Shown in pieces: positions 1 to 64,000 of a stretch of DNA of 64,000 nt (position 1 is the stretch's first letter; every line of letters starts with the position of its first letter). Below the pieces are notes generated by a model that was given only the letters and a program-made list of their open reading frames with translations, did not search any database and was not told where the DNA came from. The stretch spans positions 248,001 through 312,000 of the forward strand of contig NZ_VIKU02000002.1 of assembly GCF_009371985.2 (NCBI RefSeq), given 5' to 3'. This DNA comes from Pelagihabitans pacificus. Lineage in GTDB: Bacteria; Bacteroidota; Bacteroidia; Flavobacteriales; Flavobacteriaceae. A program made the translations under genes and the position numbers.

Positions 1-213
1 CCCCACCTCACACGTCAGTTATTCGATACTACCGAACATAAGATATTGGTGCCGGCCGTGTTGATGTACGGGGCCATTTTAATGCTTCTTTGCGATACCG
101 TGGCGCAGTTGCCCGGCTCGGCAAACGTATTGCCGATCAATGCCATCACAAGTATCCTAGGCGCTCCGGTCGTCATTTGGCTGTTGGTACGAAAACGGAA
201 GATGGTATTTTGA
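1..213 (+). CDS. FecCD-family iron/cobalamin ABC transporter permease, C-terminal fragment
   Basis: Only the last 70 codons are present; the gene starts before the window. The fragment reads through EHKILVPAVLMYGAILML and ends with NAITSILGAPVVIWLLVRKR, the typical last two membrane helices and basic tail of FecCD/BtuC permeases, in which ITSILGAP(V/F)-F/W-LL is strongly conserved. In the inner membrane it would form the channel for a siderophore, haem or cobalamin. The ATPase that would drive it follows 103 bases downstream on the same strand. The substrate cannot be told from this fragment. Confidence 0.85.
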   Translation, partial: PHLTRQLFDTTEHKILVPAVLMYGAILMLLCDTVAQLPGSANVLPINAITSILGAPVVIWLLVRKRKMVF

Positions 214-304
214 AAAACGAAGTATACAGTACGAACCATGAAAATCAATCAAGAGGATAAATCTTGCCACGGCGTCTTCCCCCGCAGCCAAAGCAAACAA
301 TTGC

Positions 305-312
305 TACATTTA
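305..312 (+). promoter_or_regulatory. possible -7 promoter box (TACATTTA)
   Basis: TACATTTA matches the Bacteroidota -7 consensus TAnnTTTG except for the last base. It lies only 4 bases before the GTG proposed as start of the ABC ATPase, so if it is used, the message would be leaderless or would start at the second GTG at 323. No good -33 element is seen. Confidence 0.3.
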
Positions 313-316
313 CATA

Positions 317-1102
317 GTGATAGTGCCTAAAACAACATATACCGCCTTAGAAGTAACCGATTTATCCATCGGATATGCATCAAATGAGATCGCTAACGCT
401 ATCAATTTTAGCCTGTCTGCAGGTGAATTGACCGCCATCGTAGGTGTCAATGGCATTGGGAAATCTACCTTATTGCGAACCATAGGCAATGTACAGCCCA
501 AATTGTCGGGGAACATCGACTTGGAGGGAACGCCCCTCGAAGCACTTCACTCCAAGGCCTTGGCATCAAAAATCAGCGTTGTATTGACAGAACCCATCGC
601 TTCAAAAAACATGACTGTCGTGGAACTGGTCGCCCTGGGAAGACAGCCCTATACCAATTGGATAGGTTCCTTATCCCCAAAAGATAAAGCTAAGATTACC
701 GATTCCCTAAACCGGTTGGAATTACGGCATTTGAAAAACAAGAAGTGTTATGAATTGAGCGACGGACAGCTACAAAGGGTCCTGATCGCTCGCGCCTTGG
801 CCCAGGACACCACCATTATGTTGTTAGACGAGCCAACCACCCACCTGGACCTCTATCATAAGGTACAGATTTTAAAGCTGTTGAAATCCATTGCACATGA
901 AACCAATAAAACCATCCTTTTCACAAGTCATGAAATCGAGATGTGCATTCAACTTTGTGATACCATGCTTTTGTTGGACGGAGCCAATAATCCCTTTGGG
1001 CAACCTTGTGAACTGATCGGGAGTGGTGCCTTTGACAAACTGTTTCCCTCCGATACGGTCTCGTTCGATGCTACCTCGGGCTCGTTCCGAATCGAAAAGT
1101 AA
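317..1102 (+). CDS. ABC transporter ATP-binding protein, FecE/BtuD type
   Basis: This cytoplasmic ATPase probably energises the FecCD-type permease just upstream, for iron-siderophore, haem or cobalamin uptake. Visible motifs: Walker A GVNGIGKST (residues 43-51), signature ELSDGQLQR (about 146-154), Walker B IMLLDEP (about 167-173) followed by the D-loop, and the switch histidine in TSHE. The length of 261 residues is normal for FecE/BtuD. No ATG precedes the first conserved strand, so the start is taken as GTG at 317; a second in-frame GTG lies at 323. The signature reads LSDGQ rather than LSGGQ, a common variant. The substrate is unknown. Confidence 0.88.
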   Translation: MIVPKTTYTALEVTDLSIGYASNEIANAINFSLSAGELTAIVGVNGIGKSTLLRTIGNVQPKLSGNIDLEGTPLEALHSKALASKISVVLTEPIASKNMTVVELVALGRQPYTNWIGSLSPKDKAKITDSLNRLELRHLKNKKCYELSDGQLQRVLIARALAQDTTIMLLDEPTTHLDLYHKVQILKLLKSIAHETNKTILFTSHEIEMCIQLCDTMLLLDGANNPFGQPCELIGSGAFDKLFPSDTVSFDATSGSFRIEK

Positions 1103-1138
1103 CTTGTGGGTGCACCTTCTGTTTTGTCATCAATCTTG

Positions 1139-1146
1139 TATCTTTA
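1139..1146 (+). promoter_or_regulatory. possible -7 promoter box for rmuC (TATCTTTA)
   Basis: TATCTTTA is close to the TAnnTTTG consensus and lies 23 bases before the ATG at 1169. Its position supports 1169, rather than an earlier start, as the beginning of rmuC. Confidence 0.4.
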
Positions 1147-1168
1147 CTTCAAACTTGATAGCTCATCA

Positions 1169-2515
1169 ATGAACGAATATTTGATATACCTTTCGGTCGG
1201 CCTCCTTTGCTTGGGACTTGGCTATTTTTTGGGCGCCTACATTCAAACACTAAAGAGAAAGTCCGATCAAAGTGCTTTGGAAGAACGGGAACAACAGCTT
1301 CGCCAAACGGTCGCTAGCTTAGAGGGACGATTGAGTGATAGCGAGGAACAGAAAAGTCTCTTACAAGCTGAAAAAGAACAGATGGGGAACCGGATTGTCC
1401 GTTACGAAGCCGATATGGAGAACTTACATCTGAAAAACAGGGAACAAAAGGAAGAAGTAGAAAAACTCCAGGAAAAGTTTACCAAGGAATTTGAGAATCT
1501 GGCCAATAAAATACTGGAGGAAAAAAGCCTAAAGTTTACGGAGCGAAATGAAAAGAATATCAAAGACATTCTGACACCGCTCAATGAAAAAATACAGCTG
1601 TTCGAAAAAAAGGTCGAGGAAAGTCAAAAGGAAAACATCAGCATTCACTCCGCCTTAAAAGAACAATTATTGAATCTACAAACTCAAAATCTCAAGATTA
1701 CCCAAGAAGCCGAAAATCTGACCAAGGCCCTAAAAGGGGACAGTAAAATGCAAGGAAACTGGGGCGAATTGGTACTGGAACGGGTACTCGAAAAATCCGG
1801 TTTGGAAAAAGACCGCGAATACACGGTGCAACAAAGTTTTAAATTGGCCGATGGAACAAGGGTACTACCCGATGTGATCATTCACCTTCCAGACGGCAAA
1901 AAAATGGTCGTCGATTCCAAGGTATCCCTTACCGATTACGAACGTTTCGTCAATGCCGAGGAAGAGGATGTACGGGATCGTTTTTTAAAGGAGCATATCA
2001 ATTCCCTCCGAAAACATGTCGATCAACTTTCCGCCAAAAAATACGAAGATCTGTACGAAATGGAAAGTCCCGATTTTGTTTTGATGTTCGTGCCCATAGA
2101 ACCTGCCTTTGCCATTGCAATCAACAATGATAGCACCCTTTATAACAAGGCTTTCGAGCAGAACATCGTTATCGTGACCCCCTCTACCCTGTTGGCTACC
2201 CTACGGACTATCGACAGCATGTGGAACAACGAAAAACAGCAGCGAAATGCCATCGAGATTGCGCGACAGGCCGGGGCGTTGTACGATAAGTTCGAAGGCT
2301 TTGTAAATGACCTTACCAAGGTGGGTAAAAAGATGGACGAGGCCAAATCGGAATACAAAGGGGCCATGAACAAATTGGTCGAAGGCCGAGGCAACATCAT
2401 CATCAGTATCGAAAAACTGAAAAAAATGGGAGCCAAAGCGAAAAAGTCCATTCCCGACCCTATATTAAAGCGTGCGCAGGAAGATGATTACGAGGAGGTT
2501 TCCAGTGGACAGTGA
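1169..2515 (+). CDS. rmuC: RmuC family DNA recombination protein
   Basis: RmuC proteins are membrane-anchored, coiled-coil proteins with a nuclease-like fold; in E. coli RmuC limits inversions at short inverted repeats. Here an N-terminal membrane helix (about residues 4-24) is followed by a long heptad-rich coiled coil (about 30-200) and the conserved RmuC core, which includes KMQGNWGELVLERVLEKSGL, LPDGKKMVVDSKVSL and later FVPIEPAF. The open frame extends upstream to 1106, but that stretch lacks an ATG. The ATG at 1169 puts the membrane helix at the N-terminus and follows a plausible -7 box, so I chose it (448 residues). The gene stands alone and does not seem linked to the transporter upstream. 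Confidence 0.9.
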   Translation: MNEYLIYLSVGLLCLGLGYFLGAYIQTLKRKSDQSALEEREQQLRQTVASLEGRLSDSEEQKSLLQAEKEQMGNRIVRYEADMENLHLKNREQKEEVEKLQEKFTKEFENLANKILEEKSLKFTERNEKNIKDILTPLNEKIQLFEKKVEESQKENISIHSALKEQLLNLQTQNLKITQEAENLTKALKGDSKMQGNWGELVLERVLEKSGLEKDREYTVQQSFKLADGTRVLPDVIIHLPDGKKMVVDSKVSLTDYERFVNAEEEDVRDRFLKEHINSLRKHVDQLSAKKYEDLYEMESPDFVLMFVPIEPAFAIAINNDSTLYNKAFEQNIVIVTPSTLLATLRTIDSMWNNEKQQRNAIEIARQAGALYDKFEGFVNDLTKVGKKMDEAKSEYKGAMNKLVEGRGNIIISIEKLKKMGAKAKKSIPDPILKRAQEDDYEEVSSGQ

Positions 2516-2625
2516 CCAATAAACCGGCGGCAGTTGGCGGTTTGAAAAAAGTTGGGTTGCGCTTGAATTGCTTTGGTATGGATTGATAGCGCGAGCAGGT
2601 AGGTATTATTATTTTAATTTCCTCT

Positions 2626-2991
2626 ATGAAAAAAGTATTGGTCATCGGAATCGTCGGAGTCGTCTCCGTCCTCGCGTTGTATTACGCCTTTATCTATTTT
2701 GTGCCCTACAGCCAGGGGGTGCGTTCCGGCGAATTGATCAAGATCAGTAACAAAGGGGTATTTGTCAAAACCTGGGAGGGTGAAATAAGCCAAGGGATTT
2801 CGGGGGCACAGATTTTTGCATTTTCGGTATTGGACAAGGACCAGGAGGTTATCGACAAGTTACAGGAATACCAGGGGAGGTATGTGAAATTGCATTATAC
2901 CGAACGCTTTGCGACCTTTTTCTGGTTGGGGGATACCAAATATTTCATTACCAAGGTCGAGCCCGAACAATCGCCCCATATGCGCAACTAA
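2626..2991 (+). CDS. small exported or membrane-anchored protein of unknown function
   Basis: The 121-residue protein has an N-terminal hydrophobic segment (about residues 3-28) starting MKKVLVIGIVGVVSVLAL, then a small soluble domain with GELIKISNKGVFVKTWEGE and a conserved-looking end, FFWLGDTKYFITKV. Short proteins of this kind are widespread in Bacteroidota and, as I recall, are often wrongly named 6-phosphogluconate dehydrogenase in databases. There is no Rossmann motif here, so that name should not be used. The domain is probably on the outer face of the inner membrane. It lies upstream of the thioesterase on the same strand and may share a transcript with it. Function unknown. Confidence 0.75.
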   Translation: MKKVLVIGIVGVVSVLALYYAFIYFVPYSQGVRSGELIKISNKGVFVKTWEGEISQGISGAQIFAFSVLDKDQEVIDKLQEYQGRYVKLHYTERFATFFWLGDTKYFITKVEPEQSPHMRN

Positions 2992-3085
2992 GGCTATGAA
3001 ATGCAACAGGGCCATCTTCGAATCCAACCGGGATAGTTGAGGGCGAAATACCTCCCACCAATGGAATGCAATAGAGTAGAGACAG

Positions 3086-3631
3086 ATGAAAAAATTCAAG
3101 ACCGCTAGGGAGTCCAGGGTGTCGATTACGCAATTGATGCTACCCTCCCACTCCAATTTTGGGGGAAAAATCCATGGAGGACATATTTTGGGGTTAATGG
3201 ACCAGATTGCCTTTGCCTGTGCCTCGAAGCACTCCCGGAAGTATTGCGTCACCGCCTCTGTCAACCGGGTCGATTTTTTAAGTCCGGTAGAGGTAGGGGA
3301 ACTGTTGACCTTGAAAGCCTCGATCAACTACACGGGACGCACCTCCATGGTGGTCGGGGTTCGCGTAGAGTCACAAAACGTGACCACGGGTAAAAAACGC
3401 CATTGTAATTCCTCTTATTTTACGATGGTCGCCAAGGATGAAAATGGAAACAGTTCCCCCGTACCGGGGCTCTTGGTCCAAGACGAGCATGGTATTCGTA
3501 GATTCGCCAGAAGCAAGTTTCGAAAAGAAGCCGCTTTTCGTCGGGATACCCAATTTGACGAGAACCACTTCAATATAAAACAGTATATGGGCAGTTTGAA
3601 AACGGAAAATATCAAGATTGAACTCAAGTAA
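3086..3631 (+). CDS. acyl-CoA thioesterase, YciA/hotdog family
   Basis: This cytoplasmic hotdog-fold enzyme is predicted to hydrolyse acyl-CoA to free acid and CoA. The segment GGKIHGGHILGLMDQIAFAC (about 26-45) is the hallmark of the YciA/ACOT group, with Asp39 in the catalytic-Asp position, followed by VTASVNRVDFLSPVEVGE. The length of 181 residues is slightly above YciA because of a charged C-terminal tail. Its stop overlaps the stop of the convergent pgl gene by 8 bases, so no separate terminator fits between them. Confidence 0.88.
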   Translation: MKKFKTARESRVSITQLMLPSHSNFGGKIHGGHILGLMDQIAFACASKHSRKYCVTASVNRVDFLSPVEVGELLTLKASINYTGRTSMVVGVRVESQNVTTGKKRHCNSSYFTMVAKDENGNSSPVPGLLVQDEHGIRRFARSKFRKEAAFRRDTQFDENHFNIKQYMGSLKTENIKIELK

Positions 3632-4337
3632 GCAATCCTGCTGCAGCCACATCTAAAAACCAAAGCAGCTTTCCCGAAGTCGGACGGACCAAGCTAGCGG
3701 GATAATTTGTGAACTCCCCCACCCCATTGATAATTTCCTTGACCTTTCGGGCCTTGTTTTCTCCCGTGACCAAAAATGTGACAATGTTCGCATTATTGAT
3801 GATACGGCCGGTGATGGTAATCCTTTTTTGACCGGACTCGGGATGCACGGCAACCTCGCAGTTTTTTCGGGACTCCCATAACTGTATTTGATGCGGGAAT
3901 ATGGAAGCCGTATGGCCATCGTCGCCCAGGCCCAAAATGACCAAATCAAACCTAGGCAAACCGTTTTCCGTTGGCAAGCTCGAATCGAGCAGTTGACCGT
4001 ACCGTTTGGCTTCGTGTTCCGGGGTGTTCTCCCCATTGATCGGGTGGATATTCTCTGCTGGGATATCGATTTTGGAAATCAAATGGTCTACCGTCATTTT
4101 AAAATTGCTTTCCTCATGGGTAGGTGGCACACAGCGCTCATCGCCCCAATACAATTGTACTTTGGTCCAATCGATATCGGGCTGGAAGTTGGCTGCTAAT
4201 TCGTCGAAGACGACGGTCGGGGTACTACCTCCCGATAAGGCAATGTGCACCTTATCCCGGGCAGCGATCAATATCGCCAAATATCGGGCGAAATCGACCG
4301 CTACCTCTTGCTTGGTTTTTGAGATTTTCAGTTTCAT
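3624..4337 (-). CDS. pgl: 6-phosphogluconolactonase
   Basis: It hydrolyses 6-phosphogluconolactone to 6-phosphogluconate, the second step of the oxidative pentose phosphate pathway, in the cytoplasm. Recognisable motifs are ALSGGSTP (phosphate loop), YWGDERCVPP, SNFKM and ILGLGDDGHTASIFP, all typical of the DevB/Pgl family. With the ATG at 4337 the protein has 237 residues, the usual size. The open frame could run to 4472, but that part overlaps zwf coding sequence and is not family-like. It follows zwf after 13 bases, so the two are very probably cotranscribed. Confidence 0.95.
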   Translation of the reverse strand: MKLKISKTKQEVAVDFARYLAILIAARDKVHIALSGGSTPTVVFDELAANFQPDIDWTKVQLYWGDERCVPPTHEESNFKMTVDHLISKIDIPAENIHPINGENTPEHEAKRYGQLLDSSLPTENGLPRFDLVILGLGDDGHTASIFPHQIQLWESRKNCEVAVHPESGQKRITITGRIINNANIVTFLVTGENKARKVKEIINGVGEFTNYPASLVRPTSGKLLWFLDVAAAGLLT

Positions 4338-4350
4338 GTACAAAGAATGT

Positions 4351-5880
4351 TTAACAGATGACACAAAATCCGGGATTGTCGGCCAAGTTCGCCCCGGGAT
4401 TGCGCCACATGCCCAGACCCTCGATGAGTTCATCGGCGTTTTCCGGACCCCACACTCCCGCGGAATATCCATACACCTTGCTATCGGAGGTCTTCCAATA
4501 CTCTAGGATAGGGTCTACAAATTCCCAAGCCGCCTCTACCTCATCTGCCCTTGCATACAAGGTAGCATCGCCCTGCATGGCATCCAACAGCAAACGTTCG
4601 TAGGCCTCCATCACACGGGTTTCGGCAAGACTGGAATAATAAAAATCAAGATTGGCCCGCTCTACCTTAAAACCCTGCCCGGGAACCTTGACCCCAAACT
4701 TTATGAGAATACCTTCATCGGGCTGTATACGGATGACCAGCTTATTGTCCTTTCCGTTCATGCCGGAATCCTTAAAGATGTGATGGTGCGGCGTTTTAAA
4801 ATGGACCACGACTTCCGTGACCTTGGTAGGCATCCGTTTGGCCGTACGCACATAAAAAGGCACATCGGCCCATCGCCAATTATCCACGAAAAATTTAATG
4901 GCGGCATAGGTCTCCGTGGTCGATTCGGGGTCTACTCCCTCCTCTTCCCGATAGCCTTTGACCTTTTTCCCACCGATCATCGAACTTACATACTGGGCGC
5001 GAATCGTATTTTCCCGAAGGGTCTTGTCGTCCCTCATGATTCGGAGCGATTTCAACGCCTTTACCTTTTCGTTTCGAATTTCCTCCGCATCGGCACCGAT
5101 AGGAGGTTCCATAACGACCAAGGATACGATTTGGAGCAAGTGGTTTTGAAACATATCTCGCAACGCACCGGACTTGTCATAATAACCGCCCCGTTTCTCT
5201 ACGCCCCCGCTTTCGGCATTGGTAATCTCTACATGATGAATATAGTTCCGGTTCCAGAGCGGTTCAAAGATGCTGTTCGCAAACCGCGTCACCAAGAGGT
5301 TCTGCACGGTTTCCTTCCCCAAATAATGATCGATACGATAAATCTGCGATTCCTTAAAATATTCGTGTAGTCCGTCATTAAGCTGTCTCGCGCTCTCCAG
5401 ACTATACCCAAACGGTTTTTCAACGATCAGCCGTTTCCAACCATTCTTCTCGGACGCCAATCCCTGCTCACAAATATTCTTGGCGATGGCTTCATAAAGA
5501 CTGGGAGGCGTAGATAGATAAAAAATATAATTGTTATCGGTCTGAAAGCGGCTGTTCAATTCCGATATACGTTCCGCCAAGTCCGAATAATCGGTGTCAT
5601 ACTCCTTCCCCAAATCGGTATAAAAAATCTTCCCGGAAAAGGTTTGTATCGCTTTGGAAGTCCCGTTTTTGATTTCCTCCTCCAGATACTTGCTTTCCAA
5701 GACCACCCGTCGGCGAAAATCCTCATCCGATAGGTTTGAACGGCTGGCGCCCAGTACCACAAAGTTTTCGGGAAGATGGCCGTTTTTATAGAGATTAAAG
5801 AGTGCAGGCACCAGTTTGCGAGCTGTAAGGTCGCCCGAGGCGCCAAAAATAATCAGCAATTGATTTTCTGTATTCGTCAT
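4351..5880 (-). CDS. zwf: glucose-6-phosphate dehydrogenase
   Basis: It oxidises glucose 6-phosphate to 6-phosphogluconolactone with reduction of NADP(+). The N-terminal nucleotide-binding motif IFGASGDLTARKL (about 11-23) and the substrate-binding/catalytic motif YRIDHYLGKE (about 181-190) are intact; EKPFGYSLESA lies just before. The ATG at 5880 gives 509 residues. The longer frame to 5919 runs over a plausible minus-strand -7 box (5907-5914), so the shorter start is preferred. It is the first gene of a zwf-pgl unit, divergent from gnd across about 130 bases, so all three enzymes of the oxidative branch sit together. Confidence 0.96.
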   Translation of the reverse strand: MTNTENQLLIIFGASGDLTARKLVPALFNLYKNGHLPENFVVLGASRSNLSDEDFRRRVVLESKYLEEEIKNGTSKAIQTFSGKIFYTDLGKEYDTDYSDLAERISELNSRFQTDNNYIFYLSTPPSLYEAIAKNICEQGLASEKNGWKRLIVEKPFGYSLESARQLNDGLHEYFKESQIYRIDHYLGKETVQNLLVTRFANSIFEPLWNRNYIHHVEITNAESGGVEKRGGYYDKSGALRDMFQNHLLQIVSLVVMEPPIGADAEEIRNEKVKALKSLRIMRDDKTLRENTIRAQYVSSMIGGKKVKGYREEEGVDPESTTETYAAIKFFVDNWRWADVPFYVRTAKRMPTKVTEVVVHFKTPHHHIFKDSGMNGKDNKLVIRIQPDEGILIKFGVKVPGQGFKVERANLDFYYSSLAETRVMEAYERLLLDAMQGDATLYARADEVEAAWEFVDPILEYWKTSDSKVYGYSAGVWGPENADELIEGLGMWRNPGANLADNPGFCVIC

Positions 5881-5906
5881 TCTTAGGTTTCCGTTTCTTA
5901 GGTTTC

Positions 5907-5914
5907 TAAATATA
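5907..5914 (-). promoter_or_regulatory. probable -7 promoter box of zwf-pgl (TATATTTA)
   Basis: On the minus strand this reads TATATTTA, one base from the TAnnTTTG consensus, and sits 26 bases before the zwf ATG. The leader that would be transcribed contains a direct repeat of CTTAGGTTTC (roughly 5883-5905). Confidence 0.5.
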
Positions 5915-5951
5915 GCCATCCTATCGGAGTTTCCAAGACAAAGCGGACCGA

Positions 5952-5969
5952 AACTGAATATTTTCAGTT
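5952..5969. repeat. short inverted repeat between zwf and gnd
   Basis: AACTGAA (5952-5958) and TTCAGTT (5963-5969) form a 7-bp stem with a 4-base loop near the middle of the divergent zwf/gnd intergenic region. It could be a regulator site shared by both directions, or chance. No T-run of terminator strength follows. Confidence 0.35.
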
Positions 5970-6014
5970 ATTTTTGATTGCATCGGTTTATTAATGAACA
6001 TATCTTAAAAATAC

Positions 6015-7424
6015 ATGGAGCAACAATATGATTTTGGATTGATCGGCCTCGGGGTAATGGGGCGTAATTTTATACTCAATGTGGCCGATAACGGCTTTAC
6101 GGCTTATGGCAACGATCTGGACGAAGAGAAAGTAAATGCGCTGAAGGAGGAAGGCGGGGATCTCAACAAGGTAAATGCCACTACGGAGGTCGCTACGTTT
6201 GTAAAGGCCTTGGCCCGACCGCGAAAAATCATGATGCTCGTACCGGCTGGTAAAATTGTCGATACGGTCATCGAAGGACTGTTGCCCCATATCGAAAAGG
6301 GTGATATTTTAATCGATGGAGGAAATTCCTTTTTTACCGATACCGACCGTAGGGAAGCCCATTTAAGTGAAAAAGGCATCCATTTTTTTGGGGCGGGTGT
6401 CTCGGGTGGCGCCAAAGGGGCCAGAAAGGGTCCCAGTATCATGCCCGGGGGTTCGAAAGCAGGTTACGCGGCCGTACAGCCGATTTTTGAAGCGGTTGCG
6501 GCCAAATACAAAGGCGAGCCCTGTGTGGCCTATTTAGGACCCAAATCGGCTGGGAATTATGTCAAAATGGTGCATAACGGCATCGAATACGGATTGATGC
6601 AACTGACCTCCGAAATCTATGACGTCTTAAAAAAGGGCGGTGACTTCGATAACGATGAATTGCACCATACCTTTCAAAAATGGAACGAAGGGCGTCTCGC
6701 CTCGTTTCTAGTGGAGATTACCTCCGAGATTTTTGAACAGGAAGACGAACTGGGCGAAGGCCGATTGGTGGATCAAATACTGGATAAGGCAAAACAAAAA
6801 GGTACTGGAAAATGGACCTCCCAAAATGCCATGGATTTAGGGATTCCCGTCCCTTCCATCGATATCGCCGTGAGCATGCGTGAACTATCGGCCCTCAAGG
6901 ATGAACGTGTAAAGGCCGACGATTTATACGACCGCCCGGAGGTTGAAATGATAGACCAAACGGTTCTCGAAAAAATGGCCGAGGAAGCCCTCTACTTTTC
7001 TTTTATTGTTACCTACGCCCAGGGATTGCACCAACTGGCCGATGCCTCGAAAGAATACGGTTATAATTTGGATATCGCCACCATCGCCAAAATCTGGCGG
7101 GCGGGCTGTATTATCCGTGCGGGGCTCTTGGCAGATATCACCAAAGCGTTCCAGACAGATGCGGCCCTACCCAATTTACTTTTATCGTCTTCCTTTGTCG
7201 ATAAAGTCAAAGGCACCGTTGCCTCTGCCAGGGAGTTGGCGGCCTACGGGGCTAAAAATGGGATTCCACTCCCAGGCCTATCCAACTCCCTCACCTATTT
7301 CGATGCTTATACCTCGAGTCGATTACCATTAAATCTTATCCAAGCGCAACGGGATTATTTCGGGAGCCATACTTACGAACGACTCGACCGTGAAGGAATT
7401 TTTCATACGGAGTGGGAATCGTGA
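6015..7424 (+). CDS. gnd: 6-phosphogluconate dehydrogenase, decarboxylating
   Basis: It converts 6-phosphogluconate to ribulose 5-phosphate and CO2 with NADP(+), completing the oxidative branch begun by the divergent zwf-pgl genes. The Rossmann motif GLGVMGRN (residues 11-18), the substrate motif VSGGAKGARKGPSIMPGG and the catalytic stretch VKMVHNGIEYGLMQ are all present. The length of 469 residues is that of the long, homodimeric Gnd type (E. coli Gnd is 468). The protein ends in FGSHTYERLDREGIFHTEW, the usual C-terminal tail that reaches over the partner subunit. It appears to be transcribed alone. Confidence 0.97.
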   Translation: MEQQYDFGLIGLGVMGRNFILNVADNGFTAYGNDLDEEKVNALKEEGGDLNKVNATTEVATFVKALARPRKIMMLVPAGKIVDTVIEGLLPHIEKGDILIDGGNSFFTDTDRREAHLSEKGIHFFGAGVSGGAKGARKGPSIMPGGSKAGYAAVQPIFEAVAAKYKGEPCVAYLGPKSAGNYVKMVHNGIEYGLMQLTSEIYDVLKKGGDFDNDELHHTFQKWNEGRLASFLVEITSEIFEQEDELGEGRLVDQILDKAKQKGTGKWTSQNAMDLGIPVPSIDIAVSMRELSALKDERVKADDLYDRPEVEMIDQTVLEKMAEEALYFSFIVTYAQGLHQLADASKEYGYNLDIATIAKIWRAGCIIRAGLLADITKAFQTDAALPNLLLSSSFVDKVKGTVASARELAAYGAKNGIPLPGLSNSLTYFDAYTSSRLPLNLIQAQRDYFGSHTYERLDREGIFHTEWES

Positions 7425-7482
7425 CTATTAGAATAAAAGGGTTATGTAATCACTGATGATATTTCAACATTGGTGTCAATTC

Positions 7483-7542
7483 CGGATGATTTTAAGAAAG
7501 AAAAAATTCTTAAAAAAGCATGAAAAGACAACAAATCATCCG
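7483..7542. repeat. nested inverted repeats downstream of gnd
   Basis: CGGATGATTT (7483-7492) is repeated in inverse as AAATCATCCG (7533-7542). Inside lies a second hairpin, TTTTAAGAA (7490-7498) with TTCTTAAAA (7507-7515) around an 8-base A-rich loop. The structure lies between gnd and the DUF2200 relic. It may end gnd transcription or mark an old recombination event. No adjacent target-site duplication was recognised. Confidence 0.5.
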
Positions 7543-7559
7543 AGAAATTAACATCCTAA

Positions 7560-7956
7560 AAAACAACACCTAAACAGGATGCACGAGTTACAAAAATGGT
7601 ATTGGCATCGTTATATCCCCACTTTGTCCATAAAGTTGTAATAAAGGCAGGACCAAAGGGGAATTACATCAGGTAATAGAATGGTTGTCGTGGATTGATG
7701 ACAAATAACCGAAAGGATAGATTAGCCGAAAAAGCAACTTTTGAAACATTCTTTGAACAAGGTAACATTGAATCCGAGCGCCCAATTGATAAAAGGAGGT
7801 ATTTGTGGTTATCGGATAGAAGAAATCGAAACCCCTTTGCCGATACAAGCTAGCTACTTGGACAAGTTGGTGGACGGGTTGGCGAAAGGTGGTAAAATGG
7901 GGAAGACTTTAAGAAAAGCGAAAATCAGACCTATGAAACTCCGCGGAATTCCGTAA
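7560..7956 (+). pseudogene. degraded DUF2200-family gene
   Basis: No single frame is intact, but joined pieces spell a DUF2200-like protein. From about 7560: KTTPKQDARVTKMVLASLYP, then HFVHKVV, matching the family start (ERIAKM.FASVYPHYV.K). A shift leads to ELHQVIEWLSWIDDK (about 7651-7704), another to the frame of KATFETFFEQG (about 7732-7764), and a third to LNPSAQLIKGGICGYRIEEI and later SYLDKLVDGLAKGGKMGKTL (7770-7920), ending at the TAA at 7954. The ATG seems lost and stop codons interrupt each frame. The last piece is a 71-codon open frame with a TTG start at 7741 that could be miscalled as a small gene. The family match is from memory; the pattern of several frameshifts is direct. Confidence 0.85.
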
Positions 7957-7991
7957 GACCTTATTCAAATCAAAAGCTGACGTATAAATTT

Positions 7992-8342
7992 TCATGCACC
8001 ATACGCTTTTTTCTTCGAGTGAATCGGGTTTTCATTCAGTTTGATGACAGCGTTGATGTAGTACAGAAAAATCAAAGTGACCATAACAAAGAGGGGGGTT
8101 TTTGGAATACTCACCAGAGAGCCAAACAGACGCACATCGGACTGTAAGAGTTGAAACAATAGTAGGGTTGCCAGGAGCACCAGGATGATAGAGGCTATAA
8201 CCACGGGTATAAATGACCACCATAAAGGGATTCTTTCAACCATTTGCTTCTTTTCAATGGTACTCATCAAGGTATCTAGAAACTCATCAGAAGTCTCCAA
8301 TGTACTTTTAACCATTATTTTTTTAAGCTGCTCCTCTGTCAT
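7992..8342 (-). CDS. small two-helix membrane protein, possible anti-sigma partner
   Basis: The protein has 116 residues: a charged cytoplasmic N-terminus (about 1-40), two membrane helices (about 44-68 and 83-103) and a short basic tail. Its start overlaps the stop of the sigma-factor gene by 4 bases (ATGA), so the two are translationally coupled. Genes placed this way behind an ECF sigma factor often encode its anti-sigma factor; here that is inference, because no zinc-binding or other known anti-sigma motif is visible. It is the last gene of a four-gene unit. Confidence 0.75.
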   Translation of the reverse strand: MTEEQLKKIMVKSTLETSDEFLDTLMSTIEKKQMVERIPLWWSFIPVVIASIILVLLATLLLFQLLQSDVRLFGSLVSIPKTPLFVMVTLIFLYYINAVIKLNENPIHSKKKAYGA

Positions 8343-8905
8343 AACAAATAGTTTAAATCATCACCCAATAACTGTTGTAAATGGAAATGTAAATTTTCGC
8401 GACCCCGGTGCAAATCGACTTTTATCTTTGAGGCATTGAAACCTGTGATTTCTTCTATTTCCCTAATTTTCAGTTCGCCTAGGTAAAATAGCCGCATTAT
8501 CAACGATTCATCGGGTCTTAATTTTTCCAAGGCCAGGTGGATATATTTCTTTTGATCGTTTTCACTAAGGGTATTGCTATCAGTCGATTCGATCTCCAAA
8601 ACCTGCTCGACCGACACTGAATTGGTCTTTTGCCTTTTTAGTTCATTATAGCTCGTATTGACCACGATTCTGTACAGCCATGTGGTAAAGGTAGCATTGT
8701 ACTCAAAGGTATGAAGCTTCTGATACACCTTTATGAATACGTTCTGCAACACGTCTTCGGCCAGCATTTGATTCCTTAAAATCGAATATGCAAGAGAAAG
8801 CGAAACATCCTTATGCGCCTGGACCAACTCCTTGAAAGCAGCAATATCACCAGCGTTTATCCTTCGTATTAAATCGTAATCCCTCGTTTTAGGATTATTT
8901 TTCAA
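8339..8905 (-). CDS. ECF-type RNA polymerase sigma factor
   Basis: The 188-residue protein has a sigma-70 region 2 (about residues 18-95), with the core-binding stretch AEDVLQNVFIKVYQKL and the -10 recognition part FTTWLYRIVVNTSYNELKR. Region 4 (about 125-180) carries LRPDESLIMRLFYLGELKIREIEEITGFNASKIKV, cut by an ordinary linker. There is no region 1 or 3, as in ECF factors. It overlaps its upstream neighbour by 11 bases and its downstream neighbour by 4, so it is made from one message with a serine hydrolase and two membrane proteins. The unit lies between two pseudogenes. Confidence 0.9.
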   Translation of the reverse strand: MKNNPKTRDYDLIRRINAGDIAAFKELVQAHKDVSLSLAYSILRNQMLAEDVLQNVFIKVYQKLHTFEYNATFTTWLYRIVVNTSYNELKRQKTNSVSVEQVLEIESTDSNTLSENDQKKYIHLALEKLRPDESLIMRLFYLGELKIREIEEITGFNASKIKVDLHRGRENLHFHLQQLLGDDLNYLL

Positions 8906-9224
8906 GCCGCTTTCTTATAAAATGAGCCAATACCAATCCTCCTGCCCCAAAAATCAGAATGGTTCCCCAGATTAATAAATCCATCGTATCCTCGGTCAGT
9001 TCCATGGTGGTGAATATTGAGGAAGCAACCAATCCTATACCGAGCCCAAATGCAATACACCCAATGTCCAAATATTTGAACCTATCATTATTTTGATTTA
9101 ATACCACCCCTCTTTCTATCATTGCCTTTTTAACCAAATAGCTATACCTCGTGATTATAAACACCATTAGTATTGCTGCCACGACCACGGTCAATACTAC
9201 CAATAATTCGTTTAACTCCTTCAT
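8895..9224 (-). CDS. small membrane protein resembling DUF6249
   Basis: The 109-residue protein has three hydrophobic segments (about 7-26, 52-70 and 81-103) and a polar central loop, VLNQNNDRFKYLDIG. The arrangement resembles DUF6249 membrane proteins that accompany sigma factors in Bacteroidota; this assignment is tentative. It lies 17 bases after the serine hydrolase and overlaps the sigma-factor gene by 11 bases. It may take part in controlling that sigma factor. No catalytic motif is seen. Confidence 0.75.
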   Translation of the reverse strand: MKELNELLVVLTVVVAAILMVFIITRYSYLVKKAMIERGVVLNQNNDRFKYLDIGCIAFGLGIGLVASSIFTTMELTEDTMDLLIWGTILIFGAGGLVLAHFIRKRLEK

Positions 9225-9241
9225 AATTTGTCTTTGTTTAT

Positions 9242-10354
9242 TTAAAAGTGATCGCCTAAAAGTTGTTCTATGGATTCAAGTAACGGAAACAGGTTGTTAG
9301 AGTTACCGAACATTACAAAACCATACTCCTGTTCTGGAATGAACATGGCATATGCCTGATAATCCTGGTTGTTTCCCGTATGTAGATGCATTAGTCCAAA
9401 AGGGGTTGGTTTCTGGGCAAAACCTAGACCCCAACCTGTTTGCCCTGTTTCCTTCAATAGTTGGCTATCTGGTTTAAAATGATTGTGTTCCCTTAACATT
9501 TCATCACGCGTAGCCGTCTTAATATTTTTAGGATGCATCATTTCGACTAAAAATAAGGCATAATCCTGAGCATCTGAATGTAAACTAAAACCCGGGCCTA
9601 CCTTTTTAAATCTGTTTACTTCCGGATTCATTTGTCCGTCGATATGACCTCTAGCCACATCGTTTTCATACTTGGGATCCCAAGTGTAAAGGCTTCTGTC
9701 CATTCCAATGGGGTTTGCAGCTTCCTTTAGAAAGAGGGAATCCAATCGATCGCCCCAACCTATTCCAAGTTTTGTGCCAAACGCGGCCCCCAAATGTTGA
9801 TACGCTTCCCCTGAATACGAAAAATCCGTTCCCGGCTCAAAAGAAATTTTTATAGGCTCTCCCCGAACCCAATTCGGTATTCCCGTACCATGGGACAATA
9901 TAATACGCGGAGTCAATTTTTTATAGGCTTCAAGTGATTCAGGAGCTACGGTGCCTTCCGGAAAGATAGGTTCAAGAAAAGGATAGATAGGTTGATCCAA
10001 ATCCAACATTCCCTTTTCGACCATCTTCATTAAAAAATAGGCAAACAAAGGTTTGGAAAGCGATGCCCCTTCGAACAACGTCTGCTTGGTGACGGGCTCC
10101 ATGGTTTGATTATTGGTTACCCCGAAGGTACCGTGATATACAATACGATCACCATTGACGATCGCCAAGGAAAGCCCGGGTACGCCAAGGGAGTCCATCG
10201 CCTTTTCTATGCACTCATGCAGCACCGCGGATGCTACTTTTCTTCCATCCGGAACTCTGACGTATGCTGATCTGGACTGACCAAACGACCCTACTAAACC
10301 AAAGGTAACTGCCAGTAACAGGCATAATCGAATCTTTTGCTCGAATTTTGTCAT
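9242..10354 (-). CDS. exported serine hydrolase, class C beta-lactamase-like
   Basis: The 370-residue protein starts with a signal-like segment (about residues 8-25). The three hallmarks of the class C/DD-peptidase fold are present: S-x-x-K as SLSK (Ser98, Lys101), the Tyr motif YSG (Tyr180-Ser-Gly), and HTG (325-327) in place of KTG. The fold covers beta-lactamases, D-amino peptidases and esterases, so the substrate cannot be named; an asparagine is not present in the Y-x-N position. It is the first gene of the four-gene unit with the sigma factor, an unusual partner that suggests an envelope-related stimulus or response. Confidence 0.85.
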   Translation of the reverse strand: MTKFEQKIRLCLLLAVTFGLVGSFGQSRSAYVRVPDGRKVASAVLHECIEKAMDSLGVPGLSLAIVNGDRIVYHGTFGVTNNQTMEPVTKQTLFEGASLSKPLFAYFLMKMVEKGMLDLDQPIYPFLEPIFPEGTVAPESLEAYKKLTPRIILSHGTGIPNWVRGEPIKISFEPGTDFSYSGEAYQHLGAAFGTKLGIGWGDRLDSLFLKEAANPIGMDRSLYTWDPKYENDVARGHIDGQMNPEVNRFKKVGPGFSLHSDAQDYALFLVEMMHPKNIKTATRDEMLREHNHFKPDSQLLKETGQTGWGLGFAQKPTPFGLMHLHTGNNQDYQAYAMFIPEQEYGFVMFGNSNNLFPLLESIEQLLGDHF

Positions 10355-10587
10355 TTAAGAACTATTTGGGGTTATTAAATAGGTTATTTCACACGTACAT
10401 GTATTAGACAAGACAGCTGAAAAAAAGGTTACAAAATAAATTATGACAATTCTTTGGATGGAAAAACAGGCAAAAGTCAATGGGGTGTTCCCAGAGAGAA
10501 ACCCACTACCGATAGGCCTCAACAAATTATTATTTGGTATGGTACCAAGGCCGTCAATAGGGCTCTATTTGATTAATTAAAAATAAA

Positions 10588-10939
10588 CTTGTCAAGAAAG
10601 CAGTACTTCATTTTGACATTGGCTGCAGCGACCTATAGGAGACTATTTCACCTAACAAGGAGGTGATAAAATGGACATTGACCAGCATGGGAATTCGGCT
10701 ATCATCGCAATCCGGACGTAAAAATGCATTCCTGGTCATATCCACAAACTAGGGAGCGAAGAGCCTCCGAAGTATACTACCATCTATATGGAGACCGTTG
10801 CACATGGTGCAGACGTAAAAACGGTCGAATACAATGGCGAGAAGGTATTGGTTCATCGTACCCACTGCCCGATGGAAGACAATTTGCCTGGTTTGGGCAC
10901 GTGGCCGTGAATACGGTAGGGTCCATAGCGCCAAAATAA
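10588..10939 (+). pseudogene. degraded VOC/glyoxalase-family gene
   Basis: Three frames joined give a VOC protein of the glyoxalase-like type. Frame one (from 10588) reads LVKKAVLHFDIGCSDL, then a TAG at 10636, then ETISPNKEVIKWTLTSMG. After a shift, CIPGHIHKLGSEEPPKYTTI and YMETV (10725-10799) matches the usual G-I-GHI..LG.EP.NY.T.Y region, and this frame stops at the TGA at 10908. The end, PLPDGRQFAWFGHVAVNTVG (about 10864-10921), is in a third frame and ends at the TAA at 10937. A 71-codon open frame at 10724-10939 is only a fragment of this relic. Between 10355 and 10587, and between 10940 and 11140, I see no gene; a 45-codon frame at 10443-10580 has no recognisable content. Confidence 0.85.
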
Positions 10940-11140
10940 ACCGGGAGAATGTCGCAACGGCACAAAAGCCACACGTCAACCGATTGATGATATAAAGGTA
11001 AGATACATAAGAGGGCAAGCCTGAAGGATTGGAAGATTGTTTTCGTAACATTACAATTCAGTCTGCCAATTCGACAACTGGGTGCCTTTTTCTTCCAACA
11101 AATCGTTTTCCACTATACCTTGAAATTAAAATAGCTGACA

Positions 11141-11638
11141 ATGATCTCAAACGCAACAGGAATGGTGCATCTAGTAGCATCCGTCATCGCCCTGATTACT
11201 GGCACCATGGTGTTGATAGGAACAAAAGCAACCAAAAAACATCAAAAAATAGGGTATGTCTACTCACTATCCATGTTGGTGTTGCTCGCTACCTCTTTCA
11301 TGATTTATCGGTTACATGGCACCTTTGGCGTGTTACATGTGTTTTCCGTGATTAGCGGTGCTACCCTATTGGCAGGAATGCTACCGATGTTCGTAAAACG
11401 ACCCAAGGACTATTTACAATACCACTTTAGCTTTATGTACTGGAGCGTTATCGGACTCTATTGCGCCTTTGCCGCGGAGATCTTTACCCGGATTCCTATC
11501 CTATTCGAACTGGGAAAAGACATCACGGTCACCTTTTATGCCCTAGTAGGCCTCTCGGCAGCCGCTGTGGGTGGAGTTGGTTCGATTTATTTCAGAAAAT
11601 ACAAGGACTCTTGGAAGGCCTTGTATCAAAATAATTGA
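11141..11638 (+). CDS. DUF2306-type membrane protein
   Basis: The 165-residue protein has five hydrophobic segments (about 5-26, 38-56, 62-80, 97-114 and 124-150). It shows the family pattern of early GMVHLVASVIALITGTMVL, then KATKKHQKIGYVY, and YHFSFMYWSVIGLYCAFAAE, with conserved histidines facing the membrane (H10, H33, the H of RLHG). DUF2306/YozB-like inner-membrane proteins have no settled function. It stands alone beside the decaying VOC gene and is intact. Confidence 0.8.
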   Translation: MISNATGMVHLVASVIALITGTMVLIGTKATKKHQKIGYVYSLSMLVLLATSFMIYRLHGTFGVLHVFSVISGATLLAGMLPMFVKRPKDYLQYHFSFMYWSVIGLYCAFAAEIFTRIPILFELGKDITVTFYALVGLSAAAVGGVGSIYFRKYKDSWKALYQNN

Positions 11639-11880
11639 GTATCGAATGTTTCTGCAGGTATTTTTTGTCTTTTCCCAAATCCAAATAGGAAGATATCAAT
11701 CGGTTTTGCACCCAAAACATACTTTTTCAATTTTAGCCGTTGTTTGCAATTCATGTAAAGCCCAAGTCACTTAAAAAATTTACTAACCCCCATCCCAACT
11801 ACTATATGGGCTGTTTTAAAAATCCGCTAACGAATGGTTCAAATCCTTGATTTTTAATTAAATTGTAGGGAAAACGATGC

Positions 11881-14475
11881 ATGAGAAAAATTGTTCCCGC
11901 ATTGGGCACACCGAAGATCAGGGTTTTAATTTTAGCCATAGGGATTGTTATAGCCTTGGGTTTCGACCAAGTAAATCAAAACAATCCCATTTTAGAAAGG
12001 ATTTTGGGCAAGTTGGCGATATATGCTTCTACCAATAGCCCTGAAAAAATTTATATCCATACCGACAAGGATATTTATACCGATGGGGAAACCATCTGGT
12101 TCAATACCTATCTAATAGATGGAATATTTCACGGACCCAGTGACAAGAGCGAGGTGGTGTATGTAGAGCTTTTGAACGAAACAGATAGTCTGGTTGCCTT
12201 TCGAAAATTACGGATTGATCGGATGACCGCTCCTGCAGACTTCCCTCTGCCCATAGGTCTAAAAGAGGGGAACTATCTTTTACGAGCCTATACCAAGTAC
12301 ATGCTGAACGAACAGGACCCGACCGTTTTTCAAAAGGTAATCCCAATTTACCGACAAGAAGTGGACGCCCTACACGACCTCTCTACTTTCAATTCCAATG
12401 CGAAAGCAACCTCCGCACCGCTGTACGATCGGAGTACTGAAAACCGTAATCCCAAACAGGTGCAACTATACCCAGAAGGTGGTGATTTGGTAGCTGGTTT
12501 GTCCAGTGTGTTAGGAATCGAGGCTTTGGATAAAAATGGTGAAGGACTTGCGGTAAGCGGAACCATTGTCAACGATTCCGGCAAGCCCATGGCTTTTTTC
12601 AATACGCATGAAAGTGGCCTGGGAAAGGTAAGCTTTACTCCGAAACCGAACGAAAAGTATTATGCACAAGTCATTGTAAATGATGCCGAAAAGAATTTTC
12701 TGGTCCCTAGGGCATTACCATCCGGCTTTGTGATGAGCATCCGCAACAACGGCGACCATTTGGTATTAAATATCAGTACCAATATTGCCCATGGCTTAGA
12801 GGGTAGTTTTGTAATCGGTCATTTTAGGGGAGATACCTTCTTTAAACGTCAAGGCACTTCGGAAGATGCTGATTCCTACACAGTTAAATTAAAAACCGAT
12901 AGGCTTATGGACGGGGTCGCCCATTTTACCCTTTTTAGCAAGGAAGGGCAACCTATTTGTGAGCGCCTGGTTTTTGTAGACCATCCCGACAATGATAAGC
13001 GTCTTCTGGTAGCACAAAATGCCGAAAAGTACGGTACCCGGCAAAAGGCAGGCGTTGCGATCAAGGTAACTGACTCAGATGGTACCTTGTATAAGGGAGA
13101 TTTCTCCATGTCGGTGGTGACCAAAAGCAATCAACTGCCAAAGAACATGGCGAAATCGGATATCAAAAGTTGGCTTTTACTCGATTCCGATCTGGGAGGA
13201 ACGGTCAAGGATCCAAGCTATTTTTTCGAGGACGTGTCAAGCGAAAGAAAATTTCTTTTGGATGCATTGATGCTTACCCACGGTTGGAGAAGATTTGCAT
13301 GGAAAGATTTGGCACAAGAACAGGTCAACAGAAAACCCACTTATAGCCCTGAAAAGGCCGAAGGGATTACGCTCAGTGGATATACCGCCTTGAACAAAAA
13401 TCCCGACGTACGAAAACAGGCGACCGTGGCCTTAAGAATACCAGAGAGAGGAATAAGCGAAACGCAGATCACCGATGCGCGAGGCAGATTTAGTTTTGGG
13501 CCCTACCCGCTCGAAAACGGCGAGAAAACCTATTTGGAAGTCGTTGAGTCTCCAAAAAAAAGACGAAGCAATCATGGGACTATCGCTATTTTTCTTGATA
13601 AAAACCGGCCCGAGGTTCCGGTGACTAGAGTAGAAAAAATCAGATTTTCCCAGTCGAAATTGAATCCAGAGATCATAAAAAAGGGTGTTGACCCCAATTC
13701 TAAGCAAAGTGATATCAGCACTTATTTAAGGCAATCGTACACCAAAAAGGTGGCCGATTTTCAATACGACCCTACCGTTACCCAATTGGACGAAGTGGCT
13801 GTAAGCGCCCAAAAAAAAGATGTTTACGATAAAGTCGATACACCTTTGCTGGTAACGAATCCCAACGTACGGCTGTTCCCTGATTCCTTGGACACTGGCA
13901 TACCGGTTACTGCAATGGACATCATCGCACGCGCTCCCGGTATTACGGTTTCGGGAATTCCCCCTAACCAAACCCTGAAGATAAAAACGTTTTCAGGGCA
14001 CGGCAACTCTGGAGGGATTCTCTACCTGGTAAATAACAGTGAGGTACCGTTGGAATTCATTCAAACTATGGATCCTTCCGATATTTTGTTTGTCGATGTG
14101 CTACGGGGCGTGGAAGCAGCCGCCTACGGAAGCCGGGCAAGCAAGGGAGCCGTTGTGATAACGACACGCTCAAGGAAAAGTGATGAAAAACCCCGCCTGG
14201 ATTACGATAAGGATCCCAACCTGATTATTCCCAACTTCTATAAAGAAAGGGAATTTTATACACCCACCTATTCTACCGAGTCGCAGAAAGCTGCTGTAAA
14301 ACATGATTATCGCACCACCCTATTATGGCGGCCGAACATTACCATCGAAGACTCTGGAAGCACATTGGTCAACTTCTTTACCGGTGATACTAGGGGGGAT
14401 TTTGTCATCAAGGTGGAAGGTATCACAAGAGACGGAAGCGCAGTGGTTGGCTATAGCGAGTTTACGGTAGAATAA
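11881..14475 (+). CDS. MG2-domain protein with C-terminal TonB-receptor plug domain
   Basis: The 864-residue exported protein begins with a membrane/signal segment (about 13-28). An alpha-2-macroglobulin-like MG2 domain follows (about 52-155), with the typical PEKIYIHTDKDIYTDGETIW. The middle consists of further beta-sandwich regions, and about residues 640-770 form a TonB-receptor plug, recognisable from LDEVAVSAQKK, AMDIIARAPGITV, GGILYLVNN and GVEAAAYGSRASKGAVVI. There is no outer-membrane barrel after the plug. Such proteins are common in Flavobacteria and are thought to act at the outer membrane or periplasm; their role is unproven. It seems monocistronic. Confidence 0.85.
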   Translation: MRKIVPALGTPKIRVLILAIGIVIALGFDQVNQNNPILERILGKLAIYASTNSPEKIYIHTDKDIYTDGETIWFNTYLIDGIFHGPSDKSEVVYVELLNETDSLVAFRKLRIDRMTAPADFPLPIGLKEGNYLLRAYTKYMLNEQDPTVFQKVIPIYRQEVDALHDLSTFNSNAKATSAPLYDRSTENRNPKQVQLYPEGGDLVAGLSSVLGIEALDKNGEGLAVSGTIVNDSGKPMAFFNTHESGLGKVSFTPKPNEKYYAQVIVNDAEKNFLVPRALPSGFVMSIRNNGDHLVLNISTNIAHGLEGSFVIGHFRGDTFFKRQGTSEDADSYTVKLKTDRLMDGVAHFTLFSKEGQPICERLVFVDHPDNDKRLLVAQNAEKYGTRQKAGVAIKVTDSDGTLYKGDFSMSVVTKSNQLPKNMAKSDIKSWLLLDSDLGGTVKDPSYFFEDVSSERKFLLDALMLTHGWRRFAWKDLAQEQVNRKPTYSPEKAEGITLSGYTALNKNPDVRKQATVALRIPERGISETQITDARGRFSFGPYPLENGEKTYLEVVESPKKRRSNHGTIAIFLDKNRPEVPVTRVEKIRFSQSKLNPEIIKKGVDPNSKQSDISTYLRQSYTKKVADFQYDPTVTQLDEVAVSAQKKDVYDKVDTPLLVTNPNVRLFPDSLDTGIPVTAMDIIARAPGITVSGIPPNQTLKIKTFSGHGNSGGILYLVNNSEVPLEFIQTMDPSDILFVDVLRGVEAAAYGSRASKGAVVITTRSRKSDEKPRLDYDKDPNLIIPNFYKEREFYTPTYSTESQKAAVKHDYRTTLLWRPNITIEDSGSTLVNFFTGDTRGDFVIKVEGITRDGSAVVGYSEFTVE

Positions 14476-14506
14476 CACTTCTCAACACTTCGCTCAGTAA
14501 TCCGAC

Positions 14507-14854
14507 ATGAAAACCTACTACCAAGTCTACGTCATCGAACTCTCCAAGAGGGTCTATACCGAAAATAGACGCTTCCGGGAGGCCAATCCACAATTCAATG
14601 GCGTATTGCAATGCCTATATGTAGGCATGACGAGCAAGTCTCCCAAGGAACGATTTGAGCAACACAAAACTGGCTATGTGAACAAAAAAGGCCATAAGCT
14701 CTCTGCCAATATTGTCCAAAAATACGGGATGTATCTACGGCCCAGTCTCTACAACCATATTGCACCCGTATCTACCCGGGAGGAAGCGCTAAAGATGGAA
14801 GAAGCGCTCGCCCTGGAGTTACGGCGAAAACGGTATGCCGTATGGTTCAATTGA
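14507..14854 (+). CDS. GIY-YIG-like small protein
   Basis: The 115-residue protein has the beginning of a GIY-YIG fold: YYQVYVIEL (residues 4-12) and CLYVGMTSKSPKERFEQHKTG (about 36-56), which correspond to the GIY and YIG strands and the following helix with its Arg. A late Glu in the helix REEALKMEEALALEL could be the metal ligand. Relatives are, as I recall, sometimes misnamed ribose-5-phosphate isomerase. Whether it is an active nuclease is not known: the first motif is VYV rather than GIY. It lies 31 bases after the MG2/plug gene. Confidence 0.7.
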   Translation: MKTYYQVYVIELSKRVYTENRRFREANPQFNGVLQCLYVGMTSKSPKERFEQHKTGYVNKKGHKLSANIVQKYGMYLRPSLYNHIAPVSTREEALKMEEALALELRRKRYAVWFN

Positions 14855-14891
14855 ACAGTATGGTGGTAGTTGATAATTCTTTTTAAATGAG

Positions 14892-14899
14892 TAACTTTA
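14892..14899 (+). promoter_or_regulatory. probable -7 promoter box (TAACTTTA)
   Basis: TAACTTTA, one base from TAnnTTTG, 52 bases before the ATG of the acyl-CoA ligase. A TTG-containing -33 region (GTTGATAATT) lies about 20 bases upstream. Confidence 0.45.
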
Positions 14900-14951
14900 G
14901 GGAGATCCCTACTGGGACAAACCATCAAACGCTAAAGCTAAAAAAGTACCT

Positions 14952-16580
14952 ATGGAAGGTTTAATGATGCACTACCCGCTAACGACCACTACCATTTTGG
15001 AATATGGCAACAGTGCCTTCCATCATAAAAAAGTCATAAGCCACCTACCTGATGGTAGCCGACACGAATATAGGTTTAGTGACCTATATAAACGTACCAA
15101 GCAGTTGGCGAATGCCCTGACCAAAAAGCTGGGCGTCACTAGAGGGGATATGGTAGGGACCTTTGCATGGAACCATTACCAACATTTGGAACTCTATTAC
15201 GGGATACCTGGAATCGGAGCTATTTGCCATACCATCAACATCCGCCTGTCTTCACAACAAACGGAATTCATTATCAATCATTCGGAGGACAAGGTGATAT
15301 TTGTCGATGCCACCTTGGTCCCCTTGCTAGAAAAAATTGCGGCCCAGTTGGAAACCGTTGAAAAATATATTATTATCAATGCTCCCGAAGGATTTACCAC
15401 TACCCTACCCGAGGTGCTGCATTACGAAGACCTGTTAAAAGATAATTCGGAGGAGTTTGAATGGCCTGCATTGAATGAAAACGATGCCTGTGGCATGTGT
15501 TATACCAGTGGTACCACTGGGCTGCCCAAAGGGGTGTTGTATTCCCATCGCTCTACCTATTTGCATGCCTCGACCATCCTTTCCCCGAATGCGGCCAACT
15601 GTAGCAATCGGGATGTGATGCTATTGATCGTGCCCCAATTTCATGTGATGGCCTGGGGGTTCCCCTATATGTGCATCCTGGCAGGCGCCGATATGGTAAT
15701 GCCCTCACTGCATCTTCAGCCAGAAGCGATTATACGTATTTTGCAGGAAGAGAAAGTGACCAAGGCCAATGGGGTACCCACGATATGGCTGGGGGTTTAC
15801 GAGGCGATGAAGAAAAATCCACCTAAGGAAAAACTGGTGCTCGAGGAATACTTGGTGGGCGGTTCGGCCCTCCCGGCGAGTCTGATCGAAGGGTTTGAAA
15901 GGGATTTTGGTATACGGGGCGTACAAGCATGGGGAATGACCGAAACCTCACCATTAGGTACGGTTGCGAGGCTGCAGCCAAAACACGAGTCGCTCAGCGA
16001 AAAGGAGAAACTGCACATCAGGGCCAAACAGGGCATCGAATTTCCCGGAATAGAAATGCGAATCGTAAAGGATGATGGTACTGTGGCCCCGAGGGATGGG
16101 AAAACCATGGGAGAACTCCAGGTACGAGGCGCTTGGGTGCTCCGCTCTTACTTCAAAACGTTGAACCAAGAGAACTTTTCCGAGGACGGATGGTTCAAAA
16201 CGGGAGATGTAAGTACCATCGACGAAGACGGCTATATGCATATTACCGACCGTACCAAAGACCTCATCAAAAGTGGTGGTGAATGGATATCCAGTGTCGC
16301 ATTGGAATCCGCCCTGATGTCGCATCCCAAAATCAAGGAAGCCGCGGTCATAGCTATTCCTGATGATACCTGGTCCGAACGACCTTTGGCAAGCATCGTG
16401 CTCGCCGATGCAAACGAAAAGGTCACCAAGGAAGAAATGATGGAATTTCTCGCAAGGGACTTCGCCAAGTATCAAATCCCGGAGCATTACGTATTTATCG
16501 ACCAAGTACCTAGGACGAGCGTTGGAAAATTTGATAAAAAAGAAATCCGTAAACGCTATGCTGAAGGAAAACTAGGTTAG
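14952..16580 (+). CDS. medium/long-chain fatty-acid-CoA ligase (AMP-binding)
   Basis: The enzyme activates a fatty acid with ATP and CoA. The P-loop-like motif CYTSGTTGLPKGVLYSHRS (about 183-201), the adenine motif GWGMTETSPLG as AWGMTETSP, the hinge GWFKTGDV and the C-terminal lysine region PRTSVGKFDKKEIRKRY are intact. The length of 542 residues and the sequence around YYGIPGIGAICHTINIRL fit the AlkK/FadD3-like group that often uses medium to long chains. The ATG at 14952 is followed by others at residues 5 and 6; the first is used. It is the first of two acyl-CoA ligases in the window, and lies far from the fad operon. Confidence 0.9.
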   Translation: MEGLMMHYPLTTTTILEYGNSAFHHKKVISHLPDGSRHEYRFSDLYKRTKQLANALTKKLGVTRGDMVGTFAWNHYQHLELYYGIPGIGAICHTINIRLSSQQTEFIINHSEDKVIFVDATLVPLLEKIAAQLETVEKYIIINAPEGFTTTLPEVLHYEDLLKDNSEEFEWPALNENDACGMCYTSGTTGLPKGVLYSHRSTYLHASTILSPNAANCSNRDVMLLIVPQFHVMAWGFPYMCILAGADMVMPSLHLQPEAIIRILQEEKVTKANGVPTIWLGVYEAMKKNPPKEKLVLEEYLVGGSALPASLIEGFERDFGIRGVQAWGMTETSPLGTVARLQPKHESLSEKEKLHIRAKQGIEFPGIEMRIVKDDGTVAPRDGKTMGELQVRGAWVLRSYFKTLNQENFSEDGWFKTGDVSTIDEDGYMHITDRTKDLIKSGGEWISSVALESALMSHPKIKEAAVIAIPDDTWSERPLASIVLADANEKVTKEEMMEFLARDFAKYQIPEHYVFIDQVPRTSVGKFDKKEIRKRYAEGKLG

Positions 16581-16641
16581 GGTATCACTTCTCCAACGAC
16601 CCATAAATTGCATCGGGAAAAAAATAGTATCCACATAAAAG

Positions 16642-16681
16642 TCCCAAATTCCAAAAGTAGGTATGCCAATGGAATTTGGGA
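16642..16681. terminator. hairpin between convergent acyl-CoA ligase and carB
   Basis: TCCCAAATTCCA (16642-16653) and TGGAATTTGGGA (16670-16681) form a perfect 12-bp stem with a 16-base loop, followed on the plus strand by TTTTG. It lies between two genes that point at each other and probably stops transcription from one or both sides, although the T-run is short. Confidence 0.65.
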
Positions 16682-16706
16682 TTTTGTACTTGGACTTTTC
16701 CCAGTA

Positions 16707-19559
16707 TTACTTCGAAAGATACATCTTCCGACGATGGTACAGTTCGTAAAACTGGTCATCCTTTAGGTCATCGATAAACAGAATGCTTTCACCCGTACTC
16801 TTCATCTCGGGCCCAAGATTCTTATTCACATTTGGGAACTTGTTAAACGAGAATACGGGTTGTTTGATCGCAAAACCTTCCAATTGCGGTTTAAATTCAA
16901 AATCCTTTACTTTATTTTCACCGAGCATCACTTTGGTGGCGTAGTTCACATAGGGCTGGCCGTAGGCCTTGGCAATAAAAGGTACGGTTCGGGAAGCCCT
17001 TGGGTTGGCTTCGATGATATACACCTGATCATCCTTGATGGCAAACTGAATATTGATGAGTCCGACCGTATTCAGGGCCAAGGCGATTTTCTTGGTGTGG
17101 TCCTTTATCTGCTGCATTACGAATTCCCCGAGGTTAAAGGGTGGCAAGGTAGCGTTCGAGTCCCCGGAGTGGATACCACAGGGTTCGATGTGTTCCATGA
17201 TTCCTATGATCTGTACCTCTTCCCCATCGCAAATCGCATCGGCTTCCGCCTCGATAGCACCATCCAAGTAATGATCCAAGAGAAGTTTGTTATTGGGAAT
17301 CTTACGAAGTAAATCCACCACATGGGCCTCCAAATCCTCCTTATTGATGACAATCTTCATTCCCTGGCCGCCTAGTACATAAGAAGGTCTTACCAACAGG
17401 GGAAAACCAAGTTCATCGGCCAATTGCGATGCCTCATCGGCGGTTTCGGCAACCCCAAACCTTGGGTAGGGTATATCATTCTCCTTTAATAAACGAGAAA
17501 AACTTCCCCGATCTTCGGCCAAATCGAGCGATTGAAAGCTGGTACCGATAATCTTGATACCGTATTTATCCAACTTTTCCGCAAGCTTCAGTGCCGTTTG
17601 CCCTCCCAATTGAACAATTACCCCCTCGGGTTTTTCATGGCGAATAATGTCGTAGATATGTTCCCAGAAAACAGGTTCGAAGTAAAGCTTGTCAGCGGTA
17701 TCAAAATCCGTGGAGACCGTTTCCGGGTTGCAATTGATCATGATGGTCTCATAACCGCATTCCGCAGCGGCCAATACCCCGTGCACGCAGCAGTAATCAA
17801 ACTCGATTCCTTGACCGATCCTATTCGGGCCCGAACCCAGTACCACAATCTTTTTCTTTTCGGTCACAATACTATCGTTCTCTACGTATCGATTGCCATC
17901 GGCCGTTTCGATATCGGCTTCAAAAGTGGAATAATAGTAGGGCGTCAAGGCCTTGAATTCGGCCGCACAGGTATCCACCAATTTGTAGACTCGATTGATG
18001 TTCATGGCCGTACGCTTATTGTACACTTCACTTTCGTAGCAATCGAGCATATAGGCAATCTGTCGGTCGGCAAACCCTTTTTGCTTGGCCTCCAACAAGA
18101 GATCTTTCGATATGGTGGCAACCGTATATTTGGAAATCTCCTTTTCTAAAAAATGTAGCTCTTCGTATTGTTTCAGGAACCACATGTCTATTTTAGTAAT
18201 CTCGTGGATCCTACTCAGTGGGATACCAATCTGTATGGCATCATAGATTACAAAAACCCGGTCCCAACTGGGAACGGTCAATTTTTCAATAATCTGTTCG
18301 TAATTGGTATAGCCTTTCCCATCGGCACCCAGACCATTACGTTTAATTTCTAGGGATTGCGTAGCTTTATGTAGCGCTTCCTGAAATGACCGGCCGATGC
18401 CCATAACTTCCCCAACCGATTTCATCTGTAGCCCCAGTGTACGGTCAGATCCTTCGAATTTGTCGAAATTCCATCGAGGTATTTTTACGATAACATAGTC
18501 CAAGGTCGGTTCGAAAAGCGCCGAGGTGGATTTGGTGATTTGGTTCTCAAGTTCATCCAACGAATATCCAATAGCCAACTTGGTCGCCACCTTCGCAATG
18601 GGATATCCGGTTGCTTTGGAGGCCAAAGCAGAGGATCGCGAAACCCTAGGGTTGATCTCAATGGCAATAATGTCCTCTTTTTCATCCGGACTAACGGCAA
18701 ACTGCACGTTACAACCGCCTTCGAAATCCCCTATACTACGCATCATTTTTATGGCCATATCCCTCATACGTTGAAAGGTACGGTCCGATAAGGTCATCGC
18801 AGGGGCCACGGTAATGGAATCCCCGGTGTGGATACCCATCGGATCCATATTCTCTATGGTACAAATGATAACGACATTGTCGTTTTTATCACGGAGTAAC
18901 TCCAACTCGTATTCCTTCCAACCCATCAAGGCCTTATCGATCATCACTTCATGAATGGGTGAAATCTCAAGCCCACGGCTCAACAACTCATCAAAATCTT
19001 CCGGTTTGTAAACGATGGAGGCTCCGGCACCACCTAAGGTATAAGAGGCCCTTATTACCAAGGGGAAGCCAAATTCCTGGGCAATCTCCTTTCCCTTCAA
19101 GAACGAGGTTGCAGTAGCTTGGGGCGCCATTCCCACCCCTATTTTCAGCATAAGCTCCCGAAATTTTTCACGATCTTCGGTGATATTGATGGCATCGATA
19201 TCAACCCCGATCAATTCTATCCCAAAATCTTCCCAAATTCCTTTTTCATCCGCTTCGATACAGAGATTCAATGCGGTTTGACCACCCATCGTGGGCAATA
19301 CTGCATCGATCTGCGGATGCTCCTTTAAGATTTCGACGATCGATTTGGTGGTCAAGGGTTTCAGATACACATGGTCGGCCATGGAGGGATCGGTCATAAT
19401 CGTCGCCGGATTACTGTTGATTAAGATGGTTTCGATACCATCTTCCCTCAGCGAACGTAGCGATTGCGAACCAGCGTAGTCGAACTCACAGGCCTGACCG
19501 ATTACAATGGGGCCTGAACCGATGATCAAAATCGAATTTAAATCTTTTCTTTTGGGCAT
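16707..19559 (-). CDS. carB: carbamoyl-phosphate synthase large subunit, lacking the allosteric domain
   Basis: It makes carbamoyl phosphate from bicarbonate, ATP and ammonia delivered by the small subunit, for arginine and pyrimidine synthesis. Both ATP-grasp halves are present, each opening with the typical GSGP motif (IIGSGPIVIGQACEFDYAG near residue 12; VLGSGPNRIGQGIEFDYCC near 575). The protein stops at 950 residues, just after LGPEMKSTGES, whereas E. coli CarB has 1073 residues with a C-terminal MGS-like domain that binds ornithine and UMP. That domain is missing, as in other Flavobacteria as far as I recall. The small subunit carA is not in the window. rpmH lies upstream, separated by a terminator. 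Confidence 0.95.
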   Translation of the reverse strand: MPKRKDLNSILIIGSGPIVIGQACEFDYAGSQSLRSLREDGIETILINSNPATIMTDPSMADHVYLKPLTTKSIVEILKEHPQIDAVLPTMGGQTALNLCIEADEKGIWEDFGIELIGVDIDAINITEDREKFRELMLKIGVGMAPQATATSFLKGKEIAQEFGFPLVIRASYTLGGAGASIVYKPEDFDELLSRGLEISPIHEVMIDKALMGWKEYELELLRDKNDNVVIICTIENMDPMGIHTGDSITVAPAMTLSDRTFQRMRDMAIKMMRSIGDFEGGCNVQFAVSPDEKEDIIAIEINPRVSRSSALASKATGYPIAKVATKLAIGYSLDELENQITKSTSALFEPTLDYVIVKIPRWNFDKFEGSDRTLGLQMKSVGEVMGIGRSFQEALHKATQSLEIKRNGLGADGKGYTNYEQIIEKLTVPSWDRVFVIYDAIQIGIPLSRIHEITKIDMWFLKQYEELHFLEKEISKYTVATISKDLLLEAKQKGFADRQIAYMLDCYESEVYNKRTAMNINRVYKLVDTCAAEFKALTPYYYSTFEADIETADGNRYVENDSIVTEKKKIVVLGSGPNRIGQGIEFDYCCVHGVLAAAECGYETIMINCNPETVSTDFDTADKLYFEPVFWEHIYDIIRHEKPEGVIVQLGGQTALKLAEKLDKYGIKIIGTSFQSLDLAEDRGSFSRLLKENDIPYPRFGVAETADEASQLADELGFPLLVRPSYVLGGQGMKIVINKEDLEAHVVDLLRKIPNNKLLLDHYLDGAIEAEADAICDGEEVQIIGIMEHIEPCGIHSGDSNATLPPFNLGEFVMQQIKDHTKKIALALNTVGLINIQFAIKDDQVYIIEANPRASRTVPFIAKAYGQPYVNYATKVMLGENKVKDFEFKPQLEGFAIKQPVFSFNKFPNVNKNLGPEMKSTGESILFIDDLKDDQFYELYHRRKMYLSK

Positions 19560-19612
19560 TTTAGGAATAGCATTTTTAAGTTAGTATTCTGTATTTGCTG
19601 AAACAACAGCGC

Positions 19613-19646
19613 AAAAAAAAGGTGCTACTTTGTGAAAAGTAACACC
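19613..19646 (-). terminator. rho-independent terminator of rpmH
   Basis: Read on the minus strand, GGTGTTACTTT pairs with AAAGTAGCACC (one G-T pair) around a 4-base loop, followed directly by eight T. It sits between the stop of rpmH and the start of carB, so carB either has its own promoter or depends on read-through. Confidence 0.85.
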
Positions 19647-19674
19647 GTTTGTATTTATTAATGATTGGAACCAT

Positions 19675-19842
19675 TTATTTTTTGTGTCTCGGCTCTGAGG
19701 ATACGGTTAACTTCTTTCTTCCCTTCGCCCTTCTTCTGGCGAGCACCTTTCTTCCATTAACGGTCGCCATACGCTCCCTAAAACCGTGTTTGTTCCTTCT
19801 CTTCCTTTTGGATGGCTGATATGTTCTTTTACTTCCCGGCAT
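19675..19842 (-). CDS. rpmH: 50S ribosomal protein L34
   Basis: A 55-codon gene whose product begins [20 protein letters not shown] and continues [18 protein letters not shown], an unmistakable L34. It ends SSEPRHKK as in other Bacteroidota. L34 is a small, very basic protein of the large ribosomal subunit. Two residues (GS) are inserted after MP compared with the commonest flavobacterial form. It has a strong consensus promoter upstream and its own terminator downstream. Here it lies upstream of carB, not next to rnpA/dnaA as in many other bacteria. Confidence 0.96.
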
Positions 19843-19897
19843 TTTTTAAACCTTTGTGTTAGTGAATCGTTCCACAAACCGTCTGCAAAACTGGGCG

Positions 19898-19928
19898 CAA
19901 ATATACGAAGAGTTTTTGCTTTGGCAAA
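19898..19928 (-). promoter_or_regulatory. consensus promoter of rpmH
   Basis: On the minus strand: TTTG (19928-19925), a 19-base spacer, then TATATTTG (19905-19898). This is a full match to the Bacteroidota housekeeping consensus. The leader to the ATG is about 50 bases. The rest of the gene-free stretch 19843-20151 holds nothing else I recognise apart from the plus-strand box at 20113. Confidence 0.8.
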
Positions 19929-20112
19929 TGCATTTAAAAAAATGTTGGGCCTTTATAATGCTTTTCCCATATCTGGAAAAAAAGGGTGAATACCGACTAT
20001 GATTTCAACCATCCTATTAATGGTTTAAAAAACCATATGGAACGCAAAAACAAAAGCCATTTTAATCAATAACTACTCCCTCCAAAAACAAAGGGTTTCG
20101 ATTTGTTTTTAT

Positions 20113-20120
20113 TACTTTTG
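20113..20120 (+). promoter_or_regulatory. -7 promoter box (TACTTTTG)
   Basis: A perfect TAnnTTTG match 31 bases before the ATG of the DUF6263-like gene. It would drive that gene and the TPR gene that follows after one base. Confidence 0.65.
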
Positions 20121-20151
20121 CCGTGATTTTTAAGCACTATCGGGGCTCTCT

Positions 20152-21036
20152 ATGAAATATATAATACACTTCGTTTGTTTAGTGGTTATGGGGTCGGTTT
20201 CCCCTGCCCAGACCAATCTGGAATATCATCTCGAAAAAGACGATGTCTTTACCATAAAACAAGATGCCCAGCAGATCATTACGCAAAATATGGACGGAGC
20301 CGTTCACGAAATTACCAATAATGTCAATGGTATTTTGGAATTCAGGGTCATGGGCGAAAAAGAGGGAAATTATGAAATAGCCTTGCGTTTTAAGGACTTA
20401 AATATGAGGATGACCTCAAGCATTCAGGGAGAATTAATGAACGTGAATGCGAAAGAAGCCGACGAAGGCGATATGCAGTCCATGATGTTCAATAGCTTGC
20501 TCGAAATCCCGGTGACAATGGTTCTGGCAAAAAACGGTGATATACTGAAGGTCATAGGCGGAGACAGTTTGGTAGGAAAAATGGCCGAAGCATCCGGTCT
20601 CGAAGATGAATTCTCGATAAACATGATGAAAAAATCCTTGGAAAAGGAATTTGGTTCCGAAGCCCTTTCGAACAGCTATGAGCAAATGACGTATATCTAT
20701 CCCACGGAAGACGTGCAGGTTGGAGATACCTGGGAAAATGAATACTCCGGTAAATTAAACGCCAAAAACCAATGGACTTTGGATGCCATTTCCGATACCA
20801 ATGCCGAAATCAGTGGTTCCGCGGATGTAATAATGGAAGTTACCGAACCCACCACAACCATGAAATTAAACGGTGCACAACAAACCTCCGTTATCACCGA
20901 GCTAGCCTCAGGTTTTATAAAGTCAATGACAGTGGAGGGACTGGCCGAAGGCTGGACCACGATGGTACAGTTGGGTGATCAAGAAATACCAACCAGCATA
21001 AAATCGAAAGTAACTTACCAACTAATCAACAAATAA
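20152..21036 (+). CDS. exported DUF6263-like protein
   Basis: The 294-residue protein has a signal peptide (about residues 1-19, ending SPAQ) and then a mostly beta domain without cysteines. It includes LEYHLEKDDVFTIKQDAQQ near the N-terminus and EDVQVGDTWENEY in the second half. This layout resembles the DUF6263 family of Bacteroidota, whose function is unknown. It is probably periplasmic. One base separates it from the TPR gene, so the two form an operon. Confidence 0.75.
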   Translation: MKYIIHFVCLVVMGSVSPAQTNLEYHLEKDDVFTIKQDAQQIITQNMDGAVHEITNNVNGILEFRVMGEKEGNYEIALRFKDLNMRMTSSIQGELMNVNAKEADEGDMQSMMFNSLLEIPVTMVLAKNGDILKVIGGDSLVGKMAEASGLEDEFSINMMKKSLEKEFGSEALSNSYEQMTYIYPTEDVQVGDTWENEYSGKLNAKNQWTLDAISDTNAEISGSADVIMEVTEPTTTMKLNGAQQTSVITELASGFIKSMTVEGLAEGWTTMVQLGDQEIPTSIKSKVTYQLINK

Positions 21037-21037
21037 C

Positions 21038-21553
21038 ATGTTCAACAAAAATATTAAATTGGTCATTGCGGGATTGATTATTGCCTATGCCATCTACCAA
21101 TTCGTCGAAGGAAATATAGGAAACGGCATCTTTTTGATACTGCTATCACTGATTTTCGTTTTCCTCTATTTTAGGAACGAGATGATTCTTTTGGCTTTTC
21201 TCCGGATGCGAAAACAGGACTTGGAAGGTACCCAAAAGTGGCTGGACAAAATTAAAAATCCAGAATCGGCGCTCATTGTAAAGCAACAAGGATATTACAA
21301 CTACCTGCACGGAATTATCCATTCCCAGAAAAACCTTACCCAAGCCGAAAAATACTTTAGAAAAGCGCTGAAGTTGGGGCTCACCATGGACTATGACATC
21401 GCGATGGCCAAGTTGAGCCTAGCGGGCATCGCTATGCAAAAACGGCGTAAAAGAGAGGCCACTACCCTTTTGCAGGAAGCCAAAAAACTCGATAAGAACA
21501 ATATGCTTACCGAGCAGATCAAAATGATGCAACAACAAATGAAAAAAATCTAA
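21038..21553 (+). CDS. membrane-anchored TPR-like protein
   Basis: In this 171-residue protein two adjacent membrane helices (about 7-22 and 27-44) are followed by a soluble helical part. The soluble part contains TPR-like repeats, for example QAEKYFRKALKLGLTMDYDI and EATTLLQEAKKLDKNN. TPRs bind other proteins, so it may hold a partner at the membrane. It starts one base after the DUF6263-like gene, which suggests that the two act together. The function is not known. Confidence 0.75.
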   Translation: MFNKNIKLVIAGLIIAYAIYQFVEGNIGNGIFLILLSLIFVFLYFRNEMILLAFLRMRKQDLEGTQKWLDKIKNPESALIVKQQGYYNYLHGIIHSQKNLTQAEKYFRKALKLGLTMDYDIAMAKLSLAGIAMQKRRKREATTLLQEAKKLDKNNMLTEQIKMMQQQMKKI

Positions 21554-21621
21554 TTTCGGCATTCACCGATAGTACGCGTCAAACAGCGAAATCAAAATTC
21601 AAAGGCTCACTTCCTTGAAAT

Positions 21622-22557
21622 TTACTTGTAGTATCCCTTGTTCGGAATTTCGATGGTATACTTCTTTCTTGAGGCGTTGTTCAGATGTGGTTGTCGCAAC
21701 CATGGGTTATGGCGCTTTAAGACTTTATAATTGATTTCGTACTGCTTGGCGAAATCGGCGAAGCTCAAAATTGGTTCGTTCACCTCAACCTTAAAGGTAG
21801 GTACCGCTTGGTACATGTCTTCCTCATCTATACGAAAACCATACTTTTCAGGGCTGCTAAGAATCTCCTTGATCGCCATGATGCGAAATACATATCGGCC
21901 TGTTTCTTCCCCTAACAACAAATCATAGTAATTCTCTGCTTTCTGAATTCCCATGAATTTGTCAATCGATCCGGGACCTGCATTGTAGGAAGCTGCGGCC
22001 AGGGTCCATGTACCGAAACGCTCCTTTGATTTTTTAAGATACCTACAGGCGACTTCAGTGGCCTTCTCCAAATGATACCGTTCGTCGACATTGGAGTTGA
22101 CCTCCAATCCGTATTCCTTTCCCGTAGTTTTCATAATTTGCCAGAAGCCCGTAGCACCCGCAGGGGAAACAACATTTTGAAGACCGCTTTCCGCAACGGC
22201 TAAATATTTGAAATCGTCGGGGACACCATTCTTTGCCAAGATAGGTTCGATAACAGGAAAGTATTTGTTCGCCCTTTTCATCAACAACACGGCGTTGGAC
22301 TGCCAATAGGTATTTACCAAGAATTCCCGGTCGACCCTTTCCATGACCTCGGGATCTTCCAATGGAACGGATTCCCCCGCAAAATTCAAGTTTTCCGGAA
22401 TATCGATAGCCGTAATCTGATAGCTCGTCGTTTCCTTTACCGTGTTGACTTCGGCAACATCGGTTTCATCGACTTGACCGCTCTGCACAGCAAAAATCAA
22501 GGTGCTTATTACGAAAAACACCCCTAATAACATCAAAATATTCTTTAAAATTCTCAT
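21622..22557 (-). CDS. lytic transglycosylase, MltD-like SLT domain
   Basis: It cleaves the glycan strand of peptidoglycan to form 1,6-anhydromuramyl ends. After an N-terminal membrane/signal segment (about 7-25) the SLT domain carries DFKYLAVAESGLQNVVSPAG, with Glu123 as the catalytic acid, then GFWQIMKTTGKEYGL and AAASYNAGP, all diagnostic. A short C-terminal module (about 255-311, LSFADFAKQYEINYKVLKRH) looks like a single LysM-type repeat. The length of 311 residues is shorter than E. coli MltD (452), which has two LysM repeats. It has its own good promoter. Confidence 0.9.
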   Translation of the reverse strand: MRILKNILMLLGVFFVISTLIFAVQSGQVDETDVAEVNTVKETTSYQITAIDIPENLNFAGESVPLEDPEVMERVDREFLVNTYWQSNAVLLMKRANKYFPVIEPILAKNGVPDDFKYLAVAESGLQNVVSPAGATGFWQIMKTTGKEYGLEVNSNVDERYHLEKATEVACRYLKKSKERFGTWTLAAASYNAGPGSIDKFMGIQKAENYYDLLLGEETGRYVFRIMAIKEILSSPEKYGFRIDEEDMYQAVPTFKVEVNEPILSFADFAKQYEINYKVLKRHNPWLRQPHLNNASRKKYTIEIPNKGYYK

Positions 22558-22579
22558 GGCACAATCATTCTTGGTTCAT

Positions 22580-22612
22580 CAAAGTTATTAATACAACTGT
22601 GTTATTGCAAAA
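22580..22612 (-). promoter_or_regulatory. consensus promoter of the lytic transglycosylase gene
   Basis: On the minus strand: TTTTG (22612-22608), a 20-base spacer, TAACTTTG (22587-22580), then 22 bases to the ATG. It overlaps the last codons of the upstream hydrolase gene, so the transglycosylase can be expressed separately. Confidence 0.7.
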
Positions 22613-23264
22613 TAATTGTGGGTAGATGCTCATTAAACCATTTTGCACGGTGAATGATCATTGTATGGGTCCCATTCTGCACTGGAATACAGTTTTTTAT
22701 GTTCACGATGGGAAAAACAGCGTCTTTTTCCCCGTGAATATGAATCAAACAGTCCGGGCAGTAAGTCTGTTTCCAGTTGACAATTTGATCAATAGACCAA
22801 TCGATATAGTACTTATCCCTTATCGAAAGATATTCTTCGTACAACTGCAGGCGTTTTGTTACCGTTTCCCCAAAGGCATATTTTGCCAAAAGCTCCACGT
22901 TGTTCACCAAACCGGTAGGTAACAATCGATGTATTTTGGTGTATTTGGCAAATAGCATACGTTTGGGCAACTCGGACTCGTGTTTTACGCTTGAGACCAC
23001 GATTATCTTCTTGGTTTTTAGATACCGGGCCATCTCCTGCACCAAAAGCCCTCCAAAGGATACCCCTACCAACACCGGGTTTTCATGTGTAACGTTTTTG
23101 ACCATCTCCAAGGCGTACTCCCCAAGGGTCATCCCCTGGGTGGGAACAAACCAAGACAACAGATGTTGTTCGAAACGTTCCCTTGGAAGGTCAATATTTT
23201 TGAAGATGGATGGATTGGCCGCCATACCCGGCATAAAATAAACATGGATCTTATCATCCGACAT
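22602..23264 (-). CDS. alpha/beta hydrolase
   Basis: The 220-residue cytoplasmic enzyme has the nucleophile elbow GVSFGG (Ser69), a likely catalytic Asp181 in HGEKDAVFP and a catalytic His in NGTHTMI (His200). An oxyanion region is seen near the start (YFMPGMAANPSIF). The C-terminal Asp/His spacing is that of a complete triad. The substrate cannot be assigned; the family includes esterases, thioesterases and lipases. It is followed by the lytic transglycosylase, which also has its own promoter. Confidence 0.82.
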   Translation of the reverse strand: MSDDKIHVYFMPGMAANPSIFKNIDLPRERFEQHLLSWFVPTQGMTLGEYALEMVKNVTHENPVLVGVSFGGLLVQEMARYLKTKKIIVVSSVKHESELPKRMLFAKYTKIHRLLPTGLVNNVELLAKYAFGETVTKRLQLYEEYLSIRDKYYIDWSIDQIVNWKQTYCPDCLIHIHGEKDAVFPIVNIKNCIPVQNGTHTMIIHRAKWFNEHLPTIILQ

Positions 23265-23309
23265 TTTGGGAAGCTTGCTATTTTGCTAGGAATTTAGCAT
23301 TTTTTTTAG

Positions 23310-23317
23310 TACTTTTG
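23310..23317 (+). promoter_or_regulatory. -7 promoter box (TACTTTTG)
   Basis: A perfect TAnnTTTG match 110 bases before the ATG of the small GNAT gene. A TTTTG lies at 23281-23285, with 24 bases between, a little far for a -33 element. A transcript from here would carry the structured leader described in the next entry. Confidence 0.65.
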
Positions 23318-23323
23318 CAGTCT

Positions 23324-23400
23324 AAGTTAAGATAACTGCGTCTTTTAACTTTTCTTGAAAATTTTCAAATTACGGTGAGAGCATATCGTAATTTTTTTGT
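23324..23400 (+). promoter_or_regulatory. structured leader with terminator-like hairpin (attenuator or small RNA)
   Basis: After the promoter the leader contains AAGTTAA/TTAACTT (23324-23330 with 23345-23351) and then the 14-base palindrome TTGAAAATTTTCAA (23355-23368). Last comes AAATTACG (23367-23374) paired with CGTAATTT (23387-23394), running into a T-run. The palindrome overlaps the left arm of the last hairpin by two bases, so the two cannot fully form together. This has the layout of an attenuator, or of a roughly 80-base small RNA. No known riboswitch class was recognised. Confidence 0.45.
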
Positions 23401-23427
23401 CTAGGACCAATTTTAAAATCACACTAT

Positions 23428-23721
23428 ATGAATGAAGTAGAAATTAAGGATAACAGTTTCTTGCGCCAATTTGAAACGAAGGTTAACGGACATTTAGCTA
23501 AAATTGAATATTCTTCGCAGGAGCGAAAGGTCTTCTTGACAAAGTTGGTAATTCCTGACGAAATTGAGCAAGAAACCTTTAAGGAAGATTTCATCAAGTC
23601 GGTACTACACCACATTCAGGACAAAAATCTACGCGTGGTCCCTACCAGTCCGCAAATAGCCGGATTTCTAAGAAAAAATAGACAGTACAAGGAAATGTTA
23701 CCGGTTGGTATAAGAATCTAA
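23428..23721 (+). CDS. minimal GNAT-like N-acetyltransferase (YidJ/NATD1 type)
   Basis: Only 97 residues: a short beta part (KVNGHLAKIEYSSQERKVFL), then LTKLVIPDEIEQETFKEDFIKS and VVPTSPQIAGFLRKNRQYKE, the pattern of the very small acetyltransferase-like family that also includes human NATD1. In these, the helix-strand part around VVPTSP..A.F...N..Y.. corresponds to the acetyl-CoA site. The substrate is unknown. The gene follows a leader that looks as if it can terminate transcription early, and ends at a strong terminator. Confidence 0.75.
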   Translation: MNEVEIKDNSFLRQFETKVNGHLAKIEYSSQERKVFLTKLVIPDEIEQETFKEDFIKSVLHHIQDKNLRVVPTSPQIAGFLRKNRQYKEMLPVGIRI

Positions 23722-23739
23722 CCAGCCTCCAAAAAAGTT

Positions 23740-23767
23740 AAAACCTCCCATCGTGGAGGTTTTTTTG
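23740..23767. terminator. rho-independent terminator after the GNAT gene
   Basis: AACCTCC (23742-23748) and GGAGGTT (23755-23761) form a 7-bp stem with a 6-base loop; it is followed by seven or more T. It may also act on mtaB transcripts arriving from the other side, where the stem is followed by TTTTAACTTTTTT. Confidence 0.85.
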
Positions 23768-23792
23768 TGAAAATACGTGGTGGGTGCCCTTC

Positions 23793-25121
23793 TTATACCT
23801 CAACTCCCTTCTTAACGAACTCGAAACGGACCAGGCCGTCTTCATCTATTTTTGTTAATTCCACCTGATGTAAGGTGTTGACAAGATTTGGGTTCCAAGG
23901 TGCTTTTACTTTGACATAATTCTCCGTAAACCCGTTTATATATCCCTCTTTATTTTCTCCCTCAAAAAGTACAGTTCGAACCGTTCCCAATTGACTTTCA
24001 TAGAAAGCCCTCCTCTTTTTAACCGACAATCCCCGTAACATCTTACTTCGTTGGCTCCTTATTCTTTTGGGAACCGTACCAGCCATAGTCGCCGCCGCCG
24101 TGTTGTCGCGTTCCGAGTAGGTAAAGACATGCAAATAGGAAATATCGATTTCGTTCAAAAAATGATAGGTTTTCAAAAATTCGTCATCGGTCTCCCCAGG
24201 AAAACCTACAATGACGTCTACACCAATACAGGCATGGGGCATTACCGATTTAATCCGCCGAACACGATCGACATACAAATCGGTCATATAACGTCTGCGC
24301 ATTCGCTTTAGGATCACATCGCTTCCGCTTTGTAAGGGAATATGGAAATGCGGCACAAAAGAATCACTTTTTGATACAAAATCGATGGTTTCGTTTTTTA
24401 AGAGATTCGGTTCGATGGATGAAATACGTAACCGTTGAATTCCTTCCACCCCATCCAGTGCCTTGACTAAATCCAAAAACGTATGTTCGTGCCTTTTATT
24501 TCCAAACTCCCCTTTTCCGTAATCCCCGATATTAACGCCTGTTAGCACAATTTCCTTGATTCCTTGGGATGAAATTTCCGCGGCATTTTTTAGTGCATTT
24601 CCCAAGGTGTCACTTCTGGAGATACCGCGTGCCAATGGAATGGTACAATAGGTACATTTATAATCACAGCCATCCTGGACCTTTAAGAATGCCCTGGTAC
24701 GATCACCGATGGCATAACTACCCACATAAAAATCAGCTTCCTCGATTTCACAGGAGTGCACCTCCCCAAAATCGTTCTTGGTGAGATCGTTGATATAATC
24801 GGTAATCTTGAATTTTTCGGTGGCGCCCAACACCAAATCGACCCCGTTGACTGCGGCCAATTCCTGTGGTTTCAGCTGCGCATAACAACCTATCGCAGCC
24901 ACAAAAGCTTCGGGATTTCTCTTTTGCGCCTGTTTTACGATTGTCTTGAACCGCTTATCGGCGTTCTCGGTGACCGAACAGGTATTGATTACGTACATAT
25001 CGGCATGCTCTGAAAAGTCGACCCGTTCAAAACCCTCCTCCTGAAAGCCCCTTGCGATCGTCGAGGTTTCGGAAAAGTTGAGTTTGCATCCCAAGGTGTA
25101 AAAGGCCACTCTTTTTTTCAT
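23793..25121 (-). CDS. mtaB: tRNA t6A37 methylthiotransferase
   Basis: A radical-SAM enzyme that adds a methylthio group to N6-threonylcarbamoyladenosine-37 of tRNAs reading ANN codons. The N-terminal UPF0004 domain has three cluster cysteines (Cys12 in GCKLN, Cys48 in INTCSV, Cys79 in IGCYAQ). The radical-SAM motif is DGCDYKCTYCTIPLARG (Cys152, Cys156, Cys159), and a TRAM domain ends the protein. The motif GCKLNFSET and the length of 442 residues fit MtaB rather than MiaB or RimO. It has its own promoter and is not linked to its neighbours. Confidence 0.93.
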   Translation of the reverse strand: MKKRVAFYTLGCKLNFSETSTIARGFQEEGFERVDFSEHADMYVINTCSVTENADKRFKTIVKQAQKRNPEAFVAAIGCYAQLKPQELAAVNGVDLVLGATEKFKITDYINDLTKNDFGEVHSCEIEEADFYVGSYAIGDRTRAFLKVQDGCDYKCTYCTIPLARGISRSDTLGNALKNAAEISSQGIKEIVLTGVNIGDYGKGEFGNKRHEHTFLDLVKALDGVEGIQRLRISSIEPNLLKNETIDFVSKSDSFVPHFHIPLQSGSDVILKRMRRRYMTDLYVDRVRRIKSVMPHACIGVDVIVGFPGETDDEFLKTYHFLNEIDISYLHVFTYSERDNTAAATMAGTVPKRIRSQRSKMLRGLSVKKRRAFYESQLGTVRTVLFEGENKEGYINGFTENYVKVKAPWNPNLVNTLHQVELTKIDEDGLVRFEFVKKGVEV

Positions 25122-25148
25122 ACGGACTGAAATCTAATTTTGGGATTG

Positions 25149-25156
25149 CAAATATA
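25149..25156 (-). promoter_or_regulatory. -7 promoter box of mtaB (TATATTTG)
   Basis: A perfect TAnnTTTG match on the minus strand, 27 bases before the mtaB ATG. Confidence 0.65.
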
Positions 25157-25242
25157 GGGCAGTAATTCAAGTTCCACTAATTTCCTATTCCAAGTTCTTC
25201 ATTATCAACCCGAAACGCAGGGCGGATTACCGGCATGGGCTT

Positions 25243-26418
25243 TCAATACTTTCTCCAGCTCTTGGTAAGTTCGAACACATGTTCCAGAATACGAGCTTCC
25301 GTTTCATCGAAAGTTACCCCTCTACGCGCCATCATGACTTTGGCGGTTTCGAAAGCTTTAGACGTAGGATATACCGAAAAACCGGACGCTCCGCCCCAAC
25401 TAAAGCTTGGAACAAAATTTCTGGGAAATCCCGGTACATAGATATTGCAATTTACTCCAATGACCGTTCCCGTATTGAACATCGTATTGATAGCGGTCTT
25501 GCTGTGATCACCCATCATCAAACCACAAAACTGCAGCCCCGTTTGCTCGAAGCTTTCGGTGGCATAGTTCCACAATCGCACCTTGGCGTAGTTATTCTTT
25601 AGGTTGGAGTTGTTACTGTCAGCGCCGATATTACACCATTCCCCGAGCACTGCATTTCCCAAATAACCTTCATGCCCCTTGCTAGAGTACCCGAAAATAA
25701 CCGAATTGCTTATTTCGCCGCAAACCTTACCGTAGGGACCAACGGTGGTAGGTCCGTATATCTTGGCCCCCATTTTAACCACTCCGTTGTTACAGAGTGC
25801 AAATCCCCCGCGAATAAGGTTACCTTCCCAAACCTGGGAATCTTTTCCCAGGTAGATAGGGCCTTCCGTGGCGTTTAGGATGCTATGTTCCACCGTGGCG
25901 CCTTCCTCCAAAAAAATATTCTCAGGATGTATCAATCGGTTGGTATTCGAAATCGGGGCACTTTTGCGTCCCCTGGTCAATAGGTCGAAATCGGCCTGAA
26001 GCGCTTCCCCATTCTTGGAGAAAATGTCCCATGTATTTACAATACGGAGTATATCCCCCTCGAACTCGATTTGTTCGTAGAAAGAAAAGTCAACTTCCTC
26101 CTGTGTATCTTTTGTATGGAATGCTATGACCTCTTCCCCCTGAAAAATAGCCTCGTTCGCCTTCAATTTCTTCACTGAGGTCGCCAGGGTCGGATTCGGA
26201 AGAAAGGAAGCGTTGATCAATACGTTTTCGGACATTTCGACCATGGGATACTTTTCGGACAGATACTCCTCGGTAATGGTGGTTGTGGTGTTTCCCAAAT
26301 ACTTTTCCCATTTCTCCCGAATGGTCATAATCCCAATTCGAATATCGGCCACCGGTCTAGTAAAGGTAAAAGGCAACAGATTGTTCCTCACAGGTCCGTC
26401 AAAAAGAATATAGTTCAT
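25243..26418 (-). CDS. GlmU-like protein with left-handed beta-helix
   Basis: The 391-residue protein has an N-terminal nucleotidyltransferase-like part (about 1-170) opening MNYILFDGPVRNNLLPFTFT, followed by RPVADIRIGI. The C-terminal part (about 175-391) is made of hexapeptide repeats typical of acyltransferases (for example GPIYLGKDSQVWEGNLIRGG and VVKMGAKIYGPTTVG). It resembles the GlmU family proteins of Bacteroidota. The usual nucleotide-binding signature GGxGTRL is replaced by DGPVRNNLL, so true UTP-dependent transferase activity is doubtful. It may act on a sugar phosphate for the envelope. The symbol glmU is not given because the bifunctional GlmU activity is not supported. Confidence 0.8.
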   Translation of the reverse strand: MNYILFDGPVRNNLLPFTFTRPVADIRIGIMTIREKWEKYLGNTTTTITEEYLSEKYPMVEMSENVLINASFLPNPTLATSVKKLKANEAIFQGEEVIAFHTKDTQEEVDFSFYEQIEFEGDILRIVNTWDIFSKNGEALQADFDLLTRGRKSAPISNTNRLIHPENIFLEEGATVEHSILNATEGPIYLGKDSQVWEGNLIRGGFALCNNGVVKMGAKIYGPTTVGPYGKVCGEISNSVIFGYSSKGHEGYLGNAVLGEWCNIGADSNNSNLKNNYAKVRLWNYATESFEQTGLQFCGLMMGDHSKTAINTMFNTGTVIGVNCNIYVPGFPRNFVPSFSWGGASGFSVYPTSKAFETAKVMMARRGVTFDETEARILEHVFELTKSWRKY

Positions 26419-26437
26419 GTATTTGGATATTTTGCGA

Positions 26438-26445
26438 CAAAAATA
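26438..26445 (-). promoter_or_regulatory. -7 promoter box (TATTTTTG)
   Basis: A TAnnTTTG match on the minus strand, 19 bases before the ATG of the GlmU-like gene. Confidence 0.55.
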
Positions 26446-26552
26446 GGCAATATCAAAAAGTTGATTCCAAGAATTGGATGAATTGGAAGATAAATCTGGC
26501 TGTAACGCTCAAACTACCCATGTATCATTCATGTGCCACCAAGGAAACGGCA

Positions 26553-26587
26553 TAAAAAAAGCGCCTTCGAAGTTCGAAAGCGCTTTC
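26553..26587 (-). terminator. rho-independent terminator of the L31 gene
   Basis: Read on the minus strand, AAAGCGCTTTCGA is followed by a near-complementary TCGAAGGCGC and then TTTTTTT. The stem has one interruption. It lies 19 bases after the L31 stop codon. Confidence 0.8.
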
Positions 26588-26605
26588 AATATCGTTAAGG
26601 ACATT

Positions 26606-26905
26606 TTATTCTTCCTCTTTACCGGCATCGGCCTCCTTGGCTTTTGCAGCAGCCGGTTTCTTGAACTTATCGTATTTGCTTTTGAACTTGTCGATACGGC
26701 CGGCGGTATCCAAGAATTTGGCTTTTCCGGTATAGAACGGGTGGGACGTTCTGGAAATTTCCAACTTCACCAACGGATACTCCACTCCTTCGACCGTTAA
26801 GGTCTCTTTTGTTTCCGCGGTCGACTTGGTTATAAAGACGTCATCATTCGACATATCCTTAAAGGCAACCAATCTATAATTTTCTGGGTGAATCCCTTTT
26901 TTCAT
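26606..26905 (-). CDS. rpmE2: 50S ribosomal protein L31, type B
   Basis: A large-subunit ribosomal protein beginning [20 protein letters not shown], with the L31 signature [14 protein letters not shown] here as [20 protein letters not shown]. The protein has no cysteine, so it is the zinc-free B type. The 99 residues include a C-terminal Ala/Lys/Glu-rich tail ([17 protein letters not shown]) beyond the conserved core, which is usually about 80 residues. The frame extends upstream to 26935, but the ATG at 26905 matches the family start. No second L31 gene is seen in the window. Confidence 0.95.
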
Positions 26906-26954
26906 TGTATTTACACTTTTACGCACCCATTCCAACAGGCACTATTTAGGCGTG

Positions 26955-26962
26955 CAAATATA
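26955..26962 (-). promoter_or_regulatory. -7 promoter box of the L31 gene (TATATTTG)
   Basis: A perfect TAnnTTTG match on the minus strand, about 50 bases before the L31 ATG. It leaves a leader of about 45 bases, long enough for the ribosomal-protein autoregulation that some L31 genes have; no such structure was identified. Confidence 0.6.
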
Positions 26963-27018
26963 AGGAATTTTCGGAAATGCGCAATTTTAATGTCCAAAAA
27001 AAGTGAAACAAAATTCCG

Positions 27019-27026
27019 TATCTTTA
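27019..27026 (+). promoter_or_regulatory. possible -7 promoter box (TATCTTTA)
   Basis: One base from consensus, 60 bases before the DUF4199 gene, in the divergent region with the L31 gene. Confidence 0.4.
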
Positions 27027-27086
27027 ATCGTAACAATTTACTTGTTTAAACAACTAACCGATTAAATAATCAAAACAATCTCAACG

Positions 27087-27614
27087 ATGGAAGAAATTCA
27101 ACCAAAAACCGGAAAATTTGCTTTGAACTTTGGCGTTATTCTCGGTGCCCTAAGTATCGTATTTGCCCTGATGCTCTATTCTATGGATATGCAATACGAG
27201 CAAGGGTGGGGCATCTTTCTGGTAAATGTATTCATTATGGCAGCGGTCATCGTAATCGGAATTATTCAATTTAAAAAAGCGAACGAGGGTTTTTTGACGC
27301 TGACCGAAGGAATTAAGGTAGGAATCGGGATTGCCCTGGTCGCCGCCATTATCGGGGTCGTTTATCAACAAATATTCATGAACCTCATCGAACCTGACTT
27401 TTTGGAAAATATACTCCAAGTAAGAAAAGCCGAAATGATTGCCCAGAATCCAAATATGACCCAGGAGCAAATAGCGAATGCAGAAGAAATGATGAAGAAA
27501 TTTTCAGGACCTGGTATAAGTGCAGCCATTGCCTTGATAGGTGGTCTTTTTATAGGACTCGTAATTTCTTTGATTTCTAGTCTGATCCTAAAAAAACAAA
27601 GACCTACTTATTAG
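27087..27614 (+). CDS. DUF4199 membrane protein
   Basis: The 175-residue protein has four membrane helices: about 13-30, 42-61, 73-94 and 147-168. The loop between helices three and four is acidic and amphipathic (LIEPDFLENILQVRKAEMIA, then NPNMTQEQIANAEEMMKKF). This is the DUF4199 layout of Bacteroidota. The function is unknown; in Flavobacteria the gene commonly precedes a glycosyltransferase of the dolichol-phosphate mannosyltransferase type, as here, so it may assist a lipid-linked sugar step. That role is inference from the neighbourhood. Confidence 0.82.
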   Translation: MEEIQPKTGKFALNFGVILGALSIVFALMLYSMDMQYEQGWGIFLVNVFIMAAVIVIGIIQFKKANEGFLTLTEGIKVGIGIALVAAIIGVVYQQIFMNLIEPDFLENILQVRKAEMIAQNPNMTQEQIANAEEMMKKFSGPGISAAIALIGGLFIGLVISLISSLILKKQRPTY

Positions 27615-27625
27615 TAACAAAATTG

Positions 27626-27633
27626 TACTTTTG
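27626..27633 (+). promoter_or_regulatory. -7 promoter box (TACTTTTG)
   Basis: A perfect TAnnTTTG match 22 bases before the ATG of the glycosyltransferase gene. This gene can therefore be transcribed apart from the DUF4199 gene. Confidence 0.6.
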
Positions 27634-27655
27634 AACAGATTTTCAGAAGTACCGC

Positions 27656-28603
27656 ATGAACCTGTCGATTGTCATCCCCTTGCTTAACGAAGAGGAATCC
27701 CTTAAAGAACTGCATGATTGGATTGTTGGTGTCATGCAAGCCAAAGGTTATACCTATGAGATTCTTTTTATAGACGATGGCAGCTCCGACGGTTCCTGGG
27801 ATATGATCTCTGAACTTGCCGCCGAAAATACTTCGGTAAAAGGTATTCGTTTTCAGCGAAATTTTGGGAAATCACAGGCCTTGCATGCAGGATTCAAAGC
27901 CGCCCAGGGCGATGTAATCATCACGATGGATGCCGATTTGCAGGACAATCCGGAAGAAATACCGGAGTTGTACCGGATGATCAAGGATGAGGGATACGAT
28001 TTGGTATCGGGATGGAAAAAAAAGCGCTTCGATTCGGTTATTTTTAAAAATATACCCTCAAAACTATTCAACTGGGCAGCAAGACAAACGTCGGGTGTAA
28101 GACTGAACGACTTTAATTGCGGATTGAAAGCCTATCGAAAAAATGTGGTCAAGACCATCGAGGTATCGGGAGAGATGCATCGCTATATTCCTGTCCTAGC
28201 CAAGAGTGCCGGCTTCTCGAATATAGGGGAAAAGGTGGTGCGACACCAAGCACGTAAATATGGAAAGACTAAATTTGGCATGGAACGATTCATAAATGGT
28301 TTTTTAGACCTGATTACCATTTGGTTCGTCTCCAAATTCGGAAAACAACCGATGCATCTATTCGGGGCGCTTGGCGTATTGATGTTCATTATAGGTTTTG
28401 GTTTTGCCCTCTACTTGGGAATCGACAAACTCTTCATTCATCCGACAGGACGGCTGATCACCGACCGTCCCCAGTTCTTTATAGCACTGACGGCCATGAT
28501 CATCGGAACCCAATTATTTTTAGCAGGATTCCTAGGGGAGATATTGATACGTTCCAAGAAAGATAAGGCGCACTACACCATAGAGAAAACGCTGAACGAT
28601 TAG
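27656..28603 (+). CDS. family 2 glycosyltransferase, polyprenyl-phosphate type
   Basis: It is predicted to transfer a sugar from a nucleotide donor to undecaprenyl (or similar) phosphate on the cytoplasmic face of the membrane. The GT-A domain shows IDDGSSDGSW (about 41-50) and the metal motif TMDADLQDNPEEI (about 90-102). Two C-terminal membrane helices (about 236-258 and 275-300) place it with DPM1/GtrB/ArnC-like proteins. The length of 315 residues is typical. Its stop codon overlaps the stop of the convergent T9SS cargo gene. Confidence 0.9.
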   Translation: MNLSIVIPLLNEEESLKELHDWIVGVMQAKGYTYEILFIDDGSSDGSWDMISELAAENTSVKGIRFQRNFGKSQALHAGFKAAQGDVIITMDADLQDNPEEIPELYRMIKDEGYDLVSGWKKKRFDSVIFKNIPSKLFNWAARQTSGVRLNDFNCGLKAYRKNVVKTIEVSGEMHRYIPVLAKSAGFSNIGEKVVRHQARKYGKTKFGMERFINGFLDLITIWFVSKFGKQPMHLFGALGVLMFIIGFGFALYLGIDKLFIHPTGRLITDRPQFFIALTAMIIGTQLFLAGFLGEILIRSKKDKAHYTIEKTLND

Positions 28604-31260
28604 CGTTTTAGGGTGAAGTGTCCCGTTACCACCCTACCCTCTGCCAAGCTTAGTTTGTACCAATAATCCGCCGATGGCATTTCCATACCGCGAAACGTTC
28701 CGTCCCAACCCGGCAATGTTGCATCAAATGAGGTCAGAAGTCTTCCATAACGATCGAAAATCGACATCTGAAAATTCGGGAAAAACTCCGTATTTGACAG
28801 TGTCCATACATCGTTGAACCCGTCGTTGTTGGGGGTAAAGAATGGGGCGGTGCCCCCTACCACGATTGTTTCGGTCCTTTCTGTGCATTCGTCACTGATG
28901 ACCACCCTGTAAAGGCCTGGTTGGACATCTGTGAAAGTATTTGATTCCTGAAAGGTACTGCCATCATCCAAGGAAAAGCGAATATTGGATATCTCTTCAC
29001 CGCTTATAACGATGGTGACCGTGTTGTCCCGTCTAAAATCGTTTACCACAATTTTGTCCAGATTTATCTCAGGGCTTTGCCGAACGGTAAAGGATTGGGT
29101 ATACTGGCAGGCCCCCGAGCCAAAGGTAACTTCATAGATACCGGGCATGTTGACCGTGATATTTTGGAATGATTCCCCAGAGGACCATATATAGGTGTCA
29201 AAACCTTCCGGTGCAATTAGCGCTGCCCTGGAATTGCAAAGAAATACCGTCGGTTGCTCCTCAAATTCCGGTGGCTGTATAAGGTCCAGATCAATTCTTC
29301 CTATAAAGTCACATCCTCCGTTATCCTCGATTCTAAAGTAAAAAACCACCTCTTCACGAATATCAAACTTTGTTGGTTCCCTGGTAACCGGCTCTATTTC
29401 CAGAATTGCACTTTCGTTTGTTTTAAAAAGTTGAACGCTGCCCCCTCCGAATTCGTTTTCGAGTAAATCAAATGCTGCATTCGTATCGACTTCAACGAAA
29501 AAACCACCGCTATTAGTAATACATACCGGGACGATATCATACAAGCCTAAATCTGATGATGAATTGACAGAAAGTACAATCTCTACAATAGAATAACATT
29601 CGGCGTTTTCAAAAGCCCTTGCGTAGATGACCTGTCCGTTTACCAAATTGCGATAGCCCATAGGGTTCAATTGATTCATGTTGGCCTGGGCATCCGCTAT
29701 TGTCTCAAAAAAAAGCGCACTAATATCCTGGTTTCCATTATTAAAAATAGCAATTGCCTCATTCAGATTGAAGTCTGCAAAACCATCTTCCTGGCCATCG
29801 GCGTCGCACTGAACGAGGTCGACCCGGGTAGCTACTTGCGGAACTTCCGCAATCTCCACAAATTCGGTGAACGTTCTCATGGAACCGTTTTGATAGGTAA
29901 CCTCCATTTCCACCGTGAAGACCCCAAAAGATGAGAAAACATGGCTAGGACTTAGTTCCGTCGAGGTATTGGCGGTACCTGAGGCAGGGTCATCAAAATT
30001 CCATCGAATGCCGCTTACGGGTCCGGTAGAATCTGTTGTGAAGGTGGTAAGATCACCCTCACAAAAGTTTTCGATGGTAACAATCGTTTCAAAAAAGGAT
30101 TGTATAAAGGGCGGCAATCCATAGGAGGCGGTGCGATCGCCCAAATCAATTGAAAATTCCCTAAAATCGCAGTTGATACCCCCTAAGTTAGGGGTGCGTA
30201 TCACCGATAGTCTTTCGTTGGGAACGGCGTGATATATTTTCTTGTCGATAGCAAGTTGCAAAGCACCGGAAATAACCCCGACGCGCCCTCCTTCGTATGT
30301 GTTTACCAAATAAACGGACCCAGGAATATCGGTTGCCTCCAAATCGAATTGTACAACTTCCAAATTTCCCATATCGTTAGCACCGCGAATAGCAAGACCA
30401 CTTGCATAAAGTTTTGAGGAATCGGAAGAAAACTCCACCCCATAATACACCCTATCACCATTCAAAAGCCTTGGGGTACTCACTGTTCCTGTTGTACTAT
30501 CAAAATCGTAAAGAAAGAGATTTCCCTGATTAACAGGTTTAACGGTGGTATGGGCGATGGCCAATTTTGTACCGTCCGGAGAAATTTTGATACTTCCCCT
30601 GAAATTCTCATAATTGCTAATATTCGGGCCAACACGGGAAATTACCGGTTGTAGGTTCACACCATTGCCGTCAACCCTGTAAGCATAAAAACGATCTTGA
30701 TAATGGGTCAGCACCCAATAAAAATCACCTTCAAAATTGCGTACCGCAGTTACATTCTCAGCAGCGCTTTCCAAGAGGTCTACGTTTTTTACGGTAACGG
30801 TACCACGACCGGCATCACCTGCCATATCGATAACCGAAAAATTAAATCCGTTCGATTGGGTAACTCCCGATGGTGCCTCACCCGTACCGAGTCCGTATGC
30901 CAACACATCATCGGGTGTAAAAACATAGTAGATATTTTGCAGCACAGGATTGGGTACCACCAACGCGGATTGAGAGGTCGAAAAACTTCCTTTTAGTCCA
31001 TCGCCGTTCTGCATCGGTTGATGAAATCGGTTCCAAAGGGTTTTTCCGTCTGTATAAAAAAGGAGATTCCCCTCTTGATCGGAAAAGCTTTCACAGCCCT
31101 CCAAGGTCTCCACTTGCCCATTAAAAAGTGGCACAGGGGCGCCCGAGTTAAAGTCTAGGCCTGCATTATTCCCGAAATACCAGTTGGCCGCCTCCCGTTG
31201 CCCGAGAACGGGCAAGGCGCATATACAAAACAGGAACAGCAACAAGAATCGCATTCGCAC
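28600..31260 (-). CDS. T9SS type-B cargo protein with gliding-motility C-terminal domain
   Basis: The 886-residue protein is exported (signal peptide about residues 1-21, ending VLGQ) and then probably secreted through the type IX system. Its last 85 or so residues form the CHU_C/type-B sorting domain, recognisable from FFTPNNDGFNDVWTLSN, FDRYGRLL and GWDGTFRGMEMPSADYWYKL. The N-terminal half begins with REAANWYFGNNAGLDFNSG and looks like a beta-propeller. A PKD-type domain sits at about 390-470 (IRWNFDDPASG, HVFSSFGVFTVEMEV). Type-B domains need the PorP/SprF-type partner; none lies in this window. The role of the mature surface protein is unknown. Confidence 0.88.
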   Translation of the reverse strand: MRMRFLLLFLFCICALPVLGQREAANWYFGNNAGLDFNSGAPVPLFNGQVETLEGCESFSDQEGNLLFYTDGKTLWNRFHQPMQNGDGLKGSFSTSQSALVVPNPVLQNIYYVFTPDDVLAYGLGTGEAPSGVTQSNGFNFSVIDMAGDAGRGTVTVKNVDLLESAAENVTAVRNFEGDFYWVLTHYQDRFYAYRVDGNGVNLQPVISRVGPNISNYENFRGSIKISPDGTKLAIAHTTVKPVNQGNLFLYDFDSTTGTVSTPRLLNGDRVYYGVEFSSDSSKLYASGLAIRGANDMGNLEVVQFDLEATDIPGSVYLVNTYEGGRVGVISGALQLAIDKKIYHAVPNERLSVIRTPNLGGINCDFREFSIDLGDRTASYGLPPFIQSFFETIVTIENFCEGDLTTFTTDSTGPVSGIRWNFDDPASGTANTSTELSPSHVFSSFGVFTVEMEVTYQNGSMRTFTEFVEIAEVPQVATRVDLVQCDADGQEDGFADFNLNEAIAIFNNGNQDISALFFETIADAQANMNQLNPMGYRNLVNGQVIYARAFENAECYSIVEIVLSVNSSSDLGLYDIVPVCITNSGGFFVEVDTNAAFDLLENEFGGGSVQLFKTNESAILEIEPVTREPTKFDIREEVVFYFRIEDNGGCDFIGRIDLDLIQPPEFEEQPTVFLCNSRAALIAPEGFDTYIWSSGESFQNITVNMPGIYEVTFGSGACQYTQSFTVRQSPEINLDKIVVNDFRRDNTVTIVISGEEISNIRFSLDDGSTFQESNTFTDVQPGLYRVVISDECTERTETIVVGGTAPFFTPNNDGFNDVWTLSNTEFFPNFQMSIFDRYGRLLTSFDATLPGWDGTFRGMEMPSADYWYKLSLAEGRVVTGHFTLKR

Positions 31261-31284
31261 AAGATATGGTAAATGGTCGATAAG

Positions 31285-31292
31285 TAAAAATA
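31285..31292 (-). promoter_or_regulatory. possible -7 promoter box (TATTTTTA)
   Basis: One base from TAnnTTTG on the minus strand, 24 bases before the ATG of the T9SS cargo gene. Confidence 0.4.
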
Positions 31293-31373
31293 ATTACAAA
31301 ATACGAAAGATTAAAGGATAAAAGTGACCGCTTATCGGCGTTTCGTGCTTAATGAAAACTTTCGAATTTCATC

Positions 31374-31401
31374 TTTGTTTCAATTTTCTAACGTAATTTT
31401 G
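31374..31401 (+). promoter_or_regulatory. promoter of the phosphosugar mutase gene
   Basis: TTTG (31374-31377), a 16-base spacer and TAATTTTG (31394-31401). Both elements match the Bacteroidota consensus; the ATG follows 19 bases later. Confidence 0.65.
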
Positions 31402-31420
31402 GGCTTACCAAAAAATTCCC

Positions 31421-33130
31421 ATGGATACCATTTTAGATACCGCCAAAAGTTGGTTGACCGATTTTTTCGATTCGGAAACCAAAAAAGAAATCGAAAATCT
31501 CATTGCAGGCAATACCGAAGAACTCGAAGATAGGTTTTACAAGGATATGGAATTTGGTACAGGCGGGATGCGCGGGGTAATGGGTGTCGGTACCAATCGC
31601 ATAAACAAATACACTTTGGGAAAAAGCACCCAGGGACTCAGCAACTATCTCAATAAAGTGTATGAAGGGGAGGATATCAAAGTAGTCATTGCCTACGATT
31701 GCCGTCATAACAGCGATACCTTGGCCAGAACCGTGGCGGAAGTATTTTCGGCGAACGGTATCAAGGTATTTTTGTTCTCGGAGCTGCGCACCACCCCTGA
31801 GCTATCGTTCGCCGTACGGTATTTGGGTTGTCATGCCGGTGTTGTATTGACCGCTTCGCATAATCCGCCCGAATACAATGGTTACAAGGTATATTGGACG
31901 GATGGCGGACAAATTGTACCCCCCCAGGACAGGGAAATCATTGCGGAAATTAATTCACTGTCGTACGAAGATACTAATTTCAACGCCAATGAAAGTCTTA
32001 TAGAGCTGATCGACAAGGAATTGGATGAGGCCTTTATCTCGGCTTCGGTCGCCAACGGCAATTTTGATGCCCAAGGGAAAGATGAATTCAAGATTGTTTT
32101 TACCTCCTTACATGGGACATCGATAACCGCTATTCCCGAAGTATTGAAAAGGGCCGGGTATAGGAATGTGACCATCATCGAGGAACAGTCCAAACCGGAT
32201 GGAAACTTCCCTACCGTCGAATCACCGAATCCCGAAGAAACAGAAGCGCTATCCATGGCAGTCAAAAAAGCCGAGGAAATCGGTGCGGATATGGTAGTCG
32301 GAACCGATCCCGATAGCGACCGTTTGGGAGTCGCAGTACGAAACCTTGAGGGTAAGATGGAAATCCTCAACGGAAACCAGACCATGGTGCTGATGACCAA
32401 GTTTCTCCTGGAAAAACGAAAAGAAAGAGGTTTCAAGGGGAACGAGTTCATTGCGACCACCATTGTTTCCACCCCCATGATGGAAGTTATGGCCGATGCC
32501 TATGGCGTGGAATTCAAAACCGCCCTGACCGGTTTTAAATGGATCGGCAAGATGATCAAGGATTTTCCCCAATCCCAATTTATCGGAGGCGGCGAGGAAA
32601 GCTTCGGATATATGGTCGGGGATTTTGTAAGGGACAAAGACGCTGTGACCTCGACCCTGCTCGCCTGCGAGATTGCCTCCCAAGCGAAGGCCAATGGAGG
32701 TTCTATGTACAAAGATTTGATCGATTGCTATGTCGACTACGGGTTTTATAAGGAAGAACTTATTTCCATCACGAAAAAAGGAATGAGTGGTGCGGAGGAA
32801 ATCAAACAGATGTTGAAAGACTTCAAGGAAAATCCGGTGGTATCGGTGGCGGGTTCCAAGGTGAAATACATCGAGGATTATAACGTCTCAACCATAAAAA
32901 ATGTCCTGACAGGGGAAGAAAAACCCATCGATATTCCTAAAAGCAACGTCCTTATCTACGAAACCGAGGACGGAACGCGAATAGCGGCAAGACCCAGTGG
33001 CACGGAGCCTAAGGTGAAATTCTATATTAGCACCAACGCCCCATTGCCACGGGCCGAAGACTTCCAAAGAGTAGCTGCCGATTTAGATCATAAAATAGCG
33101 CAGATCCTTAGCGAACTGAAATTGTCTTAA
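31421..33130 (+). CDS. alpha-D-phosphohexomutase (phosphoglucomutase/phosphomannomutase)
   Basis: It shifts phosphate between C1 and C6 of a hexose. All four active-site regions are intact: the phosphoserine loop TASHNPPEYNGYK (Ser146), the metal loop DPDSDRLG, the sugar loop GGGEESFGY, and the phosphate loop RPSGTEPKVKFY near the C-terminus. The length of 569 residues fits the PgcA-like group, which can use glucose or mannose phosphates, so the exact substrate is open. Its stop codon overlaps the next ATG by one base (TAATG), coupling it to the ABC exporter. Confidence 0.93.
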   Translation: MDTILDTAKSWLTDFFDSETKKEIENLIAGNTEELEDRFYKDMEFGTGGMRGVMGVGTNRINKYTLGKSTQGLSNYLNKVYEGEDIKVVIAYDCRHNSDTLARTVAEVFSANGIKVFLFSELRTTPELSFAVRYLGCHAGVVLTASHNPPEYNGYKVYWTDGGQIVPPQDREIIAEINSLSYEDTNFNANESLIELIDKELDEAFISASVANGNFDAQGKDEFKIVFTSLHGTSITAIPEVLKRAGYRNVTIIEEQSKPDGNFPTVESPNPEETEALSMAVKKAEEIGADMVVGTDPDSDRLGVAVRNLEGKMEILNGNQTMVLMTKFLLEKRKERGFKGNEFIATTIVSTPMMEVMADAYGVEFKTALTGFKWIGKMIKDFPQSQFIGGGEESFGYMVGDFVRDKDAVTSTLLACEIASQAKANGGSMYKDLIDCYVDYGFYKEELISITKKGMSGAEEIKQMLKDFKENPVVSVAGSKVKYIEDYNVSTIKNVLTGEEKPIDIPKSNVLIYETEDGTRIAARPSGTEPKVKFYISTNAPLPRAEDFQRVAADLDHKIAQILSELKLS

Positions 33131-34953
33131 TGGAATATTTCAAGAAAATCCTTCGCTTTGCGAAACCCTACAGCAAATACGGTTATCTGAATATTTTTTT
33201 CAACGTGCTTTACGCTTTGTTCAGTGCACTGTCCTTTGCCGCGCTGATGCCCATGTTGAATGTTCTTTTCGAGAAAGACAAACAACTTTTCGAGCCACCC
33301 GCCTATCAAGGATTGGGGAAATTAAAAGACTATTTCATGGATTACATGAATTATCAGGTAACCCAGTTCGCCGCTGATGATAAAATGAAGGGTCTCATAT
33401 TGGTTATTGGTTTGGTGCTTGTCCTGTTTTTATTAAAGAACCTGTTCAATTACCTTGCGATGTATTTCATTACTTTTCTTCGCAACGGTGTTTTAAAGGA
33501 TATCAGAAATGCCCTTTACGGAAAGATAACAGATTTACCTATTTCATTTTATTCCGAAAAAAGAAAGGGGGATGTCATCGCCAGGATCACCTCGGATGTC
33601 TTGGAGATTCAGCATTCCTTCCTGTCGATCTTGGAGTTGATTGTACGGGAGCCGCTCACCATACTCTTCACAATTATCGTAATGTTCTTGATCAGTGCAA
33701 AACTGACCATTTTCGTTTTTATCTTCATTCCTGTTTCCGGGGCGATTATTTCCTGGATCGGGAAATCGCTTAAAAGGCAATCGGATAACGTTCAACGTGA
33801 ACAAGGGGAGTTTCTATCGATTGTCGAAGAAACCCTTGGCGGCCTACGGGTAATCAAATCTTTTAATTCCGAATCAAGGTTTTACAAAGTTTTTTCGGCC
33901 TCTACGGACCGATTTTTTAAATTTAGCAATAGCTTGCTGAACCGTCAAAACTTGGCTTCTCCCTCCGGTGAGTTTTTGGGGATATTGACCATCGGCGTAT
34001 TGCTATGGTTCGGGGGGAAAATGGTTTTGGTCGACAAAACACTCGATGCTGCTTCTTTCATTGCCTACATGGGACTTGCCTATGGTGTTCTGACCCCGGC
34101 GAAATCAATTAGTAAAGCGTCTTACGGGGTGAAAAAAGGAAATGCTGCCGCAGAAAGGGTTTTGGAAATATTGGAGACCGAAAACCCGATTTCGGAAATC
34201 GAAAATGCCATTGAAAAACTTGACTTTGATTCCGAAATCAAATTGAGGGATGTCTCATTTAAATATGAGGAAGAATATGTACTTCGTAATTTCAACCTTA
34301 CGGTGCCCAAAGGTGATACGGTGGCACTGGTCGGGCAATCAGGAAGCGGAAAAAGCACCATCGCGAATCTAGTTACCCGTTTCTATGATGTAAATGATGG
34401 CCATATCGAAATCGACGGTGTAGATGTTAAAAGTATGACCAAAAGATCTCTCCGAAACCTAATGGGATTGGTAACCCAAGACTCCATTCTGTTCAACGAT
34501 ACAGTACGGAACAATATCAGTTTAGGAAAGGAAAATGCTACGGACGAAGACATCATCGAGGCGGCGAAAATCGCTAATGCCCATGATTTCATTCAAGAAT
34601 TGCCTAATGGTTACAAGACCAATATTGGGGATAGTGGTAATAAACTAAGCGGTGGACAGAAACAACGTTTATCCATCGCCCGGGCCGTACTTAAAAACCC
34701 TCCCATCATGATATTGGACGAAGCTACTTCAGCGCTGGATACCGAAAGTGAGCGTTTGGTACAGGATGCCCTTGAAAATATGATGCGCAATCGTACTTCC
34801 ATCGTAATCGCCCACCGCCTGTCTACCATTCAGAACGCGAATACTATAATAGTGCTACAAAAAGGGGTCATCGTAGAGCAGGGATCCCATCCCGAGTTGT
34901 TAGCTAAAAATGGAGTGTATAAGAAATTGGTCGAGATGCAGTCACTAACGTAG
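33130..34953 (+). CDS. ABC exporter, MsbA-like fused permease/ATPase
   Basis: A half-transporter that would act as a homodimer in the inner membrane to move lipid A or another lipid or drug. The membrane domain (about 1-335) has six predicted helices. The ATPase domain (about 350-607) has Walker A GQSGSGKST, signature LSGGQKQRLSIARA, Walker B IMILDEATSALD and the H-loop IAHRLSTI. MsbA is the usual flavobacterial annotation, but the substrate is not proven. It is translationally coupled to the phosphosugar mutase, which might point to envelope sugar or lipid supply. Confidence 0.88.
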   Translation: MEYFKKILRFAKPYSKYGYLNIFFNVLYALFSALSFAALMPMLNVLFEKDKQLFEPPAYQGLGKLKDYFMDYMNYQVTQFAADDKMKGLILVIGLVLVLFLLKNLFNYLAMYFITFLRNGVLKDIRNALYGKITDLPISFYSEKRKGDVIARITSDVLEIQHSFLSILELIVREPLTILFTIIVMFLISAKLTIFVFIFIPVSGAIISWIGKSLKRQSDNVQREQGEFLSIVEETLGGLRVIKSFNSESRFYKVFSASTDRFFKFSNSLLNRQNLASPSGEFLGILTIGVLLWFGGKMVLVDKTLDAASFIAYMGLAYGVLTPAKSISKASYGVKKGNAAAERVLEILETENPISEIENAIEKLDFDSEIKLRDVSFKYEEEYVLRNFNLTVPKGDTVALVGQSGSGKSTIANLVTRFYDVNDGHIEIDGVDVKSMTKRSLRNLMGLVTQDSILFNDTVRNNISLGKENATDEDIIEAAKIANAHDFIQELPNGYKTNIGDSGNKLSGGQKQRLSIARAVLKNPPIMILDEATSALDTESERLVQDALENMMRNRTSIVIAHRLSTIQNANTIIVLQKGVIVEQGSHPELLAKNGVYKKLVEMQSLT

Positions 34954-35002
34954 GCCTCTATGGTTGGCAAGTGGATTTCCTACTTTGTGCTAGCTTCTTT
35001 CC

Positions 35003-35629
35003 GTGCTACCGGTTCGGGTGATTCAAAAAAAGATTAAACCTTTTGCTAACTTTAACGTCAAAGAATCGAATTCAAGCAGAGACCTATTGCTGACCGAGGA
35101 AACCTTAATTGACCAGTTAAAAGACCGGAAGACCCAATCCCAGGCCTTTGAGGTGTTGGTTGATACCTATCAGAAAAGGTTGTATTGGCATATCCGTAGG
35201 ATTGTGTTAGATCATGACGATGCCGACGACGTTTTACAAAATACGTTCATTAAGGTTTATAGAAATATCGAAGGGTTCAAAGGGGAAAGTAAGCTATACT
35301 CGTGGATGTATCGCATCGCTACCAATGAATCGCTTAATTTTTTAAGAAACAAATCGAAAAAGCTAGGGCTCAGTGATGGGGAATTGCAAGATCGAATGAT
35401 AGACAATCTGGAGGCCGATGTATACTTTGAGGGAGAAGCCATACAGTTAAAATTGCAGAAAGCGATTGCTACGCTTCCCGAGAAACAGAAGTTGGTTTTC
35501 AACATGAAATATTTTGAGGAGCTGAAATATGAGGAAATTTCCGAAATTTTGGAGACTACGGTAGGTGGACTAAAAGCTTCCTATCATTTGGCGGCAAAAA
35601 AGATTGAAGCATTTTTAAAATCAGGGTGA
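35003..35629 (+). CDS. ECF-type RNA polymerase sigma factor
   Basis: Region 2 has DADDVLQNTFIKVYRNIEGF and LYSWMYRIATNESLNFLRN; region 4 has LPEKQKLVFNMKYFEELKYE and EISEILETTVGGLKASYHLA. The GTG at 35003 gives 208 residues, but the first 28 are unlike the family. A -7-like box (TAACTTTA, 35047-35054) lies inside them, so the true start may be the TTG at 35087 (TEETLIDQLKDRK). It is followed after 38 bases by its probable membrane-bound partner and a Spy-like periplasmic protein, a common three-gene stress-response layout. Confidence 0.88.
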   Translation: MLPVRVIQKKIKPFANFNVKESNSSRDLLLTEETLIDQLKDRKTQSQAFEVLVDTYQKRLYWHIRRIVLDHDDADDVLQNTFIKVYRNIEGFKGESKLYSWMYRIATNESLNFLRNKSKKLGLSDGELQDRMIDNLEADVYFEGEAIQLKLQKAIATLPEKQKLVFNMKYFEELKYEEISEILETTVGGLKASYHLAAKKIEAFLKSG

Positions 35630-35667
35630 TAACCCTTTTGGAGATTTGAAAAAGTCAAACCAAAACC

Positions 35668-36195
35668 ATGAAAGAACTGAACAATTTAAAGAAAAAAGAC
35701 GGCTTTAAGACCCCGGAAGGCTATTTCGAAGGCTTTCACGAGCGGTTAATCGCCAAAATGGAAACAGAGCCGGCCAATCTGCCCAAAGACGAAGGTTTTA
35801 AAGTGCCGGAAGCTTATTTTGACGGATTGAACAAAAACATCCAAGAAAAGCTTAAACAAGAAAAACCAAAGGTTGTAAAACTACAGGCGTATCGGAAATA
35901 CTATTTTGCGGCCGCTTCCATCGCAGCGCTGTTAGTGGTACTGATCGCGTTAAATTGGAAGACCGAGAAATCGGTCACGTTTCAAGATATTGCCAGTTCG
36001 GACATCGATACGTATTTCGAAAACCACGAAATAGGGTTGAGCCCCTTTGAGATTGCAGAAGTGCTGCCATTGGAAAACCTTGAAATAAATGACTTATTGA
36101 AAAATCAAATCAAAGAAGAAAATATCGTCGACTATTTGGATGAGAACATCGATGATTTTGAAGAACTAAACCTTGAAGACAATGAAGTTTATTAA
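35668..36195 (+). CDS. single-pass membrane protein, probable anti-sigma partner
   Basis: The 175-residue protein has a cytoplasmic N-terminus with two copies of a short motif, DGFKTPEGYFEGF (about 11-23) and EGFKVPEAYFDGL (about 43-55). One membrane helix (about 75-93) and an acidic external tail follow. Proteins with the GFK-P-YF motif commonly follow ECF sigma factors in Flavobacteria; binding of the sigma factor by these repeats is my inference. It overlaps the Spy-like gene by 14 bases. Confidence 0.8.
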   Translation: MKELNNLKKKDGFKTPEGYFEGFHERLIAKMETEPANLPKDEGFKVPEAYFDGLNKNIQEKLKQEKPKVVKLQAYRKYYFAAASIAALLVVLIALNWKTEKSVTFQDIASSDIDTYFENHEIGLSPFEIAEVLPLENLEINDLLKNQIKEENIVDYLDENIDDFEELNLEDNEVY

Positions 36196-36628
36196 AACAA
36201 TGGCCTTTATGGCTTTGTTCCTCACCTGTAACCTATTTTTTGCCCAGGACCGGCCAGGCAGGGACAAAATAAAGGCGCTGAAAGTTGCGTTCATAACAGA
36301 ACGCATAGGTCTTACCAGCGGTGAAGCGCAACAATTTTGGCCAATTTACAACGAGCATGAAAAGGTGATGGAAGACCTGCGAATTACCGAACGTACCGAA
36401 ATCAGGGCAAAACTTAGGAATTTGGATGCCGTTTCGGGTAACGAAGCCAACAAGCTTTTGGAACGTTTTCTGAACCTTGAGGCTGAAAAGCAAGCGGAAA
36501 ACGAGAAGTTTATCAAAAAAGTGAACGAGCTATTAGCGGCAAAGAAAACAATTCTTCTCCTAAAAGCGGAAGAAGATTTTAAAAGGGAACTTATAAAACG
36601 ATACCGGCAAAACAGGGGTGGACAGTGA
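36182..36628 (+). CDS. periplasmic helical protein, Spy/CpxP- or sensor-like
   Basis: The signal peptide (about residues 1-21, ending LFFAQ) is followed by a wholly helical, charged domain of about 125 residues. It includes ITERIGLTSGEAQQFWPIYN, the LTxxEA..FWP.Y pattern of Spy/CpxP-like and heavy-metal-sensor-like proteins. These proteins sense or buffer envelope stress. The ATG at 36182 is used; an in-frame TTG three codons upstream is less likely. It overlaps the membrane-protein gene, and a terminator follows, so it is the last gene of the sigma-factor unit. Confidence 0.82.
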   Translation: MKFIKTMAFMALFLTCNLFFAQDRPGRDKIKALKVAFITERIGLTSGEAQQFWPIYNEHEKVMEDLRITERTEIRAKLRNLDAVSGNEANKLLERFLNLEAEKQAENEKFIKKVNELLAAKKTILLLKAEEDFKRELIKRYRQNRGGQ

Positions 36629-36659
36629 AAATAAACCCTTGTTTCGACCAAATACAGAA

Positions 36660-36686
36660 AAAGAGGCTAAAAAGCCTCTTTTTTTA
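36660..36686 (+). terminator. rho-independent terminator of the sigma-factor unit
   Basis: AAGAGGCT (36661-36668), a short A-rich loop and AGCCTCTT (36673-36680), followed by a run of T. The stem is 8 bp. Confidence 0.9.
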
Positions 36687-36764
36687 TTAAACCCTAGGCC
36701 CAAATCAAAGTCAAAAAGATAGAAACAACCCCTGACCAAATCCAGGGCATTAAATTTAATCCTT

Positions 36765-37115
36765 ATGAAAAGTTTAAAAGTAATTTTGGCATCATTGGTA
36801 CTATTGGGAACCATCCTTTCAGTAAATGCCCAAAGAAGAGTAGTCAAAGTATATCCCAAACATGGAACCGTGGTTACCACTATACATAAACCTAAGGTGG
36901 TCATACATAAAAATGCCAGGTTTCATTTTGCCAATGGTGTATGGTACAAAGCACGAGGAAGAAAATATGTCGTTTGTGCCGCACCGCTAGGTATCACGGT
37001 GCGACACTTACCTAGGGGCAACAAAGTGGTTCATATCAATGGAAGAAAGTTGTACAAATACAAGGGTGTTTGGTACAAAAAGAAAGGACGTGGTTTTGTA
37101 GTGGTAACGGCGTAA
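36765..37115 (+). CDS. exported DUF6515-like protein
   Basis: The 116-residue protein has a signal peptide (about residues 1-22, ending VNAQ). The mature part is very basic and has two similar segments: FHFANGVWYKARGRKYVVC and LYKYKGVWYKKKGRGFVVV. Between them lies PLGITVRHLPRGNKVVHING. This is the layout of DUF6515 proteins of Bacteroidota, which are of unknown function and are probably located in the periplasm or outer membrane. It is flanked by terminators on both sides and so is transcribed alone. Confidence 0.75.
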   Translation: MKSLKVILASLVLLGTILSVNAQRRVVKVYPKHGTVVTTIHKPKVVIHKNARFHFANGVWYKARGRKYVVCAAPLGITVRHLPRGNKVVHINGRKLYKYKGVWYKKKGRGFVVVTA

Positions 37116-37169
37116 TGTATGTTATTATACCTCGTAGGGACTTTCCCGTTCTTTTCGGATGATAAAAAT

Positions 37170-37207
37170 CGAGATGCCATATAGTTTTATAGCATCTCGT
37201 TTTTTTT
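37170..37207. terminator. bidirectional rho-independent terminator
   Basis: CGAGATGC (37170-37177) and GCATCTCG (37192-37199) form an 8-bp stem with a 14-base loop. Eight T follow on the plus strand, and A(T)5A follows on the minus strand. It separates the DUF6515 gene from the convergent lipoprotein gene. Confidence 0.88.
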
Positions 37208-37225
37208 ATGAACAAGCAATCATGC

Positions 37226-38251
37226 TTATCTCCAAGTCAGTTTTGCGATTCGATTCTTACCGGCTGCGTAGGCAACCGAATCGTTTAAAAAACGAAAGGT
37301 GTAAAATGATTCGTCTGAGAGATGTGTCCATGACTTGCCCATATTACTGGAATAGTCTATTCCTTCAAAACCAAGCGCTATAATGCCCGTACCGTTGGTA
37401 TTTGGTACAAACTGAACACAGCTACGATATCCGGGAGGATTCCCCTCGTTGATAGGATACCATGATTTACCACCATCTTTGGTCATTGCCTTATTGTTCC
37501 GTGAATTCCGTGGTCTGGTATAATCCCCTCCGAAGGCAATGCCTACATTCTCATCATAAAAATCAATGGAGTAGATTCCGGAAGTTGTTTGTTCCGCTTC
37601 AATGGGCGTATGCATTACTTCCCAAGTGTTTCCTTTATCCTTAGAGTATAAAACCCTCTTGGTGGTCGCGATCCATACTTGGTCACCTATGGTTTTGATA
37701 TTGGTGTTACTGGCAGCAAAAGCCCCTTCCCCTTCGATGGCTTCCGGTAAGTCTGTACAGGGGATTTTTTGCCATGAATTTCCACCATCCCTTGTAATGA
37801 TGATGCTCAAACATCCATCCACGCTGTCCCCTACCGCAACCCCTTCCTTGTCGTTCCAAAATGTCATGGCATCATAGAAAACGCCCTCTCCTTCTTCCAT
37901 GTACACTAGGTCCATTCTTCCCTGCCCTCCTGTTTTGTATAGGAGCCCCGGATTACCGACCGAAAGCATAAAAAAATCGGTAGCGGTATGCGCAACAGCG
38001 CGAAACTCTGGAATTATGGTATGGTACTTTTTCTCATTTGTCCGCACCTTCCCGTCCTTTAGGTCAATTGCACCGAAGGTTCCTTTATTGGCGGCAAAAG
38101 CCAAGCTGTTTCCCATAATTTCAATCGCCCGGATACTGATGGAGTCTTCATACAGAATTTCAATTTGCACGGAAGTGAAAGGAGCTCTTTTTTCAGTAAC
38201 GGAACACGAACAAATGCCCAGGAAAATCAAACAAAACAAAAAGCCACGCAT
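37226..38251 (-). CDS. BNR/YCF48-like beta-propeller lipoprotein
   Basis: The 341-residue protein has a short signal peptide with a possible lipobox (FLGICSC, Cys14 or Cys16). The rest is a beta-propeller with Asp-box type repeats, for example TRDGGNSWQKI, SKDKGNTWEVM, TKDGGKSWYPI and SNMGKSWTHL. Similar proteins are related to photosystem II assembly factor YCF48 and to sialidase-type propellers, but this one has no sign of enzymatic residues. The start at 38251 is chosen because it places the hydrophobic segment at the N-terminus; the frame extends to 38296. Function unknown, probably in the periplasm or at the outer membrane. Confidence 0.8.
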   Translation of the reverse strand: MRGFLFCLIFLGICSCSVTEKRAPFTSVQIEILYEDSISIRAIEIMGNSLAFAANKGTFGAIDLKDGKVRTNEKKYHTIIPEFRAVAHTATDFFMLSVGNPGLLYKTGGQGRMDLVYMEEGEGVFYDAMTFWNDKEGVAVGDSVDGCLSIIITRDGGNSWQKIPCTDLPEAIEGEGAFAASNTNIKTIGDQVWIATTKRVLYSKDKGNTWEVMHTPIEAEQTTSGIYSIDFYDENVGIAFGGDYTRPRNSRNNKAMTKDGGKSWYPINEGNPPGYRSCVQFVPNTNGTGIIALGFEGIDYSSNMGKSWTHLSDESFYTFRFLNDSVAYAAGKNRIAKLTWR

Positions 38252-38295
38252 CGTATAAAGTTTCCCAAATGTAAATGGAATCCTATGGAATACCA

Positions 38296-38303
38296 TACCT
38301 TTG
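38296..38303 (+). promoter_or_regulatory. -7 promoter box (TACCTTTG)
   Basis: A TAnnTTTG match 18 bases before the ATG of the rRNA methyltransferase gene. Confidence 0.6.
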
Positions 38304-38321
38304 CACCCTTATTTTTGTTAG

Positions 38322-39536
38322 ATGAAATTGCACAGAAACTTGGTGTTTGCCGTAATCGATGCCTTGAATTTGATTTTCAATGAAGGGGAGTACGCAGACA
38401 AGGTAGTTCAGAAGGTGTTGAAGTATGACAAACGTTGGGGTTCGCGAGATCGCGGCTTTATAGCGGAGACAACCTATGAAATGGTTCGCTATAAACGTTT
38501 ATACGCCGAAATCGCTACTGTAAAAGCACCTTATAGCCGTCCCGACCTGTTTCGTATGTGGGCGGTTTGGGCCGTTTTAAAAGGAATCCCATTGCCCGAT
38601 TGGAAACAAATAGAACCCACCCCGGAACGTCGTATAAAAGGTAGGTTCGATGAGCTTTCCAAAATCAGGAAATTCCGGGAAGCCGTTCCCGATTGGCTCG
38701 ATGAGCTTTGCGCCAAGTCATTAGGGGAAAAATTGTGGTCGGCCGAAATCACGGCTTTGAACCGACCGGCAGAGGTCATCTTGCGGACCAATACCTTAAA
38801 AACCACCAAAGAAGAACTGCGCAAAATGCTGTCGCAGGAAAACATTGTCGCGGAGCCTATTAAAGGCTACCCATATGCACTTCGTTTGCCCGTACGCGCC
38901 AACGTCTTCGTAACCGAGGCCTTTAAAAAAGGGCTTTTCGAGGTACAGGATGCCAATTCACAACTCGTAACACCGTTGTTGGATGTTAAACCTGGCCAAC
39001 GCGTGGTGGATGCCTGTGCAGGTGCCGGAGGAAAATCATTACATTTGGCCGCCTTAATGGAGAATAAGGGACAGTTGATAGCGATGGACATCTATGGTAG
39101 CAAGTTGAAGGAATTGAAACGCCGTGCCCGAAGAAATGGAATACACAATATCGAACCTCGTGAAATCGACTCGACAAAGGTCATCAAGAAACTATACGGA
39201 AAGGCAGACCGGCTACTGATCGACGCCCCCTGTACCGGTTTGGGTGTCATTCGAAGAAATCCGGATACCAAATGGAAGTTACAACCCGAGTTTCTTAATA
39301 AAATTACTAAGACCCAACAAGAAATTCTCCGCAATTATAGTAAGATGGTCAGACCAGGCGGAAAAATGGTTTACGCCACCTGTTCCATTCTTCCACAGGA
39401 GAACAACGATCAGGTCAAATCATTCTTGGCCGCCGAGGAAGGCAATGATTTCACCTTGGTAGAAGAAAGGAACATCTATGCCTCTAAAAGTGGGTACGAT
39501 GGCTTTTACATGGCCTTGTTCGAGAGAGGCGAGTAA
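38322..39536 (+). CDS. RsmB-like 16S rRNA m5C methyltransferase
   Basis: The 404-residue protein has an N-terminal NusB-like helical region (about 1-140) and a C-terminal Rossmann methyltransferase domain. SAM binding is at VVDACAGAGGKSLHLAAL (about 232-249). The two catalytic cysteine motifs are IDAPCTGLGVIRRNPD and YATCSILPQEN. In RsmB of E. coli the cysteine of the second motif attacks C6 of the cytosine. The target here is probably 16S rRNA, as for RsmB; RsmF-like targets cannot be excluded. The gene has its own promoter. Confidence 0.88.
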   Translation: MKLHRNLVFAVIDALNLIFNEGEYADKVVQKVLKYDKRWGSRDRGFIAETTYEMVRYKRLYAEIATVKAPYSRPDLFRMWAVWAVLKGIPLPDWKQIEPTPERRIKGRFDELSKIRKFREAVPDWLDELCAKSLGEKLWSAEITALNRPAEVILRTNTLKTTKEELRKMLSQENIVAEPIKGYPYALRLPVRANVFVTEAFKKGLFEVQDANSQLVTPLLDVKPGQRVVDACAGAGGKSLHLAALMENKGQLIAMDIYGSKLKELKRRARRNGIHNIEPREIDSTKVIKKLYGKADRLLIDAPCTGLGVIRRNPDTKWKLQPEFLNKITKTQQEILRNYSKMVRPGGKMVYATCSILPQENNDQVKSFLAAEEGNDFTLVEERNIYASKSGYDGFYMALFERGE

Positions 39537-39841
39537 GAGTCACTTCCGAACCTTTTTGGTGTGATGGGTCGATAGATGGCGTTCAAAAACCTCCTAAAAA
39601 GAGTAGATTAGGCGTCGTAGCGCAAAAACAGTCTTCGCTACCCTTAGCAAATTAGAGATAAGCCTTGATTTCCGGTTTTCTTTCCAAGGGCCTTACCATT
39701 CAATCACAGCGATCGCAGTAATCAACAATTCCCCCAAAAAACTGTTGATTTCTAATTTCAATAGAATTGATAAACAGCATTAGAATTTAAGGCGAATGAC
39801 GTAAATTTGTGCTTTGTCAATCGTAACAACCCTCAGACCCT
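39537..39841. other. gene-free stretch before purL
   Basis: No coding frame with family-like content is seen in these 305 bases. There is a hairpin-forming pair, AATCAACA (39720-39727) and TGTTGATT (39743-39750). A clear -7 box TAAATTTG (39802-39809) lies 32 bases before the purL ATG. I recognised no purine riboswitch or PurR-like site. Confidence 0.6.
39802..39809 (+). promoter_or_regulatory. -7 promoter box of purL (TAAATTTG)
   Basis: A TAnnTTTG match 32 bases before the purL ATG. Confidence 0.6.
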
Positions 39842-42800
39842 ATGATTCACTTTTTCGGGGAGCCCACCACCAAAGTTTTTGCCGTACAGACTATTCAGGA
39901 GCTATCACAACAAGACATAGAAAAATTGAGTTGGTTGTTCGGCAACCAACCCAAGATAGATACGGCGTCACTTGACGCCTTTTTTGTTGGACCGCGTGCG
40001 GCCATGATTACCCCCTGGAGTACCAACGCTACCGAAATTACCCAAAATATGGGGGTCTCGGGTATTGTGCGCATAGAGCAATTCGAAAGGGTCGCTAAAG
40101 ACCACAGCAACTATGACCCCATGCTTTCCGAGAAGTTTTCGGCTTTGACACAGAATCTTTTCAATATCGATGTGGTACCGGAACCTATTTTGGAAGTTGA
40201 CGATATTGCCTCCTACAATGAAAGGGAGGGGTTGGCCTTGAGTTCCGAGGAGGTAGCCTACCTTAACGAACTCTCTGCAAAAATCGGTAGAAAACTGACC
40301 GATTCCGAGGTGTTTGGGTTCAGTCAGGTGAACTCCGAGCATTGCAGGCACAAGATTTTTAATGGCACTTTTGAAATCGACGGAAAAGTGATGCCCGTAT
40401 CCCTTTTCAAACTCATCAAAAGAACCTCCCGGGAAAACCCGAACGATATCGTTTCGGCCTATAAGGACAATGTAGCCTTTGTACAAGGACCCCGGGTGAT
40501 ACAGTTCGCCCCAAAAAGTGCCGACAAACCTGATTTTTATGAGGAAAAACCCTTTGAGTCGGTTATTTCCCTTAAGGCAGAGACCCATAACTTTCCTACA
40601 ACGGTAGAGCCCTTTAATGGTGCCGCCACCGGTTCGGGAGGGGAAATCAGGGACCGTTTGGCAGGTGGTAAGGGATCATTGCCTTTGGCAGGTACCGCCG
40701 TGTATATGACTGCTTATTCGCGATTGGAGGCAAATCGGCCTTGGGAAAAGGCAATGCCTGAACGCAAATGGTTGTACCAGACCCCGATGGACATCTTGAT
40801 AAAAGCCTCCGATGGGGCCTCCGACTTCGGGAATAAATTTGGCCAACCCCTTATTTCAGGTTCCGTACTCACCTTCGAACATGCCGAGGAACAAAGGAGG
40901 CTTGCTTATGATAAGGTCATCATGATGGCCGGGGGCATTGGTTATGGAAAAAGGGAACAAGCCTTGAAAGATACTCCCGTAACCGGTGATAAAATTGTAA
41001 TCCTTGGAGGGGATAACTACCGGATCGGAATGGGCGGGGCGGCAGTTTCCAGTGCCGATACCGGGGAATTCAGCGCGGCCATTGAGTTGAACGCCGTTCA
41101 GCGCTCTAATCCGGAAATGCAGAAAAGAGCGGCCAATGCGATTCGAGGCATGGTCGAAAGTGACCACAACCCTATCGTCTCCATCCATGACCATGGCGCT
41201 GGCGGACATTTGAATTGCCTCTCGGAACTAGTGGAGGAAACGGGCGGTAAAATCGATTTGGACAAATTGCCCATCGGTGACCCCACCTTGTCGGCCAAGG
41301 AAATAATTGGCAATGAATCCCAGGAGCGAATGGGGCTCGTTATTGGGCAAAAGGATATTGGCCTATTGCAACGAATCGCCGATCGGGAACGTTCACCCAT
41401 GTACCAGGTAGGGGATGTTACCGGTAATCAAAAATTTACTTTTCAATCCCAAAGCTCCGGGGAGAAGCCGATGGATATGGACTTGGAAGACATGTTCGGT
41501 AGCTCTCCCAAAACAATCATGGCCGATACCACCGTTGAAAGAACCTACCACGACCCCAACTATTCTTTGGAACATTTCCACGAGTATCTGGAACAGGTGC
41601 TACAAATCGAAGCCGTGGCGTGTAAGGACTGGTTGACCAACAAAGTAGATCGATGTGTGGGCGGAAGGGTAGCCAAACAACAATGTGCAGGCCCTTTACA
41701 GTTACCCTTGAATAATGTGGGTGTAATGGCCTTGGACTTTAAGGGCAAGGAAGGCGTCGCGACCAGTATCGGACACTCGCCCATCTCCGGCTTGATCGAT
41801 CCCATTGCCGGGAGCAAGAATAGTATCGCCGAAGCCTTGACCAATATTATCTGGGCCCCTTTAAAAGATGGTCTCCGATCGGTTTCCCTATCGGCCAACT
41901 GGATGTGGCCTTGCAAAAACGAAGGGGAAGATGCACGACTGTACCAGGCAGTAAAGGCCGTTTCGGATTTTTCCATAGCACTGGGCATCAATGTGCCTAC
42001 CGGAAAAGATTCACTTTCCATGAAACAGAAGTATAGTGATGGGGAGGTGCTTTCTCCGGGTACGGTCATCATCTCGGCAGCTGGGAATTGTAACGATATA
42101 ACCCAAGTCGTAGAACCGGTATTTCAAAAGGATGGTGGAAGCATTTACTATATCGATCTTAGTAAGGATACTTACAAATTGGGGGGGTCTTCCTTTGCAC
42201 AGGCACTGCACAGTATAGGCAGGAAAGCCCCGACTATAAATGACTCCGATTATTTTAGTAAGGTTTTTAATACCTTACAAGAATTAATTAAAGAGGGGCA
42301 CATCCTAGCCGGACATGATATCGCCTCGGGCGGATTGATTACAACGCTATTGGAGTTATGCTTTGCCGATACGGATTTGGGGGCCACTTTGGACCTGTCC
42401 GATCTGGAAGAGCCGGATAGTATAAAACTGTTGTTTTCGGAGAATGCAGGGATCGTATTTCAATCCAAGAACGGTAACACTGAACAGCTACTCATAGACA
42501 GAGGTATCAACGTAAAAAAAATTGGGGAAGTGACCAGCGTGGCCACACTTACCATCAAAAATGGTGGTATGGAGATGGGCTTGAACATTACCTCCCTCCG
42601 GGATACCTGGTTTAAGACCTCCTATTTGTTCGATGACCGGCAGACCGCAAGCGGTCTGGCAAAGGAGCGATACAAAAATTACAAAAATCAGGGATTGCGG
42701 TACAGTTTCCCGGAACACTTCAAAGGCATCATCCCCAAGAAAGGACAAAATGAAAGACCCAAAGCGGCTATCCTAAGGGAAAAAGGAAGTAATTCCGAAC

Positions 42801-43504
42801 GCGAAATGGCCAATGCCATGTTCTTGGCCGGGTTTGATGTAAAGGATGTTCATATGACCGACTTGATCTCGGGCCGAGAGACCTTGAAAGACATTCAATT
42901 TCTAGGAGCCGTTGGTGGATTTTCCAATTCAGATGTATTGGGTAGCGCCAAAGGTTGGGCAGGTGCTTTCAAATACAATGAGAAAGCAAATACCGCTCTC
43001 AAGGATTTCTTTGCAAGACCGGACACCTTATCCATCGGAATCTGTAATGGCTGTCAATTATTTATGGAACTGGAATTGATCAATCCAGAACACTCGGCTC
43101 ATGGAAAAATGACCTACAACGATTCCCATAAGCACGAAAGTAATTTTACCTCGGTCAAAATTCAAGAGAATAATTCGGTAATGCTATCCTCCTTGGCGGG
43201 ATCCACCCTAGGAGTTTGGATATCGCATGGGGAAGGTAAATTTAGCCTACCCCTGCCTGAGCAACAGTACCATGTTGTTGGGAAATACGGTTATGAAGGG
43301 TATCCGGCCAATCCAAACGGCAGTGATTACAATATTGCTATGCTGTGTGATAAGACTGGCCGCCATTTGGTGACCATGCCGCATATTGAACGTTCCATAT
43401 TTCCTTGGAACTGGGCATACTACCCCAAAGACAGAAAAGATGACGTGTCGCCCTGGTTGGAAGCTTTTGCGAATGCTAAAAAGTGGGTCGTAGAAAATAG
43501 TTAG
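39842..43504 (+). CDS. purL: phosphoribosylformylglycinamidine synthase, single large chain
   Basis: It converts FGAR, glutamine and ATP to FGAM in purine synthesis. The 1220-residue chain holds all parts fused, as in E. coli. There are two ATP-grasp-like (AIRS-type) halves, the first with LKAETHNFPTTVEPFNGAATG. The C-terminal glutaminase domain begins near RPKAAILREKG; its nucleophile cysteine is in GICNGCQLF and its His/Glu site is near MPHIERSIFPWNW. Single-chain PurL is common in Bacteroidota. It is transcribed alone here. Confidence 0.96.
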   Translation: MIHFFGEPTTKVFAVQTIQELSQQDIEKLSWLFGNQPKIDTASLDAFFVGPRAAMITPWSTNATEITQNMGVSGIVRIEQFERVAKDHSNYDPMLSEKFSALTQNLFNIDVVPEPILEVDDIASYNEREGLALSSEEVAYLNELSAKIGRKLTDSEVFGFSQVNSEHCRHKIFNGTFEIDGKVMPVSLFKLIKRTSRENPNDIVSAYKDNVAFVQGPRVIQFAPKSADKPDFYEEKPFESVISLKAETHNFPTTVEPFNGAATGSGGEIRDRLAGGKGSLPLAGTAVYMTAYSRLEANRPWEKAMPERKWLYQTPMDILIKASDGASDFGNKFGQPLISGSVLTFEHAEEQRRLAYDKVIMMAGGIGYGKREQALKDTPVTGDKIVILGGDNYRIGMGGAAVSSADTGEFSAAIELNAVQRSNPEMQKRAANAIRGMVESDHNPIVSIHDHGAGGHLNCLSELVEETGGKIDLDKLPIGDPTLSAKEIIGNESQERMGLVIGQKDIGLLQRIADRERSPMYQVGDVTGNQKFTFQSQSSGEKPMDMDLEDMFGSSPKTIMADTTVERTYHDPNYSLEHFHEYLEQVLQIEAVACKDWLTNKVDRCVGGRVAKQQCAGPLQLPLNNVGVMALDFKGKEGVATSIGHSPISGLIDPIAGSKNSIAEALTNIIWAPLKDGLRSVSLSANWMWPCKNEGEDARLYQAVKAVSDFSIALGINVPTGKDSLSMKQKYSDGEVLSPGTVIISAAGNCNDITQVVEPVFQKDGGSIYYIDLSKDTYKLGGSSFAQALHSIGRKAPTINDSDYFSKVFNTLQELIKEGHILAGHDIASGGLITTLLELCFADTDLGATLDLSDLEEPDSIKLLFSENAGIVFQSKNGNTEQLLIDRGINVKKIGEVTSVATLTIKNGGMEMGLNITSLRDTWFKTSYLFDDRQTASGLAKERYKNYKNQGLRYSFPEHFKGIIPKKGQNERPKAAILREKGSNSEREMANAMFLAGFDVKDVHMTDLISGRETLKDIQFLGAVGGFSNSDVLGSAKGWAGAFKYNEKANTALKDFFARPDTLSIGICNGCQLFMELELINPEHSAHGKMTYNDSHKHESNFTSVKIQENNSVMLSSLAGSTLGVWISHGEGKFSLPLPEQQYHVVGKYGYEGYPANPNGSDYNIAMLCDKTGRHLVTMPHIERSIFPWNWAYYPKDRKDDVSPWLEAFANAKKWVVENS

Positions 43505-43705
43505 CAATAGTAGTATACACTATTCCGGGTTCAAGTTTTATGGTTTTCAAACTGGTTAGTATTCGCACTAATTCCTGAAATGCGTGTCAAGCTAAAAATG
43601 GTAGTATTGGGATTTCCTCTGTGAACCTCCCAATGCTCTGTACAACCCTTTGAGATAACCAGCCTGCACTCTTGGTAATTTGTTAAATTAATCAAATTCG
43701 TGTTT

Positions 43706-44161
43706 ATGAAGATACGCCCAGCAACTCGAGAAGACGTTCCAAAAATTGTTCAAATGCTTGCGACCGATCCGCTGGGAAAATTACGTGAGGCGTATAGAGA
43801 CCCCCTTCCACAGAAATATTATGAGGCTTTTTCTCAAATTAATTCTGACCCAAACCAAGAACTGGTCGTTATTGAAAATAAGGAAAATAAGGTTATCGGT
43901 ACCTTACAACTAAGTTTTATCCAATACCTTACTTATCAAGGTGGCGTTAGGGCGCAAATTGAAGCAGTCCGAGTGAGGGAAGAATATCGTGGCAAGGGTA
44001 TTGGACGGTTATTGTTCGAATGGGCGATTCGAAGGGCGAGGACCCGAGGAGCGCATGTGGTGCAATTAACCACGGATAAAAAGCGGCCCGAAGCTTTTCG
44101 TTTTTATGGGAAATTGGGTTTTGTAGCAAGTCATGAGGGGATGAAACTTCATTTCAAATAA
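43706..44161 (+). CDS. GNAT family N-acetyltransferase
   Basis: The 151-residue enzyme has the acetyl-CoA motif EAVRVREEYRGKGIGRLLFE (the R-x-x-G-x-G/A loop is RGKGIG), preceded by GTLQLSFIQYLTYQGG and followed by VQLTTDKKRPEAFRFYGKLG. The last is the usual C-terminal helix-strand. The substrate is unknown; similar enzymes acetylate small molecules or protein N-termini. The ATG at 43706 is taken; a GTG six bases upstream in the same frame is also possible. Confidence 0.85.
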   Translation: MKIRPATREDVPKIVQMLATDPLGKLREAYRDPLPQKYYEAFSQINSDPNQELVVIENKENKVIGTLQLSFIQYLTYQGGVRAQIEAVRVREEYRGKGIGRLLFEWAIRRARTRGAHVVQLTTDKKRPEAFRFYGKLGFVASHEGMKLHFK

Positions 44162-44324
44162 ATACGGGATTCCCTACTTGAAAATCAAACTTGGTTTCCA
44201 GCATCATTGGCAAGAAGTTTGACTTTACTGCAGATTTGGCAACAAGTATGACGGTATTTTATCAAACTCATTTTATAATCCCGCTCACTTTCCCTATTTT
44301 GCAATTACCAATTAGAAACCTAGT

Positions 44325-46097
44325 ATGCAAAACATCACCAGACTTTTCGATTTTCCCTATTACGCTTTGGAGAAATACAATCTCAAGGAAGCATTGGTCA
44401 CCAAATACGCCGGTCAATGGGTGGCCACTTCCAATCAGGAATATGTGGACAAAGCGAACGCGGTGAGCCGCGCCTTGCTTCGAATGGGGGTACAACCCAA
44501 TGACAAGATTGCACTTATCAGCATGACCAACCGTACGGAGTGGAATATCATGGATATCGGAATATTGCAATTGGGAGCACAGAACGTACCCATTTATCCT
44601 ACCATTTCCGAAGAGGATTATGCCTACGTGCTCAACCATTCCGAGTCGAAGTACTGTTTTGTTTCTTGCCAAGAGGTTTATGAAAAGGTAAAGGCGGTTC
44701 AAGCCCAAGTCCCTTCCCTCAAGGATGTCTATTCGTTCGACGATGTTCCGGAATGCAAAAACTGGAATGAGATACTTCAATTAGGGGCCGATACGTCGAA
44801 CCAAGAGGAGGTGGAAAAATTAAAAGCAGTGGTCAAACCGGAAGATCTGGCCACTTTAATTTATACCTCGGGAACGACCGGAAGGCCAAAAGGGGTAATG
44901 CTGTCGCATCGTAATGTGGTGTCGAACGCCATGGCCAGTGCAGAAAGACTCGCGATTGACTACGGCAAGGCCAAATGTCTCAGTTTTCTACCAGTGTGTC
45001 ATATCTACGAACGTATGATGATGTATCTCTATCAGTACGCCGGGGTTACCATTTATTTCGCTGAATCAATGGAAACCATCAGCGATAACCTCAAAGAGAC
45101 TGCCCCCCATGTGATGACTGCCGTACCTAGATTACTTGAAAAGGTATATGACAAAATCATCGCCAAGGGAGCCGATTTAACAGGGATCAAGAAGAAACTG
45201 TTCTTCTGGGCCGTCAATCTAGGTTTAAAATATGAACCGTACGGACGTAATGGTTGGTGGTATGAAAAGAAATTAGGGCTTGCCAGAAAACTCATTTTTA
45301 GTAAATGGAAAGAGGGCCTTGGAGGTAACCTATCATTAATTTCTTCGGGGAGTGCAGCGCTCCAGCCTAGATTGGCGCGGATCTTCAACGCCGCGGAATT
45401 CGGGGTGATGGAAGGATATGGTCTTACCGAAACCTCCCCGGTGATTTCCGTGAACGATATGCGCAACGGTGGATTTCGAATCGGGACCGTGGGCAAATTA
45501 CTGAGGGATACCGAAGTAAAGATTGCCGACGATGGTGAAATATGTGTCAAAGGACCACAAGTAATGATGGGGTATTACAAAGACCCTGAAAAGACGGCCG
45601 AAGTGATGATCGATGGGTATTTTCATACCGGGGATATTGGCGAAATCGATTCCGATGGTTTTTTGAGAATTACCGACCGCAAAAAGGAAATGTTCAAAAC
45701 TTCCGGCGGAAAATACGTGGCCCCACAATTATTGGAAAACCGCTTCAAGCAATCCCGTTTTATAGAGCAATTGATGGTAGTCGGGGAAGGGGAAAAAATG
45801 CCGGCAGCCTTGATACAACCGGATTTTGAATATCTTTTCGACTGGGCAAAAGAAAACAACATCACGATTAGTGAAAACTCCGATATCATTTTGAACGATA
45901 AAGTGCTTGCCAAATACCAAGAAGAAGTAGACTTGGCCAATGAACATTTTGCCAAATGGGAAAAGGTAAAGCAATTTCGACTCACCCCCGATGTATGGAG
46001 CATTAGCGAGGGCCATTTGACACCGACCATGAAATTAAGACGAAAGATTATCAAGGAAAAATACATGATCCTTTACAACGATATCTACGGACACTAG
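44325..46097 (+). CDS. long-chain fatty-acid-CoA ligase
   Basis: The 590-residue enzyme activates long-chain fatty acids with ATP and CoA at the membrane. The P-loop motif is LIYTSGTTGRPKGVMLSHRNV; the adenine region is MEGYGLTETSPVI, and the C-terminal hinge is DGYFHTGDIGEIDSDGFLRI, followed by TDRKKEMFKTSGGKYVAPQ. This is the eukaryote-like FAA1/LC-FACS type found in Bacteroidota. It stands directly before the MarR-fadNAE unit, so it probably feeds beta-oxidation, although it has no visible copy of the palindrome found before the MarR gene. Confidence 0.92.
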   Translation: MQNITRLFDFPYYALEKYNLKEALVTKYAGQWVATSNQEYVDKANAVSRALLRMGVQPNDKIALISMTNRTEWNIMDIGILQLGAQNVPIYPTISEEDYAYVLNHSESKYCFVSCQEVYEKVKAVQAQVPSLKDVYSFDDVPECKNWNEILQLGADTSNQEEVEKLKAVVKPEDLATLIYTSGTTGRPKGVMLSHRNVVSNAMASAERLAIDYGKAKCLSFLPVCHIYERMMMYLYQYAGVTIYFAESMETISDNLKETAPHVMTAVPRLLEKVYDKIIAKGADLTGIKKKLFFWAVNLGLKYEPYGRNGWWYEKKLGLARKLIFSKWKEGLGGNLSLISSGSAALQPRLARIFNAAEFGVMEGYGLTETSPVISVNDMRNGGFRIGTVGKLLRDTEVKIADDGEICVKGPQVMMGYYKDPEKTAEVMIDGYFHTGDIGEIDSDGFLRITDRKKEMFKTSGGKYVAPQLLENRFKQSRFIEQLMVVGEGEKMPAALIQPDFEYLFDWAKENNITISENSDIILNDKVLAKYQEEVDLANEHFAKWEKVKQFRLTPDVWSISEGHLTPTMKLRRKIIKEKYMILYNDIYGH

Positions 46098-46300
46098 GGG
46101 GGCATACCTCGATTTTTACGAACATGTAAGGCGGCATGACCGGACTTCTTTGTAGCAACGTCACAAGACTAAAACATCATTTATGGGCCGTAGAAACGGG
46201 CATGTCTCAACGGCCATGTCAATTTATTGATCTGATAGGGTCCAAATACATAGATCTGGTATCCCCTCCCATTCCGAATCATAGAAGGTATTTTTTTAAC

Positions 46301-46326
46301 AATTTATTATGCATGCATAATAAATT
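46301..46326. promoter_or_regulatory. 26-bp perfect palindrome, probable operator
   Basis: The sequence AATTTATTATGCA followed by its exact reverse complement is centred between 46313 and 46314. It ends 4 bases before the -7 box of the MarR gene and so covers the -33/spacer region. MarR-family dimers bind palindromes in such positions, and the next gene encodes one, so autoregulation of this operon is the simplest reading. The inner core is ATGCATGCAT. Confidence 0.75.
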
Positions 46327-46330
46327 TTTC

Positions 46331-46338
46331 TATATTTG
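46331..46338 (+). promoter_or_regulatory. -7 promoter box of the MarR-fad operon (TATATTTG)
   Basis: A perfect TAnnTTTG match 21 bases before the MarR ATG and 4 bases after the palindrome. Confidence 0.7.
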
Positions 46339-46359
46339 GGTACCCACAACCAACAAATA

Positions 46360-46809
46360 ATGAAAGAAGTTACCATAGATTACGCACTACGCGCCACTTG
46401 GCAGGCCGTAGCCCGTATGTATAATGAAGAGGCAAAGAGTTTCGGGTCTACCATGGCCGTCGGCTTTACCCTATTGAGTATAGACCCCAAAACAGGAACC
46501 CCGTCCACGGCCCTTGGGCCTAAAATGGGTATGGAGGCAACTAGTCTTTCCAGAATCTTGAAAAGTATGGAGGAGAAAGGCCTAATAGAACGCAAACCGA
46601 ATCCAAATGACGGTAGAGGGGTCTTGATTCATCTGACCGATTTTGGTTTGGAAAAAAGGAAAGATTCAAAGGATGTGGTTTTGCGTTTTAATGAAATGGT
46701 CAAAGAAAATGTATCACAAGAGAAACTCGACCATTTTTTCGAAGTTATGGAGACCATTAACAACCTGATTGCCGAAAAGAAAATACATCCTATAGAGACA
46801 ACTGATTAA
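46360..46809 (+). CDS. MarR-family transcriptional regulator
   Basis: The 149-residue protein has a winged-helix domain: the recognition helix lies around GMEATSLSRILKSMEEKGLI, and the wing carries RKPNPNDGRGVLIHL. Long helices at both ends make the dimer. It is the first gene of the beta-oxidation unit (fadN starts 14 bases later) and is preceded by a perfect palindrome overlapping its promoter. It probably represses the unit until a ligand, possibly an acyl-CoA, is bound; the ligand is a guess by analogy with other fatty-acid regulators. Confidence 0.88.
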   Translation: MKEVTIDYALRATWQAVARMYNEEAKSFGSTMAVGFTLLSIDPKTGTPSTALGPKMGMEATSLSRILKSMEEKGLIERKPNPNDGRGVLIHLTDFGLEKRKDSKDVVLRFNEMVKENVSQEKLDHFFEVMETINNLIAEKKIHPIETTD

Positions 46810-46823
46810 TACCTAAAAATTAG

Positions 46824-49229
46824 ATGAACAGACACATTAAAAAAGTAGCCGTCATTGGCTCTGGAATCATGGGAAGCGGCATCGCCTGCCATTTTGCCAA
46901 TATCGGGGTCGAAGTGTTATTATTGGATATCGTTCCGAGGGAATTGACTGAAAAAGAAAAAGCCAAGGGACTTAGCTTGCAAGACAAAGTCGTTCGCAAT
47001 CGTTTGGTCAACGACTCTTTGAACGCCGCCTTAAAATCAAAACCCTCGCCTATTTATCATCAGAAGTTCGCCGACCGGATAACTACCGGAAATTTAGAGG
47101 ATGATATTTCAAAGGTCTCCAAGGTAGATTGGATCATCGAGGTGGTCGTTGAACGTTTGGACATCAAAAAGACCGTTTTTGAAAACTTGGAAAAACATCG
47201 GACCCCAGGTACTTTGATCACTTCCAATACCTCCGGTATTCCCATTAAGTTCATGAGTGAAGGCCGCAGCGATGATTTCCAGAAACATTTTTGCGGAACA
47301 CATTTCTTCAATCCGGCGCGTTATCTGAAATTATTTGAAATTATACCCGGGCCAAAAACTTCAGCTGAAGTACTCGATTTTCTTAATGGATATGGAGAGC
47401 AATTCTTAGGGAAAACTTCCGTGGTCGCCAAGGATACTCCGGCGTTCATTGGAAATCGCATTGGAATCTTCAGCATCCAAAGTCTGTTCCATATGGTAAA
47501 AGACTTGGGAATGACCGTAGAAGAGGTCGACAAGCTAACGGGACCTGTTATCGGGCGCCCCAAATCGGCTACTTTTAGAACGGTCGATGTGGTTGGTTTG
47601 GACACTTTGGTACACGTGGCTAACGGCATTGCAGAGAATTGCAAGGACGATGAACAACACGGTCTCTTTCAGTTGCCAGACTTCATCAAGACGATGATGG
47701 ATAATAAATGGTTGGGTAGTAAAACGGGGCAAGGTTTCTATAAAAAGGTAAAAGGGGATGGAGGAAAAAGCGAAATCCTAACCTTGGATTTGGACACGAT
47801 GGACTACCGTTCCAAGAAGAGCGCCAAGTTCGCAACCTTGGAATTGACCAAAACCATTGATACTGTTACCGACCGCTTTAAGGTATTGGTAGGCGGTAAG
47901 GATAAGGCCGGGGAGTTTTATAGAAAGAGCTTTGCCGCCCTATTTGCTTATGTTTCCCATCGTATCCCTGAAATTACCGATGAGCTGTATAAAATCGATG
48001 ATGCTATGAAGGCCGGTTTTGGTTGGGAGCATGGTCCGTTTCAAATTTGGGATGCCATTGGTGTTCAGGAAGGTTTGGAAATGATGAAGAACGAAAATGC
48101 GGAAGCCGCCCCATGGGTGAACGAGATGCTGACAAGTGGACAAAAATCATTCTATTCTGTCAAGGAGGGTGCCACCTATTTCTACGATATCCCTAAAAAG
48201 GCTTTGGAAAAAATACCAGGTCAGGATGCTTTTATCATCCTAGACAACATCCGTAAATCCAAGGAGGTTTTCAAGAACAGCGGTGTCGTAGTCGAAGATT
48301 TGGGCGATGGGATCCTCAATGTGGAATTTCAATCAAAAATGAATACCATAGGGGGCGACGTGCTTGCCGGCCTCAACAAAGCCATTGATATGGCCGAAAA
48401 AGAGTATCAAGGGTTGGTAGTCGGAAATCAGGCCGCAAATTTCTCCGTAGGTGCCAATATCGGAATGATTTTTATGATGGCGGTCGAACAGGAATACGAC
48501 GAATTGAACATGGCCATCAAAATGTTCCAGGACACCATGATGCGTATGCGCTACTCCGCTATTCCTACCGTAGCTGCCCCACATGGCATGACCTTGGGTG
48601 GCGGGTGTGAATTGTCGATGCATTCCGATAAGGTGGTCGCTGCGGCAGAAACCTATATTGGATTGGTAGAATTCGGTGTCGGCGTTATCCCCGGAGGGGG
48701 CGGTTCCAAGGAAATGGCGCTGCGAGCACAGGATACGTTTAAAAAGAACGATGTAGAACTTAACGTCTTGCAGGAGTATTTCCTCACGATCGGAATGGCC
48801 AAAGTATCCACTTCGGCCTATGAGGCCTATGATTTAGGAATCCTGCAAAAAGGAAAGGATATCGTGGTCGTGAACAAGGACCGTCAAATTGCCACTGCCA
48901 AGGCACATGCCAAATTATTGGCCGAAGCAGGGTATACGCAACCTCCTAAGAGAAAGGATATCAAAGTGCTCGGCAAACAAGCCTTGGGGATGTTCCTGGT
49001 AGGAACCGATTCGATGGAGGCGAGCCATTATATCAGCGAACATGATAAGAAAATTGCAAATAAGTTGGCCTATGTGATGGCGGGAGGCGATTTGTCCGAA
49101 CCCACTTTGGTCAATGAACAGTATTTATTGGATTTGGAACGGGAAGCCTTTTTATCGCTCTGTACCGAGAAGAAAACATTGGAGCGAATTCAGCACATGC
49201 TTAAAACCGGTAAACCACTAAGAAACTAA
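46824..49229 (+). CDS. fadN: 3-hydroxyacyl-CoA dehydrogenase/enoyl-CoA hydratase, FadN type
   Basis: The bifunctional beta-oxidation enzyme has the dehydrogenase half first: NAD-binding VAVIGSGIMGSGIACHFAN (about 8-26), the catalytic His in CGTHFFNPARYLKLFEI and a second dehydrogenase domain. The hydratase/isomerase half follows at about 485-700, with SVGANIGMIF, HGMTLGGGCELSMHSD, and GLVEFGVGVIPGGGGSKEMA. The order (dehydrogenase then hydratase) and the length of 801 residues match B. subtilis FadN, not E. coli FadB. Next genes are the thiolase and acyl-CoA dehydrogenase, as in fadNAE. Confidence 0.92.
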   Translation: MNRHIKKVAVIGSGIMGSGIACHFANIGVEVLLLDIVPRELTEKEKAKGLSLQDKVVRNRLVNDSLNAALKSKPSPIYHQKFADRITTGNLEDDISKVSKVDWIIEVVVERLDIKKTVFENLEKHRTPGTLITSNTSGIPIKFMSEGRSDDFQKHFCGTHFFNPARYLKLFEIIPGPKTSAEVLDFLNGYGEQFLGKTSVVAKDTPAFIGNRIGIFSIQSLFHMVKDLGMTVEEVDKLTGPVIGRPKSATFRTVDVVGLDTLVHVANGIAENCKDDEQHGLFQLPDFIKTMMDNKWLGSKTGQGFYKKVKGDGGKSEILTLDLDTMDYRSKKSAKFATLELTKTIDTVTDRFKVLVGGKDKAGEFYRKSFAALFAYVSHRIPEITDELYKIDDAMKAGFGWEHGPFQIWDAIGVQEGLEMMKNENAEAAPWVNEMLTSGQKSFYSVKEGATYFYDIPKKALEKIPGQDAFIILDNIRKSKEVFKNSGVVVEDLGDGILNVEFQSKMNTIGGDVLAGLNKAIDMAEKEYQGLVVGNQAANFSVGANIGMIFMMAVEQEYDELNMAIKMFQDTMMRMRYSAIPTVAAPHGMTLGGGCELSMHSDKVVAAAETYIGLVEFGVGVIPGGGGSKEMALRAQDTFKKNDVELNVLQEYFLTIGMAKVSTSAYEAYDLGILQKGKDIVVVNKDRQIATAKAHAKLLAEAGYTQPPKRKDIKVLGKQALGMFLVGTDSMEASHYISEHDKKIANKLAYVMAGGDLSEPTLVNEQYLLDLEREAFLSLCTEKKTLERIQHMLKTGKPLRN

Positions 49230-49234
49230 GAAAC

Positions 49235-50425
49235 ATGAGAACAGCATATATAGTAAAAGGATACCGAACTGCGGTCGGTAAGGCACCAAAAGGGGTTTTC
49301 CGATTTAAAAGAACCGACGAACTCGCTGCGGAAACCATCGAACACATGATGAAAGAATTGCCGCAGTTGGATAAAAAACGCATCGATGATGTCATTGTCG
49401 GCAATGCGATGCCCGAGGGCTCACAAGGACTCAATATGGCACGGTTGATTTCTTTAATGGGATTGGATATCGTGGATGTGCCTGGTGTCACAGTGAATCG
49501 TTTCTGTTCTTCGGGAATTGAAACCATCGGAATCGCCACCGCCAAGATACAGTCTGGAATGGCCGACTGTATTATTGCCGGTGGTGCGGAGAGCATGAGT
49601 GCCGTACCCATGACCGGTTACAAAACGGAACTGAACTATGACCTGGTCAAATCCGGACATGAGGATTACTACTGGGGCATGGGTAACACGGCGGAAGCGG
49701 TTGCCCAAGAATTCAATGTGTCGCGTGAGGACCAAGACAAGTTTGCGTTCGAATCGCACCAAAAAGCACTAAAAGCGCAAGCCGAAGACCGTTTTCAAGA
49801 ACAAATAGCCCCTATTGAAGTAGAACAGACCTATATCGGTAGCGATGGTAAAAAGGCGACCAAAAAGTATACGGTCACCAAGGATGAAGGACCTAGGGCC
49901 GATACATCTTTGGAGGTCCTGGCAAAATTACGCCCGGTTTTCGCGGCCGGGGGAAGCGTCACGGCAGGGAACTCCTCACAGATGAGTGATGGTGCCGCGT
50001 TCGTGATGGTCATGAGCGAGGAAATGGTCAAGGAATTGAATCTGGAACCCATCGCACGCTTGGTCAACTATGCTGCCGCAGGGGTACCTCCTAGAATTAT
50101 GGGTATCGGACCCGTTGCCGCAGTACCAAAAGCCTTGAAACAAGCTGGTTTAAAACAAGGGGACATCGAACTGATCGAATTGAACGAGGCCTTTGCCTCC
50201 CAATCATTGGCGGTCATACGCGAGCTCGATTTGAACCAAGCTATCGTGAACGTGAACGGAGGAGCCATCGCACTAGGGCATCCACTAGGTTGTACCGGGG
50301 CTAAACTGTCGGTACAACTGTTCGATGAAATGCGCAAACGTGATATGAAAGGGAAATACGGCATGGTCACTATGTGCGTGGGAACCGGACAAGGTGCGGC
50401 TGGGATATATGAGTTTTTAAATTAG
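49235..50425 (+). CDS. fadA: acetyl-CoA C-acyltransferase (thiolase)
   Basis: It performs the last step of beta-oxidation, splitting 3-ketoacyl-CoA with CoA. Cys91 in VNRFCSSGIE is the acyl-carrying nucleophile. Further motifs are NGGAIALGHPLGCTGA (the active-site His) and the second catalytic cysteine in MVTMCVGTGQGAAGIYE. The length of 396 residues is standard. It begins 5 bases after fadN, so the two are cotranscribed and probably act together as a complex. Confidence 0.94.
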   Translation: MRTAYIVKGYRTAVGKAPKGVFRFKRTDELAAETIEHMMKELPQLDKKRIDDVIVGNAMPEGSQGLNMARLISLMGLDIVDVPGVTVNRFCSSGIETIGIATAKIQSGMADCIIAGGAESMSAVPMTGYKTELNYDLVKSGHEDYYWGMGNTAEAVAQEFNVSREDQDKFAFESHQKALKAQAEDRFQEQIAPIEVEQTYIGSDGKKATKKYTVTKDEGPRADTSLEVLAKLRPVFAAGGSVTAGNSSQMSDGAAFVMVMSEEMVKELNLEPIARLVNYAAAGVPPRIMGIGPVAAVPKALKQAGLKQGDIELIELNEAFASQSLAVIRELDLNQAIVNVNGGAIALGHPLGCTGAKLSVQLFDEMRKRDMKGKYGMVTMCVGTGQGAAGIYEFLN

Positions 50426-50460
50426 AAACAAGACGAAAGAACAAAGAGATAGGACCTAAG

Positions 50461-50820
50461 GTGGGAAGACATAATTTCAAAAAACTCAAAATTTGGGAAG
50501 AAGGAATGTCCATAGTGGATGAAACCTATGTGGTAACCAAGAAATTTCCCGATTTTGAAAGATATCATCTAATTTCCCAATTAATCATGTGCTCGGTTTC
50601 CATACCGTCCAATATTGCCGAAGTTACGAGAAAGTCTTGCTATAAGCACTTTAACAAGTATATAGAAGACAGTCTTGGCTCGGCTTTTGAATGGGAAACG
50701 CAGTTGAATGTGGCATATCGTCAAAAATATATCGATGAAGAAAAATTTGAAATATTAGAAAATAGAATACAACAATTACAACGAATGATTTCAGGATTTC
50801 AAGACGGACTGAATCGTTAG
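50461..50820 (+). CDS. four-helix-bundle protein (S23/IVS family)
   Basis: The 119-residue helical protein is of the type encoded in intervening sequences of 23S rRNA genes (S23/IVS-encoded family), with FKKLKIWEEGMSIVDETY and HLISQLIMCSVSIPSNIAE. The usual SNIAEG is SNIAEV here. It starts with GTG (no ATG in reach of the family start). It lies inside the fad unit, 35 bases after fadA and 41 before fadE. Members are scattered in bacterial genomes, including inside operons; no function is established. This copy is not within an rRNA gene. Confidence 0.85.
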   Translation: MGRHNFKKLKIWEEGMSIVDETYVVTKKFPDFERYHLISQLIMCSVSIPSNIAEVTRKSCYKHFNKYIEDSLGSAFEWETQLNVAYRQKYIDEEKFEILENRIQQLQRMISGFQDGLNR

Positions 50821-50861
50821 TCTTGTCTCTTGAATCTTGATTCTTTAATCTTAGAATAGCT

Positions 50862-52673
50862 ATGAGCACAGAAACATTAAATAAAGAGATACTACGAGGC
50901 GGACAGTTCCTCGTAAAAGAAACCAAATGCGAGGATATTTTTACCTTGGAGGACCTTTCTGAGGAGCAAAAAATGATGCGGGACAGCACAAAGGAATTTG
51001 TGGACCGCGAACTATGGGCACACTGGGAACGCTTTGAACAAAAAGACTACGCGTTTACGGAAGAATGTATGCGCAAGGCAGGTGAGCTCGGTTTGCTGAG
51101 CGTTGCTGTTCCGGAAGCATATGGCGGAATGGGCATGGGCTTCGTCTCCACCATGTTGGTATGCGATTACATCTCAGGGGCTACCGGTTCCTTTAGCACT
51201 GCCTTTGGGGCCCATACGGGCATTGGTACGATGCCGATTACCCTGTATGGCACCGAAGAGCAAAAACAAAAATACGTGCCAAAATTAGCCTCTGGTGAAT
51301 GGTTTGGAGCTTATTGCCTTACGGAGCCTGGGGCTGGATCGGACGCGAACTCGGGTAAAACCAAAGCGGTCCTTTCCGATGACGGTACCTATTACAGCAT
51401 CTCCGGACAAAAAATGTGGATTTCCAACGCAGGTTTCTGCAATCTGTTCATCGTATTCGCCCGTATCGAAGACGATAAGAATATCACCGGATTTATTGTG
51501 GAGAACGACCCGAGCAACGGTATCACTTTGGGAGATGAGGAAAAGAAACTCGGCATCCACTCCTCCTCTACCCGACAGGTGTTCTTCAGCGAAACCAAGG
51601 TTCCCGTTGAAAACATGTTGTCTGAACGCGGAAATGGCTTTAAAATAGCTATGAACGCCTTGAACGTTGGGAGAATTAAGTTAGCGGCTGCTTGTTTGGA
51701 TGCCCAGAGAAGGGTTACGACCGAAGCGGTCAAATATGCCAACGAACGGATTCAATTCAAAACACCTATTATAAACTTTGGGGCCATCAAGGCAAAAATC
51801 GCCACCATGGCCATGAATGCCTATGTAGGGGAATCAGCCAGTTATCGCGCGGCCAAAAATATTGAGGACCGTATCGCCATTCGGGAGGCGGAAGGAAACT
51901 CCCACCAAGAAGCAGAATTAAAGGGAGTGGAAGAATATGCCATTGAATGCTCCATTCTGAAAGTGGCGGTCTCCGATGACTGCCAGGTAACCGCTGATGA
52001 AGGCATTCAAATTTTTGGAGGAATGGGCTTTAGTGCGGATACCCCGATGGAATCGGCATGGAGAGATTCGCGTATCGCACGAATCTACGAGGGCACAAAT
52101 GAAATCAACCGGATGTTGGCAGTTGGAATGCTGGTCAAGAAGGCAATGAAAGGTCATGTGGATCTGTTAGGTCCGGCAAGGGCCGTAGGCGAGGAATTGA
52201 TGGGAATCCCATCGTTCGACACCCCTGATTTTTCAGAATTGTTCGCCGAGGAAAAAGACTTGATTACCAGACTTAAAAAGGTATTTCTAATGGTCGCTGG
52301 AAGCGCCGTTCAAAAGTTTGGTCCGGAACTGGAAAAGCACCAACAGTTGATGATGGCCGCTTCCGACATCTTGATCAAGATCTATATGGCGGAATCAACC
52401 CTTCTCAGGACCGAGAAAAATGCAAAACGCTTCGGGGAAGAGGTGCAGGCCACTCAAATTGCTATATCTAAACTATATCTTTTTGAGGCGACCGAAACCG
52501 TGATTCGGAAAGGAAAAGAAGCTATCATCTCATTTGCGGAAGGCGATGAGCAGCGAATGATGTTGATGGGGTTAAAACGCTTTACAAAATATACCAATAA
52601 CCCGAACGTAGTGGCCTTGCGCAATCAAATTGCCGATAAGGTAGCTGCGGATAACGGTTACACCTTTGACTAA
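50862..52673 (+). CDS. fadE: acyl-CoA dehydrogenase, FadE type with C-terminal extension
   Basis: The FAD-dependent first step of beta-oxidation. The dehydrogenase core (about 30-420) has CLTEPGAGSDA, the FAD region KMWISNAGFCNLFIVFARI and the late QIFGGMGFSADTPMESAWRD. The catalytic Glu lies in RIYEGTNEINRM. An extra helical domain of about 180 residues follows (about 420-603), as in the roughly 600-residue FadE of B. subtilis. It ends the MarR-fadN-fadA unit and is followed by a strong terminator. Confidence 0.93.
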   Translation: MSTETLNKEILRGGQFLVKETKCEDIFTLEDLSEEQKMMRDSTKEFVDRELWAHWERFEQKDYAFTEECMRKAGELGLLSVAVPEAYGGMGMGFVSTMLVCDYISGATGSFSTAFGAHTGIGTMPITLYGTEEQKQKYVPKLASGEWFGAYCLTEPGAGSDANSGKTKAVLSDDGTYYSISGQKMWISNAGFCNLFIVFARIEDDKNITGFIVENDPSNGITLGDEEKKLGIHSSSTRQVFFSETKVPVENMLSERGNGFKIAMNALNVGRIKLAAACLDAQRRVTTEAVKYANERIQFKTPIINFGAIKAKIATMAMNAYVGESASYRAAKNIEDRIAIREAEGNSHQEAELKGVEEYAIECSILKVAVSDDCQVTADEGIQIFGGMGFSADTPMESAWRDSRIARIYEGTNEINRMLAVGMLVKKAMKGHVDLLGPARAVGEELMGIPSFDTPDFSELFAEEKDLITRLKKVFLMVAGSAVQKFGPELEKHQQLMMAASDILIKIYMAESTLLRTEKNAKRFGEEVQATQIAISKLYLFEATETVIRKGKEAIISFAEGDEQRMMLMGLKRFTKYTNNPNVVALRNQIADKVAADNGYTFD

Positions 52674-52705
52674 TTCAGATGAAACCCTTCTTTGAGACAG
52701 AGGGT

Positions 52706-52741
52706 AAGGGCTGTCCGCTAAAGCGGACAGCCTTATTTTTT
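52706..52741. terminator. bidirectional rho-independent terminator after fadE
   Basis: GGCTGTCCGC and GCGGACAGCC form a perfect 10-bp stem around a TAAA loop, then TTATTTTTTG follows. It lies between the ends of the fad unit and of the convergent M49 peptidase gene. Confidence 0.9.
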
Positions 52742-52758
52742 GTCTCCTCAGAAGCTCT

Positions 52759-54786
52759 TTACCGGTTCCCGACCAAAAATCCAAACTTCTCGGAATAGTC
52801 GAGCATCTGGCCTTCGAAACTATCCGGCTGTATCACCCTAATGTCGACGATTTCACCCGAGTCGTTCGTTTCGGGTAGGAGCACCGGATTCACAAACCCG
52901 CTGTAAGGCGCCGATTTAAATTGCTGATTTCGGTCCAACACCTCGGCATGCAGCTTTTGATCCACTTTTACACCATAACCCTCTACCAAATCCTGCGCCG
53001 CTTTGAAATCTCCTTCCGATTTTATGCGCTGTGTCTCCCGCAATAGTTGCCCGAACAGGTCCCGCAACTTTTCATAATCGTTGATATTATAATAGGTCTT
53101 TCCATTCTTTTCCATCCTTTCGATCACATTGTCTTCCTTCCCCTTTTCAAAAGCCCAGGCAGAGACCCATTGTCTGTTGACCATGTGATCCTCCTCGATA
53201 TCATCACCAAGCTCTATTCGAATCAACTGGGTCATCAATCCATTTCGGATATACCCATCATAGGCCGCTTTCCCAAGCTCTTCCCAATCGTCTACTAAGC
53301 CCAACTCCTGTATTTTGGGGTCCATCAAGAAATAGAGACCTACCAAATCTGCCCTTCCTTCCTCCATGGTAGAGGCATAATTCTTTAAAGTTTCCTTGGG
53401 TTGTCCGATTCCTGGGTTAATTTGCCCCGATGCATGACCGACTACCTCGTGCAGGGCGGTATGCAGTTTATCGGCCAATTGTCCGTACTGCTCTTCCAGA
53501 GCGATTTCCTCATCATCGTAGGCAAATTCCTTTAACCTACCACTTCCTCCGGCGTTGTTGTAGGCGTCGATAATATTTCCAAGGGAAACCGACTTGCTAC
53601 CGTGTTTTTGGCGTATCCAATTGTTATTAGGGAGGTTTACGCCAATAGGAGTACTCGGGGAAGCATCCCCTGCCTCTCCGGCTACATTAACCGTCTTGTA
53701 GGAAACACCTACGACATCGCCTTTTTTGTGCTCCTCCATCAGAGGGGAGTTGTCCTCGAACCACTGGGCATTTTCCGATAGCACTGCCATTTGTTTGGAC
53801 ATCTCGAAGTCTTTTATCTGAACGATATTTTCATAAGAGCCTTTGTAACCTTTTGGGTCATTATAAACTTCTATAAAACCATTGATCCAATCAATATTTC
53901 CATCGGTAGCATTCACCCATGCGATAGCGTATTCATCCCAGGTATCAAGGCTTCCGGTCTTATAATAATCGATCAACAAACCTAAGGTTTTGGCTTGTTG
54001 CCCGTTCTCTGCTACTTCCTTTGCTTTTTCCAACCATTTGATGATTTCATCAATGGCGTTTCCGTACATGCCCCCGACTTTCCATACCTTTTCGATGAGC
54101 TTTCCGTTTTCCCTGACCAATTTTGAATTCAATCCGATCTCGATGGGCATCCCTTCAGGGCCTGTATCCATCGCCGAATAGAATGCTTCGACATCCGCAT
54201 CGGTAACTGAGGGGCCATAAAAGTTAACGGCGGAGGAGGCCACATTATCAACCCCCTTTTTCTTGTTTACTTTTTTACTGTCCTCATCATTGAAAATGAC
54301 CTCAAAAGCTGCCCCTTGCAACTCCGTATCGGTCTCTTTCAATAGAAAACCTAGGTAATCCTTGCCAAAACCTGGCTTTATTTTATCATTGGAATAGTGA
54401 TGATGTATTCCGTTAGAGAACCACACCCGTTTCAGATACGTTTCAAATGCCTGCCAGTCCTCGGTGCTTTTATCGCCTTGGTAAGATTGATAAACATTTT
54501 CCAACGCACCCCTAATTTCAAGGTTATGGCGGTAATTCTGGTCCCAAATGATATCCCGGCCCGCGAGGCCCGCTTGGGTGAGATAATACACTAGTTTCTT
54601 TTCCTTGAGGGTCAATTGTTCAAAACCTGGAATTTGGTAACGAAGAATCCGGAGATCAGCGAACTGATCGACCACGTATTCAAATTCCGTTTTCTTCGCG
54701 ACAACCGGTTTTTCTGTGACCTGTTCCTTACAAGACCACAAAAAACTTATAATCAGAAGACTACCTAATAGATTCTTTATTTTCAT
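52759..54786 (-). CDS. DPP III-like M49 zinc metallopeptidase, lipoprotein
   Basis: A lipoprotein (lipobox LWSC, Cys19) of 675 residues. The zinc site of the M49 family is complete: HEVVGH (HExxGH, about residues 440-445) and EEGRAD (the EExRAD motif, about 470-475). DPP III removes dipeptides from the N-terminus of peptides; bacterial relatives vary in specificity. In Bacteroidota the family is, as I recall, sometimes mislabelled dihydrofolate reductase. It is probably periplasmic, attached to a membrane, and degrades peptides. Confidence 0.9.
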   Translation of the reverse strand: MKIKNLLGSLLIISFLWSCKEQVTEKPVVAKKTEFEYVVDQFADLRILRYQIPGFEQLTLKEKKLVYYLTQAGLAGRDIIWDQNYRHNLEIRGALENVYQSYQGDKSTEDWQAFETYLKRVWFSNGIHHHYSNDKIKPGFGKDYLGFLLKETDTELQGAAFEVIFNDEDSKKVNKKKGVDNVASSAVNFYGPSVTDADVEAFYSAMDTGPEGMPIEIGLNSKLVRENGKLIEKVWKVGGMYGNAIDEIIKWLEKAKEVAENGQQAKTLGLLIDYYKTGSLDTWDEYAIAWVNATDGNIDWINGFIEVYNDPKGYKGSYENIVQIKDFEMSKQMAVLSENAQWFEDNSPLMEEHKKGDVVGVSYKTVNVAGEAGDASPSTPIGVNLPNNNWIRQKHGSKSVSLGNIIDAYNNAGGSGRLKEFAYDDEEIALEEQYGQLADKLHTALHEVVGHASGQINPGIGQPKETLKNYASTMEEGRADLVGLYFLMDPKIQELGLVDDWEELGKAAYDGYIRNGLMTQLIRIELGDDIEEDHMVNRQWVSAWAFEKGKEDNVIERMEKNGKTYYNINDYEKLRDLFGQLLRETQRIKSEGDFKAAQDLVEGYGVKVDQKLHAEVLDRNQQFKSAPYSGFVNPVLLPETNDSGEIVDIRVIQPDSFEGQMLDYSEKFGFLVGNR

Positions 54787-54812
54787 AATGAAGAGAAGAT
54801 TTGAATTATGTT

Positions 54813-54820
54813 CAAATGTA
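54813..54820 (-). promoter_or_regulatory. -7 promoter box of the M49 peptidase (TACATTTG)
   Basis: A perfect TAnnTTTG match on the minus strand, 26 bases before the ATG. Confidence 0.6.
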
Positions 54821-54926
54821 ACAAAACGCCTACTAATTGTTAGCTATCAAACCGGAAGTTTTAAAGGTCCGTATACCAACAAAAATTGTTTCGTATTCCG
54901 GTGTTGTTTTAAATCGTACAACCCGC

Positions 54927-54934
54927 TACTTTTA
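54927..54934 (+). promoter_or_regulatory. possible promoter of the PLP decarboxylase (TACTTTTA)
   Basis: TACTTTTA is one base from consensus, with a TTG 20 bases upstream (54904-54906). It lies only 4 bases before the ATG at 54939, so transcripts would be leaderless or nearly so. Confidence 0.4.
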
Positions 54935-54938
54935 ATGT

Positions 54939-56381
54939 ATGAATAAAAATCTACTAAAATCGGCCTACTCCCCAGAGGATTTTCGAAAAAGAGGTCATCA
55001 GCTAATCAATGAACTCGCCGACCATTTATCGGACAAACTACATGGGAAATCGCAAAAGGCAATACATTGGAATCTTCCTGAGGATGAGCTCAACTTCTGG
55101 AAGGAATTTCTAAGGCGTGGAGATGACGCTTCCTTATTTTCCGAAATCACCAAACGCACCACCTATGTACACCATCCGCATTATATCGGACACCAGGTGA
55201 GTCCGTCGGCACCCATCACTGCGCTGAGCGGAATGATTAGTTCCTTGTTGAATAACGGAATGGCCGTATACGAAATGGGGATGTCGCCCTCGGCCATCGA
55301 ACGGGTGGTAACCGATATTCTTTGTAAAAAGATAGGGTATAATGCCGATTCCAGGGGATTCCTTACCTCCGGCGGTACCTTGGCCAACCTCACCGCCTTG
55401 CTATCGGCCCGAAAAGCCAAGGTCGTACAAGACGTTTGGAATGAAGGGCATTCAGGGCAGTTGGGAATTATGGTTAGTGAGGAAGCCCACTATTGTGTAG
55501 ACCGCGCTGCTAAAATCATGGGGTTGGGGGAAAAAGGAATCATTAAAATTCCGGCGACGAACGACTTTGAAATGGATACCTCTTTATTGGAGAAACGCTA
55601 TCAACAAGCAACCGAAAAGGGAATTCGTCCTTTCGCTATTATCGGAAGTGCCCCCTCGACGGCTACCGGGGTATATGATAATCTGGAGGTTATTGGCCAA
55701 TTCGCCCAACAGCATAACCTTTGGTTCCATGTAGACGGGGCGCATGGGGGAGCCGCCATCTTTTCGGAAAAATATCGATATACGGTGCATGGTATCGAGC
55801 TAGCAGATTCGGTAGTCATCGACGGCCATAAAATGATGATGATGCCCACTATCACTACCGCCTTGCTGATGAGAGAAGGAAAATACGCAAATGCCACCTT
55901 TAGCCAAAAGGCAGAATATCTTCTTACAGAGGCCGATCATGAGGATTGGTATAACTCCGGCAAAAGAACTTTCGAGTGTACAAAGACCATGATGAGCATC
56001 CACTGGTACACGATGTTTAAAGTATATGGGGAAGGTGTCTTCGACGAATTCGTAACCCAATTGTATGATATGGGGAGGCTTTTTGGGGATATCATCGAAA
56101 AGGAACCCGATTTTGAGCTTGCGGTTGCACCTGTATCGAATATAGTCTGTTTCCGTTTTGTAGATGCTACCCTCGATACAAAGGCCTTAAACAAGCTCAA
56201 CGCAAACATACGGCAACAGCTGCTGGAAGATGGGGAATTCTATATTGTGCAGACCAAATTGAGAGGCATCCATTATCTCAGGGTGACCGTAATGAATCCC
56301 TTTACTACGGAGTTTCATTTTAAAAAGTTGCTGGGGAACATTAAAGGAATATTGGAGAATAGTCGACTGACCAAACGCTAA
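54939..56381 (+). CDS. PLP-dependent group II decarboxylase
   Basis: The 480-residue enzyme has the fold and motifs of the aromatic-amino-acid/glutamate/diaminobutyrate decarboxylases: the PLP-binding HVDGAHGGAAI (Asp266) and the lysine DGHKMMMMP (Lys298). Earlier regions are HHPHYIGHQVSPSAPITALS and GFLTSGGTLANLTALLSARKA. The family uses aromatic amino acids, glutamate, or 2,4-diaminobutyrate; which one cannot be told here. It is upstream of, but convergent with, the GH15 gene and is probably transcribed alone. Confidence 0.88.
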   Translation: MNKNLLKSAYSPEDFRKRGHQLINELADHLSDKLHGKSQKAIHWNLPEDELNFWKEFLRRGDDASLFSEITKRTTYVHHPHYIGHQVSPSAPITALSGMISSLLNNGMAVYEMGMSPSAIERVVTDILCKKIGYNADSRGFLTSGGTLANLTALLSARKAKVVQDVWNEGHSGQLGIMVSEEAHYCVDRAAKIMGLGEKGIIKIPATNDFEMDTSLLEKRYQQATEKGIRPFAIIGSAPSTATGVYDNLEVIGQFAQQHNLWFHVDGAHGGAAIFSEKYRYTVHGIELADSVVIDGHKMMMMPTITTALLMREGKYANATFSQKAEYLLTEADHEDWYNSGKRTFECTKTMMSIHWYTMFKVYGEGVFDEFVTQLYDMGRLFGDIIEKEPDFELAVAPVSNIVCFRFVDATLDTKALNKLNANIRQQLLEDGEFYIVQTKLRGIHYLRVTVMNPFTTEFHFKKLLGNIKGILENSRLTKR

Positions 56382-56492
56382 AACATTTTATTTAACCTGT
56401 CTTCAAAAGGGAATCCCTGTCCTACAAACAGTCTCAAAATCATTGCCGTTTATTGCTTGTCAAATAATGAGTACGCTTCATAAGGCAACAGC

Positions 56493-58295
56493 TTATTCCC
56501 GCATCGCGTCCAATACCTGCTCTTCGCTTTCTTTGCGAGAGAAGTTGATGGCGCATTCGATCAATGCTAAATGGGAGTATGCCTGAGGAAAGTTTCCTAA
56601 GAGTCTTTTGGTCTTAAAATCAATATCTTCGCTGAACAAACCTAAATGGTTACTATAGGACAAGAGCCGGTCAAAATGGACCATCGCCTTTTCCTCTTCC
56701 CCAATCTTGAACAGACTGTTGATAAACCAAAACGTACAAATTGTAAAGGAGGAGGAAGGTAAACCAAAATCATCTTCATTCTTGTATCGGTACAGCAAAC
56801 CATCATTGCTCAAATCTTTCTCTATGGCTCTTACGGTACTCATAAACTTAGGGTCCTTTGCATGGATGAAACCGTAGGATTCCATCAATAGCACAGAAGC
56901 ATCCAGGTCCTTTGAACCGTAGGACTGGGTAAAGGCATTCACCTCGGGATTCCAGGCATTTTCGTGGATATCCTTTTTGATTTCTTGTTCCAACTTCGTC
57001 CATTTTTCAATCTTACGGGACTTACGAAACAAACGGGCCACTTTAATCGCCCGGTCTACCGCAACCCAGCAAAGTACCTTTGAAAAAGTAAAGTGCCGGT
57101 CCTCGGTGCGAAACTCCCAAATTCCCTTATCGGCTTCTTTCCAGTGATTGGATACGATCCAGACAATCCCTTTTGTAATACCCCATAATTCCTCGCCATT
57201 TTCAAGATCGGTGGAATACTTGGCCAGCTGTTCATAAATAACATCCATCAAAATTCCATAAATATCATTTTGCCTTTGCTTGTAGGCTGCATTTCCAACA
57301 CGAACTGGCCGGGACCCCTTGTAACCACTAAGATGTTCAAGGGTAGCCTCGGTCAATTTCTTCTCCTTGTTGATGCCGTACATAATCTGTAGTTTCTCGT
57401 CCTTATCGGGAATCAAATCAACGATAAACTGCAAATATCGACGGGCTACGTTCTTATGGCCCAAGTCCCCAATAACCTTGATAACCATAGAGGCATCCCG
57501 AATCCAACAAAACCGATAATCCCAATTGCGTACTTCCCCGATTGTTTCGGGCAAGGAAGTCGTTGCTGCGGCCAATACGGCACCCGTCTTGTCGTAGCTC
57601 AACAATTTTAAGGTGATAGCGCTACGGCCAATCTGCGTATTGTACTTTTTGTAATTTGGGGTTTTGCTGCTCCAGTTGAGCCAGTAAACCTTGGTACGTT
57701 CCAGTTCGGTGTACATTTTACGTACCGTTGGTTGAAAAATCTTTTCATTGTAACCCAGGAGCACGTAACCATCTTTTATGAGTTCGATTTCCCTGCCTTC
57801 CACCACAGCGTTTTTGTTAAAAGAGGTGTAGAGGAAAAAAGTATCGAACTTCTTTCCTTGGGTAAGGCTTACCACAAAATTCTTTTTTACATAGGTCTTG
57901 GTTTCCCCAAGTGCATATTCCAATCGAGGATTGTAGTGTAATATAAATCTAGGGGCCCCTTTGATATATTTGAAGTATCGAACGACTTCCGGAGGAGCGT
58001 TGTAACCCCCTCCTTCCTTTCGATACCTAGGCATAAAATCGCGAATCTCAAAGGAATTTTCACCGTCGGAAAAATGGGTGATCAACACCGCCGTATGTTT
58101 TTTATAGCGCTGCTTAACGGTATAGCCCGAATCGACCAAAATCTCAAAACTACCTCCTATTTTCTCATCCAACAACTTGGCAAAAACAGAGGAAGAGTCA
58201 AATTCCGGAAGACAGCACCAATCCAAACTGCCCGTTTTTGAAATAAGCGCTGCACTTCTACAATTTCCTATAATTCCGTAGTCTAAATTATCCAT
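56493..58295 (-). CDS. glycoside hydrolase family 15 enzyme
   Basis: The 600-residue protein starts MDNLDYGIIGNCRSAALISK, followed by GSLDWCCLPEFDSSSVFAKL, the typical N-terminal domain. The (alpha/alpha)6 catalytic barrel follows: NWDYRFCWIRDASMVIKVIG and later FTICTFWFINSLFKIGEEEKA. GH15 includes glucoamylase, glucodextranase and some trehalases. It has no signal peptide. Being divergent from trehalose-6-phosphate synthase/phosphatase, it could be an intracellular trehalase, so that the pair would make and break down trehalose. That role is inference. Confidence 0.88.
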   Translation of the reverse strand: MDNLDYGIIGNCRSAALISKTGSLDWCCLPEFDSSSVFAKLLDEKIGGSFEILVDSGYTVKQRYKKHTAVLITHFSDGENSFEIRDFMPRYRKEGGGYNAPPEVVRYFKYIKGAPRFILHYNPRLEYALGETKTYVKKNFVVSLTQGKKFDTFFLYTSFNKNAVVEGREIELIKDGYVLLGYNEKIFQPTVRKMYTELERTKVYWLNWSSKTPNYKKYNTQIGRSAITLKLLSYDKTGAVLAAATTSLPETIGEVRNWDYRFCWIRDASMVIKVIGDLGHKNVARRYLQFIVDLIPDKDEKLQIMYGINKEKKLTEATLEHLSGYKGSRPVRVGNAAYKQRQNDIYGILMDVIYEQLAKYSTDLENGEELWGITKGIVWIVSNHWKEADKGIWEFRTEDRHFTFSKVLCWVAVDRAIKVARLFRKSRKIEKWTKLEQEIKKDIHENAWNPEVNAFTQSYGSKDLDASVLLMESYGFIHAKDPKFMSTVRAIEKDLSNDGLLYRYKNEDDFGLPSSSFTICTFWFINSLFKIGEEEKAMVHFDRLLSYSNHLGLFSEDIDFKTKRLLGNFPQAYSHLALIECAINFSRKESEEQVLDAMRE

Positions 58296-58398
58296 TTAAT
58301 AAAAAAGTTGGTTCAATCGGAGCTACAATTGGTTTTGCCCTTGTTTTTGTCGAAATTTAGAGAAATTAAAAACAACAGAATACAAAATCGACCAATTT

Positions 58399-60615
58399 AT
58401 GGGTAAAACTATCATAATCTCAAACAGACTCCCCGTGCAATTGCAAATTAGCAATGGAGGCATCACGGCCATCCCCAGTGTAGGGGGTTTGGCAACCGGG
58501 ATGAAATCGGTACATTCCGGGGGTGATAGTCTTTGGATCGGCTGGAGTGGGCTGACCAACGAGGAAATCCCCGAGGAATTGGAAGATGAGATCGACGACG
58601 CACTCTCCAAACACGGCTCGTCAAAAGTGAGCCTGACCGAAGAGGAGGTCGAAGGTTTTTATTTTGGCTTCAGCAATCGTACCATCTGGCCTTTGTTCCA
58701 TTATTTCCTGGAATATTCGGAATTTGAATTGGATAGTTGGAACACGTATAAAACGGTGAATAAAAAATTCGCCGATGCCATCCTTGAAAAGGCGGATGAA
58801 GACGATACGATTTGGGTACATGACTACCAGTTGATGTTGGTACCGCAAATGATCCGCGAAAAACGACCAAATATCGCTATTGGTTTCTTTCTGCACATAC
58901 CATTCCCATCATATGAAATATTCCGCACACTTCCTTGGCGTAAGGAAGTTTTGGAAGGACTCCTCGGATCGGATTTGATCGGGTTCCATATTTACGATTA
59001 CGAACGTCATTTTTTAAGTTCCGTGAGGCGACTTTTGGGTCTAGAAGTCAGTTTTAATGATATTTACAAAGGAAATAGAATCATTAAGGTCGATTCGTTC
59101 CCAATGGGCATCGACTATAAAAAATTCAGTGAGGCGGCCAAAAAACATGGGGAACGTAGTCCTGAACAGCACTCCGAGTTACAGCAACGCCTTAACAAGC
59201 ATAAAACGAGTGACCCGGACGCCAAATTTCTTCTATCAATCGACCGCTTAGACTATAGCAAGGGTATTGCCAAACGTTTGTATGCGTTTGAATATTTTTT
59301 AAATAAATATCCCCAGTATAAGGAAAAAGTGAGGTTGATTATCCTAGCGGTCCCCTCCCGCTCCAACGTACCACAATATCAATTACTTAAAAGGGAGATC
59401 GATGAACTGGTGGGCCGTATCAACGGCGAATTTTCTACCGTCAGCTGGACCCCCATCTGGTATTTCTATCGATCAATGCCCTTTGAGAATCTCATTGATC
59501 TCTATACCTCTAGCGACATTGCCTGGCTCACCCCCTTGCGTGATGGAATGAATTTGGTTGCCAAGGAATATATCGCTACTCGAACCGACAAAACAGGTGT
59601 CTTGATTTTAAGCGAAATGGCAGGTTCGGCCAATGAAATGAATGAGGCACTACTAATAAATCCCAATAATTTCGAACAAATAGCCGATACTATTTATGAA
59701 GCTATCAATATGCCCAAAGAGGAGCAACAGCACCGCAATGAACAGTTGCAGCAACGCTTGCGACGCTATAATGTCGAAAAATGGGCACAGAGTTTCATGA
59801 ACTCGCTGTTGGCCCAGAAAGAACGGGATGCAGCCCATGTATCTAAAAAATTGACCGACCATCATTTACAGATCATTATGGATGCATACGGTAATGCAAA
59901 AAAAAGGGTGTTATTCCTGGACTATGACGGCACCTTAACAGGCTTTCATAACGATCCCCAAAAAGCAAGTCCCGATGACGAGCTTTATCAATTACTCGAT
60001 GCCATACATCAACAGGAGGGTACCGATATGTTTCTTATCAGTGGAAGGGACAAAGATACCTTCGCCAAATGGTTCCTATCGAAAAAATACAATATGATCG
60101 TGGAACATGGTGTTTGGATTTCCAAGGATGGTGAAGACTTTAAATTACTGGAAAATGTGAAAAATGATTGGATGGAAAATATTCGTCCCGTATTGGAATC
60201 GTTCGTAGACCGGACACCTGGCAGCTTCATAGAAGAAAAGAACTATTCGCTTGCGTGGCACTATCGAAAGACCGATCCCGATTTTGGCAATCTGAGAGCC
60301 TCCGAGCTAACGACGGTCTTGACCAGTCTCATCGGCACTGACGACCTTAGCGTACTTAACGGTAATAAGGTCATGGAAGTAAAAAGTAGTAACGTGAACA
60401 AAGGAAGGGCATCTGTTAGGATGTTGGGGGAAAACGAATACGATTTTGTATTTGCGATCGGTGATGACTGGACGGATGAATTTATGTTTCAGGAGTTACC
60501 CGATAGCGCCATTACCGTCAAAGTGGGCAGACAAAAGACACAAGCCGCTTATTTTGTGGAGAACACCTTGAAAGTACGGGAACTTTTAAAATCTTTTATG
60601 AATATTGCCCTATGA
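58399..60615 (+). CDS. otsAB: fused trehalose-6-phosphate synthase/phosphatase
   Basis: The N-terminal part (about 1-470) is a GT20 synthase: TIIISNRLPVQLQ at the start, WVHDYQLMLVPQMIRE, GFFLHIPFPS, RLDYSKGI and the late LTPLRDGMNLVAKEY. The C-terminal part (about 500-735) is a HAD phosphatase with the nucleophile loop FLDYDGTLTGF and the end motif IGDDWTDEFMF. It makes trehalose from UDP-glucose and glucose 6-phosphate in one chain of 738 residues. It overlaps the next gene by 4 bases (ATGA), and the GH15 gene is divergent. Confidence 0.95.
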   Translation: MGKTIIISNRLPVQLQISNGGITAIPSVGGLATGMKSVHSGGDSLWIGWSGLTNEEIPEELEDEIDDALSKHGSSKVSLTEEEVEGFYFGFSNRTIWPLFHYFLEYSEFELDSWNTYKTVNKKFADAILEKADEDDTIWVHDYQLMLVPQMIREKRPNIAIGFFLHIPFPSYEIFRTLPWRKEVLEGLLGSDLIGFHIYDYERHFLSSVRRLLGLEVSFNDIYKGNRIIKVDSFPMGIDYKKFSEAAKKHGERSPEQHSELQQRLNKHKTSDPDAKFLLSIDRLDYSKGIAKRLYAFEYFLNKYPQYKEKVRLIILAVPSRSNVPQYQLLKREIDELVGRINGEFSTVSWTPIWYFYRSMPFENLIDLYTSSDIAWLTPLRDGMNLVAKEYIATRTDKTGVLILSEMAGSANEMNEALLINPNNFEQIADTIYEAINMPKEEQQHRNEQLQQRLRRYNVEKWAQSFMNSLLAQKERDAAHVSKKLTDHHLQIIMDAYGNAKKRVLFLDYDGTLTGFHNDPQKASPDDELYQLLDAIHQQEGTDMFLISGRDKDTFAKWFLSKKYNMIVEHGVWISKDGEDFKLLENVKNDWMENIRPVLESFVDRTPGSFIEEKNYSLAWHYRKTDPDFGNLRASELTTVLTSLIGTDDLSVLNGNKVMEVKSSNVNKGRASVRMLGENEYDFVFAIGDDWTDEFMFQELPDSAITVKVGRQKTQAAYFVENTLKVRELLKSFMNIAL

Positions 60616-62132
60616 CACAAAAAATCACCGCGCTATTATTTTTGGTCTCAATAATCGCCCATGCGCAGACCAATACCGAAGTATATCTTATGGATGTTAG
60701 CACAACCGATGGCAAAATAAGCTTGGGGGAGCCCCGGAATATTTCGAACAACGAAGGCTATGACAACCAGCCCTCTTTTTATAATGACAATCTGATATTG
60801 TTTTCCTCCACACGAAACCGTCAGACCGATATCGCCCAGTATAATGTGAGGGACAACATAAGCTCGTGGATTACCGATACCCCGAGGGGAAGCGAGTATT
60901 CCCCCCTGAAAATTCCTGGAAAGAAGGAGTTTTCAGCTATCCGTTTGGATACCAATGGTTTGCAACGCCTGTACCGATATGATATGGAATCGGGAAAACC
61001 CAGCCTCTTACTTCGGGATTTAAAGGTCGGATACCATCTCTGGTTTGCTGAGGATATTTTGATTTCCACTGTTTTAGTGGACGATCGAATGGACTTGGTG
61101 GTATCGAACTTACAGGATAACACCAACTACACCTTTCAGAAGAACGTAGGGCGATCTTTACATAAAATTCCCGGCACCAAATTGATCAGCTATATCAGTA
61201 AGGAAAACGAGGTGTGGGAAATAAAATCAATGGATCCTATCTCCGGAGCTACCCAATTTATCACCAATATACCTCCAGAAATTGAGGATATATGTTGGTT
61301 GATTAATGGTACTATCCTTGTGGGAATGGGCAATACCCTATATCGATTTCATCCCAAAACGGATTCCCAATGGAGTGTGCTCCATACCTTCGAAGGCAAA
61401 AACCTGGGCAGCATTTCGCGCCTGGCCACCAATGCCAATTCCTCTAAATTGGTATTGGTCTCGGAGGTATCCCCTGAAATTGTGGTCCAGAAACAAGTAG
61501 AAGCATATAACCAGAGGGATTTGGATGCCTTTGCCTCTTGCTATTCGGAAAATGTCTTGGTTCAATATTTTCCGAGCGATACCCTATACATGGGTCGCGA
61601 AACATTGAGAAACAACTACCAAAATTACTATGAAAACACCCCGGAAACCGGTGTGGAAGTAATTAAACGGATCAGTATCGGGAACAAAGTTATCGATGAG
61701 GAAAAAGCCAGCGATATGGGTAAGACCCAACGTCAGGTGGCCATATATGAAGTGAACAACGGTCTTATCGATAGCATGAGCTTTTTGTTTGAAAAAGAAT
61801 CGGATATGGAAGCGGAAGCCGTTGTTCAAAAACAATTGGATGCCTATAACGCTAGGGATATCGATGCGTTTTTGGAAACCTATTCCGATGATATTCAAAT
61901 ATTCGACTATCCAAACAAGTTCAGCTATCAAGGAAAGGAACGAATGCGATCGGGATACGGTGATTTTTTTCAAAACACTCCGGACTTGAATTGCACCATT
62001 AAAAACCGCATAATCATAGGCAACAAAGTGATCGACGAGGAATATTTGACTGTCAATGGAAACAATTTTAACGCGGTGGCCATTTATGAGGTGAACGAGG
62101 GAAAGATTTCAAAGGTTACTTTTGTACGATAA
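60612..62132 (+). CDS. exported beta-propeller protein with two C-terminal NTF2/SnoaL-like domains
   Basis: The 506-residue protein has a signal peptide (about residues 1-19, ending AHAQ). TolB/WD40-like propeller repeats follow (about 22-285; PSFYNDNLILFSSTRN resembles the TolB repeat). Two tandem NTF2-like domains come last (about 291-393 and 404-506); they are clearly copies, for example VVQKQVEAYNQRDLDAF versus VVQKQLDAYNARDIDAF, and IGNKVIDEE in both. The gene overlaps otsAB by 4 bases and is thus translationally coupled to it, yet its product should be exported. Function unknown; the NTF2 copies may bind a small ligand. Confidence 0.82.
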   Translation: MTQKITALLFLVSIIAHAQTNTEVYLMDVSTTDGKISLGEPRNISNNEGYDNQPSFYNDNLILFSSTRNRQTDIAQYNVRDNISSWITDTPRGSEYSPLKIPGKKEFSAIRLDTNGLQRLYRYDMESGKPSLLLRDLKVGYHLWFAEDILISTVLVDDRMDLVVSNLQDNTNYTFQKNVGRSLHKIPGTKLISYISKENEVWEIKSMDPISGATQFITNIPPEIEDICWLINGTILVGMGNTLYRFHPKTDSQWSVLHTFEGKNLGSISRLATNANSSKLVLVSEVSPEIVVQKQVEAYNQRDLDAFASCYSENVLVQYFPSDTLYMGRETLRNNYQNYYENTPETGVEVIKRISIGNKVIDEEKASDMGKTQRQVAIYEVNNGLIDSMSFLFEKESDMEAEAVVQKQLDAYNARDIDAFLETYSDDIQIFDYPNKFSYQGKERMRSGYGDFFQNTPDLNCTIKNRIIIGNKVIDEEYLTVNGNNFNAVAIYEVNEGKISKVTFVR

Positions 62133-62141
62133 GAACTCCCT

Positions 62142-63311
62142 TTGAAAACGCGGCCCCATATACTTCCCACTATTATTATTTCACAATTTGCATGTACCAG
62201 TCTTTGGTTTGCAGGAAATGCCATTGTCGACCAATTGGCCAGAAAAACGGGGCTAGGGCCGGAAATTATAGGATATGTATTGTCGTCCGTACAATTGGGG
62301 TTCATTATGGGCACCTTGGTCTTTGCTTTTTTAATGATTGCGGACCGGTTTTCACCATCCCGCGTTTTTTTGATCTGTGCGATACTGGGCGCCTTGTGCA
62401 ACCTGTGCCTGCTTTTCGAGGAGATCTCCCAATGGGCCCTTCTTGCCGCGCGCTTTGGTACCGGATTCTTTCTAGCCGGAATTTACCCGGTGGGAATGAA
62501 AATCGCCGCCGATTACTATGAAAGGGGCTTGGGAAGGGCCTTGGGATATCTGGTCGGAGCGTTGGTGTTGGGAACGGCCTTTCCCTTTCTAGTAAAGGCC
62601 TTATCTATAGATACCAATGGCGCAATGGTAATTAAAACCACCTCCCTGCTGGCAGCCTTGGGAGGATGTACCCTTTGGTTGTTCGTACCAAACGGTCCGT
62701 TTCGAAAACGCAGCAAAAAACTGCAGTTGTCCGCGGGGCCAACCCTGTTTAAAATTGGCGGCTTTCAAAAAGCGGCCTTTGGTTATTTTGGTCATATGTG
62801 GGAGCTGTATGCCTTCTGGGCCTTCACACCCTTGGCGTTGCAAACTTTCAATGCCATGAACAACAAGGAATTCCCTGTCGCCATAGCCACATTTATGGTC
62901 ATCGCCATGGGTGGGGTCTCCTGTATGTTGGGCGGACTGCTATCGCAACGTTTTGGAAGTAAAAAAGTGGCACAGTCGAGCCTGACGGTTTCCGGTCTTT
63001 TCTGTTTGGTCTCTCCCCTTCTTTTTTATTTGGATCCGTTGTTGTTTATGGCTGCCTGGTGTCTTTGGGGAATGGCCGTCACGGCCGATTCCCCTCAATT
63101 CTCTACATTGGTCGCCATAAACGTTCCTTCCGAACTCAAAGGTACGGCCCTCACCTTGGTCAACTGTATCGGTTTTGCCATTAGCATCGTCAGTATTCAA
63201 TTAGGGTCTTTTGTCCTAAAGGGAGTAAATCCCCAATTCCTTTTTTTGATGTTGGCCTTGGGTCCGATTATAGGAATCTGGCAATTGACCAAAAAAGCCA
63301 TTAATTTTTAA
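62142..63311 (+). CDS. MFS transporter
   Basis: The 389-residue protein has about 12 membrane helices, and the MFS loop motif appears between helices 2 and 3 as ADRFSPSRVF. No substrate-specific motif was recognised; it could export or import a sugar or an organic acid. Translation begins at TTG 62142, 10 bases after the propeller gene, with no closer ATG. It follows otsAB and the propeller gene in the same direction and is probably cotranscribed. Confidence 0.82.
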   Translation: MKTRPHILPTIIISQFACTSLWFAGNAIVDQLARKTGLGPEIIGYVLSSVQLGFIMGTLVFAFLMIADRFSPSRVFLICAILGALCNLCLLFEEISQWALLAARFGTGFFLAGIYPVGMKIAADYYERGLGRALGYLVGALVLGTAFPFLVKALSIDTNGAMVIKTTSLLAALGGCTLWLFVPNGPFRKRSKKLQLSAGPTLFKIGGFQKAAFGYFGHMWELYAFWAFTPLALQTFNAMNNKEFPVAIATFMVIAMGGVSCMLGGLLSQRFGSKKVAQSSLTVSGLFCLVSPLLFYLDPLLFMAAWCLWGMAVTADSPQFSTLVAINVPSELKGTALTLVNCIGFAISIVSIQLGSFVLKGVNPQFLFLMLALGPIIGIWQLTKKAINF

Positions 63312-63340
63312 TACATTGTAAGCCTCATAACAGATAGAAA

Positions 63341-64000
63341 ATGAAACATCTTTTAGTTGTATTACTCTTTGTTTTTTACCTGGGGGGGAATGCCCAAACC
63401 GACCAACGCCTATATGACATTATCGAGGCAGTTTCAGCCGAACGCATCGCAAAGGATATAGAGACCCTGGCAAATTTTGGTACCCGGCATACCCTGAGCG
63501 ATACACTTTCCCAGACCCGTGGTATAGGGGCTGCAAGACGGTGGATCAAAGCCGACTTCGAGAGGACCTCGGCCGCCTGTAATGGTTGTCTGGAGGTTTC
63601 CTATCAAAAGAACTTGGTACCAAAGGGTGATAACGACCGGATAACCAAAGATGTTTGGGTAGTGAATGTCCTGGCAGTTAAACGGGGTACCAAATACCCC
63701 AACCGCTATATCATCATGAGCGGGGATATCGATTCGCGGGTTAGCGACCCCAACAACTTCACCTCCGATTCACCGGGTGCCAATGACAATGCAAGTGGCA
63801 TGGCCGGGACCCTTGAGGCTGCCCGGGTACTCTCAAAATATGATTTTGAAAATAGTATTTTATTCGTCGGACTATCGGGAGAAGAACAAGGATTGTACGG
63901 TGGGAAAGGACTCGCCGCCCATGCCATGGAACAGGGTTGGGACATCATCGGTATCTTCAACAACGATATGATCGGTAACATTACAGGTGTCGACGGCGTT
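63341..64000 (+). CDS. M28-family zinc peptidase, N-terminal part
   Basis: It begins with ATG at 63341 and a signal peptide (about residues 1-18, ending GNAQ) and runs off the window, with 220 residues visible. The stretch MSGDIDSRVSD (about 126-136), SPGANDNASGMAGTLEAARV and FVGLSGEEQGLYGG, then NNDMIG match M28 peptidases: the second motif has the bridging Asp and the third the catalytic Glu pair. The first zinc His, usually GH(Y/L)D, is GDID here. Expected to cleave N-terminal amino acids in the periplasm or outside the cell. Confidence 0.85.
   Translation, partial: MKHLLVVLLFVFYLGGNAQTDQRLYDIIEAVSAERIAKDIETLANFGTRHTLSDTLSQTRGIGAARRWIKADFERTSAACNGCLEVSYQKNLVPKGDNDRITKDVWVVNVLAVKRGTKYPNRYIIMSGDIDSRVSDPNNFTSDSPGANDNASGMAGTLEAARVLSKYDFENSILFVGLSGEEQGLYGGKGLAAHAMEQGWDIIGIFNNDMIGNITGVDGV

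Follow-up and report, generated by a model that had tools for sequence, protein, structure and literature searches.

Why should the gene for an exported protein begin inside the stop codon of a cytoplasmic trehalose enzyme? The question is posed by a stretch of 64,000 nucleotides from Pelagihabitans pacificus, a member of the Flavobacteriaceae, which we refer to throughout as the window. Within it, the ATG of a 506-residue open reading frame shares four bases (ATGA, 60612–60615) with the stop codon of otsAB. The initial annotation had reported this overlap, correctly, and had read it as translational coupling to trehalose synthesis, a sign of joint expression. It had also described the product as an exported TolB-like propeller followed by two NTF2-like domains, an architecture with which it was not familiar. 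The description has held. A functional link to trehalose is not supported, and the reasons for this lead to a rather different view of the locus.

Anatomy of an exported propeller

The N terminus, MTQKITALLFLVSIIAHA followed by Q, has the look of a signal peptide, and there is no lipobox. A hydrophobic N-terminal stretch is present in 214 of 216 homologs, the mature domain usually starting with Q. By sequence, Pfam finds a weak PD40 match in the propeller (E 0.005) and two stretches of SnoaL_2 (PF12680), at 89.3 bits against a gathering score of 27; together with the NTF2 fold, the latter place the two C-terminal domains (Table 1) in the SnoaL_2/NTF2-like superfamily. An AlphaFold2 model of the whole protein, made with 50 homologs, comprises the propeller, NTF2 A and NTF2 B (mean pLDDT 90.9), and the NTF2 pair modeled alone reached a pLDDT of 95.9.

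Table 1 Features of the locus in the window (coordinates are window positions; aa, amino acids).
Feature	Position	Strand	Basis or remark
FadB-like 3-hydroxyacyl-CoA dehydrogenase/enoyl-CoA hydratase	46824..49229	+	
Thiolase	49235..50425	+	
Acyl-CoA dehydrogenase	50862..52673	+	
M49 peptidase, lipoprotein-like N terminus	52759..54786	-	
PLP-dependent decarboxylase	54939..56381	+	
GH15 trehalase-like protein	56493..58295	-	Divergent from otsAB
OtsAB, trehalose-6-phosphate synthase/phosphatase	58399..60615	+	Ends in ATGA overlap with next gene
Exported protein, propeller and two NTF2-like domains, 506 aa	60612..62132	+	ORF, Pfam, AlphaFold2
Signal peptide, aa 1–18 (...IIAHA/Q)	60612..60665	+	Sequence; no lipobox Cys
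Six-bladed TolB-like propeller, aa 19–287	60666..61472	+	AlphaFold2, VIA-align, conservation
NTF2/SnoaL_2 domain A, aa 288–394	61473..61793	+	Pfam, AlphaFold2, copy comparison
NTF2/SnoaL_2 domain B, aa 399–506	61806..62129	+	Pfam, fold model, residue conservation
MFS transporter	62142..63311	+	
Secreted M28-type peptidase	63341..64000	+	Runs beyond window end; 443 aa in related locus L300; M1-type aminopeptidase next

The closest folds to the propeller are exported six-bladed propellers. VIA-align superposes it on TolB of the Tol–Pal system (Protein Data Bank [PDB] code: 7mx5) with a Z score of 22.8 and an rmsd of 2.7 over 239 residues, as expected of a TolB-like six-bladed fold, and on the stand-alone propeller 2ojh with a Z score of 22.1. 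A TolB it is not. The N-terminal TolB domain is missing, the propeller beginning directly after the signal peptide; the blades carry residues of their own; NTF2 domains follow at the C terminus; and the TolB model TIGR02800 scores 18.1 bits against a cut-off of 343.

The propeller belongs to an old Bacteroidota family that is uncurated, normally single-domain (~300 aa) and equipped with a conserved set of polar residues of its own. These residues (Q53, E95, Y141, R181, D226 and R270) are 97 to 100% conserved across 39 homologs from other families at ~30% identity. In a DSSP assignment of the model, each begins the innermost strand of a separate blade, and on this strand topology the six should ring the central channel. 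Profile searches found no solved (PDB) relative of the propeller, Pfam has no family over it beyond the PD40 repeats, and NCBIfam returned only subthreshold TolB matches. Nor did we find a paper describing the propeller–NTF2 architecture in the literature searched, and neither Pfam nor NCBIfam describes the combination. The constituent folds are already known.

The NTF2 domains have conserved residues too: N413, R466, D475, E477 and Y492 are at least 97% kept in both members of the pair, in domains that occur singly and in the amidohydrolase fusions. The internal duplication had been thought recent-looking, a view that the identities contradict. Copies A and B of the protein share 45% identity, against 77% between copy A and its counterpart in a relative (L032), and copy A groups with copies A of other genera in a 105-column tree, albeit a poorly resolved one. 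By these comparisons, the duplication is old, predating the split of these genera. The Aquimarina protein (L052) resembles a separate, later duplication (56%). Elsewhere in the P. pacificus genome there is a stand-alone secreted NTF2 protein of 151 aa (L002:1399–1854, contig C1), 42 to 43% identical to domain B, whose closest solved sequence relative, the SnoaL_2 protein Atu0742 (PDB code: 2k54; E 1e-16), is a single domain without a propeller.

Trehalose synthesis and the overlapping gene

Does the overlap mean anything for trehalose? An even sample drawn from the family, 120 genomes in all, contains the propeller in 53 and otsAB in 38; the two occur together in 17, against 16.8 expected (p=1, kinship ignored), and 36 of the 53 propeller genomes are without otsAB. 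Where both are present, otsAB usually lies within 5 kb of the propeller (13/17), an adjacency confined to part of the family. Spacing is variable: across the 69 loci with otsAB directly upstream it runs from -68 to +257 bp, with the -4 overlap in exactly 14, and in the nearest relatives (L032, L042 and L057; 64–69% identity) a 278-aa lipoprotein-like gene separates the two. Moreover, otsAB and the M28 peptidase gene lie within about 2 kb of one another in 13 of the 14 genomes that have both of them without a full propeller gene, so the propeller fills a variable slot in a conserved locus. Tested by phylogenetic profile, by spacing and by synteny, a functional link to trehalose finds no support and was rejected. 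We take the overlap to reflect placement on a common transcript rather than a role in trehalose metabolism, and the neighborhood to be mostly accidental. The Maribacter litopenaei record (L065) shows GH15, otsAB and the propeller gene all split into several frames, probably through sequencing errors.

A conserved locus with a variable slot

Gene order in the window and its relatives runs MarR, FadB, thiolase, acyl-CoA dehydrogenase, then (in some clades) PLP decarboxylase, GH15 and otsAB, then the slot, M28 and M1. Acyl-CoA dehydrogenase is the commonest upstream neighbor where otsAB does not intervene (for example, in 13 of 18 DUF6265-type loci). The beta-oxidation neighborhood may nevertheless be as incidental as otsAB, since its enzymes are cytoplasmic and the propeller protein is exported. 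M28 co-occurs with the propeller in 46 of the 120 family genomes, against 37.1 expected (p 5e-4, kinship ignored), and lies within 5 kb of it in 39 of those 46, making this an M28-linked locus. MFS, CBM9-like, TMEM175-like and other genes also occupy the slot.

Several further genes deserve mention. Between the thiolase and acyl-CoA dehydrogenase genes is a 119-aa four-helix-bundle gene (50461–50820), with similar genes at varying operon positions in relatives. Downstream of M28 and M1 in a related locus (L300) are an S9 peptidase-like gene with, by eye, an N-terminal propeller (8434–10473) and a small VOC-like gene (10618–11058). With that S9-like gene and the M49 gene of the window, the neighborhood is rich in peptidases.

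Exchangeable C-terminal domains

The propeller does not always end in a pair of NTF2 domains. Our census of 217 propeller loci, a sample skewed to near relatives (the even 120-genome sample is quoted for frequencies where possible), counted 66 with two NTF2 domains, 61 with one, 18 with DUF6265, 3 with a VOC/glyoxalase-type domain and 69 with no tail. At 40 loci from other families of the class the propeller stands alone, one of them (L262) giving no propeller ORF, and matches elsewhere in the phylum are mostly frames of 290 to 370 aa. A propeller tree of 210 rows, built by a quick method, implies at least 23 switches from one tail type to another. In the Flavobacteriaceae, the propeller has gained a C-terminal socket, at which NTF2/SnoaL_2 (once or twice), DUF6265 and VOC domains have repeatedly been gained, lost and swapped.

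The same domain types also occur unfused. Free secreted genes in the slot near the propeller encode VOC at 11 loci and DUF6265 at 12 (23 in total), and the NTF2 type is found fused to an amidohydrolase adjoining the propeller. For DUF6265, on which we found no paper in the literature searched, 29 genomes have the propeller and a high-scoring copy: it is fused in 8 and adjacent in 9 (one of which, G048, may be a broken fusion), an adjacency with a chance probability of ~4e-18. Fusion to the propeller is limited to these three small pocket domains even though the gene found most often directly downstream is M28, which counts against mere read-through. The genus of P. pacificus itself has one species with propeller and NTF2 pair, as here, one with the propeller alone (G231) and one with the NTF2 pair alone, bearing its own signal peptide (G018); in another genome (G044), the NTF2 pair sits alone between acyl-CoA dehydrogenase and M1. 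The two halves are therefore not strictly interdependent in one chain.

Two observations concern the other tail types. P. pacificus has a DUF6265 protein on a different contig, far from the propeller (C17:227314–227634). In the VOC domains at L086:9248–9751 and in the fused copy at L187, the usual first His ligands are, by eye, seemingly missing, which suggests a metal-free binding role for VOC domains at the propeller locus.

What might the protein do?

Our best explanation, which we put forward tentatively and at somewhat less than an even chance, is a periplasmic module for ligand binding or processing: a propeller with exchangeable pocket tails that works with the adjacent secreted peptidases. 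The funnel of the propeller would bind or turn over one conserved anionic ligand, perhaps peptide- or acyl-amino-acid-like; the C-terminal pocket domains would act on a companion small molecule, by binding or by modifying it; and propeller and tails together might supply or regulate the neighboring secreted peptidases or amidohydrolase, with the M28 peptidase and the amidohydrolase acting in the same process as the propeller protein. This proposed mechanism has backing from secreted NTF2-like domains at large, which tend to be nonenzymatic ligand binders and are thought to regulate fused or operonic hydrolases (PMC3924330). The families of that study (DUF3828, DUF3887 and DUF4878) are likewise exported, fused or linked to peptidases or hydrolases, and proposed as ligand-binding regulators (PMC3924330). 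They differ in being other Pfam families with other partners, without a propeller and with no reported domain exchange.

An alternative that we regard as possible, if on the unlikely side, is that the propeller is itself the enzyme. Its funnel would then house an entire active site, making it a lyase, hydrolase or isomerase as other six-bladed propellers are, and the tails would be dispensable auxiliaries. Its polar residues persist at ~30% identity while tails come and go, the majority of homologs outside the family are propeller alone, and so is the protein of one congener. However, known propeller enzyme families are unmatched by sequence, the top fold match, TolB, is a protein-binding propeller, and in two lineages the propeller has been lost while the NTF2 pair persists. 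Could there be no cooperation at all? What separates the upstream operon from M28 might simply be a permissive slot, a place where small secreted genes land and some fuse to the propeller by read-through. The miscellany of MFS, CBM9-like, TMEM175-like and other genes found there, the alternation of the same domains between free and fused forms, and the occurrence of propeller or NTF2 pair alone would all fit. The restriction of fusions to three small pocket-type domains, with M28 the commonest gene downstream, does not fit, nor does the persistence of the five NTF2 residues (N, R, D, E and Y, each kept at 97% or more) whether the domain is fused, duplicated or joined to an amidohydrolase, and we think this explanation improbable.

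The tandem NTF2 domains might instead hide an enzyme akin to ketosteroid isomerase or to the Lsd19/MonB epoxide hydrolases. The polyether epoxide hydrolases Lsd19 and MonBI–MonBII are the best whole-length fold matches, each with two NTF2-like domains (Z 19.3 over 218 residues), and the conserved acids D475 and E477, which may lie in the pocket, are present along with R466 and Y492. Identity is 16%, though, the rmsd across the pair exceeds 4 Å (4.2), and these enzymes are intracellular, biosynthetic and without a propeller, whereas the P. pacificus protein is exported. Ketosteroid isomerase was rejected by its residues: of the catalytic Tyr14, Asp38 and Asp99, Tyr14 aligns with Q408, the Asp38 site is not kept, and the Asp99 site lies outside the alignment. 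Secreted NTF2 domains are usually noncatalytic (PMC3924330), and we consider a hidden enzyme of either kind very unlikely. Iota-carbonic anhydrase was rejected as well: the protein passes the TIGR02246 SgcJ/EcaC cut-off (41.2 versus 33.95), yet the (H)HHSS motif that marks these enzymes (PMC8425729) is missing from its 506 residues. Slightest of all is the prospect that the protein, translated together with otsAB, is an exported sensor or an export factor tied to trehalose. The ATGA overlap and the proximity of otsAB in 13 of the 17 genomes with both argue for it; chance-level co-occurrence, propeller genomes lacking otsAB, loss of the overlap in the nearest relatives, otsAB–M28 adjacency that survives without the propeller, and the separation of cytoplasmic OtsAB from an exported protein all argue against.

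Implications

Returning to the periplasmic module, one can go further and see the exported propeller, with its active site-like funnel, as a chassis for interchangeable NTF2, DUF6265 and VOC domains which, with the secreted peptidase and amidohydrolase, forms a periplasmic module for an acyl- or peptide-type metabolite. This is speculative, and we think it rather unlikely; if true, it would provide the first functional context for DUF6265. Short of that, DUF6265 and secreted SnoaL_2 and VOC proteins gain a context in their fusion or adjacency to a conserved exported propeller and secreted peptidases. There is also a general caution here, that function may be mispredicted from a four-base overlap with a metabolic gene. 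As for the propeller, the residues to mutate now have names, and if its funnel is an active site, it would be a new enzyme or binding family, open to testing, across the Bacteroidota.
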